Source of the DNA: Topomyia yanbarensis
Taxonomy: Eukaryota; Arthropoda; Insecta; Diptera; Culicidae
Assembly (NCBI RefSeq): GCF_030247195.1
Contig: NC_080670.1
Location: 92,856,661-92,920,660, forward strand
Length of the DNA: 64,000 bases
Direction: 5' to 3'
Below, in pieces: positions 1 through 64,000 of the stretch; within the stretch, counting starts at the first letter, position 1, and every line of letters starts with the position of its first letter. The position numbers and the translations under genes were made by a program. The notes under the pieces are model-generated. The model was given only the letters and a program-made list of their open reading frames with translations, did no database searches and was not told where the DNA came from.

Positions 1-593
1 TTGTCGGAACGGCTATCTGCTTCTAGCAGATCAGGGTCGATTTTTATGACAGTTTGAAGATTTTCTCAATTTTGGCCAATAAAAATGGATTTTTATATGA
101 GAAAATCGCAGTTTTTCCCTTCAAAACGGTATATCTCAGGATGCGCTCATATTATATTGAGACGATAAGTGTTTTTTATGTAAAAATGTCTGAAGAACGC
201 GATGGCATTAAAATTTTCAAAATTAAAATATACGTATTGAGAGAAAAATTAACTTTTAATATTTAACTGAAAAAATGCATAGTTGGCAACACTGTCGGCA
301 AAAAATAATATTTTTATAGACTCCTTGAACAATTTTCTTCAAAAGCCATCTTGTGGTTTGATTCTAGAGTAAATAGACCCGGAGATATGATCAAAAGAAA
401 ATCAAGGGTTTTGGCAATTTTCCAAAACGGGGGGTGCTCCCATGACCCGAGGGGTGGTTCAAATTGACACAAAAATTTGGGATTTTATATGTTGGCCCTA
501 GATGAACAATTCCTCCAAATTTTGTTCAAATCCGTGAAGGTCGATTTCAAGTTTGCATCTTTTTTTGATCACTTCGCGTGGAATGACCCATAT
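1..593 (+). repeat. Dispersed ~590-bp repeat, copy A (MITE-like)
   Basis: The same sequence recurs twice more in this window: copy B on the minus strand (28181-28563 plus 33626-33711) and copy C on the plus strand (51919-52414 plus 54808-54891). Shared landmarks run from a start near CTTCTAGCAGATCAGG to an end at GGAATGACCCATAT. The left edge may lie outside the window. Copy A is uninterrupted, so it serves as the reference empty site for the LINE insertions in B and C. It has no long coding frame; the small frame at 54-266 recurs in the other copies only because the repeat does. I infer a non-autonomous DNA element, but its inverted termini and target duplication were not resolved. Confidence 0.8.
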
Positions 594-673
594 TGTATTG
601 TTTCCCCCGGCTACGGAGTGAAATGAGTTTGCCAAATGAAACAAAAGTGCCCGTGCTCCCATAGGATAACACG

Positions 674-1455
674 ATTTCGATCAACTTTAATAAAACTCGT
701 GTTAGACCCACAGTTCAGGAAGTGGAGCAATTAGTTAAAGTTATAATGGAGCTTAATCTCGCTGAAGTTACGTACATTCAGCTACATCACGTTAAAAACT
801 GTGTTTTGATCACGTTCAGAAGTTTAGCATAGGCAGAAAACTTCATTGAAAAGAACAACATGCAACACGAAGGCGAGTTTAATAACACCAAAATCAAGAT
901 CCCGGTGCATATGGAACACGACATAGTGGACGTGCGTATCCATGATTTGGCCCCGCGCACAAAGAAAGATTACATCAAACAAATCAATTCGCAATATGGA
1001 GAAGTAGAATCTATTACGAATGACACCTGGAGAATTTTCTTCACCGGCATTCCCAACGGCGTTCGTATTACCAGGATGCGAGTGACTAAACCAATGCCTT
1101 CTTACATGACTATCGAATGCAAATCTCCGAAGGATGGAGTAACCTATAAGCAAGCAACACTAATCACATATCCCGGGTAGATACCAACATGCCAATTCTG
1201 TAACCATACAGCCCACTACGGGTAAACATGCGCCGAAGCAACTAGTCAAAACTCATCTACTACAGTCAACTTTAACAAGCAGCCCCCGACACCTTCAGTT
1301 AAACGAAAACAACGATCCAATTAACCAATAATGCAGGTACAACGACCACGACAACTGCTCCCAAACCAACGACTAGCATCACCAATAAAGAAGAAAATAC
1401 CGATGAAGACGGATTTACAACAGCGACCCGTAAGAACAAGAAACAAATAAGATCC
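674..1455 (+). pseudogene. LINE ORF1 (gag-like nucleocapsid) pseudogene
   Basis: One frame runs through a region resembling the RRM-like/gag domain of mosquito LINE ORF1 proteins; an open stretch at 860-1180 includes VDVRIHDLAP and RMRVTKPMPSYMTIE. It is followed by a zinc-knuckle-like CQFC...HTAHYG...TC segment around 1190-1235. Stops in the same frame are TAG at 830-832, TAG at 1178-1180 and TAA near 1221, the last inside the knuckle. The product would have been an RNA-binding ORF1 protein that packages LINE RNA. Downstream sequence is basic and low in complexity, then reaches the 3' UTR with no ORF2. The copy is clearly inactive; the assignment rests on the domain pattern only. Confidence 0.6.
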
Positions 1456-1671
1456 TCTGATCGTGAACAGCAACAAAGCAGTACCGATGATGACACGGAC
1501 GGGAATGAGAACGCGAGAGAAGGCAGAATGTATGACCCCCAAGCGGCTTCACCGCCAAGGAAAAGGATCTCAACACGCAGCAGCAAGCTGCGTCAACAAG
1601 ATCTGGAAGACCGACATTCTTAGCATTCTATTTTTTTTAATTTTTACTTATTGTAAAAAATTGGAAGACCC

Positions 1672-1702
1672 ACGGCTCAGTTGTGCTAACGCATTGAGCC
1701 GT
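1672..1702 (+). other. LINE 3'-end stem-loop
   Basis: ACGGCTCA (1672-1679) pairs perfectly with TGAGCCGT (1695-1702) around a 15-nt loop, 20 nt before the poly(A) run. In several LINE and SINE families a 3' hairpin is what the reverse transcriptase recognises, so this may be the retained trans-mobilisation signal. That role is inferred. Confidence 0.55.
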
Positions 1703-1794
1703 TTTAAATAAATCTTCAGATTAAAAAAAAGTGGGACCATTTAATTCGGTAATATAAATCAATAACATATTTTCACGCGTATTTTCCTTTATAT

Positions 1795-2030
1795 TGCAAC
1801 ACCATGGCTTGAACCCTGGAGTAAACGGTCCGTTGAACGAAAACAATGTTGAGGTAAAGCGAGCTCTTTTGGGAATGAAAAGGCAGTTAGCGACAAGCGA
1901 ACGATCACGATAGTCAGGCTCACCTATTATATCATTAAAAATATTATTAATTATGTTGAAATTATTAAAATTAAAATGAATTGTGCTAAACCAAAATATT
2001 GAACATTATTATCAGTGATTGAACATCACA
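1795..2030 (+). repeat. 5' LTR of the Ty3/gypsy element
   Basis: Begins TGCAACACC and ends GAACATCACA, so it has the TG...CA termini of an LTR. Compared with the 3' LTR it shows five substitutions, all in the first ~140 bp; the AT-rich 3' half is identical. Confidence 0.95.
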
Positions 2031-2033
2031 GCG

Positions 2034-2051
2034 TGGGGGCTCAACCGGGAT
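2034..2051 (+). other. Candidate tRNA primer-binding site
   Basis: TGGGGGCTCAACCGGGAT starts 3 nt after the end of the 5' LTR. It begins with TGG, as expected for the complement of a tRNA CCA 3' end. I did not identify the tRNA with confidence. Confidence 0.65.
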
Positions 2052-2403
2052 TGATACAATCTCCCAATGCCAAAAAAAGAACTAATAACCTCTTTTCCAA
2101 ATGGGCGGCAAAGTTGCGCGTCCCTGATGACCGAACAATTGTGTTCTCCAAAAGTGGAAAAAAAATATTTTAAAAACTATTTATGGACAATTGATATTGA
2201 TAAGGACATTAAATGGTGAAATACTGCTTATTTGCTAAGTTATACAAAACAAACAAAAACCCTAGTTATTCATTGGAAATAAATCTATTACAAGGCATGC
2301 AAAAGCCTTGAACAGGTGAGTAGCATTCCTATTGCATTAAAAAAGTCGTTTGGACCTACCGGGTCTTATTTTCTCCAGAATTATAACATTTACACGCCGA
2401 CGG

Positions 2404-4209
2404 ATGAGCGATCACAGCCGCAGTGAGGAAGTACTCTTCAATTGCAACTCGGAGTCGCAAGTATTCATCGGAAGCCAAATCCTTTCGTCAACGGTCATGG
2501 ATCAACCAAGAATGCCGTTACTTGTGCCGCGAATTCCTATTCCGAATGTCGTTGGCTACCCACCAACCAGGGTACAAAATCATCAGCCGCCCTCAGGGCA
2601 GCAACAAGCAGAGCTCGTACAAGTGCAGTCAGACCAGGTGAATTTTGTTCCATCAGCAACGGACGAACGTACGATTTGTGAAAATATGCATCACGAGAAC
2701 GTTTTCCCTGAAACAAAACCAACTGCAGAAAATTTTCAACAAAGTAGTGTCGAGCAGACCCTATCTAATTTGATGGGTGCCCTTGATGCTCTGAATAACA
2801 AGTTAAGTTCGATGGAACGTACGAAGCTAGCCCAACAGCACCAATTACAGCGTATGCAACAGAATATGGTGCCGCCAATTCCAGTACCACCAATGCCGGT
2901 AACGCCACCAACAACAGTACCATGTTCAAATGGACTCGAACAGTGGAACGATTTGAGCATTTTCCAACAACCCAATGCTTGGCAGTGTAATGCAGCCCCA
3001 CCAATGTCGAACGTAAATCAAGGAGCACAATTGACCGGCGGCCCTGCCGGACAAAACGTCTATAGAAATCCTGGGATAAGCTCAGTGCCTATTAATACTA
3101 GATCACAAAACGTAGGATTTACCATGTCTAGAAGCTTCGAAGTACCGACACCTTCCTTCAAAGGTGATCTAGAACAGAGTGATCCCGTTGAATTTCTCCA
3201 GGATGTGGATCATTACGTAGACTCGATAAGATTGGATCAAAACTGCAAACTATCATTTGTCTTATTCTGTCTCGAAAGCGAAGCTAAGACGTGGGCAAGG
3301 AGTTTCGGTTATCTGCTGGTGAACAACGACCAGTTTCGCTTCCATTTTCTCCAGCAATATTGGGGTCAACGAGCTCAGAGACTAGTGCGAGAAGAACTTA
3401 TGTACGGGAATTATACGGTGAAAACTCCTTCGAGAATGGCAGAATATTTTTTGGCTTTGATTGCTAAAACTCGCCACCTGGATACAGCATCATCACAGTT
3501 AGAGTTGGTGCTGCAGTTAACACAACATTTCCCTCGTAGCGCCGCTGCACGACTAAGTAACTGTTCGGACATACAATCTGCCTATACCTTACTACAAACA
3601 GAGGATCATCACAACAACACCTTCAACCGCAATGTATGGAGATCTCGAAGAGACGTAAATCAACAGAATCACGTGCCGAACACCTATACTAACAATCGTC
3701 CATGGAAAGGTCAGCAGAATTACAACAACAACAATGAAGGACAATTAAATCGCAATGTACGAGCTGCGGTAGCCGAAATAGATGATGATGGGGGTGCAGA
3801 AGTTCACTTTATTGCAAATATATTTGTTGGGTCGGATGAACTACTTGCCGAAGGTGAAGTGAGTGGTCAGCCCAAATATGAAAAATCTCCACTGATCGAA
3901 GCGCGGATCGATAGTTTAGTTAAGTTAGCCTTGCTGGATAACGGTAGCGAGTTGAGTTGCATTGACAAGACTCTTTATTGCGAGCTGAAGTCAAGGGGTG
4001 TTCCATTGGGAGAGTTTCCTGTACAGAACACTACCATCCAAGGTGCATACGAGAAAAAGAAGAAATCCATCTCGAATCAAGTAATTGTTCCAGTGTATAT
4101 CCGAGGCGAGATTGTCGATATATGTTTGGCTGTGGTGGAAGAGCTTTGCAGTCCATTGATATTTGACATGGACACGCTACACTATTTAAAGGCGCAGATG
4201 GATTTTTAA
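2404..4209 (+). CDS. gag-pro: Gag-protease frame of the Ty3/gypsy element
   Basis: An open frame of about 600 codons. The in-frame ATG at 2350 would give a hydrophobic leader; the ATG at 2404 (MSDHSRSEE) is the more plausible start. The N-terminal ~250 residues are Q/P-rich. A capsid-like retrotransposon gag region follows (PTPSFKGDLEQSDPVEFLQD...LSFVLFCLESEAKTWA), then an Asn-rich basic stretch. No CCHC zinc knuckle is visible, which is unusual but known in some lineages. An aspartic-protease signature LLDNGSE lies near 3931-3951. The frame ends at TAA 4207-4209, and pol resumes in the same frame beyond it, so this stop may be a mutation or a natural gag-pro/pol boundary. Confidence 0.85.
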   Translation: MSDHSRSEEVLFNCNSESQVFIGSQILSSTVMDQPRMPLLVPRIPIPNVVGYPPTRVQNHQPPSGQQQAELVQVQSDQVNFVPSATDERTICENMHHENVFPETKPTAENFQQSSVEQTLSNLMGALDALNNKLSSMERTKLAQQHQLQRMQQNMVPPIPVPPMPVTPPTTVPCSNGLEQWNDLSIFQQPNAWQCNAAPPMSNVNQGAQLTGGPAGQNVYRNPGISSVPINTRSQNVGFTMSRSFEVPTPSFKGDLEQSDPVEFLQDVDHYVDSIRLDQNCKLSFVLFCLESEAKTWARSFGYLLVNNDQFRFHFLQQYWGQRAQRLVREELMYGNYTVKTPSRMAEYFLALIAKTRHLDTASSQLELVLQLTQHFPRSAAARLSNCSDIQSAYTLLQTEDHHNNTFNRNVWRSRRDVNQQNHVPNTYTNNRPWKGQQNYNNNNEGQLNRNVRAAVAEIDDDGGAEVHFIANIFVGSDELLAEGEVSGQPKYEKSPLIEARIDSLVKLALLDNGSELSCIDKTLYCELKSRGVPLGEFPVQNTTIQGAYEKKKKSISNQVIVPVYIRGEIVDICLAVVEELCSPLIFDMDTLHYLKAQMDF

Positions 4210-6860
4210 CGGAGAGAAGTGTGGCTGACCATGAACGGTAAAGAAATTGTACTGCCGTTTTGTGTGGAAGATGACACCAAAAATTGTGGATCGGCACAAA
4301 TGTGTCGAATTGAAGTAGGAGAAGATAAAATAGTGAATATTAAAGACCCCATAGACGGTTCGCCTCTACATGGAGATTTCGTGCGAAGTGAAGAAGAGCA
4401 GACTAGACTTGATTTGCTCTTAAACGAGTTTTCGGACATTTTCTCGGACGTACCCGGCAGGACAACAGAATATGAACACGAAATAATAGTAACGAACGAT
4501 ACCGGATTCACTCAGAAACAATATCCGATCCCATACCGTTATGTCAGCAACATTCGTGATCAAATTAATAAAATGGAAAAATGGTGAATAATCTCCCGTG
4601 AGTCGACAGCGTATATCAATCCATAAGTGGCCACCATGAAGGGAAGTTCGTGTTTTCTTGGATGCTCGTCGTTTGAACGCGGTTATGGAAAAGGACAACG
4701 AGAAGCATCCGGAAGTACAACAACTAGTACAGAAGTTCAACGGATCTTGCATATTCTCCTTAATAGATCTCACTAGCTCCTACTGGCAGATACCAATTAA
4801 AGCTAGCCATCGGAAATCTACCGGTTTTCTTTTTGAAACCAGATCTTATGTATTAAACGTTCTTCCATTTGGATTATGCACGGCTGTCGCAAGTTTCTCA
4901 CGAGCAAAGGATATAATTTTTGGTCCGGAGGTTCTGGATTTAATCGAGAAATATTTGGATGACCTTCTCGTAAGATCCAGGTCCTTTGATGAGCATCTAG
5001 AGCATCTTCGGGTATTGTTCACACGTCTTAGGAATGCCGGTCTGACAATCAGTTCAGCGAAAAGTGAATTCTGCAAAACAAGACTCAAGTTTTTGGAACA
5101 CATATTTGGACAAAATGGAGTTGCAATCGATCCAGATAAAGTGTCTGCCATCCAGCAGTTTCCGGAGCCCTGCGATCAGCGGTCGTTGAAAAGCTTTCTG
5201 GGGATGGTTAGTTATGTTTCACGATTCACACCCTGGTATTCTGCTATTGCAAAACCGCTTTACACTCTCCTGCGTGCCAATGCTCCATGGAAGTGGTCAG
5301 TCGAAGAAAGAGTTTTGCGTGCAAACGGACAGTTTGTACCAAGGACTAGGTGCCATGCTCTTTCAATGGGACGACCAGAACGATCGATTGGTTATCGCCT
5401 ACGCCAGTCGTCTACTGCAATCAGCTGAACAAAACAACACTGCTACCGAATTAGAAGCATTGGCTGTGGTGTGGTCGCTGAACACTTGTTTTCCTGAAAA
5501 GGTGTCAGCTACTCAATGGACGTCTGACAAGATGGATTTTATTTCTCCAGCAGTTTAATTTCGACATACAATACTGTAGAGGGAAGGATAACGAGGTTGC
5601 GGATGCTCTGTCGCGCTACCCAGAAGGAAGCATAAATACGTCGTTGCGGCCATCGGACAGACAGTTTGTATTAGCCAGATTGTCGCCAGAGGAAAAAGAT
5701 TTGCGTCGACTAATGCGGCAATTGCCGGGCCAACAATTTGCGGACGAAAATTTGCGTTCCATCTACCAGATAGTTGACACTGGGGTACACTCCTTAGGAT
5801 CAAGAAAGTTTACGAAAATTGACGATTTGCTCTTCGTCAAAAATCATCGGGACACAGCGTGGAAAATAGTCATTCCGTGAACCATGGTTGGAGTAGCCAT
5901 ACGTTTCTATCATGACCAATCCGGTCACTATGGATTGCAAAAGACGTTTCATGCGATGAATAAAGTTTCCTATTGGAAAGGCATGCGAGCTGATGCCAAA
6001 GCTTACATACGAGCCTGTTTCATCTGTCAGCGTTCAAAATTACCGACATCGCGACTTCAGGGTACAAGGCGCAGTATAATTCTAGGTGGACCAAACGAAT
6101 TGTTATCGGTTGATTTATTTGGTCCGCTGCCTTCGGGACGGGCTGGGGTTCGTTATGTATTCATAATGATTGATGTGTTCACGAAGTACGTAACATTGGA
6201 TGCAGTGAAAAATCCTACGGCATGTGCGCTATGGGGAAAACTAGAAAAACGAATTCTGCAGCTCGGAAAACCAGCCACAGTTCTCAAGGTACTCAATTCT
6301 CGGCGAAATATTGGGCGAGGATGTTGAAGGCCAGTGATATCAAACTAGTATTCACATCGGTGCGACATCCACAAGCTAATCCGGTGGAGCGAACCATGAG
6401 AGAATTGTCCAGATTGTGCCGAGCGTATTGTCGAAGCAATCATAGGCTCTGGGTAACAAATTTGCAGCTGTTCAGTCGTTGGATCAACAGTGCCTGCCAC
6501 GAATCTACTGGCTCAACCCCGTACGAGTTACAATTTGGAAAATCGGGCAAGGATGCACTTCAGAGCCTTTTTAGTTTCCCGCCTTCGGACTGTACCTCAA
6601 TTGATTATGACCAGGTTCGAATTATATTACAAAGGAAAGCAGACAAACGGAATGATCGGGCCAAGAAACAAACAATCCGATTCAGCCCTGGGGATTTGGT
6701 GCTACTTAAAGCTAATCCGGTACCTTCCGAAGCCGATGCAATAGTAAGAAAGTTCATGGATGTCTACGAAGGACCATATGAGATAAGGGATGCTGTGCAG
6801 GACGACGCACAGTGGCGGGTCTTCAAACAAAAGTCGGACAAAACCTCAAATGTTACCTAA
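4210..6860 (+). pseudogene. pol: Ty3/gypsy pol: RT, RNase H and integrase (broken)
   Basis: The segments in order are a linker and RT N-terminus (4210-4587), RT fingers/palm (4603-5330, with SLIDLTSSYWQIPI and the catalytic KYLDDLL near 4950), RNase H (5300-5620, with TDSLYQGLGA, TELEALAVVW and ending VADALSR), the integrase zinc-binding domain (5900-6045, HYGLQKTFH...CFICQ) and the integrase core (SVDLFGPLPSG near 6105; later ANPVERTMREL carrying the conserved Glu). Lesions are a TGA at 4585-4587, frame changes near 4600-4660, 5300 and 6290, and a TGA at 5878-5880. At the 6290 break the second catalytic Asp of the integrase core is missing. The element could not replicate by itself. Confidence 0.88.
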
Positions 6861-7806
6861 TTTGGCTGAAAATCACAATTTAAGCTAATTTTGAGGTGCT
6901 GAGCTCATTTTTGATGTCAAAAGTCGTAAAATATTAAATGCATTTTTCCATACAGTGCCATTGAACCTTTCTTATAACTATGATCCCGTTTTCATGATAG
7001 ATTTTCCGTTACTGTTCACCAATGTCAGCAATATCATAAAAAATGAAGAATACTACTTTAAATCCATTGTATAACATATTGGTTTACTGTAGATTGCCTA
7101 ACTATTTTAAACAAAACACCATGCGCCTCCATATCAGTAACAAAGTTTCAAAATCTCCTTAAAACTTTTTGCGCACCTAGGCGCAGAACGAGACCATGAT
7201 ATTCGAAAAGTAGAGGTTATTTCCCATAGAATGTACACTATGTGACCGTTCCGAAATGATTCCGAAATTTGTACAGAATACATTAGTGAAAAAAGTATTT
7301 TTGATCTGACCACCTCAAACATATTTAAACTAAAAAGTCATAGTTCCAAGCAAATTTACCAAATGTACTTTATTCACTAACCAAGTTCTTTCGTTCCTCT
7401 ACACAATGAAACTAGTTGTGCTAAAATCGGACCAAAGTCAAAAGAGCAACATGCATTTGAAGTGAACAGAGCAATGGTGGTTTCGGAAATGAAAATCAAT
7501 AAAAAGTCCGGACTTTGCTACGTTTAAACTCATGTTAAAAATCGTGTTCTTATCCAATGATCATAAAATTTTGAATATACATCATTCAATATATGAGAAA
7601 TTTAGAAAAAATATAAAATATCAATATTTCAAAAATAAATTTTTGAGGTTTTGGCCAGCCTCCAGCCACTGTGCGACGTGTTCATCTTACAGCATAGTGA
7701 ATCCAAATAAGTGAGAGGAATGTTCCATATTAACCTATTGAAACCGTTTATTTAGAATTGGCAGCCGAAAACTTCGTCGAACAGTGCGTTTGCTGGAGCG
7801 GGGAGC
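6861..7806 (+). other. Non-coding 3' region of the Ty3 element with polypurine tract
   Basis: Between the integrase end and the 3' LTR there is about 950 bp with no supported frame, hence no env. The last bases before the LTR (GGAGCGGGGAG, 7795-7805) are purine-rich and positioned like a plus-strand primer tract. Confidence 0.6.
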
Positions 7807-8042
7807 TGTAACACCATGGCTTGAACCCTGAAGTAAACGGTCCGTTGAACGAAAACAATGTTGAGGTAAAGCGAGCACTTTTGGGAATGAAAAGGCAGTT
7901 AGCGACAAGCGAGCGACCACGATAGTCAGGCTCACCTATTATATCATTAAAAATATTATTAATTATGTTGAAATTATTAAAATTAAAATGAATTGTGCTA
8001 AACCAAAATATTGAACATTATTATCAGTGATTGAACATCACA
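7807..8042 (+). repeat. 3' LTR of the Ty3/gypsy element
   Basis: Begins TGTAACACC and ends GAACATCACA, followed at once by the ATAT target duplication (8043-8046). The next 8 bp duplication of the giant hAT-like element starts only 2 bp later, at 8049. Confidence 0.95.
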
Positions 8043-8337
8043 ATATCTATCGTATCCAGTGATGTACCAAATCGGGTTTTTTTTTTATTTTTGGGGAAAA
8101 ACCTAAGGTTAAAACGGTTTTTTCGCGGGAAGATTGAATTTTTTGCACTTTTTTTGATATTTTAGTAATTTAACATTAATGTTTTGCTATCCAAACATTT
8201 TATTTAATTTATGAGCATTATTGTCATAAAGTTTTGCATGTATATGAATTCTGAATGGTTTTCCTCGATTGAATCATTGTTATAGTGGTGATCCAACATT
8301 TCTTTGCAAATATTGTGGTTAAATAAGTGATAAACCT

Positions 8338-10567
8338 TGTAACAGTTGTACATTCCTAGTAAGTTAAGATTGTAAATATATTTATTTATTTATTTATAAT
8401 TAATTATTTAATATCAACAGACACAGTGTGGTCTTAATGATAATTTCTTAATCTATTTAAAAAGTCAAGTTGTAATCTGCTACGTGGAATGTGAAGATCG
8501 AACTCGGATGAAACTCTGTTGAAGGTCCGCTGCAAACCAATGATGGCACCGTTTACTCCATAGTTAGTCCGGCGAAGAGGTAATCGGAGGAATAAATTAT
8601 TAAATTAGGAATATTGAATTGGATATATAATAACTTATACATTCAATTCATCACCAAGCCTATAATTTACACCCACACAATCCGACAAATAGATCATCAA
8701 GTATCAGACATAGAATCCACATTTCAATTACTTCAATCAAAGCTAATTCTTCCATCCGCCAAAATTTAGGCAATGTGTCCTATCTTCGATAAGTCCAACC
8801 GTTTCTGTATCCGAAGATCACACTCGTTTCTTTCAAGCCCGAGTGAGATTGCGAGAATACTAATTCCAAGAAGAATCCTTGCACAAAAGTTGAGGGAAAG
8901 AGAAAGCTAGACCGCTTGCTTACGCCAGAACGAACTAGATGGTTGAATGATCTGAGATCCCGATTAATCCAGAAGAATTCTCAGAAAATGACGTACTTCC
9001 GGGTACTTTGAGACTCCCTTTCTTAATCTGAGGAAAACAGGCTCTAATCACTTTGTCCCAAATCGTTCAGCAGAGTGGAAGTGCCGCGATTTGTTTCCCG
9101 CGTGTAAACCAGTGTAGGTAAAGCCGTGACGTGGCTGATATTTCAGTAGGTTATAAATTTCTATTTCTTTTACTAGTTAGAAATTGTGCGTGTGCATAGA
9201 GAGCGTAAAAGTGCGAACCGATTCTGTGTGCGAATCGATAGGAGAAGGTAAATTGTGCTTAGAATTCTGACCACACACGTGGCTAACAACCCTTTCGACC
9301 GCCAGGCTTCATTTACTCCAAACAGGATCATTCGGTGCAAATCGCACGCAAATACGTTCATCGCCCGCTTGCCGCATTTCGCATCACTCTGCAACCGTCA
9401 GGACAAATTTACCCGGCGCACGTTTTTGTCGGAAGGGAGCCGATACGCCAACACATCGCTCCATCGGAAGTGCCCAAATCTTCCGGTGATCGCCTGAAGT
9501 CCACGTGCCGGTTCGAATCATCACTTTCGGCCGGTAATCGAAGCAATCGTCAATCAGCAACAGCTGGTCAGATTCGGCCGAGGCGATAGCAGTTCATCTG
9601 ATCGTCTCGTTGCCCCCGCGCACATCAGCAATAGCAGCATCATCGGCTTCACTCAACAGTAGCTGATTCGGTGAGTCCGTTCTAATAGTACTAGAAGTGA
9701 AGTGGCGTCCAGAGAAGACGACCCGAAGTGAAATTTAAGACCGTCCTCCGGTCAGTTTTCTGAGCCCCCGCTTTCAGACGGGCCACGCTCATGACGTGAT
9801 CACGAAGATCCATGTGCACATGTGACGGCGTTCTCGATAGCACCCTCGAGACGTACATGTTATAAAATGACACCCGGATGTACAAGCAATAGCCGCATCT
9901 CGCTTGCCGCTCCAGAGCCGATGGCTTGTTTGGGTCGAATTTAAAAAGCACAAATAACAGATAGATAGAGAAGAAAAACGCACACAATAGAGAGTTAGGC
10001 CTATATAGACAATGTACAGCAAATAGAATAAAGCATGCTTACCGTGAATACATGAAAAACCGAACTAGAATTAAAAAAAAAAACATCGCCTTGAATAATG
10101 TAACTATTTTAGTTTTGAGTAAATTTTTCATGTTAGTGTATTTGAGATAGAGTTTTTAGTTTACTGAAATATTTCCCACGTCACCCCGATTATGTTTCGT
10201 TCGCTTTTTCTCTGCCGCGTGGCAGATTTGAATTAGGTAGATTCTCTTCCACGTTGATAGCGCGATCTGGTGGCAAACATTACCCTGCCAGTGATGATAA
10301 GCTTTTTGGCTATGGGGAGTTTCGACTGTGGGATCTAGAAGGTGAGCTTCGGTTCTTGGGGAGTTTAGCCATCTAGGGTATTTGGACCTGTTCTGGGGTT
10401 TAGCTTGCGTGCCTAGCTGAACCGATCTGAATTCTTTCAAAGAAAGGATTCTTTTCTTGACTAGCATTCCTGCAGTCTCAACCGGGCATCTCAAACTTGG
10501 CGGTAGTCTCCGAAAGGAGTGGCGCTAAAACTACGCGCTTCCAAAAGATCGGTCAGCGACGGCTACA
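8338..10567 (+). repeat. IR1 left arm, LTR-like
   Basis: About 2 kb without the LINE insert. Around 9100-9680 it reads like a promoter plus 5' leader: a TATAAATT motif near 9153, then GC-rich leader sequence, then a donor-like GGTGAGTCCG near 9670. LTRs of ~2 kb are uncommon, but Ulysses/Osvaldo-type insect retrotransposons have long ones. LTR identity is inferred from ends and centre only. Confidence 0.45.
8383..8611 (-). mobile_element. 5'-truncated CR1/jockey-type LINE 3' end in the IR1 left arm
   Basis: Read on the minus strand this encodes the RT C-terminus (RRTNYGVNGAIIG...RSRLQLDFLNRLR), then a short 3' UTR and an (AAATA)n tail. The same C-terminal pattern closes the RT frame ending at 54555. 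The inverted partner arm lacks this sequence and reads straight across AATATATT..., so it is a clean insertion with a short AATATT-like duplication. Confidence 0.8.
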
Positions 10568-10605
10568 TTTTGGCGCCCAAAGTGGGCGCCAAAATGTAGC
10601 CGTCG
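10557..10605. repeat. Perfect 23-bp stem hairpin at the IR1 centre
   Basis: CGACGGCTACATTTTGGCGC... (10557-10579) pairs perfectly with 10583-10605 around a 3-nt AAG loop. It is the axis of IR1 and contains the two opposed primer-binding-site-like sequences. Confidence 0.9.
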
Positions 10606-12366
10606 ATCCCGCAGTCGAAACTCCCCATAGCCAAAAAGCTTATCCTCACTGGCAGGGTTAATGTTTGCCACCAGATCGCGCTAACAACGTGGAAGAGAAT
10701 CCTACCTAATTCAAATCTGCCACGCGGCAGAGAAAAAGCGGACGTAACATAATCGGAGTGACGTGGAAAACATTTCAGCAAACTAAAAATTCTGTTTCAA
10801 TTACACTAACACGAAACATTTATTCAAAAACAACATAATTCAATTTTCGGGACGATGTATTATCTATTCTAGTTTGGTTTCATGTGATTCACGGTAAGCA
10901 TGCTTTATTCTAATTGTACATTGTCTATCTACAGGCCTAACTCTCTATTGTGTGCGTTTTTCTTCTCTCTATCTGTTCTGTGTGCTTTTTTTTAATTTCG
11001 ACCCAACAGGCTAAGGGATCCGGAGCGGCAAGCGAGATGCGGCTATTACTTGTACACCCGGGTGTTTTTTTTATAACATGTGCGTCTCGAGGGTGCTATC
11101 GAGAACGCCGTCACATGTGCACATGGATCTTCGTGATCACGTCATGAGCGTGGCCCGTCTGAAAGCGGGGGCTCAGAAAACTGACCGGAGGACGGTCTTA
11201 AATTTCACTTCGGGTCGTCTTCTCTGGACGCCACTTCACTTCTAGTACTATTAGAACGGACTCACCGAATCAGCTACTGTTGAGTGAAGCCGATGATGCT
11301 GCTATTGCTGATGTGCGCGGGGGCAACGAGACGATCAGATGAACTGCTATCGCCTCGGCCGAATCTGACCAGCTGTTGCTGATTGACGATTGCTTCGATT
11401 ACCGGCCGAAAGTGATGATTCGAACCGGCACGTGGACTTTAGGCGATCACCGGAAGATTTGGGCACTTCCGATGGAGCGATGTGTTGGCGTATCGGCTCC
11501 CTTCCGACAAAAACGTGCGCCGTGTAAATTTGTCCTGACGGTTGCAGAGTGATGCGAAATGCGGCAAGCGGGCGATGAACGTATTTGCGTGCGATTTGCA
11601 CCGAATGATCCTGTTTGGAGTAAAGGAAGCCTGGCGGTCGAAAGGGTTGTTAGCCACGTGTGTGGTCAGAATTCTAAGCACAATTTACCTTCTCCTATCG
11701 ATTCGCACACAGAATCGGTTCGCACTTTTACGCTCTCTATGCACACGCACAATTTCTAACTAGTAAAAGAAATAGAAATTTATAACCTACTGAAATATCA
11801 GCCACGTCACGGCTTTACCTACACTGGTTTTCACGCGGGAAACAAATCGCGGCACTTCCACTCTGCTGAACGATTTGGGACAAAGTGATTAGAGCCTGTT
11901 TTCCTCAGATTAAGAAAGGGAGTCTCAAAGTACCCGGAAGTACGTCATTTTCTGAGAATTCTTCGGGATTAGTCGGGATCTCAGATCATTCAACCATCAA
12001 GTTCGTTCTGGCGTAAGCAAGCGGTCTAGCTTTCCCTTTCCCTCAACTTTTGGTGCAAGGATTCTTCTTGGAATTAGTATTCTCGCAATCTCACTCGGGC
12101 TTGAAAGAAACGAGTGTGATCTTCGGATACAGAAACGGTTGGACTTATCGAAGATAGGACACATTGCCTAAATTTTGGCGGATGGAAGAATTAGCTTTGA
12201 TTGAAGTAATTGAAATGTGGATTCTATGTCTGATACTTGATGATCTATTTGTCGGATTGTGTGGGTGTAAATTATAGGCTTAGTGATGAATTGAATGTAT
12301 AAGTTATTATATATCCAATTCAATATATTTACAATCTTAACTTACTAGGAATGTACAACTGTTACA
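10595..12366 (-). repeat. IR1 right arm, LTR-like (inverted copy)
   Basis: Reverse complement of the left arm, lacking the LINE insertion and the ~225-bp inner segment. It therefore preserves the empty LINE target site at about 12322-12335. Confidence 0.5.
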
Positions 12367-13619
12367 AACTTTTCAACACGTTTTGGGCTAAGTCAATTGC
12401 GTTTCTTACTGTGAATCCACCTAAACGTACTAAACATTTTTTCTGCTGTTGCTGATGTAGTTAATGCCGAAAGAATTCGGATTGCGATTTATCAGAGTTC
12501 CGATTACGGTTCATACTAATGAGTAAGCTGACCAACTGTGGGTTAGAAAAAATCCGTACACATTTCATCTCAAAATTGAAAACACAAAAGTTGACGAACT
12601 GAAATTTCTTGCCATGCAGGAAGGTTCGTAGAAACTATATGGGTTTCTGTAGAAAAGAAGATACTCCGATCGAAATAAACTTACGAAATTACAATAGACT
12701 GTTATGTTGCTTAGAACATTGGATTCAAAATGATTAGGTTTCGAATTTAAATATCCACGAGCATCCAACCCCGGAATTATGAAATTTGATTACGATTCAA
12801 ATGCAGAGACCAAATACCTGAAATGATTGATGATTTTTTTTTCAAATTTGAATCTTGTAATAAAGAGGATGTATTCACTTCAAATTCAAATGCTATACAA
12901 ATCGACAGATTACAAGTGAAATGTAAAAAGGGTATTTTGCGTTTCGAATTCATCTCATCAGTAAATGCCACCGTATTAGCACCGGTTAGACCCCAAGTCC
13001 GAAAAATCATAAGTGAAGTAGAAGAATCAAGCACAAAATCTCTGGTTTGCTAGTAAAAAAGTGCACGCGACTTGCTATGGTACATGGAAATCCTTTTTCG
13101 TAGCGGGACTCCATCATAGGTGGGTCTTCTTTCTTACATCTGGCCATTACAAATCACAGATGTGGATTCGTCCTCTTTGGCATTTTCATTCTAACTGAAA
13201 ACTCTGCCTTTTGATTTGGAGTTAATGCACACAGTTTCTGCGGTTTTGCAGTTGCCGTTATTACTTGAACAACTGTCACAAAGTTGGCAACCATTTGGGG
13301 ATCAGGCGGCAGTATTGAAGACTGTGCTATTGATTGTCGGAGATGAGTTTTTCTTAGCGACTGCTGTCTACGTTTTATAATAGTGAGCCGTTTCATCATA
13401 GAATGAGGATGTAGGAATCTGTCATTGATAACTGCAAAGCATGGTACTTTTTTGTGTTTTGTATTGTCGGATCAGGTAGGCAAGCCACAATCTTACCGCG
13501 TAATCACCATTGAAATATCTAGGAATAATTAGTTTTTTCTATGTATCCTTTGTAACCGATTCCACTTTTCTATACAGCTACACTTTTAAAGGCCGTATCG
13601 CAAGTTCGGACCCATTAGA

Positions 13620-13800
13620 AATCACCTTGGGTTGCTGCGGACCCCCACGGACAAACATCGACTTTGTATGCTATCAATGTATTACCTTCAGTTTGTTAGG
13701 AAACAAGACTTGAAATTTCAATTCAATTTTTCTTCGCGGACCCCCAGTAACGACTTCACGGCGCCCTAGGGGTCCGCGGACCTCAGGTTGAGAATCACTG
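13620..13800 (+). mobile_element. hAT-like terminus (CAGTGATTCTCAACC type), IR2 left arm
   Basis: The sequence ends GGTTGAGAATCACTG at 13800 and is preceded by GGGGTCCGCGGACC-type palindromic sequence, the form seen at the ends of many arthropod hAT elements. Its partner end was not found. The mirrored copy starts at 21837 in the right arm. Confidence 0.55.
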
Positions 13801-14431
13801 TTATAGATTGTTCTAGAAAATGATTTTATTTACCTGGAGCAATCTATCAAAAATTATCATTATTGGATACCTGATATGATGGCATTGGATAGAGGTGACT
13901 TTTGCAAGCCTAAGCTCTGAAACCTGTAAGTAAATATTCCAAAACTCGGGCTAATACGAAAAGATTTGAAGTTACGTTATTTGACCAGAGTTCCACTTTT
14001 GTTTTCCATATTCACACATCTCGACACTAAACGATCACTTCGGTAAGAACTGAAGTAACAGTTTTCTTTGTTCTTATAACTATAATTTTTTCGTTCGTTT
14101 CGTTGCTTCGAACTAGAGTAGAAAATATATTGGATACAGCGACTGCTGTTCAATTCGGCACTTCCAGATAGATGCTATAATACAGTAATTTCTCAAAGAT
14201 CTTCGATTCAGTTGAAACATTAGACATTTTACCAGCATGGGTTCAGAGAATTTTGCACAGCAATGCAAAGCATTTTGATTCGAGAGCAATATTTAAATGT
14301 CCCTGAGGATTTTTGCAGGAACCGTTTCAAAAAAAATGTTGCTCGAGATCTCTGTTTTGTACAGCAAAACACTCCGTGAAAAAATTGCAGCGAATAATCT
14401 ATTCTTCACAAAAAAGAATATAACTGTTTAA

Positions 14432-14950
14432 CCCTTTCATGCCCTAGTTTTTTTTAGTTCATGTGGGGTTTCAAAATTATTTTTCCTTGAAAACGGTAAA
14501 ATCAAGAAACACAAAAAGTCTTATTTCATAAAGTTAGGTGCTTCCCTTGTAGTGCTAGAAGCTGCTCAATTTTTACCTTCCAATGCTCAATACAATTCTC
14601 CTAGAATATTTACAATAGTTCAATTGCATGGAAAACGCAGCCAAAGACAGACTAAATTGGTAAGTTTTATCAGTTTTCAAAAATACTGCACCATTTCGAA
14701 GATACATGAAACATTCATTTTCCGTCATCAACGTAAACTGTCCCTGGCAGCACTGCTCCAGCAAAATCCAATTAGACTAATTGTAATAACTTCAGTTCTA
14801 GAGCTGATCCTTGTAACTGTTAATGCTCAAACGAAAGGCAATAGCCACATTTATTAGCCTTACCTCTTTTTGCGAGCATATCTTGCCTCAATCAAAAGTT
14901 ATAGCTGTTTAAAAACGTTGTGGTCCATAAACTACATGGGCATGAATGGG
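14432..14950. mobile_element. piggyBac-like TTAA MITE (IR2 left arm)
   Basis: Termini CCCTTTCATGCCC and GGGCATGAATGGG are inverted (12 of 13) and directly flanked by TTAA on both sides (14428-14431 and 14951-14954). TTAA target duplication is diagnostic of piggyBac-type transposition. The 519-bp interior has no transposase. Confidence 0.75.
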
Positions 14951-15538
14951 TTAAAAAGTTGTTAATGTTTCAAAAAATAAAAAAATAATATTAAAAACTA
15001 AAACTACAAAAACTTGTTATTTTTAAAACTTCTATTTTTTGCCAACAAAAGTCTGAAGAAAATGGAAACATATTGAATGTGGTTGCCTCGCGGAGAAATA
15101 ATTGGTAAAAATGTTTTTCTTGCAACAGCTGTAAACACTAAACATGCTTCAAAATTTGATAATAACTGGCAGACAAAAACATAATTTTATTGCAGAATAC
15201 GATTCTCATTGTCAATCAAAATGCTCGTAGCCAAAAATTTACAAAATCTGTAAGATTTCAAGATATTTTAAATTTTGTTTTCTTTCATTATTTTTCTTTC
15301 TTGTACTACTGGAACTGTAGTACGGAAGGGCTCCCCGTAAGAATCACTTATTACAATTGCAGACGAAACGGGAAATGTCACCCCCTAAAACACTGCTTAA
15401 GGTCTATTGCAACGTCAGTCGATCACGTGGGAATGAGCGCTTGTGTGCGCTTGAGACCGCGTTAATCGGATTAGAAGTGCTAGAGGGTTCACTAAATCAT
15501 TGGGGCGTTTTTGTGTTTGCGAAATCTTGGGCGTAGTT

Positions 15539-16250
15539 ACGCGTGGATGATCGCGATCGTCTTTGTGTATTATCGTGAAGGGCTCGAACGGTTGTATGTT
15601 AATGTATTTGATCGCGTGGGCGTTTGTTTGTCGCACGGACAATATGGCGCGTATGCTAGTGTGTAACTTCGTGTGTATAAGTTCGATTTTATAACCGTGT
15701 GTCCATTCGCGTGTGTTCTTTGATGATCGCGCGGACCGTGCATCTGCTACATAATTTACAGTGTATAGTTCAGATGCTAGAAGAGAGTTGTCTATCACTA
15801 TCAATTCTATCACTAGAGCTCCCAGTCATGTCGCCATGGAACGTGTTGTCTAGTGGATATGAGCGTCATTTTTTCTGATTAGCTGAACTGAAAGCATGAA
15901 CCTAGGCTGCTAGGGCCGAGAGAAGGAACTTCCAGACGTAACCAATCCATGCCCGCGAACACGGGCGTTTGTAGGTTCACTCTTGAGATTGCTTTTCTAA
16001 ATTTATAAGTGCTAAAACGTTCACTCAGTCACCGAGAAGGTATGCGTGGATGATCGCGAAGAGCTCGAACGTTTGTATGTTAACGTATTTGTCGCGTGTG
16101 CTAGCGTGTATGTAACTTCGTGTGTATAAATTCGATTTTATATCCGTGTAGCCATTCGCATATTTGCATGTAGTCTTGAAAAATCGCGCGCGGACCGTGA
16201 ATCCGATACTTTATTTGCAGTGTATAGTTGCGATGCTAGAAGAGAGTGAG
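15539..16250 (+). repeat. Direct duplication of a ~230-bp block within the IR2 left arm
   Basis: 15539-15806 and 16043-16250 share an ordered set of motifs (GCGTGGATGATCGCGA, GTAACTTCGTGTGTATAA, CGCGGACCGTG, GATGCTAGAAGAGAG) in the same orientation. The right arm carries the same pair (19340-19560 and 19820-20090), so this duplication came before the inverted one. Confidence 0.75.
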
Positions 16251-16622
16251 TTCTCCCATAACTCTAGAGTTCCCCTAGAGTAATTTTTCAGAAACCATGG
16301 AAAAAGAGGTAACTCCAAAAGAATTACTCTTCCATTCGTTCCAGCGTGATAATCTACGTAAAATGAAATCATCCCAATGACTGAAATAGAAGTAAAAAAT
16401 GGTTGCGCGACAACTTACAGCAGTAAATATGGATGGTTCTTGATCAGCTTCTGACCCGTTGATATACAACACAATTTCTATTATGTCATAATTTCATAAA
16501 AGCTCCTGAAACCGCGCAGAGTAAGCGCACAACATTATAGTCAAAGAAACTGCTTCTTTTCACAAGAAGGAATTGTTTACTGAATATAAAAAATACGTTT
16601 CCACGCATTTTGCACTTATGCT

Positions 16623-17625
16623 TAGTGGTCGCAGTACCGATCCTTTTTGGCGAAAACCGGTACTACGGTACTGAAGCCCTCAGTACCGGTAATACCGGTA
16701 CTCGAATATTTTTTTAAAAAAATCTAAAAAAGCTTCAAAGTGAAATTAATTGCTTAAGCTGATGGCCTTATTCTCAGATGATTGATTTGTGCTGACCAAA
16801 AAAACATGTTTATTGTTTTTAATTGCTTCGGAATGGCATAACTTATTTCAGCAGAAAATATTTTTCGTATGCGGCACCTTCTTTTATTTCGAAATCTGGG
16901 CCACTTTGAAATCAATAACTGCTAAGCGATGCGACTTTCGTCGTATTCAACAGATGGTAAATGTAAGGAACCCTGTTAACAACAGTAAATCAAAGCGAGA
17001 ATGGCAGTAAATCCGAGCAGATTACACACATTTCTTTTCTTGCTTTTCTGTAAACCTCGACGTTTATGTCGTTTGTCTACTATTCTCTAATGCATATCAA
17101 GGCTCTATGCTTTCCTGTAAACTATGGAGTTTTGCTGAATTTTCCGATCACCAATAATTACAAATCGCCCCATTAGAAGCAGTTCACCAAGTCTCAAATT
17201 GTTAGCTACTAAATAGCTGTTCGTTCTTTTATAGTAAAGGTTTAAGAGCAAACCAAATACAGACATGACTTAGACCATAGCCTTACTACGCGCCACCCAG
17301 TGAATAATGGACCCAATCATAATGTCGCTAATAAAAAAATCATAGCAAATTTTTACGTCTATTACGCTAGATGTGAATATTTTGAAATTTAGTACAAGAT
17401 CGTTAAAATTTAATTTGGACAAAATAGTGCAGGAATTTAAATATACCGTTCAGTACAACGGGAGCTAGTAATATTTAATATTATTTTGAAACAGGTCCCC
17501 CTAGAGTCTATATATTTTTCATAAAAAACTTTATGGTAATTTGTTCAGTACCGGTATTACGGTACCAAAAATGGGTCTGTATTCCCGGGATTTTCGGTAC
17601 CGGTATTACCGGTACCACAACCCTA
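16623..17625. mobile_element. 1.0-kb non-autonomous hAT element rich in CCGGTA motifs
   Basis: The left end TAGTGGTCGCAGTACCG and right end CCGGTACCACAACCCTA are roughly inverted. Both are flanked by a perfect 8-bp duplication CTTATGCT (16615-16622 and 17626-17633). Subterminal GTACCGGTAATACCGGTAC palindromes are typical of this arthropod hAT group. No transposase frame is present. The first ~110 bp belongs to the IR2 left arm; the rest lies in the IR2 spacer. Confidence 0.8.
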
Positions 17626-17633
17626 CTTATGCT

Positions 17634-18896
17634 TATCATGTTCCTTGTGTGTATCAAGCTGCGCGATCAATTTATCTGGCTGTAAATCCAACGTAAAATT
17701 AAATACTCTGTTGTACTTAACAGCGTCCTTTCTGGATCTAATGTTCTTCGAGTACGTTGAAATTTTCGGGTCAACCTTTCAAATAAAATAAAAGGAAAAA
17801 CCTATTAAGTTATGTAAATGGAAATTTGAAGGAGTTCCAGAATCTACTGCTGATTATAATTGTATTATGTCTTAGAACTACAGAATACATTCGAACTGCA
17901 GCGGTAATAATTTGGTTCTGAAAAAGATTAAAAATAGAAAATGTATAATCCGGATTATTTTGAGATACCTTCATAGAAGGCAAACTGAGTTGAACCAAAT
18001 GTGAATACCGAGTAATATATTTTTCATCGCGGAAATTAATCGGGTAAATTGTGTTTCGACTTAGATAGATCAACTTGGTGGCTGCTAGACACTGAATTTA
18101 AAAATTCCACCCAACTTGAAAGAACGGTTTAAACGACTAGTCGAGACGGATACATAGCTGTTCATTTTTTTCACTTATATTAGAAAAAATCTTAAACATT
18201 ACCTAGTCTCAAAGCTCATAAGAAAATTCACAAAAATCGATTTTTTTTTATCATTCTTGTGCACTGGTCTCCTTTGTCTAACAAAACTGCATTTTTGGAA
18301 CCTGGGAAACGAGTTTGCAACGTTATTTAGTTATTTTCCGAATTTTTGTTGTCCTGGGAGTACTTCCACTTCTACTGAGGTTGAAAATTCCGTACAAATT
18401 CCGGACAAATCCGTACAAGTATTTTTTCCAGACACACGACCAAAAATCCGTACTGTCCTCCCAAATTCCGTACAGTTGGTCAGCTTAGTCATTAGTATTC
18501 AGCGTCAAGTCTCTAATCCTTGGAAATTAGACGTAGCTGAAAGCCTGGAAATTTTCAAACATTCGTCTCCTTTCTTATTAAATCGAGACCAAGGTAACGG
18601 ATATTCATGGCTCTTCTTTTACCTACATGCAAAAAACGGTCAGCTTCATGCACCTACCCACCGAGCACAGCCTACCCGCTTCCCTAGATAAAACGACTTT
18701 ACAATCCCGTAATTTCCTATAGACTGATACAAACACTGAAGAAGATTACAAGTAGTAATCGAAATACCGGTATCTGTTAAATAGTGAAGTGCAAGTGCAT
18801 CTAACTATAAAAACATAGTGGTATTAAATGGAAGAAAATCTTTGAAACATTACGTACATTCCACTAAGACCTCCGTTCGCGTATATATTGTGAGCT
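17634..18896. other. IR2 spacer, no gene seen
   Basis: Unique sequence between the arms. A frame at 18257-18691 has no recognisable domain; it overlaps repeated CCGTACAAATTCCGG-like motifs (18385-18475) that resemble another hAT MITE terminus. Confidence 0.5.
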
Positions 18897-20667
18897 TTTT
18901 TAGATTTTTTTAAAAAAATATTCGAGTACCGGTATTACCGGTACTGAGGGCTTCAGTACCGTAACACCGGTTCTCGCCAAAAAGGATCGGTACTGCGAAC
19001 CCTAAGCATAAGTGCAAAATGCGTGGAAACGTATTTTTTATATTCAGTAAACAATTTCTTTTTGTGCAAAGAAGCAGCTGCTTTGACTATAATCTTACTC
19101 TGCGCACAACATAATAGTCAATAGTGTGTTGTATATCAACGGGTCAGAAACTGATCAAGAACCATCCATATCTACTGCTGTAAGTTGTCGCGCAACCATT
19201 TTTTACTTCTATTTCAGTTATTGGGATGATTTCATTTTACGTAGATTATCACGCTGGAACGATTGGAAGAGTAATTCTTTTGGAGTTACCTCTTTTTCCA
19301 TGGTTTCTGAAAAATTACTCTAGGGGAACTCTAGAGTTATGGGAGAACTCACTCTCTTCTAGCATCTTAACTATACACTGCAAATAAAGTATCAGATTCA
19401 CGTTCCGCGCGCGATTTTTCAAGACTACACGCAAATATGCGAATGGCTACACGGATATAAAATCGAATTTATACACACGAAGTTACATACACGCTAGCAC
19501 ACGCGACAAACACGTTAACATACAAACGATCGAGCTCTTCGCGATCATCCACGCATACCTTCTCCTGCGATCTTGCAAACATGATGACATCCCGGTGACT
19601 GAGTGAACGTTTTAGCACTTATAAATTTAGAAAAGCAATCTCAAGAGTGAACCTACAAACGCCCGTGTTCGCAGGCATGGATTGGTTACGTCCGGAAGTT
19701 CCTTCTCTCGACCCTAGCAGCCTAGGTTCGTGCTTTCAGTTCAGCTAATCAGAAAAATGACGCTCATATCCACTAGACAACACGTTCCATGGCGACATGA
19801 CTGGGAGCTCTAGTGATAGAATTGATAGTGATAGACAACTCTCTTCTAGCATCTGAACTATACACTGTAAATTATGTAGCAGATTCACGGTCCGCGCGAT
19901 CATCAAAGAACACACGCGAATGGACACACGGTTATAAAATCGAACTTATACACACGAAGTTACACACTAGCATACGCGCCATATTGTCCGCGCGACAAAC
20001 AAACGCCCACGCGATCAAATACATTAACATACAACCGTTCGAGCCCTTCACGATAATACACAAAGACGATCGCGATCATCCACGCGTAACTACGCCCAAG
20101 ATTTCGCAAACATAAAAACGCCCCAATGATTTAGTGAACCCTCTAGCACTTCTAATCCGATTAACGCGGTCTCAAGCGCACACAAGCGCTCATTCCCACG
20201 CGATCGACTGACTTTGCAATAGACCTTAAGCAGTGTTTTAGGGGGTGACATTTCCCTTTCGTCTGCAATTGTAATAAGTGATTCTTACGGGGAGCCCTTC
20301 CGTACTACAGTTCCAGTAGTACAAGAAAGAAAAATAATGAAAGAAAACAAAATTTAAAATATCTTGAAATCTTACAGATTTTGTAAATTTTTGGTTACGA
20401 GCATTTTGATTGACAATGAGAATCGTATTCTGCAATAAAATTATGTTTTTGTCTGCCAGTTATTATCAAATTTTGAAGCATGTTTACAGCTGTTGCAAGA
20501 AAAACATTTTTACCAATTATTTCTCCGCGATGCAACCACATTCAATATGTTTCCATTTTCTTCAGACTTTTGTTGGCAAAAAATAGAAGTTTTAAAAATA
20601 ACAAGTTTTTGTAGTTTTAGTTTTTAATATAATTTTTTTATTTTTTGAAACATTAACAACTTTTTAA

Positions 20668-21187
20668 CCCATTCATGCCCATGTAGTTTATGGACCACAA
20701 CGTTTTTAAACAGCTATAACTTTTGATTGAGGCAAGATATGCTCGCAAAAAGAAGTAAGGCTAATAAATGTGGCTATTGCCTTTCGTTTGAGCATTAACA
20801 GTTACAAGGATCAGCTCTAGAACTGAAGTTATTACAATTAGTCTAATTGGATTCTGCTGGAGCAGTGCTGCCAGGGACAGTTTACGTTGATGACGGAAAA
20901 TGAATTTTTCATGTATCTTCGTAATGGTGCAGTATTTTTGAAAACTGATAAAACTTACCAATTTAGTCTGTCTTTGGCTGCGTTTTCCATGCAATTGAAC
21001 TATTGTAAATATTCTAGGAGAATTGTATTGAGCATTGGAAGGTAAAAATTGAGCAGCTTCTAGCACTACAAGGGAAGCACCTAACTTTATGAAATAAGAC
21101 TTTTTGTGTTTCTTGATTTTACCGTTTTCAAGGAAAAATAATTTTGAAACCCCACATGAACTAAAAAAAAACTAGGGCATGAAAGGG
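20668..21187. mobile_element. piggyBac-like TTAA MITE (IR2 right arm copy)
   Basis: Inverted duplicate of the MITE at 14432-14950, flanked by TTAA at 20664-20667 and 21188-21191. Occurrence at the mirrored position shows that it predates formation of IR2. Confidence 0.75.
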
Positions 21188-21836
21188 TTAAACAGTTATA
21201 TTCTTTTTTGTGAAGAATAGATTATTCGCTGCAATTTTTTCACGGAGTGTTTTGCTGTACAAAACAGAGATCTCGAGCAACATTTTTTTTGAAACGGTTC
21301 CTGCAAAAATCCTCAGGGACATTTAAATATTGCTCTCGAATCAAAATGCTTTGCATTGCTGTGCAAAATTCTCTGAACCCATGCTGGTAAAATGTCTAAT
21401 GTTTCAACTGAATCGAAGATCTTTGAGAAATTACTGTATTATAGCATCTATCTGGAAGTGCCGAATTGAACAGCAGTCGCTGTATCCAATATATTTTCTA
21501 CTTTAGTTCGAATCAACGAAACGATCGAAAAAGTTATCTTATATCCGGCTTGCATTGTCTCAAGAACAAAGAAAACTGTTACTTCAGTTCTTACCGAAGT
21601 GATCGTTTAGTGTCGAGATGTGTGAATATGGAAAAAAAAAGTGGAGCTCTGGTCAAATAACGTAACTTCAAATCTTTTCGTATTAGCCCGAGTTTTGGAA
21701 TATTTACTTACAGGTTTCAGAGCTTAGGCTTGCAAAAGTCACCTCTATCCAATGCCATCATATCAGGTATCCAATAATGATAATTTTTGATAGATTGCTC
21801 CAGGTAAATAAAATCATTTTCTAGAACAATCTATAA

Positions 21837-22020
21837 CAGTGATTCTCAACCTGAGGTCCGCGGACCCCTAGGGCGCCGTGAAGTCGTTGCTGGGGGTCCG
21901 CGAAGAAAAATTGAATTGAAATTTCAAGTCTTGTTTCTTAACAAACTGAAGGTAATACATTGATAGCATACAAAGTCGATGTTTGTCCGTGGGGGTCCGC
22001 AGCAACCCAGGGTGATTTCT
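21837..22020 (-). mobile_element. hAT-like terminus, IR2 right arm copy
   Basis: Starts CAGTGATTCTCAACCTGAGG at 21837; inverted copy of 13620-13800. The adjacent outside bases ATCTATAA are shared between the arms, so the terminus was in place before the inverted duplication. Confidence 0.55.
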
Positions 22021-23481
22021 AATGGGTCCGAACTTGCGATACGGCCTTTAAAAGTGTAGCTGTATAGAAAAGTGGAATCGGTTACAAAGGATACATAGAA
22101 AAAACTAATTATTCCTAGATATTTCAATGGTGATTACGCGGTAAAATTGCGGCTTGCCTACTTGATCCGACAATACAAAACACAAAACAGTACCATGCTT
22201 TGCAGTTATCAATGACAGATTCCTACATCCTCATTCTATGATGAAACGGCTCACTATCATAAACCGTAGACAGCAGTCGCTAAGAAAAACTCATCTCCGA
22301 CAATCAATAGCACAGTCTTCAATACTGTCGCCTGATCCCCAAATGGTTGCCAACTTTGTGACAGTTGTTCAAGTAATAACGGCAACTGCAAAACCGCAGA
22401 AACTGTGTGCATTAACTCCAAATCAAAAGGCAGAGTTTTCAGTTAGAATGAAAATGCCAAAGAGGACGAATCCACATCTGTGATTTGTAATGGCCAGATG
22501 TAAGAAAGAAGACCCACCTATGATGGAGTCCCGCTACGAAAAAGGATTTCCATGTACCATAGCAAGTCGCATGCACTTTTTTACTAGCAAACCAGAGATT
22601 TTGTGCTTGATTCTTCTACTTCACTTATGATTTTTCGGACTTGGGGTCTAACCGGTGCTAATACGGTGGCATTTACTGATGAGATGAATTCGAAACGCAA
22701 AATACCCTTTTTTACATTTCACTTGTAATCTGTCGATTTGTATAGCATTTGAATTTGAAGTGAATACATACTCTTTATTCCAAGATTCAAATTTGAAAAA
22801 AAAAAATCATCAAGCATTTCAGGTATTTGGTCTCTGCATTTGAATCGTAATCAAATTTCATAATTCCGGGGTTGGATGCTAGTGGATATTTAAATTCGAA
22901 ACCTAATCATTTTGAATCCAATGTTCTAAGCAACATAACAGTCTATTGTAATTTCGTAAGTTTATGTCGATCGGAGTATCTTCTTTTCTACAGAAACCCA
23001 TATAGTTTCTACGAACCTTCCTGCATGGCAAGAAATTTCAGTTCGTCAACTTTTGTGTTTTCAATTTTGAGATGAAATGTGTACGGATTTTTCCTAACCC
23101 ACAGTTGGTCAGCTTACTAATGACTATTGTCAAAGCCACTCGCTTTCTGCATATTACTCACTTTTACTTTTCACCGAACTAAATAGGTAGTTTCTAAATT
23201 TTGTGTGAATACCTACCTCATTTCGCTAAAAGTATAGCAACCCCTAAAATGAGTAACAAGCAGAATAAAAGTAGTTTGGGCATCACACGATCATTCTAAT
23301 TTTCACTAGTCAGAGTAACAATGACTATTGTTCCCAGTATTTTATGCAACAAGTTGGAATATTGAATGGACCGAAATTAAAGTCGCAGGCACAAAAAATG
23401 CTTCGTAAAACCCGGTTAAAACCCAAAAATAAAAACCCGGGAAGATGGATTTTTTCACAGTGATACATCACTGATCGTATC

Positions 23482-24452
23482 ACACATCAAAGAAAGTAAA
23501 TAATGAAAGAAAATTAATTTTTCTAGGGGATAGATCCAAATGAATAATAATCGAATATGAATCGTAAAATACAGTATTTTATGAATTTTCTTATTTACAC
23601 TCGTGGTTAACAAATTGAATCAGAATGTTAACAGCTTACAAATTGGCTCCGCAAATATCCTAAGCTAAGATTAAATATCAGATTTTAAATATGTACATTG
23701 TTCCAATAAGAATAAACTCACATAAAACATCTAAATGCAAAATATTTTGAAATAGATCGCGAACGCAACGGTGATCAATATATTTGTTTCGATTATTGGC
23801 ATATGCTTCAATAGTTCTGAACCAACGGTACATATATCTACTCTACTTATCTACTATTCCAAAATATACCTTTCCAAAATATACCTTGAACCGCGAATCA
23901 GAAAATTATACGACATATATTTGGAATAATAACCCGTCAGATTAAAATATTATTTAATTCTAGAAGTAATAAAACAGATATAAGATTCTGTCAGTTACTG
24001 TAATGATTATAAATTTGTTAAGGGGAATTACGTATAAATGGCACAAATAGTTACGGTGTGTTCGTTAAAATATATTGCTAGAATGCTTAAAACTCTTATT
24101 TCTGTTTTATTTTTTTATTATTTTATTCATAAAATCGTAGAAATATTGCAAGCAAATAAAATCGTTCCAATCTGCACTGATGCATTACAGAAATACATCT
24201 ATATTGTCTGTCTGCCACAGTGCAAACAAAAATATGAAATATAATACTTGTGAATATAAAATGATCATTCTGTCAAAGTTTAATTTTTTGTTTGACCTTT
24301 GTTTACTTTTTATTTAAGCCTCGTTGAAAAACGTGTTCAATTTCAATTCGCAGAGTGTGATCTAACCTTTATTTATAATTGATATTTATTCCAAACATGT
24401 GAAAATTCGCTTGAAGCGAATATAAATATTCTCTCCACGTCGACAGGTATCG
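23482..24452. other. AT-rich DNA, nothing recognised
   Basis: No supported frame or repeat structure. The stretch just inside the hAT end (23119-23460) holds two copies of AATGACTATTGT (23119 and 23318), possibly a further small nested insertion. Confidence 0.4.
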
Positions 24453-24722
24453 TCTTGAATTGGAATGACATTCACAATTCATTTTGATTTAAAATTGAAA
24501 TATTTCAACCTATTTTTAATCAAAGCTTAAAATAACTATCATGGCACCAGTTACAACCGATGGTTCAACCACCTCAAACAAATCGTGTTGAATTGGAATG
24601 ACATTCACAATTCATTTTGATTTAAAATTGAAATATTTCAATCAATTTTTTAATCAAAGTTTAAAATAGCTATCATGGCACCAGTTACAACCGATGGTTC
24701 AACTATCTCAAACTCGACGAAT
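24453..24722 (+). repeat. Two-copy tandem duplication, period ~133 bp
   Basis: GAATTGGAATGACATTCAC occurs at 24457 and again at 24590, and the following ~120 bp (through ATGGCACCAGTTACAACC and GATGGTTCAAC) matches with a few substitutions. No coding potential is seen. Confidence 0.85.
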
Positions 24723-25723
24723 GCTTTCAATGAGAATGAATGAAACATGCGTATGTAAACTAATTAATTTTGCTTTTTACATTGAATATTATGTCACTCC
24801 AAAATGCTGTACATTATCGGTCAACTATTAAATATCCACGTTAAAGTTCTAAGTTCAGAAACATATCGGCTACAAGTCGACAAAATTGTTCTCACACGCT
24901 ATGGAACGAGACATATGACGAAGAAAAGCTATTTTACTGCAAGAAAATATCGGGATGAAAGAAATACCAAGTTGTCTAATTTACTCATTGTCTTTAACTT
25001 GAATTTGTTGTTTTTTTAACATTGTCGTGTATCGCAGATCAGAACGCAGTCATATAAATGAAAGCATCATTAAAGCTTACCAAATATTTTAGGCCGATTT
25101 AAAAGTTAGTCCGGTTTAAAAACAGTTAGTGCGCCTTTGAGCTTACGGCTATAATAGAAAAAATATGCAGCCATGTACCTACGCCGTCATCATTCCGAAA
25201 CCATAAACGTTTGAAAAACACTGACTAGAATTACCGTCTTATTTTTGCATTCTCGGCATTCTGATAGGCCCGACAATGACTTAATTTTTAAAAATAGGAC
25301 GCTCACTGTTTTGCTGCCCAAAAGAACTACAAATAACTGCCACTAGGAATCGGACAATAGGGGAACTATTCTTGCTTTTTTCTATGTGACTCATCAACAG
25401 GTGTATATCCGAATCAAAACAGCTATGTTCATACCACCGTTGCCAGTGACAATACTAATCTCGTGTTCTGTTGTAGTAGTCAAAAGGCCTTTGTACATTA
25501 AAAATCGTTCCACTTGTAACCACATTTTGTTTGAGTCCTCAAGCTATTGTTATTCTACGCACGCATTCACAAGGTAGAACTGTCGGAAATAAGGACAAAC
25601 GAATGTTGGTGCACAGTGTCTGAGGTTTACGATGTACGGGATTTTGGATCGTTTTATTGTGCACTTCCATACTGCAGTACAGGATTGCACCCCTACTTGA
25701 GTTTATTTTAGGCATGCGACGGT

Positions 25724-25728
<5 letters not shown>
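24723..25728. other. AT-rich DNA, no gene seen
   Basis: Short frames only, none with a recognisable domain. Confidence 0.4.

Positions 25729-25775
<47 letters not shown>
25729..25775 (+). repeat. (TA)n microsatellite
   Basis: About 47 bp of uninterrupted TA. Confidence 0.95.
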
Positions 25776-25779
<4 letters not shown>

Positions 25780-27340
25780 ATTTGCTCAATCTACGCAAAA
25801 ATAAAGCGGTACGTAGGGGAGTAATCGAGGTAAATTTTTGTTACTGTAACAGGTGTATTTGAACTACGAAGGGGAATCCTTTTCGAGTACACACAGGGTG
25901 AAAATAGGACGGATGATAAAGGTTCATTTATTTACACGCAATATGTTTCAAGTACACCATCAAGAGTGTATGAAGGGTTGATAGTAAATATTCACCCTCG
26001 TTCTATTTTAGCAGTTGTATTACAAAAGTGCACTTGTGACGATTATTCAAAATTGTCATTATCGTTGCTGAGAATCAAAGCAATTCAGACATGTTTTCTG
26101 TTGAACTGTTTTATTTGAGGACCAAAAAACCTGTCAGAAACTCAGATAAGCAGGATTCAAATTTTTTCGCGATTGCTAGGGTAACCTACAAATTTTGGAC
26201 CCCTAGAGGGAGTGAAATTACATTAAGGTCAATAATATTTTCTTGCTTGTGTTTTTAATGCAATACATGCACGAGCCTGCTCCAAAATTACTGATTTTGA
26301 AAAAAATGTCAATGGATGTTTTATATATTAGCTTAAACTCGAAAATGACATTTCTTTCCAGCATGAATTTTTCACATTTCGGTCCCTTCCACAATAATTT
26401 AGTTAAAACATTACAAAGAAACCTTTTCGAACACGTAACATGCATAATACCAAATCAGACAAACTAATTGAATGAATAAAAACTAGTTTTAATCCACCTA
26501 TCGGTGCAATTATGCCTTTCTCCTTTCTCCAAACTATGACTCCATGGCTGGTTATGTTCAATATAATCGTGGCAATGTATATAATATACTTAGTAGACTT
26601 TGCACTTACAATACAATACAATGGCTCGCCAGACATGAGCTTGATGAGTTACGTGTCGATGGCCAAACACTTCAAACAAAAAATATCGGGTAAATAACTT
26701 TGATTGAGACTATACGAAAACTGATCATAAGTGAAATTATTAAAAAAAAACCTAGAATACACAATTTTTATCGCAATAAAATATTAAATAAAATTTTTGA
26801 CAGCATTGTTATAATCGTCACTATTATATTCAATTATTATGTTTACAATAAGTAATCTTGAGTTATTGAATTTCGTAATATCAAATTGCTTCTCATTCTG
26901 ATACAATTGGCCCTATCGGATTTGATTTGTTGATGCAATTCATACTGGATTTTCACACAAGAAAATGTATTGAAATATATGAAATATATTTTAATGTAAG
27001 CGTACACATATACTGTTTGGTTGAAAATTGTAAAATTAGTTCTGAGAATCGTTATATATTAGCTTTAAAAAAAAAAACGGATGGTTGGTTTTTTATCTTG
27101 TATCGCACTACTAAAGATGTTGAGTAGTACCAGAAGCTTTTACGATTCACCGCTAGAAGAGCCATCGTTTGTTTACGTTTCATTTCAAGAATTTCACTTT
27201 TTCGTTTATGCACATTTCTATTTAACGCAGGAAAATAGATGTGAAAAAAGGATACGGTTTAAACGATTACTTAAGGTTACCAGTTGCCAACCAACGTGAA
27301 AAGTAAGGAAAATATATTAGTTTTATTTCTCACAAATAAT
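25776..27340. other. AT-rich intergenic DNA with a dispersed-repeat fragment
   Basis: 26490-26640 (TTTTAATCCACCTATCGGTG, then CCATGGCTGGTTATGTTCA) resembles 35755-35900 and marks a shared dispersed family. Otherwise nothing is recognised. Confidence 0.5.
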
Positions 27341-27370
27341 TTTCATTTTTCTTCATAGATGAACAAATTG

Positions 27371-27431
27371 GTGTCGAAGAAATAATGCCAGGAATCACTA
27401 CAAATGATTCCTGGCATTATTTTATCGACAC
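27371..27431. repeat. 27-bp stem hairpin at the transposase start
   Basis: 27371-27397 pairs with 27405-27431 at 25 of 27 positions around a 7-nt loop, with the inner 17 bp perfect. It sits exactly where the transposase-like frame begins. Confidence 0.85.
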
Positions 27432-28070
27432 GACATAAAAAGTGGATCATTAGCAGTTTATAAAGCCCACAAGAAATACAACGTTCCAACATCGACGCTA
27501 TGCTATAAACTTAAAGGATTACATACACCGCCGCACGGTAAACAGAAAGTGTTAACTACATCTCATGAAAATCAGCTCGCTGAATGGATAGTACTTTGCG
27601 CTGAATCTGGTTGTCCTAAAACCACGAAAGAGATTTTAAAATCAGCAAAGGAACTCGCTTCACTCGAAGGAAAAAAAAAAATTAAAACAGGTACACCATC
27701 ATCAGGATGGTTGAAGGGGTTTCTAAAACGGAATCCTAAGATTTCGAAGCGGGCGCCTGAACCACTTGGAAAGGCATCTTCCGGTCTGACCGCTGACCGT
27801 ATTGTACGATATTTTGACTGTCTATACAATCAATTTGCTTGAGATGGAATGTTGAGCCCATTGTACCGACCAGCATCGTGGTTGAACGTGGATGAAACGA
27901 ATTTTGTTATGAATCCAGTTCCGAAAACTGTTTACGCCAGACGAGGCGCCAAAGTTGTTTACAATGTCGAACAAGGCAAGCCAAAGGAAAATATTACACA
28001 TATGCTGTTAGTGCTGATGGGAGCTTCATTCCGCCACTTTTCACTTTTTTTATTCATATCGTTTATTTGA
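27430..28070 (+). pseudogene. pogo/Tigger-type transposase fragment
   Basis: The order matches pogo/jerky-like transposases. First comes a psq-type helix-turn-helix remnant (AVYKAHKKYNVPTSTL...LKG, 27450-27530). Then comes a CENP-B-type DNA-binding domain (ENQLAEWIVLCAESGCP...SSGWLKGFLKRNPKIS, 27560-27760), and then the start of the DDE_1 nuclease (WLNVDETNFVMNP...RRGAKVVYN, 27880-27975), which supplies the first catalytic Asp. An in-frame TGA lies at 27840-27842, a frame break near 28010, and the nuclease ends soon after (GSFIPPLF in another frame), so the second and third catalytic acids are absent. The frame is truncated and inactive. No TA-flanked inverted termini were found. Confidence 0.8.
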
Positions 28071-28180
28071 TAGGCACAAATGCGTTAGCTTAGCGATGCC
28101 AAATTTTTTTGTTTTTACATTTTGGATATCTTAAAACTAGGAGGTTACAATGTTGAAATATTTTTTTAATTCAGTTTGAT

Positions 28181-28563
28181 ATGGGTCATTCCATGCGAAG
28201 TGATCAAGGCACGTGTAATCGACCTCCACGGATTTGAACAAAATTTAGAGGAATTGTTCATCTAAGGCCAATATATAAAAAAACCAAATTTTTGTGACAA
28301 TTGAACCACCCCTCGGGTTATGGGAGCACCCCCCGTTTTGACAAATTGCCAAAACCCTTGATTTTCTTTTGATCATATCTCCGGTTCTATTTACTCTAGA
28401 ATCAAACCACAAGATGGCTTTTGAAGAAAATTGTTCAAGGAGTCTATAAAAAATATTATTTTTTGCCAACAGTGTTGCCAACTATGCAATTTTTTCAGTT
28501 AAATATTAAAAGTTAATTTTTCTCTCAATACGTATACTTTAATTTGGAAAATTTTAATGCCAT
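28181..28563 (-). repeat. Dispersed ~590-bp repeat, copy B, part 1
   Basis: Reverse complement of copy A from its GACCCATAT end inward to GATGGCATT. The repeat is then interrupted by the CR1-type LINE and resumes at 33626. Confidence 0.85.
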
Positions 28564-28654
28564 CAATTTAATTTATTTTATTTATTTATTTATTTATTTC
28601 GTCAATCGATGTAGACTGGTATAGTTACAGTAATGTTTACATTTTTCTTATTTA

Positions 28655-28987
<333 letters not shown>

Positions 28988-29036
28988 GTAATTTTATTAT
29001 AAATAAAACAATTTCAGCTTTTACAGAATCATTTTC

Positions 29037-32000
29037 TTATGCGTTAGAATTTCTTTTATGTATAAAATATTGTGTGAGTTTTAGTTTGGACATTGTAAAA
29101 TCAATTGATTCGCAATAGCGGTTATAAACAGCCATCATTCGATTTATAGGGCCATATTTTGCATAATTTGTGCGATATGGAGTTATTGAGAATATGCTTC
29201 GGTTTCGTAGCTGTCGAGAAGGTGCATAAAAGTTCAATTTGGATAAAATTTCGGCTGAATCAATACGATGCGAGACGATATTATTAATGAACGAAAGCAT
29301 TGCAAATTCACGACGTTCCTTCAATGTTTGTATATTGATAAGCATGCAGCGTGCTTCATAAGATGGCAGAGGAAATGCTATCCAACCTAGTTTACGAAGG
29401 GCAAATAATATGAATTGTTTTTGTACAGATTCTATTCGTTCTTCATGTGTGCTTGAAAAAGGGCACCAAACGATGCTGCAATATTCCAATATCGACCTAA
29501 CATAAGCAATATATAATGTTTTGATTGTATACGGATCTACAAAATGATAACTAAAGCGTTTTATAAAACTGAGCATGTTGTTAGCTTTGTGAATAATTGT
29601 GTTATAATGATCAATAAAATTTAACTTGGAATCTAATATAACGCCTAAATCCCTAATTCTTTCACATTTTGCTACAGTCTGTCTTCCTAAGGTAATCACA
29701 ACATTCGATGTTTGTCGTTTTCTACTAAAAGTGATTGAATTGCATTTTTTCACGTTTAGCTGTAGGAGGCTTTTTTGACACCACGTGTGGAAAACTAGAA
29801 TTTCGTTTTGGAATGTATCAATATCCTCGGCATTTCTTATCTCCAAGTAAAGTTTCATGTCATCGGCATAGATTAGTACTTTCAGTTTTTTGAGAAGGAA
29901 GGAAATATCGTTCACATATAAAATAAACAATAGAGGTCCTAAATGAGAGCCTTGTGGAACTCCTGAGGTGACTTCAATTGGATTGGATTGCTTTCCTTTG
30001 AATTTGATTATTTGCTGGCGGTTGGATAGATATGATTCTAACCACGTACGCAGCTCAGGCTCAATTCCCATCTTTTTTAATTTATAAAGTAACATTGGGA
30101 TGTCGATTCGATCAAATGCTTTACTAAAGTCTGTGTAAAGTGCTTCGACGTAGTTTCCATTGTCCATTGCAATCAGTGAATAGTTAATAAATTCTAGTAA
30201 ATTTGTTGAGGTCGAACGACCTTTGAAGAAGCCATGTTGGAGGTTAGTAATTCTGTTTTTTATTTGAAGAAATAATTTTTCGTTAATGATTGATTCAAAA
30301 AGTTTCGGAATGCTGTAGATTATGGCTATTCCACGATAATTGCGAACGTCAGATTTTTTCCCAGATTTATATATAGGTACTAAGAAAGAACTCTTCCATG
30401 TTTTGGGAAACTCTCCAGATTGTAAAGACATATTAAAGAGCCAGAACAATGGAGTTGTAAGCTCGGTTGCTAGGTTTTTCATAAATAATGGTGGAATTCC
30501 ATCAGGGCCAGCACCTTTTGATGAATCCAAATGGATTAGAGCATTGAAAATGTCCTCCACTATGACATGACTGACACCAATATCCATAGGAAAATCTGGA
30601 AGAAAAGCAAAATAATCGCGATCGTCGGTCAGAAAAAGTTGTATATATTTCTTGGAAGAATGTTGCAAATAGGTTGCAGATTTCTTTCGGGCTATTATGT
30701 ACGTTGTCATCCAAGTGCATTGTTGATGGGAAATTGTCTGATTTTAATTTAGTTTTGACGTAGTTAAAAAAATTCTTTGGACTGGATTTAATCTGCTGTT
30801 CAGTTTTGGAGTTGTAATCCGCAAGTGCAGAATATATGGCAATATTTAGTTTATCGCAAATGTCGAGATATTGTTCCAAGTGCTCGTTATTTTGATTTTT
30901 CTTGTATAGCTTGTGGGCTTTTTGTTTCCTATTTTTCAGATTTTTAATTTGCCTATTGTACCAAATAGGATGCTTCGAGCTACCGTGTCGTCTTTTCTTC
31001 TTAATGGGCACCTCTTCATGAATAATTTCGAAAATTATTTTGTAAAATACGTCCAGGGCGGTTTCAATATTCGCTTCATTCCTAAGAGTATTTTGCCAGT
31101 CGACATTACCTACCTTCCGTCTGATATTGTCATAATTAGCTTTATGGTATTCAAAGACTTCCTCAAAGTCATAGACGTTGGGTTCTTGATTTTTATGGAT
31201 GAACAAAGAAAATTCAATAGCAGTATGAAAAGCTTCATTTTTCCACAAAGGAGCCAAAGATTCAGATACATAGAAATCATCCTGAGTGTTTGTAAATAAA
31301 AGGTCAAGATAGCAATTCTGTTGATTTTTTACATGATTTATTTGATTTAATCCTATGCTAGCAGTTTTGTCAAAGATGAAATTCAATGTTTCGTTTTCTC
31401 CTACGACTGGGATTAGAATATTTTCATTTTCAGAATCCGGAATAAAATCGGCATTGCGCTGGTTAAAGTCTCCGTAAATGTGAACTTTGACCTCGACCGG
31501 AAGTTCAAATAAAATTTGTTCAGCAATTTTGAAAAAGGCTTCATACGATGATATATTAGCATGCTCTGGTGGGAAATATACAGAGGCAAAAACATGTATT
31601 TCACCTGAAATGTTCGCTTTAACCCACACATGTTCAAATTCTTTAAACTTCACTGTGGGAAGAATTTCAGAATTAAATTGAGCCGAAACGCCTATAAGAA
31701 CTCCTCCACCAGACTTCTTTTGAGATTCTAAAAGATTTCGGTCGTCTCTGAATACGTTAAAGCCACTACCAAAAATTTCCTCACTTTTTATGCTATCGTT
31801 CCAACTTGTTTCAGTGCCTAAAATAACAGAATAAGAGGAGCTCAATACATTACTATAGATTTTGCTCATTTTAGATGCGCTCTGCATACGATTAAAATTT
31901 TGACAATATATCAAAATTTCTGAAAGCGTTTCTGATAAAGTTAATGGCAATTTGTCATACTTAGAAATATCATGCAAAACTATTGATCCGTTTTCATCCG

Positions 32001-32055
32001 TAACCGGTTCGTCATGGTCTGCCTCTGAAGAGTGCGTTAGGTTGGACGAAAACAC
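29037..32055 (-). CDS. LINE ORF2: AP endonuclease and reverse transcriptase
   Basis: About 1,000 codons in two overlapping frames (32055-30502 and 30710-29037). The endonuclease shows ILIYCQNFN, the Glu in TETSW, SVYFPPE, YGDFN and a C-terminal FHTAIEF; the RT follows with [33 protein letters not shown] and the catalytic IYADDMKLY (near 29860). The frames join at a run of five A on the plus strand (30633-30637): one extra base explains the break. The ORF begins within the last bases of ORF1 without an ATG at the overlap, so translation would need reinitiation or an internal start. The enzyme would nick target DNA and prime reverse transcription in the nucleus. If the homopolymer call is wrong, the gene is intact. 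Confidence 0.88.
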
Positions 32056-33494
32056 GAATGCTCACAGGAACAAGCTGAACAGCGCTGAGAAAAGGAATTC
32101 GTCAGGACGGGGGTTACAAACCTATCTGGTGCGAAAGTTGAGTTAAATTGATGTACAACCGGGTATGGATTCAGTGTTTCACCACGTTGAAACCTGATAC
32201 CACGCTGATTTTCAAACGGAGGCCTAGAGAATTGCACCCTTGCCGCCGCAAGTAGATCCTTATCCCGGGGAAGAGAGTTGCCAGCTATTGGACGACCGCA
32301 TTGCGTATTGTTGTTGCGATTATTGCTGCTATTGTTGTTGCGATTGTTGTTACGATTATTGTTGCTATTGTTGTTGCTATTGTTGTTGTCATTGAGGTTA
32401 TAGTTATAATAACTGCTTCTGGATATCTGATGTTTATTTGTCTCATTAGTATTACGGCTACGTTGGTGTCTGTTTTTATTGCGATCATTTATTACCCGAT
32501 GTAACTGCTTTTTATTAGCTTTTCTTCGTGCCATCGCCCTATCTTTCATCTTTTGCTGTTGAATTCTACGCTGATTACGTGTGTCGTACTCCGTCCAGTC
32601 AGAGCGCCACACTTTCTTCGAACCCAAAAAGCGCCACCCTTCAGTGGCTTCGGCAGTGGAACGGTGACCTGAGTCACCCGATTTTGTTGATTGGGCATTT
32701 AATTCGTCCATCAAGCTGGGGCCCGCTGGTGGCAAACAAGCATCGCGTATACTGCTATCCAAAGTGTTAATTGAGCCGGCAAGAGATTGTACTTCTTTGA
32801 GAATGTCACTGCCAACTGAATTTGTTATAATTTTCACTTCGTCTAAAACTTCACGTGTAGGACGCGATTCACTCAGGTAGTGTTCATTACAATGAGCTGC
32901 CATATCTATGGTAAGGGTGCTCAAGTTCTGAACTTCGCTGCAGATTTTTTTCAATTCTCTGGTCAAATCGGCAGTGAGATCATTTACATACTCTTCAATG
33001 TGTTTTTTTGTGGATCCCATAGATATGTTGAATAGTGATGTGATATGGTTTTTCAGCGTGACCAGCTCATCGGCCTTATTAAAAGAATTACTGTCAATGG
33101 CCTGCGATAGTGCCGATACAGCATTTGCCACTTGCGACGATGTGTTTATGTTCACATTCGCCACTGATTCTTTAAGCTGCAGCTCAACATTTTCGAATAA
33201 GTCAACAATTGAATTGAACTTTTTTATGTCGGCTGCTATTTGTAAGTTGCAGTCCGTTTGCGTAGTTATAGATTCAAATAATTTTTCCTGTTGGTACAGC
33301 ACTTTTCGTGTGTCTATGCCTACCTTTAGATTATGCTGGCAATCTGCACACAGGGGAATCATGAAGTGCGAGATAAATTCTTCTTGATTTCGCTGGACTC
33401 CTACACAAGCTGCATGATAACATTTTCTGCAGAATTCACACTGCCACAAGAAACGATCATCGCTGATATTACAAGATGTCACACTGCAGCTCAT
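32037..33494 (-). CDS. LINE ORF1: PHD-finger nucleic-acid-binding protein
   Basis: Intact 485-codon frame. The N-terminus is a C4HC3 PHD-type zinc finger (CSVTSC, CEFC, CYHAAC, CADC within residues 3-57). A predicted helical, coiled-coil-like middle follows (residues ~100-260, Asn/Ser/Leu-rich), then a basic region (RRIQQQKMKDRAMARRKANK) and an Asn-rich low-complexity stretch near residues 370-410. No CCHC knuckle is seen. In CR1-clade elements ORF1 is thought to bind the element RNA. Its last ~19 bases overlap the start of the ORF2 frame. The start MSCSVTSC is the first Met upstream of the finger. Confidence 0.85.
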   Translation of the reverse strand: MSCSVTSCNISDDRFLWQCEFCRKCYHAACVGVQRNQEEFISHFMIPLCADCQHNLKVGIDTRKVLYQQEKLFESITTQTDCNLQIAADIKKFNSIVDLFENVELQLKESVANVNINTSSQVANAVSALSQAIDSNSFNKADELVTLKNHITSLFNISMGSTKKHIEEYVNDLTADLTRELKKICSEVQNLSTLTIDMAAHCNEHYLSESRPTREVLDEVKIITNSVGSDILKEVQSLAGSINTLDSSIRDACLPPAGPSLMDELNAQSTKSGDSGHRSTAEATEGWRFLGSKKVWRSDWTEYDTRNQRRIQQQKMKDRAMARRKANKKQLHRVINDRNKNRHQRSRNTNETNKHQISRSSYYNYNLNDNNNSNNNSNNNRNNNRNNNSSNNRNNNTQCGRPIAGNSLPRDKDLLAAARVQFSRPPFENQRGIRFQRGETLNPYPVVHQFNSTFAPDRFVTPVLTNSFSQRCSACSCEHSCFRPT

Positions 33495-33580
33495 TATGAT
33501 AACCGTTGTTTAATAGGATTGAACACACGCGCGACGGTAGAAAGATAAATAAATAACAATTAACTGCGGACCGTAAAAAC

Positions 33581-33632
33581 ACGTCTATACTCAAAGGCGT
33601 TCGATTACCACGTCTATACTCAAAGGCGTTCC
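33581..33632 (-). repeat. Duplicated LINE 5' end (29-bp period)
   Basis: CGTCTATACTCAAAGGCGTTC occurs twice, 29 bp apart. The inner copy contains GGCGTTC, which matches the host bases at the actual 5' junction (33626-33632), suggesting microhomology or a repeated promoter unit. Confidence 0.7.
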
Positions 33633-33711
33633 ATAAACATAAAAAACACTTATCATCCCAATATAATATGAGCGCATCCTAAGATACACCATTTTGAAGA
33701 GAAAAAACGTT
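33626..33711 (-). repeat. Dispersed ~590-bp repeat, copy B, part 2
   Basis: Continues copy B beyond the LINE (minus-strand GGATGCGCTCATATTATATT segment). It is truncated at about 33711, where another dispersed family (TTTTTAATCCACCTAACAGTG) begins. Confidence 0.8.
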
Positions 33712-33779
33712 TTTAATCCACCTAACAGTGTGATGGGACATTTCTTATAACTCTTATCACTCTCTTCGGATATTATATC

Positions 33780-35238
33780 GTTTGAGAACATTTAGAACTT
33801 GATGCTTCGCGATGTTTTTGATAACACATACTACATGGGATAGTGGCAGGACTCAGAGAATCGCTCAAATCAGCATAGGACAACATCAGTGCTAGAAATC
33901 TCAAACCAAATCAATGGGAAAGTGAAAAAATGGCCCATAAAATAGACATACCAACGAATTATTGTTAATGCTCTGTTAATAAAATATCTATATTGTGGTG
34001 GGAAAACTGAATTTTCCTAAAGGGGTTATATATTGTACTGAGCCAAAAAAATCGAAATTTTTTTTGAATCGTTTCGAAGTTTATATTTTACTCAAATTTC
34101 CAACGCGACTGAGAACTAAGAAAATTTTAATGAAATCGCAGCTCCTGATATCACGCTATCTCTGAAGTGCATGCGTGCATAGTTTCAAATTTTACTTCGA
34201 CATCGACTTTTTCTAAAGGTGACTTCTCAGTAGTATCCTTGATTTGAATTATTATCGCTAATCCTAATGCCAAAGAACAAATAAAAACCTCACGAAAACG
34301 AACCGTTCGTAAAAATCATCATCATTACTGGAATTTTCATTTTCACGAAACTTTTCGATAACCTTCCGTCACTTGCGCTCTGAAAATCTAGCGAAATCGT
34401 CTTAGGGCACCAGCGGGTCTGTAAAGAATACTAAAAATTAATTTCTATTCCATAATTTTCAGTTCAGCAATTCGAGAGATCGTGCTCACCGCAAGCCATT
34501 AAAAATAGACTACGTTGTGAAGCGATGGTCACTATTTATTAAAAAAATCACGGTTAAATAAAAAATAAAACTATTAAAAAATTTCAAATAGTTTATAATT
34601 TTCACAAACTTATTAGGAAAAATTGTTTAATAAGCTTTCGTAATATTTTGTAGGAAAAAAGCTGAAAATTTCAGTATTTTCTCTATCTGCAACATATAAA
34701 CCCTTAAGTATACCAATTAATTGGTATACGAATAGGAATAGGTTCGCCAAATTTTGGAAGAAGTCTATAAAATAATCCCTTGAAAACTACCTAAAAATTG
34801 TTGTAGTTCGACGAAATACAAAAATCTCCAAAAAAGAAATGTACCTATTAATGTGAAAAACAGTGAATAATACATACAATAAAGACCCATTTTTATCAGT
34901 CTCATGGTGTATTTTTGGTTGACTAAATCGGGCAATTTTTTTTTCTTTATAATAAACTGAAGCTGTTAAAATATTCTTCTCGTCCCTTGATGTAGTCTGA
35001 TAACTATTTCTGATTATGATGAGCTTTCGCATATTTCGCATATCTTCATGATAAGAAAAACATGCTCAAGAAAGGATTTACTCGAATTCAGTCTTGTTCG
35101 TCTGCTAGAGCCCATCAAACATATATTCATATTTGGCTGATAAAATCGGGGTTTCAATGTGTTATAATAGATATTCAGCATTCGAAGAAGTTTCTTTTGA
35201 ACGAGTATAGAACGACTTTGTCTCAACTTACTTGAAAT
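33780..35238. other. AT-rich DNA, no gene seen
   Basis: Only short frames without domains. Confidence 0.4.
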
Positions 35239-36758
35239 CAGCGGCGTAGCCAGAAATTCGGTTTGGTGAAAATCGATCTTACGGTCCAAACAGCATAATT
35301 CCGAAACCGTAATTTTTGAAGTTTTAAAATTATGCAGAATTAATTTTTCAGAAAATAGTAACAGAGTTCGTGTCTTCAGCGAATTTGTTGAGACTTTATT
35401 GTAGTCATGAATATTAACCTGAGAAAATTCACCATAAATACTTCTTGGACGATATAGCGTCAACGTTGTTTAACGTTTGTAAAACTCATCGAAGATACTA
35501 AACCTCCGAAATTGGCGGTTTCAAAATGATGCTATCTTGACCTTAAAATACTGTTTTTGAACATTTGACCTATACATATAATTGGTCATACAATAAAAAT
35601 CAAATGCTCATCAAAATCCATCAGGACCTGCTAGAATCGAATGGAAATCGTCATTTTTCATAAATTTCTCTCTACATTCGGAAAGCGTTATCCTCGTTAT
35701 TAATCATATTACGTTTTCGTCTCAACTCGACGCATTCCCAAAATAAAAACCTGTTTTAATCCACCTAGTGGTGCAATTGTGCTTGTCTCATTTGTCCAGA
35801 CTACGATTCCATGGCTGGTTATGTTCAATACAATGGTGGAAATGAATATTACATGTTCAGTACGATGTGCACATACATACAATGGATCGACAGCCACGAT
35901 CTTGAGATACTATGTGATATTGAAACATCGCTTGAAACCAGCGGCGGATCATGGAGAAAGATCCGGGAGGTCCAGATCTTGCCGAAAATTTTCAACTTGT
36001 TAAGAAATTTTAAACTAGTTTTAATTTTAAAGTAGCAACCCCTCACTGCATACTCCCTCCGGGCCGGTATGATTGACCGTTTTGTGGAGTGATTGCATAA
36101 CCATTCTATATGAGAAAGGCAAAAATGTACCAAAGTCTAAAGAAGTCAATTTTTGTCAAACATCTCAATGTTTCATGCATTTTAAAGTCATTTGGCATCA
36201 AAAATACAAATTTGATTTTGAAAATTTTTCATTTCAGTTTATATGGGAATTTGCTGTGTGATTGCACTCTTTAACTCGTAACTCCGGAACCGATAGTCCA
36301 ATCAATAAAAATTCAATAGCAGCGGATGGGAAGGTTGTACCTTTCATTTGAGACTAACTTGGTGCAAATCGATCCAGCCATCTCTGATTAACAGAGGTCA
36401 CATTTTTTTCCACATACACACAGACATTTTCCAATCTCGACGAACTCAGTCGATTGGCATATGACACTCGGCCCTCCGGGTCGGGATTAGATTGACGAAT
36501 TTTAGAGTGAATGAGAAAGGCAAAAACATTTTTAGCAAATGTTGAAAGTTATGCATTTTTTGGTGAGCAGTTCTATGATTGTTTACAACAACAGGTTATC
36601 AATCTACGGATCAGATAATTGTTCTTGTAATATTGAATTAAATCAGTCAGCATCCATAAATTTTCAACTTCAATCCAATATTTTTTTTGGGTGTGTTGAG
36701 GGGGGGGGCGGGTTTGTATTGTCTTAAACCCCGAAACCTTCTCTTGGCTACGCCGTTG
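35239..36758. mobile_element. 1.5-kb hAT-like non-autonomous element (CAGCGGCGTAGCCA ends)
   Basis: Left end CAGCGGCGTAGCCAGAA and right end CTTGGCTACGCCGTTG are inverted (one mismatch over 14 bp). The adjacent octamers CTTGAAAT (35231-35238) and CTTGGAGT (36759-36766) match at 6 of 8, as expected for an aged 8-bp duplication. Inside is a dispersed-repeat copy (35750-36530). No transposase frame is present. Confidence 0.55.
35750..36530 (+). repeat. Dispersed repeat related to the ~515-bp tandem family
   Basis: Begins TTTTAATCCACCTAGTGGTG. It contains AATAGCAGCGGATGGGAAGG, ACATACACACAGACATTTTC, CTCGACGAACTCAGTCG and GACACTCGGCCCTCCGGG, and ends AATGAGAAAGGCAAAA. The same ordered motifs build the tandem array at 44630-51800 and a shorter copy at 37840-38170. 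Confidence 0.8.
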
Positions 36759-37212
36759 CTTGGAGTTATTTATTTCGCTTTTCATTTTCCGATATGTTTC
36801 AGATCGATCCGATGGTCATAAGTTAGAAAAATTGCAGTGAGAAGGTTCGTACAAATGAACATTTTTGCACTGATAAGTTATCAAGTTCCTTCCAGACAAC
36901 TTCGGTGTTCGGTGATTATTTCTAGCGGTTGTAGATAGAAAAATGAAATACAAAATTCGATTTATCGAAATGTTTGGCTTATTTCAATGGATTATAAAAT
37001 AAATAAGCGACAAAGAGTAATCCACAAACAACAAGCCATAACTTTTAAAGTATTCAAAATAGATATTTGAAGTCTTCAGTAAAGTTATTCGCAAAACTAA
37101 GAGCTACAAATTTGCTGAAAGCATCCTTTCGATATAATCACTTCCAAGAAAATTTGTGAAAATATCTCACTCATAGGGAGATTAATCAGCAAAAGCATAA
37201 TACCAAAAGAAA

Positions 37213-37521
37213 GGGACCATCCATAAATGACGTAGCATTTTTCAGCGATTTTTTACACCCCCCTCCCCCATCGTAGCATTTCGTCACAAACTTCTAAATA
37301 CCCCCCCACCCCCCCTGGGAATTACGTAGCTTGACGGTAACTCTACCCCCCTTTTCCCCGCATTTTTTTATAAAAAATTAAAAGCTTTGTTAGTTATTCC
37401 CCTTTAAAAAAAAAGCTACGTAGCATGACATGACCCCCTACCCTCCTTTCGTCACACATCATCACAAAATACAAAACTCCCCCCTCCCCCATATAATGCT
37501 ACGTCATTTATGGATGGTCCC
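37213..37521. mobile_element. 309-bp MITE with 27-bp perfect inverted termini
   Basis: GGGACCATCCATAAATGACG... at 37213 is mirrored perfectly over 27 bp by ...CGTCATTTATGGATGGTCCC ending at 37521. AAA flanks both sides, consistent with a 3-bp duplication. The interior is C-rich on the plus strand, and no frame is seen. Confidence 0.88.
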
Positions 37522-37839
37522 AAAGGGCATATTGCCTCCATTAAATTCTCCGAAGATACTATTGACCTAAAATAAGCCGTTTTGGCGTTAAAAATAGATT
37601 ACATGTTTTTGGTCATATTTCTGGCAATGGGAAATGATAAAAATCTTTCGTCCGCATTTAATGTTAAATATCTCTTTTGGTAATAGTCCGATTTCAACAA
37701 TCTATAGCTTGTTCGAAAGGTATTCGTTAAAGCTGTCTAAAAACATATAAATTGTTAATCTATATTGTCAATTTTGGTAGATAATTTAAAAAAAAACTGC
37801 AAAAAACGCCATTTTTACGCATTCAAACATTCATATCTT

Positions 37840-38170
37840 GGAAACTAAACATCAGAATCAAAAACAAATTAATAGCGTTCATACTGTTTTTTAGTTCTTT
37901 CATTTAAAATTGGTTTGGATAGGATCGGTTCAGCCATTGCTGAGAAACACGAATGAGAATTTGTCCGTTACATACACACACACACAGACATACACACAGA
38001 CATTGTCCCAAATCGTCGAGCTGAGTCGATTGGTATATAAGGCTCGGCCCTCCGGGCCTCGGAAAAAATCTTAAAAGTTTGAGCGAATTCTACACATTTC
38101 TTTTATAAGAAATGTAAAACCGATTTAATCCACCTAGCAGTGAGATGAGACATTTCTTACACATTTCACT
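37840..38170 (+). repeat. Dispersed repeat copy (CCCTCCGGGCC family)
   Basis: Contains CATTTAAAATTGGTTTGG, an ACACACAC tract, CGTCGAGCTGAGTCGATTGG and GGCTCGGCCCTCCGGGCC, ending at the head of another unit (TTTAATCCACCTAGCAGTGA). It is diverged from the array at 44630. Confidence 0.7.
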
Positions 38171-38534
38171 ATTGGATTAGTTTGCAGAACTCACGAGAAG
38201 TAGGCACCCAACTAGAGGTGGGATGAAAACAGTTTCTAGTCTTGCACGAATAAAATCTCGAGTAAACTGATTAAATTATAGAAATCAACAAAACGACCGA
38301 AATAAAAAAGTAAAGCAAAAAATGAATCAATAGGTTTTTAAGTTCATAAAATGAGTAGAAAAATTAATTGAAATCAAAATTATAATATACACGAATCAAA
38401 TTAGATTAGGTTATTACATAAAAATTAAGATTATATTTAGAAATAGTTATAAGAATTATAGAATAAATTGACTCATACTAACAAATTGAATGAAATAAAA
38501 CGAATGACTGAACATGAAATGCATAAAATTAAAG

Positions 38535-39240
38535 ATATGAATCAAATGAATCAAATGAATCAAATGAATCAAATGAATCAAATGAATGAAATGAATCAAA
38601 TGATTCAAATGAATCAAATGAATCAAATGAATCAAAAGAATCATATGAATCATATGAATCATATGAAACATATGAATCATATGAATCATATGAATCATAT
38701 GAATCATAGGAATCATATGAATCATATGGATCATATGAATCATATGAATCAAATGAATCAAATGAAATAAATGAATTAAATGAATCAAATGAATCAAACG
38801 AACCAAATGAATCAAATGAATCAAATGAATCAAATGAATCCAATGAATCCATGGAATCCAATGAATCCCATGAATCCAATGAATCTAATGAATCATATGA
38901 ATCAAATGAACCAAATGAATCAAATGAATCAAATGAATCAAATGAAGAAAATGAATCAAATGAATCAAATGAATCAAATGAATCATATGAATCATATGAA
39001 TCAAATGAATCAAATGAATCAAATGAATCAAATAAATCAAATGAATCAAATGAATCAAATGAATCAAAAGAATCAAAAGAATCAAATGAATCAAATGAAT
39101 CAAATGAATCAAATGAATCAAATGAATCAAATGAATCAAATGAATCAAATGAATCAAATGAATCAAATGAATCAAATGAATCAAATGAATCACATGGATC
39201 ACATTAATCACATAAATCAAATTAATCAAATTAATTAAAT
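38535..39240 (+). repeat. 9-bp minisatellite (ATGAATCAA)n
   Basis: About 700 bp of ATGAATCAA with variants CATATGAAT, CCAATGAAT and AAAGAATCA. The period is a multiple of three, so several frames on both strands stay open and look like Asn-Gln-Met or Glu-Ser repeats. These are not evidence of genes. Decayed A-rich relatives continue to about 39840. Confidence 0.95.
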
Positions 39241-39938
39241 GAATCAATTGAATTAAATGAATCAAATTGATTTAATTCATCCAGTGAATACAATGAATCA
39301 AACTAATGAAATGGATCAAATGAATAAAAAGAATGGATGAACAAAATGAATAAAATAAAAAATAAATGAAATGCATAAATAAAACAAACGAATCAAATAA
39401 ACAAAATAAGCTGAAGTGATAAAATGAATAAAAAGAAGAAAATGAGTAGAATTAAATGCATTGATTAAAATGAAAAATTGAACAATGGTAAAAGGTTATA
39501 AATTTATATAAAGAAATAAATTGAATCAAATAAATTATTTGGATGAAATGATTAAAACTGAAAAAGTAGTCAGATTATTAAAATGAAGAAACTGAACAAA
39601 ATGAATAAACTGGAAAAAATTAATAAAATGCATACAATGAAAACAATGAATGATATGAGTAAAATGCACAAAAAGAATAAACTGATCAGAGTGAGTCCAA
39701 AGAATGAAACGAATAAAATAAATTAAATGAACGCAGATGAACAATACGAATAAAAAGATGCGGAATGAAATAAATAATTAAAATGAAATGGTCATATATT
39801 TGAAGCCAAAAACATTTTTGAATAAAGAAAATGAATAAAAGGGTTGTACGAATTTGAGAACCATTGCATCAGAAAGTTTTGAAATGTTTTTGAAAATCCC
39901 ATCTTCTAAGAAAAGGCTAATAAATATGCGATAAACTT
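39241..39938 (+). repeat. A/T-rich decay zone beside the minisatellite
   Basis: Irregular ATGAATAAA-like repeats; no gene. Confidence 0.6.
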
Positions 39939-39939
39939 T

Positions 39940-40575
39940 CTAGGGCTTCCATCTTTTTTTGGTTTTATTCTTTTTGTTATCATGCATCCTTACTTGACGA
40001 ATTCGAAGTTTACTTTTTGGCCACATATTCCCGAAAAAAAGATTTAAAAAAGAATAGAATTTACTGGTCCAACGAATGTGCAGCTGATACAACTCATGGT
40101 TCATTCGCCTGCGCAACGTTCCGTCTTCCATCTGCACGCCACCATAGATGGTACGCAACACCTTTCGTTCGAAAACTCCAAGGGTGCGTTGGTTCTCCAC
40201 GAGCATAGTCCAGGTCTCGTGGCCGTAGAGGACCACCGATCTAATCTTCGTCTTGTAGATAATCAACTTCGTGCGGCGGCGAATCTTGTTAGACCGGAGT
40301 GTTCTCTAGAGTCCAAAGTAGGCACGATTTCCCGCTAAGATCCGTCTCTGAATTTCTCTGCTGTTATCATTGTCGTCGGTTACCAGTGAGCCCACATACA
40401 TGAATTCATCGACCATCTCGATTTCGTCACCGTCACCATCACCGGGTGGGAGGCATTGTCGTCTCTAGAACCTCTTCCTCTCATGTATTTTGTCTTCGAA
40501 ACGTTGATGGCAAGTCCAATCCTGCTGGCTTCAACTTTCAGTCTTTGAGCATATATTTCATTCAAAATTCAATAG
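39940..40575 (-). pseudogene. RTE-like LINE ORF2 C-terminal fragment
   Basis: Minus-strand pieces read RLKVEASRIGLAINVSKTKY, then a DEIEMVDEFMYVGS-like segment in another frame, then IRSVVLYGHETWT and LGVFERKVLRTIYGGV with RRRMNHELYQL. This is the thumb and C-terminal region of RTE-like reverse transcriptases common in mosquitoes. At least one frame break (near 40440) and a stop (near 40300) interrupt it, and the catalytic YxDD region is not included. It is a dead 5'-truncated fragment with no clear tail. Confidence 0.75.
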
Positions 40576-42246
40576 AGATACGAATAGTTTAAATATCGCA
40601 CATGGAATGTCTCTTTTAAAAATTTCCATTGTCAAACTTTCATATTACCCAGTTAAGCGAAATATTTTTCTGATATAGCCATGAATTTCCCTAAATATAG
40701 TGTAGATACAGGCTTTGAATACAATTGAATTAAAGTTGAGTTGATGTAGCAGCAGACAAAAAATAGTTTTGTTTTCTCAAACCTTCGCAATTACAATTAA
40801 CCTTCCCTAGGTGTTAACTTTTTGTTACGAATAAGGTGTTAGCGGGTCATATTGACCCCGATTTCGAACTTAGTTTTAAGGCACATTTTCAGCCAAATCT
40901 ACATGAACTTGTACCCAAATTGTTTGTTGAAGTTTCAGTTTCCAGTTTCTGGTGAATATAACTGTTTTTGACCAGGTTGGCCAGTGGGAATCGGTGCCGA
41001 ATGGGGTCATGTTTGGCATAAAAAGATGTATGCAGAACCGTCATCATAAATCACCGGTTTATTGACAGAATACTAATAATAAACGCAAACAAAACAAAAA
41101 TGAGAATGTATATATTGAATTTGTACATGATACGACCGATCTGGGATGTTCCGGATTACAATTCCGATGCCGATTCCGGCAGTATAATATTATTTCATAT
41201 ACTATTGAACAAGCGACAAAGTGATCAATCATTGAAACTGATCCCAAAGTTTTGTAATATTCTTGAAAACTTACATAAAATCCCATCTAAAATGATAGTG
41301 ATACTCTGATTCAAATACTTACTCTAAATTCTACGTGAAAATTATTCGGAAGTTCCGGAACAACCGTTAAAAACTGGCTAATTTATGAATCTAGAATTCT
41401 GAAGTTTTTATCGAAAACATTTGTTCACATTGCATACGCATAAATTCGTAGTTCCGAGTGAAAAATTGACTATTGTTCACATAGTGACCATCCAGAAGAT
41501 CCGGAACATTTGCTGAACTGGTCCATTCATAAAATTGGACCTTAGGTCTTAGATGTTCTGTTTTCATTAGAATGAGTTCGTATTTATGACCTACACATGT
41601 TCTTAACGAACCTTGTCCTAGAGCTCTGAGATATTTTCGAAAACATATAAGGGTACACTGAAACCTCCATTTACTTACTCTTATAAATAAATAAATAAAT
41701 AGTATCAGGGAGTATCAGTCTGGCAGCACAGGTCACGTTGCATCCGCGTGCAATCAAGAGTAAATTTTCGAAAGGTTCGTTCTATTATTGTAAACAAAGA
41801 TTCAACTATCAATTCAAGGAAACTAATAACACTTCCAGGTAGACTAACACCACAATAATGAGGAGAAACGATTCGTCGTCAAGATGGTGATGTTGGTTTG
41901 CGCGGAAGTGGCATGTTTCGAAATGTTTACTTATTTTACAGTTCGTTTTTACGCGATGCCGTAAAAATGAAAAAATTGCGTTCGAATTGTTGTTTGCGAC
42001 AGAGGATTCGTGTTTTTGAAGAAAAAATCCTAGCAATGTAAAACTAGGAAAGATGAATTCTGTGTTTACAGAAAGAGTCACGTACATAGTGATGGGGACC
42101 TTCAAGCGTACTGAGATGCCCTCTACAGAAAAAAAAATCAGAAATTGTAAACAAACCTCATTGTAGTTTGAGGAGTTACCTGATTTTTCTTTGACTGTCA
42201 AATGACACTTTATTTCCCCTATACGCACACTGTAAAATATAATGAC

Positions 42247-42321
42247 TAGGGGAAAGAGGGTAACAGTGGAACTATGAAAACAATACGTTTTCATAGTTCC
42301 ACTGTTACCCTCTTTCCCCTA
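42247..42321. repeat. Perfect 35-bp stem hairpin
   Basis: 42247-42281 (TAGGGGAAAGAGGGTAACAG...) pairs without mismatch with 42287-42321 around the loop AATAC. It is probably a minimal TA-flanked MITE; its TAGGGG start resembles the element at 62525. Confidence 0.92.
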
Positions 42322-42800
42322 CTGTTTTTTTTCTTTTCGTAACCCGAATGTTTGTGTTAACTTTGAATGACTTCTACTAAGTTCCAAAATAAATTAATCC
42401 GGAGTGAAAACCAAACCACTCTTTCATTGCTCGCTGAATTTTATCGAAGGTTATATATTCTAATCTACTGATGATTGTAACAAAGGTGAATATAATCATG
42501 TTTTTTGGTTGATTCAAATTATTTTATTTGTAATATTATTGATATCGACAGCAATACTTCACCTAAATGCTAGCTATACAAATACGATTTGAGGGAAAAT
42601 ATCGGAAGAAGCATTTCTCTTTCGTTTGATGTTGGGTGATGTATAATGTATCTATCTCTATCTATAGCTCAAGAATATATAGATTTGATTTGTGCGTTTC
42701 ACTGCAATACTATTGTACCTGATATGGATATAGATGGCATCATGCTAATATATAACACTCTCATTCAGAACCACACACAGCCAGAGTTGCCAGTTGCCAG

Positions 42801-42867
42801 ATTTGTTCATCTCATTGTCTAAAATGTTACTATGTTATGACTATTTTAGACAACGAGATGAACAAAT
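42801..42867. repeat. 25-bp stem hairpin
   Basis: 42801-42825 pairs with 42843-42867 at 24 of 25 positions around a 17-nt loop. It lies in the centre of the piggyBac-like foldback. Confidence 0.85.
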
Positions 42868-43014
42868 ATGACAGAAACTTTTCTAACAAACAGCATCAAA
42901 GAGGTAAAGCGAATATATTTAGGAATAGAGCGAAGCTAGGCTACCCTATATTAGAATATTACGTGCTACATCACCTCGGGATTTTGTCACAAAATTTCAA
43001 TAATTATTATGTAT

Positions 43015-43290
43015 GAGTATTTTTGGAACGGGCTTGACGAGTAGATGATGGAAATGGATGTTGGAACCATTTTGAAATCCAATATGGCGACTTCCGGTTG
43101 AGCAATATTTTTGTTAATCCTTACAATATGTTCCAAACATCATTTTTCATCATGTACTCGTCAACCCCGTTCCGAAAATACCCATATTGCTGATTCATCT
43201 ATACCGGAAGCCGCCATCTTGGATTTCAAAATGACATACGACATCGATTTCCGTTATATACTCGTTAACCCCATTCCGAAAGCAGCCAAC
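43015..43290. repeat. Inverted-repeat MITE-like segment
   Basis: TATTTTTGGAACGGGCTTGA (43018 onward) is mirrored by sequence ending near 43186 (CCCCGTTCCGAAAATA). ACTTCCGGTTG and CCGGAAGCCGCCATCTTGGA are related flanking motifs. Confidence 0.6.
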
Positions 43291-44363
43291 TTTTGTTAGT
43301 AATTGTTTATTTTTTTATTTATTTATAAGAGTAAGTAAATGGAGGTTTCAGTGTACCCTTATATGTTTTCGAAAATACCTCAGAGCTCTAGGACAAGATT
43401 CGTTAAGAACATGTGTAGGTCATAAATACGAACTCATTCTAATGAAAACAGAACATCTAAGACCTAAGGTCCAATTTTATGAATGGACCAGTTCAGCAAA
43501 TGCTCCGGATCTTCTGGATGGTCACTATGTGAACAATAGTCAATTTTTCACTCGGAACTACGAATTTATGCGTATGCAATGTGAACAAATGTTTTCGATA
43601 AAAACTTCAGAATTCTAGATTCATAAACTAGCCAGATTAACGGTTGTTCCGGAACTTCCGAATAATTTTCACGTATAATCCAGAGTAAGTATTTGAATCA
43701 GAGTATCACTATCATTTTAGATGGGATTTTATATAAGTTTTCAAGAATATTACAAAACTTTGGGATCAGTTTCAATGATTGATCACTTTGTCGCTTGTTC
43801 AATAATATATGAAATACTATTATACTGCCGGAATCGGCATCGGAATTGTAATCCGGAATATCCTATATCGGTCGTATCATGTACAAATTTAATATATACA
43901 TTCTCATTTTTGTTTTATTTGCATTTATTATTAGTATTCTGTCAATAAACCGGTGATTTACGATGACGGTTCTACATACATCTTTTTATGCCAAACATGA
44001 CCCCATTCGGCACCGATTCCCACTGGCCAACCTGGTCAAAAACAGTTATATTCACCAGAAACTGAAAATTGAAACTTCAACAAACAATATGGGTACAAGT
44101 TCATGTAGATTTGGCTGAAAATGTGCCTTAAAACTAAGTTCGAAATCGGGGTCAATATGACCCGCTAACACCTTATTCGTAACTTTTTTTGTACAGCCCT
44201 TCAGGAATGCCCGACAATTTTGAACTCAATTGAAAATCGTTGCGCTCCATGAAAGAGGAAAAGTCAAGAAATTCCAAACTGCTAGGTGCAAAACTAAAAA
44301 AGTTAGCGCATTTTGAAAGTTCATTTTGGGTCATATTGACCCCAAACACCCAGGGAAGGTTAA

Positions 44364-44629
44364 AGTCGATGTCGGTGGTGCACCGGCAGTGTTGGAAAAA
44401 CTCATCAATTTCTGCATTTGGATTTTACCATAAGTTTTAAAATCGTTATAACTATTTTTTTGAAAACTCGTAGCTAGCTGCGGTCTTCGGCAAAGTTGTT
44501 AACGAAGGTTTGAACTATAGTTTTATGTAGCTGGTTTTTCATTATCAGTGAAATAGGGATCTTTATTAATTAAAATGCAAAATAATTGATTTCCCCATAT
44601 AAAATCCCATGCAAACTTTGAACGCAATG
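44364..44629. other. No gene seen
   Basis: Diverged dispersed-repeat sequence (CTTCGGCAAAGTTGTTAACG and similar); no frame. Confidence 0.4.
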
Positions 44630-46277
44630 CGCAAACCCAGGAAGCAACCAACCGCTACCAAATTTTGCAGAGGCATTTGGGATCACAAAAGGAACTCAAA
44701 AAGTGCCGTGCCCGCTAGTTTAAATCATTTTGAAGTTTTCCCATACAACCGCGAGCCACTCTAATACATACACACACATACACACACATACACACACATA
44801 CACACACATACAGACTTTTTCCGATCTCGACGAACTGAGTCGAATGGGATATGACACTCGGCCCTCCGGGCCGGGATTAGGTTGATGTTTTTCAGAGTGA
44901 CTGCATAACCTTTCTATATGAGAAAGGCAATATATGAGAAAGGCAAAAAATGTGCCAAAATCCAAAAAAGTGAATCGTCAAATTTTTTTCGAGTTTGCAT
45001 CAAATCTCGACGTTTCATGCACTTTGAACACATTTAGCATCAAAAATAAAAATTCTATTTTTAATTTTTCCTATAGTTTATATGAGAAATTTCTGTGTGG
45101 CCGCACTCTGAAACCCGTAATTCCGGAACCAGAATTCCGATCGATCCAAAATTCAACAGCAGCCGATGGGAAGGTTGCACTTTTCATTTGAGACTAAGTT
45201 TGGGCAAATCGGTCCAGCCATCTCTGAGAAAAATGAGTGACATTATTTGACACATACGCACATACATACACACACATCCACACACACACATACACACACA
45301 TACATACACGCATACACACACATATAGATTTTTTCCGATCTCGACGAACTGAGTCGAATGAGATATGACACTCGGCCCTCCGGACCGGGATTAGGTTGAC
45401 GTTTTTCAGAGTGATTGCATAACCTTTCTATATGAGAAAGGCAAAAAATGTGCCAAAATCCAAAAAAGTGAATCATCGTCAAATTTTTTTTCGAGTTTGC
45501 ATCAAATCTCGACGTTTCATGCACCTTGAACACATTTAGCATCAAAAATAAAAATTCTATTTTTAATTTTTCCTATAGTTTATATGAGAAATTTTTGTGT
45601 GGCCGCACTCTGAAACCCGTAATTCCGGAACCAGAATTCCGATCGATTCAAAATCCAATAGCAGCCGATGGGAAGGTTGCACCTTTCATTTGAGACTAAG
45701 TTTGGGCACATCGGTCCAGCCATCTCTGAGAAAAATAAGTGACATTATTTGACACATACGCACATACATACACACACACATACACACACACATACACACA
45801 CATAAACACAGAACTAGGGCGGTATCTAACTCCGCTAGCGAATGACGGATCTCAATAGTGGCATGTCTGTAATAATATACGTACATGGAACTATTGAGAA
45901 CCAGAGCTACAGGTCCAAAGCCCTGGTAAAGGAGGATGGTTGTGATGATCCGGGCCGAGATCACCACGTAAAGCAAGGTAGGGCATAACCCCAATTCCAA
46001 GGCGTGAAGCGACCCGTGCCGAGGGATGAGTGATCGAGGGGGTGAAAAAGATGCTCGATCGTTAACGGAGCCTGTGGGGTACCTGGGCAACCCCCACAGT
46101 AAGCGTCCCTTACCACGCTAATGCGGAGCTCTGGCGTGGCGGACATTTATTTCTCGCGCGACTCGTGGGATTTTACATGGAGTTATTAAAAAATAAAAAC
46201 AAACAGACGGAGGTGCCAAACCCCTTCGCTAGAGGTGGTTTGGCGAGGTCTCCCCCCGTGGGGAGAGTAGTGGAGCG

Positions 46278-47646
46278 ATGAGTGCTGCATATGAAAGCAC
46301 CAGTGACTCCCCAGCAGCGGTAGGAAATAGCCCTACCAGTGCACCTGAGGGGCCACTATCTGCGATGCGCAAAGTAGCGAAGCAACTCGATGCAATAATC
46401 GAGTTCGCTAGCGCAAAGCAGAATATAGCCAAGGAGTTGAAGTTGAGCCTCCTGGAGCTCCGGAAAGCTGTTCGTGTCGCAAGACAGGAACAGCAGGCCT
46501 ATGCTAAGAGGGTGGAATGTCGGGAGAGGCCCAACAGAGAAACCCAGACAGTGGCCTCCAATAGGGAGGAAAGAGAGAAGGTCGATAGAGGTTCACAGAC
46601 AGTGGCCTTTACCTTCTACGGAGCAGCCACGTCGATCGGAGCGGCGACCGAGTTCCCCTCGAAGGGAAAAGGCAAGGGCAATCGCAAGACGGCATCGAAC
46701 GCGAAACGCCCTAGGAAGTCGCCAGGCGAGGGTGCCAAAACCGACACCACTCGGCGTGCAACCGTTAAGGTCAAACGCCGTTTGGGCGAGGTAAGCGAGG
46801 GCGAGAGTGATCTCGCTGTGGAGAGCGATGGTACCAGCAACCCGGCACGACCGGGGCAGGGGGCTCAAACCCCTGGACGCAGGTCACCAAGAAAAAGCCG
46901 GCACCGAAACCGGAGGTACCGCGGCCTGCGAAGAGGGCCAAGGACAGAGACTTAAAAACCGGTTAAAAACCGACAAGGACAAATACGCCGATGTCCTAAA
47001 ATCGATGAAGGCTGCCGAAAGCCTCTCGGCCCTTGGGCAGGATGTGCGTAGCGTAAGACGCACCAACACGGGAGAGATGCTTCTGGTGCTGAAGCGAGGC
47101 GCACAATCAAGTGCAGTATACAAGGCCTTGGCCCAAGAGGTCCTTGGTGAGGGCGCCCAAATCAGGTCGCTAGGTGCGGAAACGACTCTCCAGTGCAAGC
47201 ACTTGGACGAGTTCACGACCGCAGAAGACGTCGTCGCAGCCGTTAAGGAGCACTGCGACGTCACAATCGAGCGGGCCTCTGTGCGATTGAGAGATGGACC
47301 CTCCGGCACCCAAGTAGCCTACCTCAGGCTACTGAAGGCGGATGCCAAAAAGGTAACCGAGAAAGGGAAGCTGAAGATCGACTGGTCGGTATGCCCTATT
47401 AGTATACCCCAGCCGCCTTCAGTGGATAGGTGCTATCGGTGCCTTGAGTCCGGCCACAAAGCATACGAATGCAAAGGCATAGATAGAAGCAAATTATGTC
47501 GTCGCTGCGGCGAGGAGGGACATAAAGAGCGGGGGTGCACTAAAGCACACAAGTGCCTTATCTGCACCGCTAAGAAGCAAGCCCATAAACATGCTATGGG
47601 CGGACCTTCGTGTCCCTTCGGTGAGTTAAATATGAAGAAGCCGTGA
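46278..47646 (+). pseudogene. R1-type LINE ORF1 with CCHC zinc knuckles
   Basis: The frame starts MSAAYESTSDSP and is open to about 46860, then continues in another frame through KKKPAPKPEVPRPAKRAKDR and in a third from about 46960 to 47646. At least two indels (about 46860 and 46950) are therefore needed. The C-terminal part holds three zinc-binding motifs (CYRCLESGHKAYEC, CRRCGEEGHKERGC, CLICTAKKQAHKHAMGGPSC), as in R1, LOA and related ORF1 proteins. The product would be an RNA-binding Gag-like protein. The stop TGA at 47644-47646 overlaps the ORF2 start region. Confidence 0.85.
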
Positions 47647-50215
47647 ACGTCACACAGCTAAATCTTAACCATTGTGCAGCAGCCCAACAGCTGCTGTGGC
47701 AGTCGGTCTCGGAGTCGAGGACAGATATCGCCCTCTTATCAGACCCGTACAGCATCCCTGCCGGCAACGGCAATTGGGTGTCGGACGGGTCTGGAATGGT
47801 GGCAATCTGTACAACGGGACGGTTCCCGGTTCAAGAGGTAATACACCCCTCCGCCGAGGGTATGGCGATTGCCAAGATCAATGGTGTGTTCTATTGCAGC
47901 TGCTACGCCCCACCAAGGTGGCCAATAGAACAGTTCTACCAGATGATCGACAGGCTCTCGTCGGACCTAGTGGACCGGAAACCGGAAGTAATAGCGGGAG
48001 ACTTTAACGCTTGGGCAGTGGAGTGGGGCAGCCGCTGTACAAATAGCAGGGGTCAAGCGCTAATGGAAGCGCTTGCGAAACTCGATACTGTGCTAGCTAA
48101 TAATGGCTTCGCTAGTACATTCCGTAGAAACGGAGTGGAGGCGTGGATTGATGTGACCTTTGCCAGCCCGAGTCTAGCTCCAGGCATGGAATGGAGGGTA
48201 GACGAAGGCTACACCCATAGCGATCATTTAGCAATCCGCTTTAAGATCAACTATGGTGTGCAGCATCCGAGGGCGGGAGATCCCTGTCAGGTACGCGGGT
48301 GGAAGTCCAATTACTTCGACAGCGAAGCTTTCACCGCGGCCCTGGGACTAGAGGCCAACACCGACAGTCTAAGCGGGGATGCGCTGGTAGCTGTTCTATC
48401 ACGCGCGTGCGACGCCACTATGCCGAGAAAAACACTGCCAAGAAACGGTAGATGCCCGGTATACTGGTGGAGTGCCGAGATTGCAGCTCTACGGTCAGCC
48501 TGTCTCAGAGCTAGACGTAGGATGCAAAGAGCTCGCACCGAGGATGCAAGAGAGAACCGCCGTGAAGTGTTTCGAGCTGCGAAATTGGCCCTTAACAAGG
48601 CTATTAAGAGCAGCAAGAGAGCGTGTTTCGACAACCTGTGCGAGAGTGCCAACGCGAATCCGTGGGGTGACGCCTACCGGATTGTGATGGCCAAGACCAA
48701 AGGGGGCTCCCCACCCCCAGAACGGTCTCCGGACCGGTTGGCAACGATTATCGAAGTACTCTCCCCTTCTCGAGCCACAAGCCCCTGGCCACCTGCATTA
48801 CGAGACAGTGCGGGCACGGTCGAAATGGTGGCTCCAGTGACGAATGAAGAACTACTCGCAGTGGCTAAATCCCTAGCAATGAACAAAGCTCCAGGGCCGG
48901 ATGGAGTTCCAAACAACGCTCTCAAGGCAGCGATCATAGCGAACCCGAACATGTTCAGGCTAGCTATGCAGAGATGCCTTGACGAGTGCCGTTTCCCCGA
49001 TAGATGGAAAAGGCAGAAACTGGTGCTGTTGCCGAAGCCCGGGAAGCCGCCAGGCGACCCATCGGCGTACAGACCAATCTGTCTGATAGACACGACTGGC
49101 AAACTGCTTGAGAGGATCATCCTCAACAGGCTCACCCCGTACGCGGAAGATACGGACGGTCTGTCAAGCAACCAGTTTGGCTTTCGGAAGGGTAAGTCCA
49201 CAGTGGACGCCCTCAACGCAGTGATAAATACTGCCGAGATAGCGATCCAACGAAAAAGGCGAGGTATTCGATACTGTGCGTTAGTGACACTTGACGTGAA
49301 GAACGCATTCAACAGCGCAAGCTGGGATGCCATCGCGCTCTCGTTACACCGGCTTAGCCTACCGGTGGGTCTGTACCGGATCCTGGAAAGTTACTTCCAA
49401 AACCGCGTACTGCTATACGAGACCAATGCCGGTTAGAAAAGGGTTCCGATTACCGCCGGAGTCCCGCAGGGCTCGATCCTAGGCCCGGTGCTATGGAACC
49501 TCATGTATGACGGGGTTCTGAGACTGAAGTTCCCTCCTGGGGTCAAGATCGTCGGCTTTGCCGACGACGTAACCTTGGAGGTCTACGGGGAGTCAATTCC
49601 TGAGGTAGAACTAACCGCAGAACACGCGATTAGCACGGTGGAGGAATGGATGAGCGCGAGAGGCCTGGAGCTCGCTCATCATAAGACGGAGGTAGTTATC
49701 GTCAACAACCGCAAGTCGGCACAACATGCAGCTGGAGAGCACCTACCGCGTGATGTGCCTCAGAGTGATATCTGCCTACCGCACGGTATCACACGATGCA
49801 TCCTGCGTGATAGCGAGCATGATGCCAGTCGGGCTGGTCATTCGGGAAGATGAGGAGTGCTTTGAGCTACGTGGAAATAGGGGAGCCCGCGAGCGCACCA
49901 GGGCGACCTCGGTCGCCAGATGGCAGCGTGAGTGGGACAACTCCTCGAAAGGTAGGTGGACTCACCGGCTGATACCTAGCATATCGAGCTGGGTGGGAAG
50001 ACCCCATGGGGAAGTTCACTTCCACCTGACACAATTCCTGTCAGGCCAATGCTTGACGTCTGTGGCTGGGACACAACCCCGGATACCCTTATCCAGCGGA
50101 TGTGTCAATCGGTGGAGAAGTGGAACGCAGTCTCGGCTGCTACCATCCAGATTGCCAGTAGGTTACAGGTAATCTGGCGAACCGAGCAACAGACGACGGG
50201 CACGGCTAACTAGTG
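47643..50215 (+). pseudogene. R1-type LINE ORF2: endonuclease and reverse transcriptase
   Basis: The endonuclease runs ~47643-48250 (QLNLNHC, GDFNAWAVEWGS, YTHSDHLAIRF). The RT runs ~48850-49730 (NKAPGPDGVPNN, TLDVKNAFNSASW, AGVPQGSILGPVLWN, catalytic GFADDVTLEV). The expected ATGA overlap with ORF1 reads GTGA here, so the start codon appears lost. An in-frame TAG lies at 49434-49436 between RT motifs. A frame change occurs near 49730. The C-terminal region (HGEVHFHLTQFLSG, ~50010) is followed by a deletion and frame change that remove the usual Cys/His segment before RMCQSVEKWNAVSAA. The copy is inactive. Confidence 0.87.
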
Positions 50216-50454
50216 ATTGGTTAGCTGGAGCGAAAAAGGCCAAGCGCAAAATAAGAGAGTGAATGGTCTGTTCATGCCGAGGTAGGTTGGCGCAGCGAAT
50301 GGCAACCGCGTAAGGGGTAAACCCGGCCACCCCGAAGCAAGACAGAAGAGTGAGTGTATAGGCGTATAAGTGGACTGCCTCATGCCAAGACGGGAGGGTC
50401 GTAGCGTAGTATGTTGGAACTAAGCTATCGATGCCTCATGGCGTGGCAGAGGAG

Positions 50455-50900
50455 TGAAAGGGTGAGCATCCAAGTCAGTCTCACACTGCATGTTAAGGGT
50501 GAGCATAAAAGTCAGCCTCACAGGTTGGTAGAGGCTAGCACAAAAGTCAGCCTAGCAAGGAATGAAAAAGGTGAGCACAAAAGTCAGCCTCGCATGGTAT
50601 GTCAGAAGTGGGGCCTAAGAAAAATGTCCCACATGGGATGCCAGAGGGAGTGACAAAGGTACAATAGAGTGGCACGATTGAGAGTGAATCAGGTGATAGG
50701 GTGAGCACCCAAGTCAGCCTCACATGGTATGGGTAGGGCGAGCACAAAAGTAAGCCTAGCAAGGAATGAGTAAGGTGAGCACACAAGTCAGCCTCGCATG
50801 GAACGTAAAAGCTGAGCACAAAAGTCAGCCTCATGTGGGAGTGTTTGAGAGTGAATCAAAGTGCGATTGAGAGAGCACCTAAGTAAGCCTCATACAGGAT
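50455..50900 (+). repeat. ~50-bp minisatellite in the LINE 3' UTR
   Basis: Repeated GGTGAGCACAAAAGTCAGCC, CTCGCATGG and AAGGAATG blocks, about eight imperfect copies, lie between the ORF2 end and the terminal 3' UTR. The frames across it are not genes. Confidence 0.85.
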
Positions 50901-51918
50901 GTATGATCGCGTGAGTGAGAGTGAATGAGTACATTTAGTACAGCCATCCCCCCAGAAGTAATACCGAGAGGTAGTTCCTGGGAGGAATGATGGCGGAGCC
51001 CAATGGAGTTTAGTCGGTATTAATGGCTGGTCACCATTTGAGTCCGACACGCCCCCAGTGCACCCCGTGCGGTAGATTGGACCCTACCAATAGCACGTGT
51101 ACTGGGCTAGGACATAAAGGTCTTCTCCATTGTAAAAAAAAAACACACACATACATACAGACTTTTTCCGATGTCGACGAACTGAGTCGAATGGGATATG
51201 ACACTCGGCCCTCCGGTACGGGATTAGGATGACGTTTTTCAGAGTGATTGCATAACCATTCTATATGAGAAAGGCAAAAAATGTGCCAAAATCCAAAAAA
51301 AGTGAATCGTCGTCAATTTTTTTTCGAGTTTGCATCAAATCTCGACGTTTCATGCACCTTGAACACAATTAGCATCAAAAATAAAAATTCTATTTTTAAT
51401 TTTTTCTATAGTTTATATGAGAAATTTCTCTCTGGCCGCACTCTGAAACCTGTAATTCCGGAACCAGAATTCCGATCGATCCAAAATTCAATAGCAGCCG
51501 ATGGGAAGGTTGCACCTTTCATTTGAGACTAAGTTTGGGCAAATCGGTCCAGCCATCTCTGAGAAAAATGAGTGACATTATTTGGCACATACGCACATAC
51601 ATACACACACATATACACACACATTTACAAACATACACACACATACACACACATACATACACACATACACACACATACAGACTTTTTCCGATCTCGACGA
51701 ACTGAGTCGAATGGGATATGACACTCGGCCCTCCGGGACGGGATTAGGTTGACGTTTTTCAGAGTGATTGCATGACCTTTCTATATGAGAAAGGCAAAAC
51801 CGCAATTTCCCATATAAAATCTTAAGCGCACAACACTAAAAAACCATCTTGAGTATGCTGAGTTCAAACATAATTTTTCGTGAAGTAGACGAGAAATGAT
51901 GAAAAACTATGTATTTGG

Positions 51919-52414
51919 TTTGCTTCTAGCAGATCAGGCTTGATTTTTATGACAGTTTGAAGATTTTCTCAATTTTGGCCAATAAAAATGGATTTTTATA
52001 TGAGAAAATCGGAGTTTTTCTCTTCAAAACGGTATGTCTCAGGATGCGCTCATACTATATTGGGACGACATGTAATTATGTAAAAATGTCTGTGGAACGC
52101 GATGGCATTAAAATTTTCAAAATCAAAATATACGTATTGAGAGAAAAATTAACTTTTAATATTTAACTGAAAAAATTGCACAGTTGGCAACACTGTCGGC
52201 AAAAAATAATATTTTTTATAGACTCCTTGAACAATTTTCTTCAAAAGTCATCTTGTGGTTTGATTCTAGAGTAAATAGAACCGGAGGTATGATCAAAAGA
52301 ATATCAAGGGTTTTGGCAATTTGTCAAAACGGGGGGTGCTCCCATGACCCGAGGGGTGGTTCAATTGACACAAAAATTAGGGTTTTTCTATATTGGCCCT
52401 AGATGAACAATTCC
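51919..52414 (+). repeat. Dispersed ~590-bp repeat, copy C, part 1
   Basis: Matches copy A from CTTCTAGCAGATCAGG to AGATGAACAATTCC, then is interrupted by a LINE. It resumes at 54808 with AATTCCTCCAAATTTTG, which is contiguous in copy A. Confidence 0.9.
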
Positions 52415-54555
52415 AGTTGGTTATTTTTGACGAAATTCTGGATGTCAGGGAGTTCAACTTTTCGAAGACTGATTTCTCTAGGCTTCAAAGTTCACTACAG
52501 GCAATTGATTGGGAGACTTTGTTAAATTCCGCGATCGATGTAGATGTTGCCGTAGAAAAACTTTCACTGGTCCTGAAACAGCTATTCAGAATAACAGTTC
52601 CCGCACCACGTCCCCGACCAAAACCGGCATGGTCCAATCGTCAGCTACGTAAGCTGAAAAGATTGCGAGCAGCTGCGCTTCGGCATTACACCAGCCGACG
52701 AAACCCCATTACAAAACGAGAGTTTATTCAAGCTAGCAACAGTTACAAGACATATAATCGGTTCCTCTATTCAAGACACGTAGCACAAACCCAATCAAAC
52801 CTGAAACAAAATCCAAAGCAGTTTGGGTCTTTCGTTAACGGAAAACGCAAAGAAAATGGGCTTCCTTCCAGTATGTTCCTTGCAAGTGAAACATCAAGCA
52901 CTCCAAGTGGCATCTGTGACCTATTCGCTCAACATTTCTCGAGTGTGTTTAAAAAGGACTCGGCTAACTCCACTCAGGTGGAATATGGCCTTCAGAATGT
53001 CCCTCATGATGTAATTAATGTAGGTAATATCCAATTTACTGACGAAGACATTCTAACTGCCATTAGAAAGCTAAAGTCTTCAGCATCAGCAGGACCAGAT
53101 GGTATTCCTTCCATTATACTGAAAAGATGCGCAAGCGCACTGTGTACGCCTTTAAGGCTAATTTTCAATCAATCACTATTGCAATCGGCGTTTCCCGTGT
53201 GTTGGAAAAAATCAGTTATGTTTCCCGTTTTTAAAAAAGGTGATAAGCAAAATATTGCGAACTATCGTGGCATAACCTCACTCTGTGCTGGATCAAAGTT
53301 TTTTGAGATTTTAGTAGGAAACGTGCTGTTTCGTGAGACCAAAGCATACATATCGAAGGATCAACATGGCTTTTTTTCAGGCAGATCGACAACTACTAAT
53401 CTAGCCCAATTCACTTCGCTCTGTATTAAAAATATTGAAGTTGGATCTCACGTTGATACTGTATACACGGATCTCAAGGATGCATTCGATCGTGTAGATC
53501 ACTCTCTTCTACTGGCAAAGATAAAGCGGCTGGGCGCTTCGTCAAATTTCACAGGGTGGCTTAAATCATATCTCGTAAATCGTTCTCTATCTGTAAAATT
53601 AGGAAATAGCGAGTCATACAGCTTCATTAACTTGTCGGGAGTGCCTCAAGGGAGCAATCTAGGACCGTTGCTTTTTTCGTTGTTCTTCAACGACGTTTGC
53701 TATGTTATACCTCCAGGGTGTAAACTTATATACGCTGATGATCTCAAACTATTTCTCATTGTGCGGTCAATAGAAGATTGCGTGGCACTGCAGCGACACT
53801 TAGATGCTTTTTGTAATTGGTGTAGTCGCAACTTGCTGGCTCTCAGCGTGGCCAAATGTTCCATAATATCTTTTACTCGCAGAAAAAATCCAATACTCTG
53901 GAGCTACACCATCTCAGGGGAATCGCTAGAGAGATTGACAGTTATCAGAGACCTCGGAGTACTCCTGGACTCACAACTGACATTCAGAAATCATTACTCT
54001 CATGTTATAGCACAGGCAAATAGAAACCTCGGCTTCATTATAAGAATCGCCAAAGAATTCACTGATCCATATTGTTTACGGGCACTCTATTTCTCACTAG
54101 TTCGATCTGTCCTGGAAGCTTCAGCACCCATTTGGTGTCCTTATACGAACATTTGGATCAACCGAATAGAAGCAGTGCAGGCAAGATTCCTCCGTTTTGC
54201 TCTTAGAACTCTCCCATGGCGTAACCCAGCAGAGCTACCACCGTACATCGATCGCTGTCGTCTGCTCGATATGGAAACCCTAGCGAAAAGGCGGAACACA
54301 TTTAGAGCAGTATTTGTTGGGAAGATATTAACTGGTCAAATAGATGCTCCAGATATTCTCTCACAAATAAATATCTATGTGCCCCCTAGAAATCTCAGAT
54401 CGCATAACTTCTTAAGACTGGAATTTCAGCGCACAGAGTATGGTCAGAACGAACCCATTAGGGCGATGTGTAATGTTTTTAATAGTGTTTATGACCATTT
54501 TGACTTTTCTGTATCTTGTGATGTTTTCAAAAATAGACTAAGAAGGTTGACTTAG
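52415..54555 (+). CDS. Reverse transcriptase ORF of the truncated LINE, fully open
   Basis: More than 700 codons with no stop. Motifs are SSASAGPDGIPSIIL, NYRGITSLC, QHGFFSGRSTTTNLAQF, TDLKDAFDRVDHSLL, LSGVPQGSNLGPLLFSLFF, the catalytic IYADDLKLF (near 53735) and the C-terminal NEPIRAMCNVFN. The first codons (upstream of 52415) belong to the repeat, so there is no native start. The domain pattern resembles the LINE at 29037-32055, but the sequence is a distinct family. No 5' UTR, ORF1 or endonuclease is present, so the copy cannot act alone although the RT frame is undamaged, which suggests a fairly recent insertion. Confidence 0.88.
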
Positions 54556-54807
54556 ATTTTAAGATTCCATTTTTGTAATATTTGTAATTTTTGTTCTTGC
54601 AATACTGTGTACTATGTGATTAAGTTTAATTGTAGTGTAAAATCATTGTAATCAACTGTGAAAAATTTGAAAAGATGATGGGTTTTTACGCCCATTTGAA
54701 GATTGCTTCTGAAGCATATCCTGAAATGGGCTTTTCCCATTCTAGAAACATTTCATGTAGACCAACACAGGTCATATGAAAAATAAGAATAAATAAATAA
54801 ATAAATA
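52415..54807 (+). mobile_element. 5'-truncated CR1-type LINE with 6-bp TSD
   Basis: The insertion splits repeat copy C and is flanked by AATTCC (52409-52414 and 54808-54813). It begins inside ORF2 after the endonuclease, keeps the whole RT, and has a 3' UTR of ~250 bp with an (AAATA)n tail. 5' truncation with a short duplication is the usual outcome of LINE integration. Confidence 0.92.
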
Positions 54808-54891
54808 AATTCCTCCAAATTTTGTTCAAATCCGTGAAGGTCGATTTCAAGTTTGCATCTTTTTTGATCACTTCGCGTGGAATGACCCATA
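54808..54891 (+). repeat. Dispersed ~590-bp repeat, copy C, part 2
   Basis: Completes copy C through GGAATGACCCATAT, the same end as copies A and B. Confidence 0.88.
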
Positions 54892-55323
54892 TACAAGAGG
54901 AGGCGTAGTTTTTTACGAAATACTTTACAGTTATCTTAAAACTAACAATATAGTTTGGTACAAAAAAGAGGGAACAAATATTTATGAGAGGGCTTATTTC
55001 CACATCAGTGTAGCAGCAGCTGTATCAAGGACAGGGGAGAGAAGGCGTATATGGTGACCGGGAGAGAAGAGCAAAACTTGCAATTTTCGGGCAAACGAAA
55101 AATTAACGCCTCAGTCTAGTAGGTCGGATTGGCGGGTGGTATACTTCGGACCCGCGGGGGATCCTTCAAGAGTCATCGGACCTCGAGTCGCTCTCGCTTC
55201 AGTTTCCGTAGTGGTAAGGGCGACGGCGGTTACATAGTGGCACTCTGGAGCTGATCGGTTCCACAAGGCAGGAGGAAACTTCTAAAAACGAGAGAGGCTA
55301 AATTGGGATATTTATCGTTTTTA

Positions 55324-58300
55324 TGAAAGTATAAAAAAGGAAATATAGGGGAAATCGCGAATTGCCAGAATATCACGAACTGGAACATTGGGCGGTCTAC
55401 CTCGGGCCCGTAGGAAATTCTTTAACTGAGACCTGGCGTCACAATACCCGGCGCACACCCAGACAACGTGCTCGATGTCGTGATAGCCCTCGTTACAAGC
55501 GCACAGACTACTCTCTACAAGCCCTATACGCCGCAAAGGCGCATCCATTGTGTAGTGGTTGAACATAAGCCGGGACATTACACGTATGAAATCTCGACCC
55601 ACATCCATCCCCCCGAACCAAGGCTTCGTTGATACCTTCGGGATAATCGAAAGTAGCCATCGTCCAAGTTTCCCATTGCTCCACGAGGTTTGCCAACAGT
55701 TGAGTGTTCTCTGATGACACAAACTAAAAAAAAATCGAAGCAGATTGGTCTTTCGTATATGTCACCATCTAATGCTAAAGAGTCTGCCTTTTCATTGCCC
55801 GGGATAGAGCAATGAGAGGGTACCCAAACAAAGGTAATCTGGTAAGATTTTTCAGATAACTTGCGCAGAGACTCCTGCATCTTCCCCAGAAAATACGGGA
55901 ATTGCTTTTTAGGCTTCACCGCACGAAGAGCCTCGATAGAGCTGAGACTGTCCGAAATGATGAAGTAGTGATCTGTGGGCAATATGTCGATGATCCCAAG
56001 GGCATACTGAATAGCGGCTAATTCGGCGACGTAAACTGAAGCTGGATCATCGAGCTTGAATGAAGCGGCGACATCATCATTGAAGATACCGAAGCCAGTG
56101 GACCCATCGAGATATGATCCGTCGGTGTAAAACATTTTGTCGCAGTCGACTTCTCGGAATTTATTATAAAATACATTGGGGATCACTTGCGGGCGTATAT
56201 GGTCCAGGATTCCACGAATCTCTTCCTTCATGGATGTGTCGAAGAACACAGTAGAATCAGAAGTATCTAGGAGACGGACGCGGTTGGGATTATACGAAGA
56301 AGGATTGATGCTCTGTGCCATGTAGTCGAAGTACAAGCACCGACGAACCGGCGTGCCACATGGAACAAAAAATGCGTCAGATGTTGTCCTAATTGTTTAA
56401 ATTAAAATACGTTGTTACACTAGCGGCATCTGTATAATGGTTCGCGTGGTAGTCTTCGTCGATAACACAACAGTACGCAAAAACCAAGGTGTATCGACGT
56501 TGTACCAGTGCTAGAACGAACAAACCTTTTTTGGCATGTTGAAGATCGTTTTTCCAGCTTTTCATTATCCTATGTATGTACTATTTAACAAAACTATCCT
56601 TTACCAGCAAAAAGGTAACAGAATACATGCATTTTCAATGAGTTCTGAATACGATTTTGATGCATATTACCACTACATACGCAGCTGAGTAAATTGCACA
56701 CCTTCTGTAATATCAATATACTTATCGAGAAGCCTGCCCAGATTCGAACATGGCGGAGCGATCTGTCGTAGTTTGACAGTAGTGATCGCTTCATTTCAAA
56801 ACAATCGTTATTTTGTATGGGACACTTTTCGAATGCCTCTGTCATATCGATTCGTCGGTGGTACAAGGTCATAAATCGGGTTTGAGAATTAAGCTCGACT
56901 AGCCTCTCGAAGTTTTCAATCACCAACGGGTTCAAGATGTCGCATCGGATGAGCAATCGATATGAGAGTTCCCAAAATCGATTTTTCAGCAGTAGAACGC
57001 CCGCCAGCACTTAGAGACTCATCGTATGGGTCGAGTGCATACAACCCAAGGCAATGCGCAAGCAACGATACTGGATTCTCTCCAGCTTGATGAAGTGTAT
57101 GTTCGCAGCGGAGCGGAAACAGAAACAACCGTATTCCATCACGGACAATATCGTTGTTTGGTATAACCTGATCAGGTTTACTGGGTGGGCACCCCACCAT
57201 GTTCCAGTTATTGTCCGGAGAAAATTGATCCTTTGTTGGCATTTCTGTTTCAGATACCTAATGTGACATCCCCAGGTACCTTTAGAGTCGAACCAGACCC
57301 CGAGATATTTAAATGTGAAAACCTCATTGATCGTTACCCCCATTAATAGAAGCTGGAGTTGTGCCGGCTCACGCTTCCTAGAAAAGACAACCAATTCAGT
57401 TTTCTCCGTGGAGAACTCGATACCCAGCTCGAGAGCCCAAGCAGACAAATTGTCCAAAGTATCTTGCAATGGTCCTTGCAAATCGGCAGCTTTGGGTCCT
57501 GTAACAGAGACCACCCCGTCATCTGCAAGTTGCCTTAGCGTGCATGAATTGGCAAGATAATCGTCAATGTCATTCACGTAAAAATTGTAGGGCAGGGGAC
57601 TTAAACATGAGCCCTGGGGAAGACCCATGTAGCTAAATCGCGATGTTGCTAAATCGCCATGCGAAAAGTGCATGTGCTTTTCAGACAACAGGTTTAGCAA
57701 AAAGCTATTTAAAATCGGTGAAAGACCATGCTGGTGCAGCTTCTCTGGCAGAATGTTGATAGAAACTGAATCAAAAGCCCCCTTAATATCCAAGAAGACT
57801 GGTGCCATCTGCTCTTTGCTAGCATAGACCATTTGGATTTCTGTAGAAAGCAACGCAAGGCAATCGTTCGTCCCTTTGCCTTTGGGGAAGCCAAATTGTG
57901 TATCTGACAGTAAGCCATTTGCTTCAACCCAATTGTCGAGGCGAAACAACATCATTTTCTCGAACAACTTCCGAATACAGGACAGCATTACAATTGGTCG
58001 ATACGAGTTGTGTTCGGAGGCTAGTTTTCCTGGTTTTTGGATGGCTATGACCTTCACTTGCCTCCAGTCATGAGGGACAATATTACCCTCAAGAAACTTG
58101 TTAAATAAGTTCAACAAGCGCCTTTTTGCAGTGTCAGGCAGATTCTTCAACAAGTTGAATTTGATTCAGTCTAACCCTGAGGCGTTATTGCTGCATAACA
58201 AGAGAGCAAGTGAGAACTCCACCATCGAAAACGGTGCTTCGTTCGCGGTATCGTAAGGAGAAGCGGCGCGGTACGTTTTCTGTACCGGAACAGAGTCCGG

Positions 58301-58560
58301 ACAGATCTTCTTGGCGAAAGCGAATATCCAACGGTTCGAATATTCCACGTTCTCGTTGGTATTGTTTCGGTTACGCATACGTCGAGCCGTACCCCAAAGA
58401 GTGCTCATCGCTGTTTCTCTCGTTAACCCGTCGACGAACCGGCGCCAATAACTGCGTTTTTGGCTTTCATTAGACTGTTCATTCGCCTTTCTAACGACGC
58501 GTACTGTTGATAGCTAGCGGGCAACCCGTCTTCCCGGAAGGCCTTATATGCAGGCTTGCT
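55324..58560 (-). pseudogene. I-type LINE ORF2: RT and RNase H
   Basis: Minus-strand segments in order: a pre-RT region (AYKAFREDGLPASYQQY, 58560-58440); RT (YRPIVMLSCIRKLFEKM, FLDIKGAFDSV, GLPQGSCLSPLPYNFYVNDI, catalytic LADDGVV near 57520); a linker (VLAGVLLLKNRFWELSYRLL); RNase H with catalytic acids in TDGSYLDG, ELAAIQYA and SDSLSSIEA, plus WVPSHCSIPGNEKAD; and a C-terminal CACNEGYHDIEHVVWVC zinc-like motif. Lesions are a stop near 58166 before KFNLLKNL, TAA at 57011-57013, a frame change near 55728 and the MITE at 56338-56860. RNase H would remove the RNA strand after reverse transcription. Confidence 0.82.
56338..56860. mobile_element. 523-bp MITE inside the LINE ORF, TSD GTACAAG
   Basis: The ends CACCGACGAA and TTCGTCGGTG are perfect 10-bp inverted termini, flanked by GTACAAG at 56331-56337 and 56861-56867. 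Removing the insert and one GTACAAG rejoins the LINE frame across MTLY and FDYMAQ without a shift. Superfamily uncertain: a 7- or 8-bp duplication would fit hAT- or P-like elements. Confidence 0.87.
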
Positions 58561-58569
58561 GGAGCATCA

Positions 58570-60085
58570 CTCATGATGCCAAAATGAGGTGAGGTATTAA
58601 CATTCTGAGGAGGACTTCACACACCTCTCCAATAGCAGAAAAAACTCTTCTCCCACTCAACAAGCAAACTCATCATGAGAGGTGATGACTTGTTCAATGA
58701 TTAGAGGATGTTATGTGCATCACACAGGAAAGGCGAGAGCGCAAAACTGATTGAAGGTGGGTTGGAATACCTCTTCCAAAATGCTGAGAGTGTGTAGCGC
58801 GAGAGTGATTGTTTCCCTCTCTTGTTTTGATGGAATTTTGTCTGCTGCGTAGGATGCGTGCTTCGTGGAATACGGATATCATCATGTAGTGGGAATCCAA
58901 GAGCCTGGAGGACCCAGACTTTACTCTACTGTGCCAAACGGCCTTGAGCACTTCTTGTACACAGGTTTCAATTGAGCGAGGATTCAGTGGCCTTGGGAAA
59001 ATACTAACTAACGATCAGACAAAACTAAGCTCGGAAAATTTAAAATCAATCCTATTCGTCAAACTTAATAACACCATAATAGAAGATAAATATTTTAATT
59101 TTGATATCTAATACAACATGAAATCGCTTCCAAGTAAAATGGGTGCATAATATTCGATTCTATTCTAGCGTTCTTTCTCAATAAAATTAAAAAAAAAGTT
59201 TTTATCAAATAGTTTCGTTTTTATCTCTATTATAGATTGTTTTGACTGGTTAGTTTCCAAGATATGGATAATGAAGTTTTAAAAAAATAGTTGTTTGTGT
59301 TTATTTGTTACTAAATGTCAAAGTAGAAATTTTATGCAGATAGATTTCCAATGGGAAATGCTTTTTTAAAATGAGATAATTATCGACAGCGATATTTATA
59401 ATTATACATAGTCGAAAATTTTATACTATCCTGATTATCTACTTTCAACGCTAGGGTAATGCGCCTATTTTCGTCCTGTTTCTATTATCACCCTACTTAT
59501 TTGTAGCCGCTGGTTAGAGCAGCTTTTCCCATCTTTGTTCAACGCATTGGTTTAAAAAATAAGGCAATAGTTGGAGCACTCGATTCGAGTTCTCGTTGCG
59601 CTTAAATACGAACATTTTACAGCTTTCATAACAATTCAATCAGAAGCACAAATTTTGTTTTCGAACTCGAAACGCATCTCCATAAATAGTTTAGTTATAG
59701 GTTTTGTGCCCTCTACGCCCAAACGTGGTTTCAAACCATTTTCTCGTTAGTGGAGGAAAATAGTTTTTAATTAAAATTTTTGTCCACTACTGATAAATAT
59801 AGCATAATTCCAATTGTGTTATTATATTGGTTCTTAATAGCAAAGTAAAGCTACTGATGCCAATTTATACGCATTGCATCAATTGCACTAGTTTACAAGA
59901 AAAATGAAGCTCCAAGAAAAAATATTTTTTAAACTAATTTTGGGTCGCTGAACACGAAAACAATATTAATTTTTTTGTTCAAAGCAGTGATTTTGTGATT
60001 TTCTCAAAAAATTCGTTTTTGAGCACTTTTTGTAGTTTTTAGTCAATATTTCGTGTCAAAATCATCCAATTAATATAGTCAATAT
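58570..60085. other. Mostly AT-rich DNA, no gene seen
   Basis: 58570-58990 is GC-moderate with GAGAG-rich sequence but no recognised domain. 58990-60085 is AT-rich with no supported feature. Confidence 0.4.
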
Positions 60086-60236
60086 TAGGGTTCGTCGCGG
60101 TGCGGATGTGGGCGGTAAATGAATTGTCCGCACCGCAACCGCAAAAAAATAATAAAATCGCACCGCTTACCGCAACCGCACTTTATTTACCGCACCGCAC
60201 CGCGCGGTAATGCGGTAAATGCGGTAAAAATTTTAT
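60086..60236 (+). repeat. ACCGC-rich MITE terminus
   Basis: Starts TAGGGTTCGTCGCGGTGCGG and continues with many ACCGC/GCGGT blocks to GCGGTAAATGCGGTAAAAA. Such clustered pentamers occur at hAT-like MITE ends. No partner end or target duplication was identified. Confidence 0.5.
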
Positions 60237-60239
60237 ATT

Positions 60240-61588
60240 TTTAAGAATGGTGTTGAAAAATTGTACATTTGTGTAACCATACATAATAAAATGTTATTCT
60301 TATTCACACGAAATTTAACTTTAAGAGACTCCTCAGAATGTAATGTTTATGAAAAAATCAACTTTTACATTTTCTATTAATAAAATTTCATACATTTTAA
60401 GGCAAACATTATACATTCAAAAACGTTCTACTGCAGTAATAGGAAAATTTTTATTTTAGCAACCCTTCAGTTAATTGAAAAATGTGGAATAAAAATGTAA
60501 TAAGAAATGAAGTTGCATATTTTTTTCTTTAAATTTTCTCATTTTCAATGTTTTTGACATATGAAAATGAAATGTATGATTTTCGCATTTACGTAGTAAA
60601 CCACTTTTCATTCTTAACGGAATTTCACCAAAAAAAATTTAAAGTCGAAATACCAGTACTTCTATATAGTAGCGCATATATTCCAATACAGTGAAATAAA
60701 AACATATTGTATTTCATTAATAAGAACGACGCCATATTTGATGTAATAACGGTAACCTATTATTATAATTAATCAAGTATCTCACTAGGTGATCGGCATT
60801 ATTTGGCTGATCCATCTAGTAAAAATAGGCTTGTCTGTCCAGAAAATATATTCAAAAGAAAAGTTCCATATTGAGAACTGTGATGAGGCAGCCCACGCCC
60901 GCTAACGGAAACATACAGATTCTCCATGAAATATGAAATTTCATTTTCCATTTAAATTTTCAATAATGTACTAATGAACTTAAGTAAACAATCTTAAGGT
61001 TAAGTATTTCTTGATCGATTAGTGGTTGAACAAATGAAATTATTTGATAAATTACATTGTTATACAACGTTCGCACTACCGGTTAAAACAGGTTTTTATG
61101 CTTTCTTGGTGACATTTTTCTTGTTGCTAATTATTATAACGTGTTATAACTCTGTAGTGTAAACATTGTATTATTAAACCAATTCTGCAGCGTTTTATGT
61201 TATATAGGTGTTTTATGTGGTAATAGGACTGACATAATTATATCTTCAGTACAGCGGTTTGTTTCATAATTAAAAACAGATTTATTTTAAAATTTAAATT
61301 GGTATACCTAACCGTTCTATTTGTTGAATACTTTGAAACGCGATTAGAACTGTGTTTTAAATACATAGGGCAGGACAGATACTCGGACTGCATAAACTGG
61401 GAAAACAATTTTAAGTCCAGTAGCGCTTAAGACATGGGTTGAATTTTAATCGAAAAAGAACACCCGCTTAAACTGCTGCTGGGACGGTAAGTTCTGTTTT
61501 AAAATTTTCCGTTTTGTACAGTACAAAAGTGTTTGAAATTAGAAAACAAAAAGTTCTGCTAGGAATGGGATTGTTTCCGATGCAATTA
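60240..61588. other. AT-rich DNA, no gene seen
   Basis: No recognisable frame or repeat. Confidence 0.4.
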
Positions 61589-61722
61589 CAGGTTTTTTAC
61601 GCGGGGGATACAGGCCGCGCAAAATGAAAACCGCGTAAATTTCAGAAAACGCGTGAAAGAAAACCGCGTGAACTTCAAAATCCGCATAAAAAATACCGCG
61701 CAAAAAACGCGTAAAAAACCTG
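61589..61722. mobile_element. 134-bp MITE with CAGGTTTTTTACGCG termini
   Basis: CAGGTTTTTTACGCG (61589-61603) is mirrored by CGCGTAAAAAACCTG (61708-61722). The interior consists of ACCGCGTAAA/ACCGCGTGAA blocks. A target duplication is not clear. Confidence 0.7.
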
Positions 61723-62520
61723 AGTGTACTCTCCTATATAAAATACTACGCTGCTGAACAGTGCAATAACTACAGAAACACGTTGTCAGATGCCTTACTG
61801 ATAAAAAACATATAACCGAAATATGAAACATATGAAAGCCAATAGGCTCTTTACCCTACGCAGCTACAAAGCGCCGTAAACATGGATTAAGTTATAACGC
61901 ACACGCATGCATAGAAATATTTTTTTTTTCAACGCAACACTCTTAAGCAGCACACACTGTATTGAATTAAATCCAAACTACCCCGCCCACCCACTTTGCA
62001 AATCATTCTGTGACACCGTGCTGGTACCCGAAAAATCCGCACACGGCCACCGCTGCCGAAAATACATAGCGTCTGCCGCTTATTGTAGTGCCCAAGCATG
62101 ATCTTACCCGTTCGACATAAGAACAAAAACTGATTCAAACGGGTACGCGTCACCTCTATTTATAAACTAACCGTATATGGTTTAGTCACTTAGGTGCGAG
62201 TGTGTGCAAACGCCAACGTTACCAAAAATCGATAGCGCTTATTGCATCGCCCGGAGACGATGTTGCTCGTATAGGATAAGAGCAACAACTGATTTAAACA
62301 TAGTTGGAACCTGTGTACATTTTTCGCGACATGTCAAGCCACCCGTACATTCACGCTCTGCTGAAAATGTCTCATGTCTCAAACAGGTTAGCTTCCAAGC
62401 CTCGATGGTTGGTCTCGTGACATGTCATGGAATTTAAATGCGTCATCGGACTTGAGACTGGTCATGAGGCTAATTTATCTGTCGCGCGTAAGGCGATACC
62501 AGTCACAAAGTTTACGAACC
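61723..62520. other. No gene; possible ancient tandem duplication
   Basis: 62050-62150 and 62215-62310 share an ordered but diverged motif series (CCGAAAATACATAGCG/CCAAAAATCGATAGCG, GCTTATTG, ACTGATT). No coding region is supported. Confidence 0.4.
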
Positions 62521-62524
62521 TGTA

Positions 62525-63876
62525 GGGGAATTATGGTTAAAACCGACACCTTAAGCTTAACACTTTTTCTAAGTTGCCACAAAACCAATAAAATTATAAT
62601 TTTTATGCAGAATTCTTCTTCAGAAAATTCTTAACAAGACTTAATTTTTTCAGCACTTCAAAAAATTAATTTCATTAAAAAATATTGGTTGTAAAACTTG
62701 GAAAACAAAGTGACTTTTTGTAAGCACTGCGGGTAAAACCGACACCCCATAGGGGTAAGATCGACACCCCCTTTAATTTATTTTCTCTCCACTTTATTAA
62801 AATCTTTATCTTTATTAAACATGAGATATATGCTTGATTAATAAAGTGTGAGTATGTATGATGCAAATATGTGCTTTTTATTGCTTTATCATGTAGTGAG
62901 GGGAAGAAAGTTCGAAAGCGTAGTACTATAAATAAGAGTATTTTATGCTATAGGATTATTTATTGATATGAGTATTTCCAAATAATCCTTGCGCACATCA
63001 TTGCAACCTCCAGTGTCATTTTATTTTATAAGAGAAGATTTTCAAGCGTTCTACGTTCTGCTAATTGGATTCATTCACTTGTGAGTGACACACACACTTC
63101 TTAGTAAAACTATCTTTTTCAGATTTGATTTTTCAGACTCTGATCATCAACGATCTATTGGAGTATACATAATATCATTGTCTCATTGTGATAAAATTCG
63201 TCTATGACAAACCAAGAGAACACTATAAATTCGGTTTGATGACCTTTTTGCAGAAATAGCAAAAGCTTCGTTAGAATCAGATAAGCAAAAATTCCAATTT
63301 TTGATTTTTAAAGAGACTTACAAGAAATAAACACAATAAAAGTATTTCTGTGTGTTTCTGCTAATACTATAGTGTTCTAATAGGCTAATTGAAGTGTCAC
63401 AAAGATCCCCAGTATTTTGAAATGAATCGCAACTATACACAACCATCTTAACAGGGTGTCGGTTTTACCCTAACCATAGGGTGTCGGTTTTACCCCAACA
63501 GCGCACATTTTTTTATAAAAGCAATTAAAAATATTGAATTTTTCAAACTCGTCTTCAATGCACCTAGTTGATCATAGGACAGGCCGATAATAATAGGTAC
63601 TGAAAAATGGGGTGATTTGAAAAGCTTTCGTTCGGTTAAAACCTTTAAATCTACCAACGAAATTTTACATCCAGACGAGTATGAACGCTGCTGTCGAATG
63701 TTTTGTTAATTTTTATGACATTCGGCGCACTAACGTAAAGCCAATTTTTCTTCAAATGCTTTAAATAAACGTACTAATAATATTGTATCATTATGAAATG
63801 AATAAAAATTTGATTTCTAGGAAAAGTTGTGGGGTGTCGGTTTTACCCACAGTGTCGGTTTTTCCCACAATTCCCC
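62525..63876. mobile_element. 1.35-kb TA-flanked element with modular CCGACACC inverted blocks
   Basis: Left end GGGGAATTATGG and right end inverted GGGGAATTGTGG lie inside TA dinucleotides (62523-62524 and 63877-63878), as in Tc1/mariner-type insertion. Both halves carry two spaced copies of a TAAAACCGACACC-like block, in opposite orientation left and right (62537-62550 and 62730-62772; 63453-63500 and 63831-63870). No transposase frame; the small minus-strand frame near 62675-62866 is not recognisable. Confidence 0.7.
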
Positions 63877-64000
63877 TACAAAGATGAACATTTTGTTATG
63901 GTTTGCTAGTTTGACCTCTATCTTATTCTTGATCGTTTAAGTACCGTGCAGTGGCAGATAAACGGAATGGTAGACGCTATATAAATTCAATTATTTTGAA

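Follow-up and report, generated by a model that had tools for sequence, protein, structure and literature searches.

Termini of the CAGNG/TAGNG and YARNG types are typical of hAT transposons, and hAT MITEs combine CAGTG ends and 8-bp duplications with numerous short copies. The locus described here shares these traits but differs in that the hAT copy, not itself large, is broken by two larger insertions, the palindromes IR1 and IR2. Several described systems associate terminal-repeat elements with palindromes or with large composite loads. In Galileo and other Foldback-like elements, as described in the accessible part of PMC4168063, the mobile element itself terminates in long inverted repeats and Galileo duplications measure 7 or 8 bp, whereas here the outer hAT has 13-bp ends and the palindromes are internal insertions. 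Among the MITE-like clusters of Anopheles gambiae, 6 of 32 are palindromic and all 32 span 430-1678 nt (PMC3212995, in part); these are likewise palindromic repeats of a mosquito, whereas those studied here reach 4.0 and 10.6 kb and have another origin. Gap filling and fork switching have been invoked for Pack-TIR elements, template switching being proposed to take place inside terminal-repeat elements; hAT is the commonest superfamily (208 of 370), and the accessible text gives none from insect reference genomes and one family, Ssk-FB4, in fly populations (PMC8277862). In IR2, by contrast, the palindrome would have arisen by back-copying of the element itself. Finally, alternative transposition of maize Ac yields duplicated DNA bounded by hAT ends and 8-bp duplications, which in one instance measured 19,341 bp. 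According to the available portion of that report (PMC4270019), the load is re-replicated flanking DNA, unlike IR2, which consists of the element itself in inverted form, together with 11 bp of inverted flank and a base attributed to template switching. In a limited search of open-licence literature on palindromic LTRs or large palindromic hATs, available in part, no description of LTR pairs joined at their primer-binding site (PBS) was found, and among the matches listed for the letters of the terminus, none concerned transposons by its title.

In the window, i.e., the whole stretch of 64,000 nucleotides that was analyzed, CAGTGATGTAYCA termini were located at 8057 and 23473 (CAGTGATGTACCA at 8057-8069 on the plus strand and CAGTGATGTATCA at 23461-23473 on the minus strand), with 12 of 13 bp common to both and an end-to-end span of 15,417 bp. 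The unit is flanked by exact direct repeats of the 8-bp sequence ATCGTATC (8049-8056 and 23474-23481, plus strand), which has no further occurrence in the window, although two matches to an 8-mer would, if taken alone, equal chance expectation. A scan for 8-bp direct repeats abutting 13-bp inverted repeats with at most one mismatch returned 30 pairs, of which the remaining 29 are trivial because they lie inside inverted-repeat arms with a self-complementary 8-mer. Dinucleotide shuffling (60 replicates) gave 0.033 pairs on average, with a hit in two shuffles and none starting with [CT]AN[TG]G. The exact scan and the shuffles thus confirmed the inverted termini and perfect duplication reported by the first-pass annotation. 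Its assignment of the outer ends to hAT was also borne out, as CAGTG stands at either end, the terminus matched 387 places in the 1.17-Gb genome vs 17 for the reversed control, and short copies carry 8-bp duplications.

The genome search that the same annotation had suggested for smaller copies with these termini returned short family copies of 1.0-1.7 kb, paralogues from the same 1.17-Gb genome. Among the 387 places, of which 100 were listed, the regions around 40 were examined. Three of the first 20 were picked for facing termini 1.3-1.7 kb apart and 17 freely from the list; 11 of these 20, without two recognisable ends, were left out of the count, and the other nine yielded 10 short copies with both termini, seven of them with an exact 8-bp duplication. 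The further 20 were consecutive, previously unfetched places of contig C1, excluding the window's own two, of which nine had a right end with an exact duplication, three a right end with a 7/8 match and eight no right end within the 1.7 kb fetched. Overall, exact 8-bp duplications flank 16 of 22 two-ended short copies.

These copies run continuously through one or both palindrome sites, unless they are deleted there. Nine of the 10 copies of the first set are unbroken at the IR1 site and eight at the IR2 site, the remainder being deleted across the site. At the further 20 places the IR1-site probe aligned nearly end to end in 18, and the IR2-site probe did so in 13, aligned in two pieces around a diverged gap in four and gave no alignment in three. 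The empty sites read GTGATAA-AACT-TTTC for IR1 and TTCATA-CTAATGAC-GAATG for IR2, relative to which the insertions add exactly 4 and 8 bp. Alignment to the short copies also delimited the pieces of the host, all on the plus strand: a left part (8057-8337) beginning with CAGTGATGTACCA, 86-88% identical to most of the ten two-termini copies and 75% and 84% to two others; a middle part (12367-12523), the linker separating the palindromes, which is contiguous with both other parts in short copies; and a right part (23117-23473) terminating in TGATACATCACTG, without a several-hundred-bp stretch that short family members have between window positions 23414 and 23407. The palindromes begin 281 bp from the left hAT end and 357 bp from the right one. 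Extended hAT ends, considered as a reading of IR1 or IR2, were rejected on the short-copy comparison.

With a probability of roughly 0.8, we consider the 15.4-kb unit to be a nest rather than a mobile unit, made of a short hAT, a reverse-transcription dimer (IR1) and a fold-back of an element X (IR2). The comparison shows that a short non-autonomous hAT copy integrated at ATCGTATC, that IR1 sits in this copy at GTGATAA-AACT-TTTC with a 4-bp duplication, and that element X, which has ends TAAGCTGACCAAC and 8-bp duplications elsewhere, sits in it at CTAATGAC. The two palindromes noted earlier are real, with arms 95.6% (IR1) and 96.2% (IR2) identical. The idea of a small hAT as the site of nested palindromes was close to the truth, except that the palindromes are not hAT-derived: IR1, flanked by a separate 4-bp duplication, is a product of an LTR retrotransposon, and IR2, flanked by a separate 8-bp duplication, is another terminal-repeat element. 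What had been called a single non-coding unit is a short hAT copy broken by two separate insertions, plus a LINE-tail-like fragment. Regarding coding content, the reported lack of a transposase was supported in part: 42 ORFs of at least 62 aa were listed in 8057-18892, and among the 17 element ORFs scanned with Pfam (7 + 10) neither a match at the curated cut-off nor a transposase domain was found. Searches of a protein database with two ORFs and scans of viral contigs gave no relatives, Rfam gave no match over 7000-25000 and a tRNA scan of the window found none. Function is unnecessary to the explanation, the unit being a record of accidents. The nest itself is ordinary, and palindromes made of LTR dimers are its interesting part; besides, it illustrates that a puzzling giant element can be dissected using short relatives of the same genome.

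IR2 extends from 12524 to 23116 (arms 12513-16734 and 18893-23127), and the empty site in short copies identifies its flanking duplication as CTAATGAG on the left (12516-12523) and CTAATGAC on the right (23117-23124), both on the plus strand. Its first part (12524-18487, minus strand) is a full inverted copy of X with ends TAAGCTGACCAAC, collinear with X copies A and B on contigs C1 and C2, where exact 8-bp duplications, GTATAGAC and ATTATACT, are present. X thus shares the hAT-type duplication; its terminus reads TAAGC, the fifth base being C where the YARNG type has G. This copy contains an element Z of about 1 kb (16623-17625), read by eye, with ends TAGTGG.../...CAACCCTA and the 8-bp duplication CTTATGCT. 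Adjoining the far end of X, 11 bp reading GTCATTAGTAT (18488-18498, minus strand) form an inverted copy of the IR2 target flank ATACTAATGAC; they are followed by filler of unassigned origin (18499-18892) and by a second, truncated X copy that begins inside Z (18893-23116, plus strand). Because an inverted copy of the target flank is trapped inside, IR2 is probably an ordinary 5.5-kb terminal-repeat element X that was inverted-duplicated in place. Replication would have folded back at the inverted ends of X and copied the element in reverse, overrunning its far end by 11 bp of flank, before jumping via 394 bp of filler back to X to give the palindrome. The odd G of CTAATGAG is the base that precedes TAAGC at the opposite end of X; a plain mutation could also account for it.

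Alternatively, IR2 could already have been a palindromic transposon, bounded by two X right ends, when it reached this site, or it could stem from hAT-type alternative (sister-chromatid) transposition with subsequent breakage and joining, since both its outer ends are exact X right ends adjoining CTAATGAS and alternative transposition of Ac yields composite insertions flanked by 8-bp duplications (PMC4270019, in part). A ready-made element would, however, require the 11 bp of flank (GTCATTAGTAT inside) to match the new target by chance; alternative transposition explains the inverted flank but predicts a C before the left end, where a G is found. We regard this pair of routes as the strongest competitor among those considered, at about one chance in a small handful. 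The fold-back of X and the LTR dimer discussed below would represent two possible routes from ordinary transposons to large palindromes, one by copying between inverted ends and the other by reverse transcription.

IR1 (8338-12366) is a palindromic insertion of two LTRs head to head, with outer ends TGTAACAG...CTGTTACA and arms at 8611-10335 and 10605-12326. The empty site identifies its target duplication as ACCT on the left (8334-8337, one change from AACT) and AACT on the right (12367-12370), both on the plus strand. The incomplete match of the duplications, 3/4 for IR1 and 7/8 for IR2, is a weak point. The left LTR (8338-10567, plus strand) measures 1,997 bp without the LINE-like fragment, as does L055, a solo LTR of the same family. 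This 233-bp LINE-tail-like insertion with a terminal ATTT repeat (8378-8610, minus strand), recognized from a gap in the arm alignment, is missing from the right LTR, has 93.7% copies in L012 and L013, and would have landed in IR1 afterwards. The right LTR (10595-12366, minus strand) misses about 232 bp. The two LTRs meet at TGGCGCCCA-AAG-TGGGCGCCA (10571-10591), a PBS facing an inverted PBS; the PBS-like TTTTGGCGCCCAAC follows the LTR in relatives, and the primer, a tRNA whose 3' end would be complementary to TGGCGCCCAACGTGGGGC, is putatively tRNA-Lys. The arm has 46 matches in the genome, including its own two arms. The 35 near-full matches include seven direct pairs 9.9-10.9 kb apart and one at 19 kb, the sole inverted pair being IR1 itself, and 4-bp duplications (ACCG, GTAT and AGAT) occur at relatives. 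IR1 thus resembles LTR retrotransposons and solo LTRs in its TG...CA LTRs, its short target duplication and a PBS adjoining the LTR. Unlike them, it has its LTRs not in direct orientation around an internal region but facing each other and joined at the PBS, with both U3 ends outside, the internal region absent and downstream parts of two types.

These types were defined from three relatives (L053, L055 and L058), a fourth, L056, being mixed. At the 81 sites that separate L053 from L055/L058, the left LTR agrees with L055/L058 at 75, whereas the right LTR shows, in order, 50 sites of the L055/L058 type, 23 of the L053 type and four of the first type again, with four gaps. Its U3 is thus of one type and its downstream part of another; the switch, near position 9860, directly follows TTATAAAA, as would be expected of the U3/R border. 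The U3 portions of the two LTRs are 99% alike and the downstream portions match the types of two different relatives, a combination consistent with the integration of a faulty reverse-transcription product. While an LTR retrotransposon was being reverse transcribed, two plus-strand strong-stop DNAs templated by two co-packaged RNAs would have been joined at their tRNA-copied PBS ends, either by end joining or by one 3' end folding onto the other strand and priming there; the joined product, with a U3 integration end on either side, would then have been inserted by integrase. Gene conversion between the arms could also have levelled the U3 parts.

IR1 might instead have been made in the chromosome, if fold-back replication or recombination turned an ordinary LTR insertion into an inverted pair whose outer arms were evened out by gene conversion. 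Arm divergence is indeed higher inside (11.3%) than outside (0.8%, with the outermost 41/41 positions identical), and IR2 is apparently a fold-back product. Moreover, a second locus of the same build from a different LTR family, L067, has no target duplication in its flanks (GTTA vs ATTT), which counts against integrase there. Against a chromosomal origin, both outer ends of IR1 are exact U3 starts adjoining the duplication, the joint lies at the PBS and not at a random position, the inner parts belong to two types that change over abruptly, and L067 repeats this build with outer arms identical over 1350/1350 positions and an inner part at 80-88%. We hold a chromosomal origin to be unlikely, a shade more so than the competing routes to IR2.

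Beyond IR1, LTR retrotransposons of this mosquito-type genome may repeatedly produce integration-competent LTR dimers through self- or sister-strand priming, a generalization that we put forward tentatively, at somewhat below even odds. The end of plus-strand strong-stop DNA is an 18-nt tRNA copy that could fold on itself (GGGC on GCCC), and it would prime on its own strand or on a sister strand from a second co-packaged RNA to yield a U3-R-U5-PBS/PBS-U5-R-U3 palindrome. A search with the pattern TGGCGCCCN{0,20}GGGCGCCA returned eight loci vs one in the reversed control, with long or near-perfect arms only in IR1, L065/L067, L061 and L066. L060 has partial arms (75%) and a centre common to L067, and the arms of L063 and L064 are hardly longer than the PBS core; several of the eight are thus not independent. 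In L062 the 22-mer is present and arms are absent, so that the 22-mer alone is no proof of an LTR dimer. The IR1 joint differs from the 22-mer of L061, L062, L065 and L066 (L063 on the opposite strand) by one substitution and one missing base, and its tRNA origin is therefore not proven. If the dimer reading is true, these palindromes would preserve, as fossils, the traces of heterozygous packaging and of a second strand transfer that failed, and LTR dimers would supply large genomic palindromes. Were this route confirmed, genome sequence would allow the strand transfer and the RNA co-packaging of retrotransposons to be read, and an origin would be named for hairpin loci with the potential to enter small-RNA pathways or to cause chromosome breakage.

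The arrival of a large composite hAT carrying both palindromes as one 15.4-kb unit, one of two readings offered by the first-pass annotation, is highly improbable. The outer termini are intact and the 8-bp duplication is perfect, but related copies retain both termini without IR1 and IR2, which is the observation that the annotation itself had named as refuting this reading, and show clean empty sites. Moreover, each palindrome is flanked by a separate duplication within the hAT, and a single left IR1/hAT junction was found in the genome. A load moving with the termini in more than one copy was not seen, as no IR1 arm was present in any of the 40 regions fetched around the terminus. The data leave strict room for a single hop of the composite after its assembly. 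Lastly, large palindromes are a known artefact of folded long reads, but such an origin here is the least credible of all, with a negligible chance, given that the arms differ by substitutions, indels, the one-sided LINE-like fragment and the deletion of about 232 bp, and that each palindrome has a separate target duplication.

The outer hAT termini and the perfect 8-bp duplication reported by the first-pass annotation were recovered at 8049..23481, and both palindromes inside the unit, IR1 (8338-12366) and IR2 (12524-23116), are real. In a scan for duplications beside inverted termini, this was the sole pair in the window without a self-complementary 8-mer; any terminus/duplication pair appeared in 2 of 60 sequence shuffles and a hAT-like start in 0 of 60. 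The terminus CAGTGATGTAYCA gave 387 matches in the genome (1.17 Gb, 1,044 contigs), a count that includes the two of the window; the reversed control gave 17. Twenty regions around listed terminus places were fetched, three of them picked for facing termini, followed by a second set of 20 further, consecutive places. The first set contained, in nine regions, ten copies with both termini and a length of 1,024-1,682 bp. Exact 8-bp duplications flanked seven of these ten and were absent from the copy in region L009 and from a tandem pair in region L023. The latter, two short copies 1,731 bp apart with identical flanks, is probably a segmental duplication. In the short copies, window base 8338 joins 12366 and base 12522 joins 23115, and the overlap at each join corresponds to the target duplication of the palindrome inserted there, IR1 at the first and IR2 at the second. 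The IR1 site was unbroken in nine of the ten copies and the IR2 site in eight, the remainder being deleted across the site. Within the second set, the IR1-site probe aligned over nearly its full length in 18 of 20 regions and the IR2-site probe in 13, the latter flanking a diverged gap in four more; a right end was visible in 12 of 20, with an exact 8-bp duplication in nine and 7/8 bases in three. The IR1 arm was absent from all 40 fetched terminus regions, and the genome contains a single instance of the left IR1/hAT junction. IR2-arm sequence was present in 10 of the 40, and the three inspected closely (L017, L025 and L028) hold a diverged hAT relative located within X, the terminal-repeat element that is the parent of IR2.

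Because short relatives with both termini run across the IR1 and IR2 sites and carry no palindromes there, the proposed movement as one unit is not supported, and a macro-transposon was rejected as far as the examined copies tell. A Foldback or Galileo type was likewise rejected, as the long repeats of those elements form their ends, unlike the unit here. In a genome rich in transposons, the unit itself is an unremarkable nest and does not count as a giant hAT; the nesting, the duplications, the composition and the switch of LTR type described below are directly observed. The parts worth keeping are IR1 and IR2, and the enzymatic steps behind both are those that we infer below.

The empty IR1 site reads GTGATAA-AACT-TTTC in the short copies and the window reads GTGATAA-ACCT-[IR1]-AACT-TTTC, with four bases gained and one altered. 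A 984-base query from the IR1 arm gave at least 46 genome matches, the two arms of the window counted. Among the 35 near-full matches, seven direct pairs were spaced at 9.9-10.9 kb and one at 19 kb; up to a distance of 40 kb, IR1 alone formed an inverted pair. Such an arrangement is an LTR layout. The LTRs of the relatives start with TGTAACAG, end with GGCTACA, measure about 1,997 bp and have 4-bp duplications (ACCG, GTAT, AGAT); where an internal region exists, it continues with TTTTGGCGCCCAAC. IR1 is thus two facing LTRs of this kind, the left at 8338-10567 and the right, lacking about 232 bp, at 10595-12366, with a joint at 10571-10591. U3 starts form both outer ends, which to our knowledge never occurs in an ordinary LTR insertion. 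The two LTRs are 99.2% identical over 8611-9863 and 88.7% over 9864-10240; they therefore do not derive from a single molecule along their whole length. Relative L053 differs from both L055 and L058 at 81 sites. Along these, the right LTR passes from 50 sites of L055/L058 type to 23 of L053 type and back to 4 of L055/L058 type (4 gaps), and 75 of the 81 show the L055/L058 type in the left LTR. The fourth relative, L056, is mixed, so the two types cannot yet be called clean subfamilies. The switch lies directly after TTATAAAA, a position that would be near the U3/R border. This pattern has a simple reading in reverse transcription, during which R-U5 is copied first from the 5' end of each RNA and then linked to U3 from a 3' end. 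If two RNAs of different types were packaged together, the expected products would be a pair of molecules alike in U3 but unlike in R-U5, and IR1 is probably an integrated reverse-transcription accident.

The IR1 joint motif with longer LTR ends has one further place in the genome and a looser joint core has eight, versus one for the control; all seven besides IR1 were fetched. One of them, L065 (widened as L067), is a 3.6-kb palindrome with ends TGTAGCG/CGCTACA, whose arms are identical at 1350/1350 outer bases and 80-88% identical further in. The LTR of L067 does not match that of IR1 and so belongs to a separate family, and the build of L067 is the same as that of IR1; reading its flanks revealed no target duplication. 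With L067, the genome has at least one more example of this build. The palindromes are shorter in L061 (236 bp, 96.6%) and L066 (70 bp, 97%), hardly longer than the core in L063 and L064, and partial in L060, which has its centre in common with L067 (93%). No arms surround the core in L062, hence the core can be present without a dimer. The core TGGCGCCCAACGTGGGGC followed by GCCA is present in L061, L062, L065 and L066, and on the opposite strand in L063; the IR1 version departs from it by one substitution and one missing base. The first 18 bases of TGGCGCCCAACGTGGGGC are presumably a tRNA-Lys primer-binding site, and the rest of the core would be copied by a 3' end folded on GCCC. Folding the core with RNA energies gave precisely that 4-bp stem.

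The empty IR2 site in the short copies is TTCATA-CTAATGAC-GAATG, and the window has CTAATGAG ahead of 12524 and CTAATGAC after 23116. Element X measures 5,554 bp on contig C1, with GTATAGAC flanking both sides, and 5,833 bp on contig C2, with ATTATACT on both sides; each copy encloses a hAT relative. As these relatives are non-palindromic, X is not itself a palindrome. IR2 comprises a whole, inverted X (12524-18487), holding the 1-kb element Z with its 8-bp duplication CTTATGCT, and a truncated X in the opposite orientation (18893-23116). At 18487, the far end of X is adjoined by GTCATTAGTAT, which repeats the target flank ATACTAATGAC in inverted orientation, and then by 394 bp of filler. X would first have been an ordinary insertion at this site; after template switching at its inverted ends, it would have been copied backwards, past its far end and 11 flank bases. 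The G of CTAATGAG matches the base that precedes TAAGC at the opposite X end. Such backward copying in place is the simplest account, and IR2 probably arose here by fold-back copying of a transposon. Most features of IR2 are also explained by alternative transposition between sister chromatids, which leaves the G of CTAATGAG unaccounted for.

Near the IR2 edge, AATGACTATTGT occurs twice, 201 bp apart (23119-23130 and 23320-23331); most copies of the hAT family have GACGAATGTC at the first place, so conversion of the first copy to the sequence of the second is possible. At seven places, a diverged hAT copy was found with left flank GCGTA (L017, L025, L028, L035, L043, L045 and L046), inside X in the three closely inspected and beside X-like sequence in three others; in this case, amplification of a nested composite as a single unit does seem to have taken place. 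Region L028 also has a tandem array of near-identical copies at 52-bp spacing (7951-8668).

Transposon density is high across the window. Upstream of the unit, an LTR retrotransposon (1791-8046; LTRs 1795-2030 and 7807-8042, 236 bp, 97.9%; probable ATAT duplication) stops six bases short of the hAT duplication. For a retrotransposon protein of the window, the best named relatives carry the labels Brugia timori, Culex quinquefasciatus and Malaya genurostris; the genome is accordingly taken to be that of a mosquito, the Brugia label presumably reflecting host DNA. A TTAA-bounded, putatively piggyBac-like element with ends TTAACCTTCCCT[AG]GGTGTT (40797-44363) contains a large palindrome in addition to IR1 and IR2 (arms 40824-41701 and 43308-44183, 97%), whose spacer has two short hairpins. 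Finally, a long 9-bp minisatellite of ATGAATCAA type, open in several frames, extends over 38537-39398.
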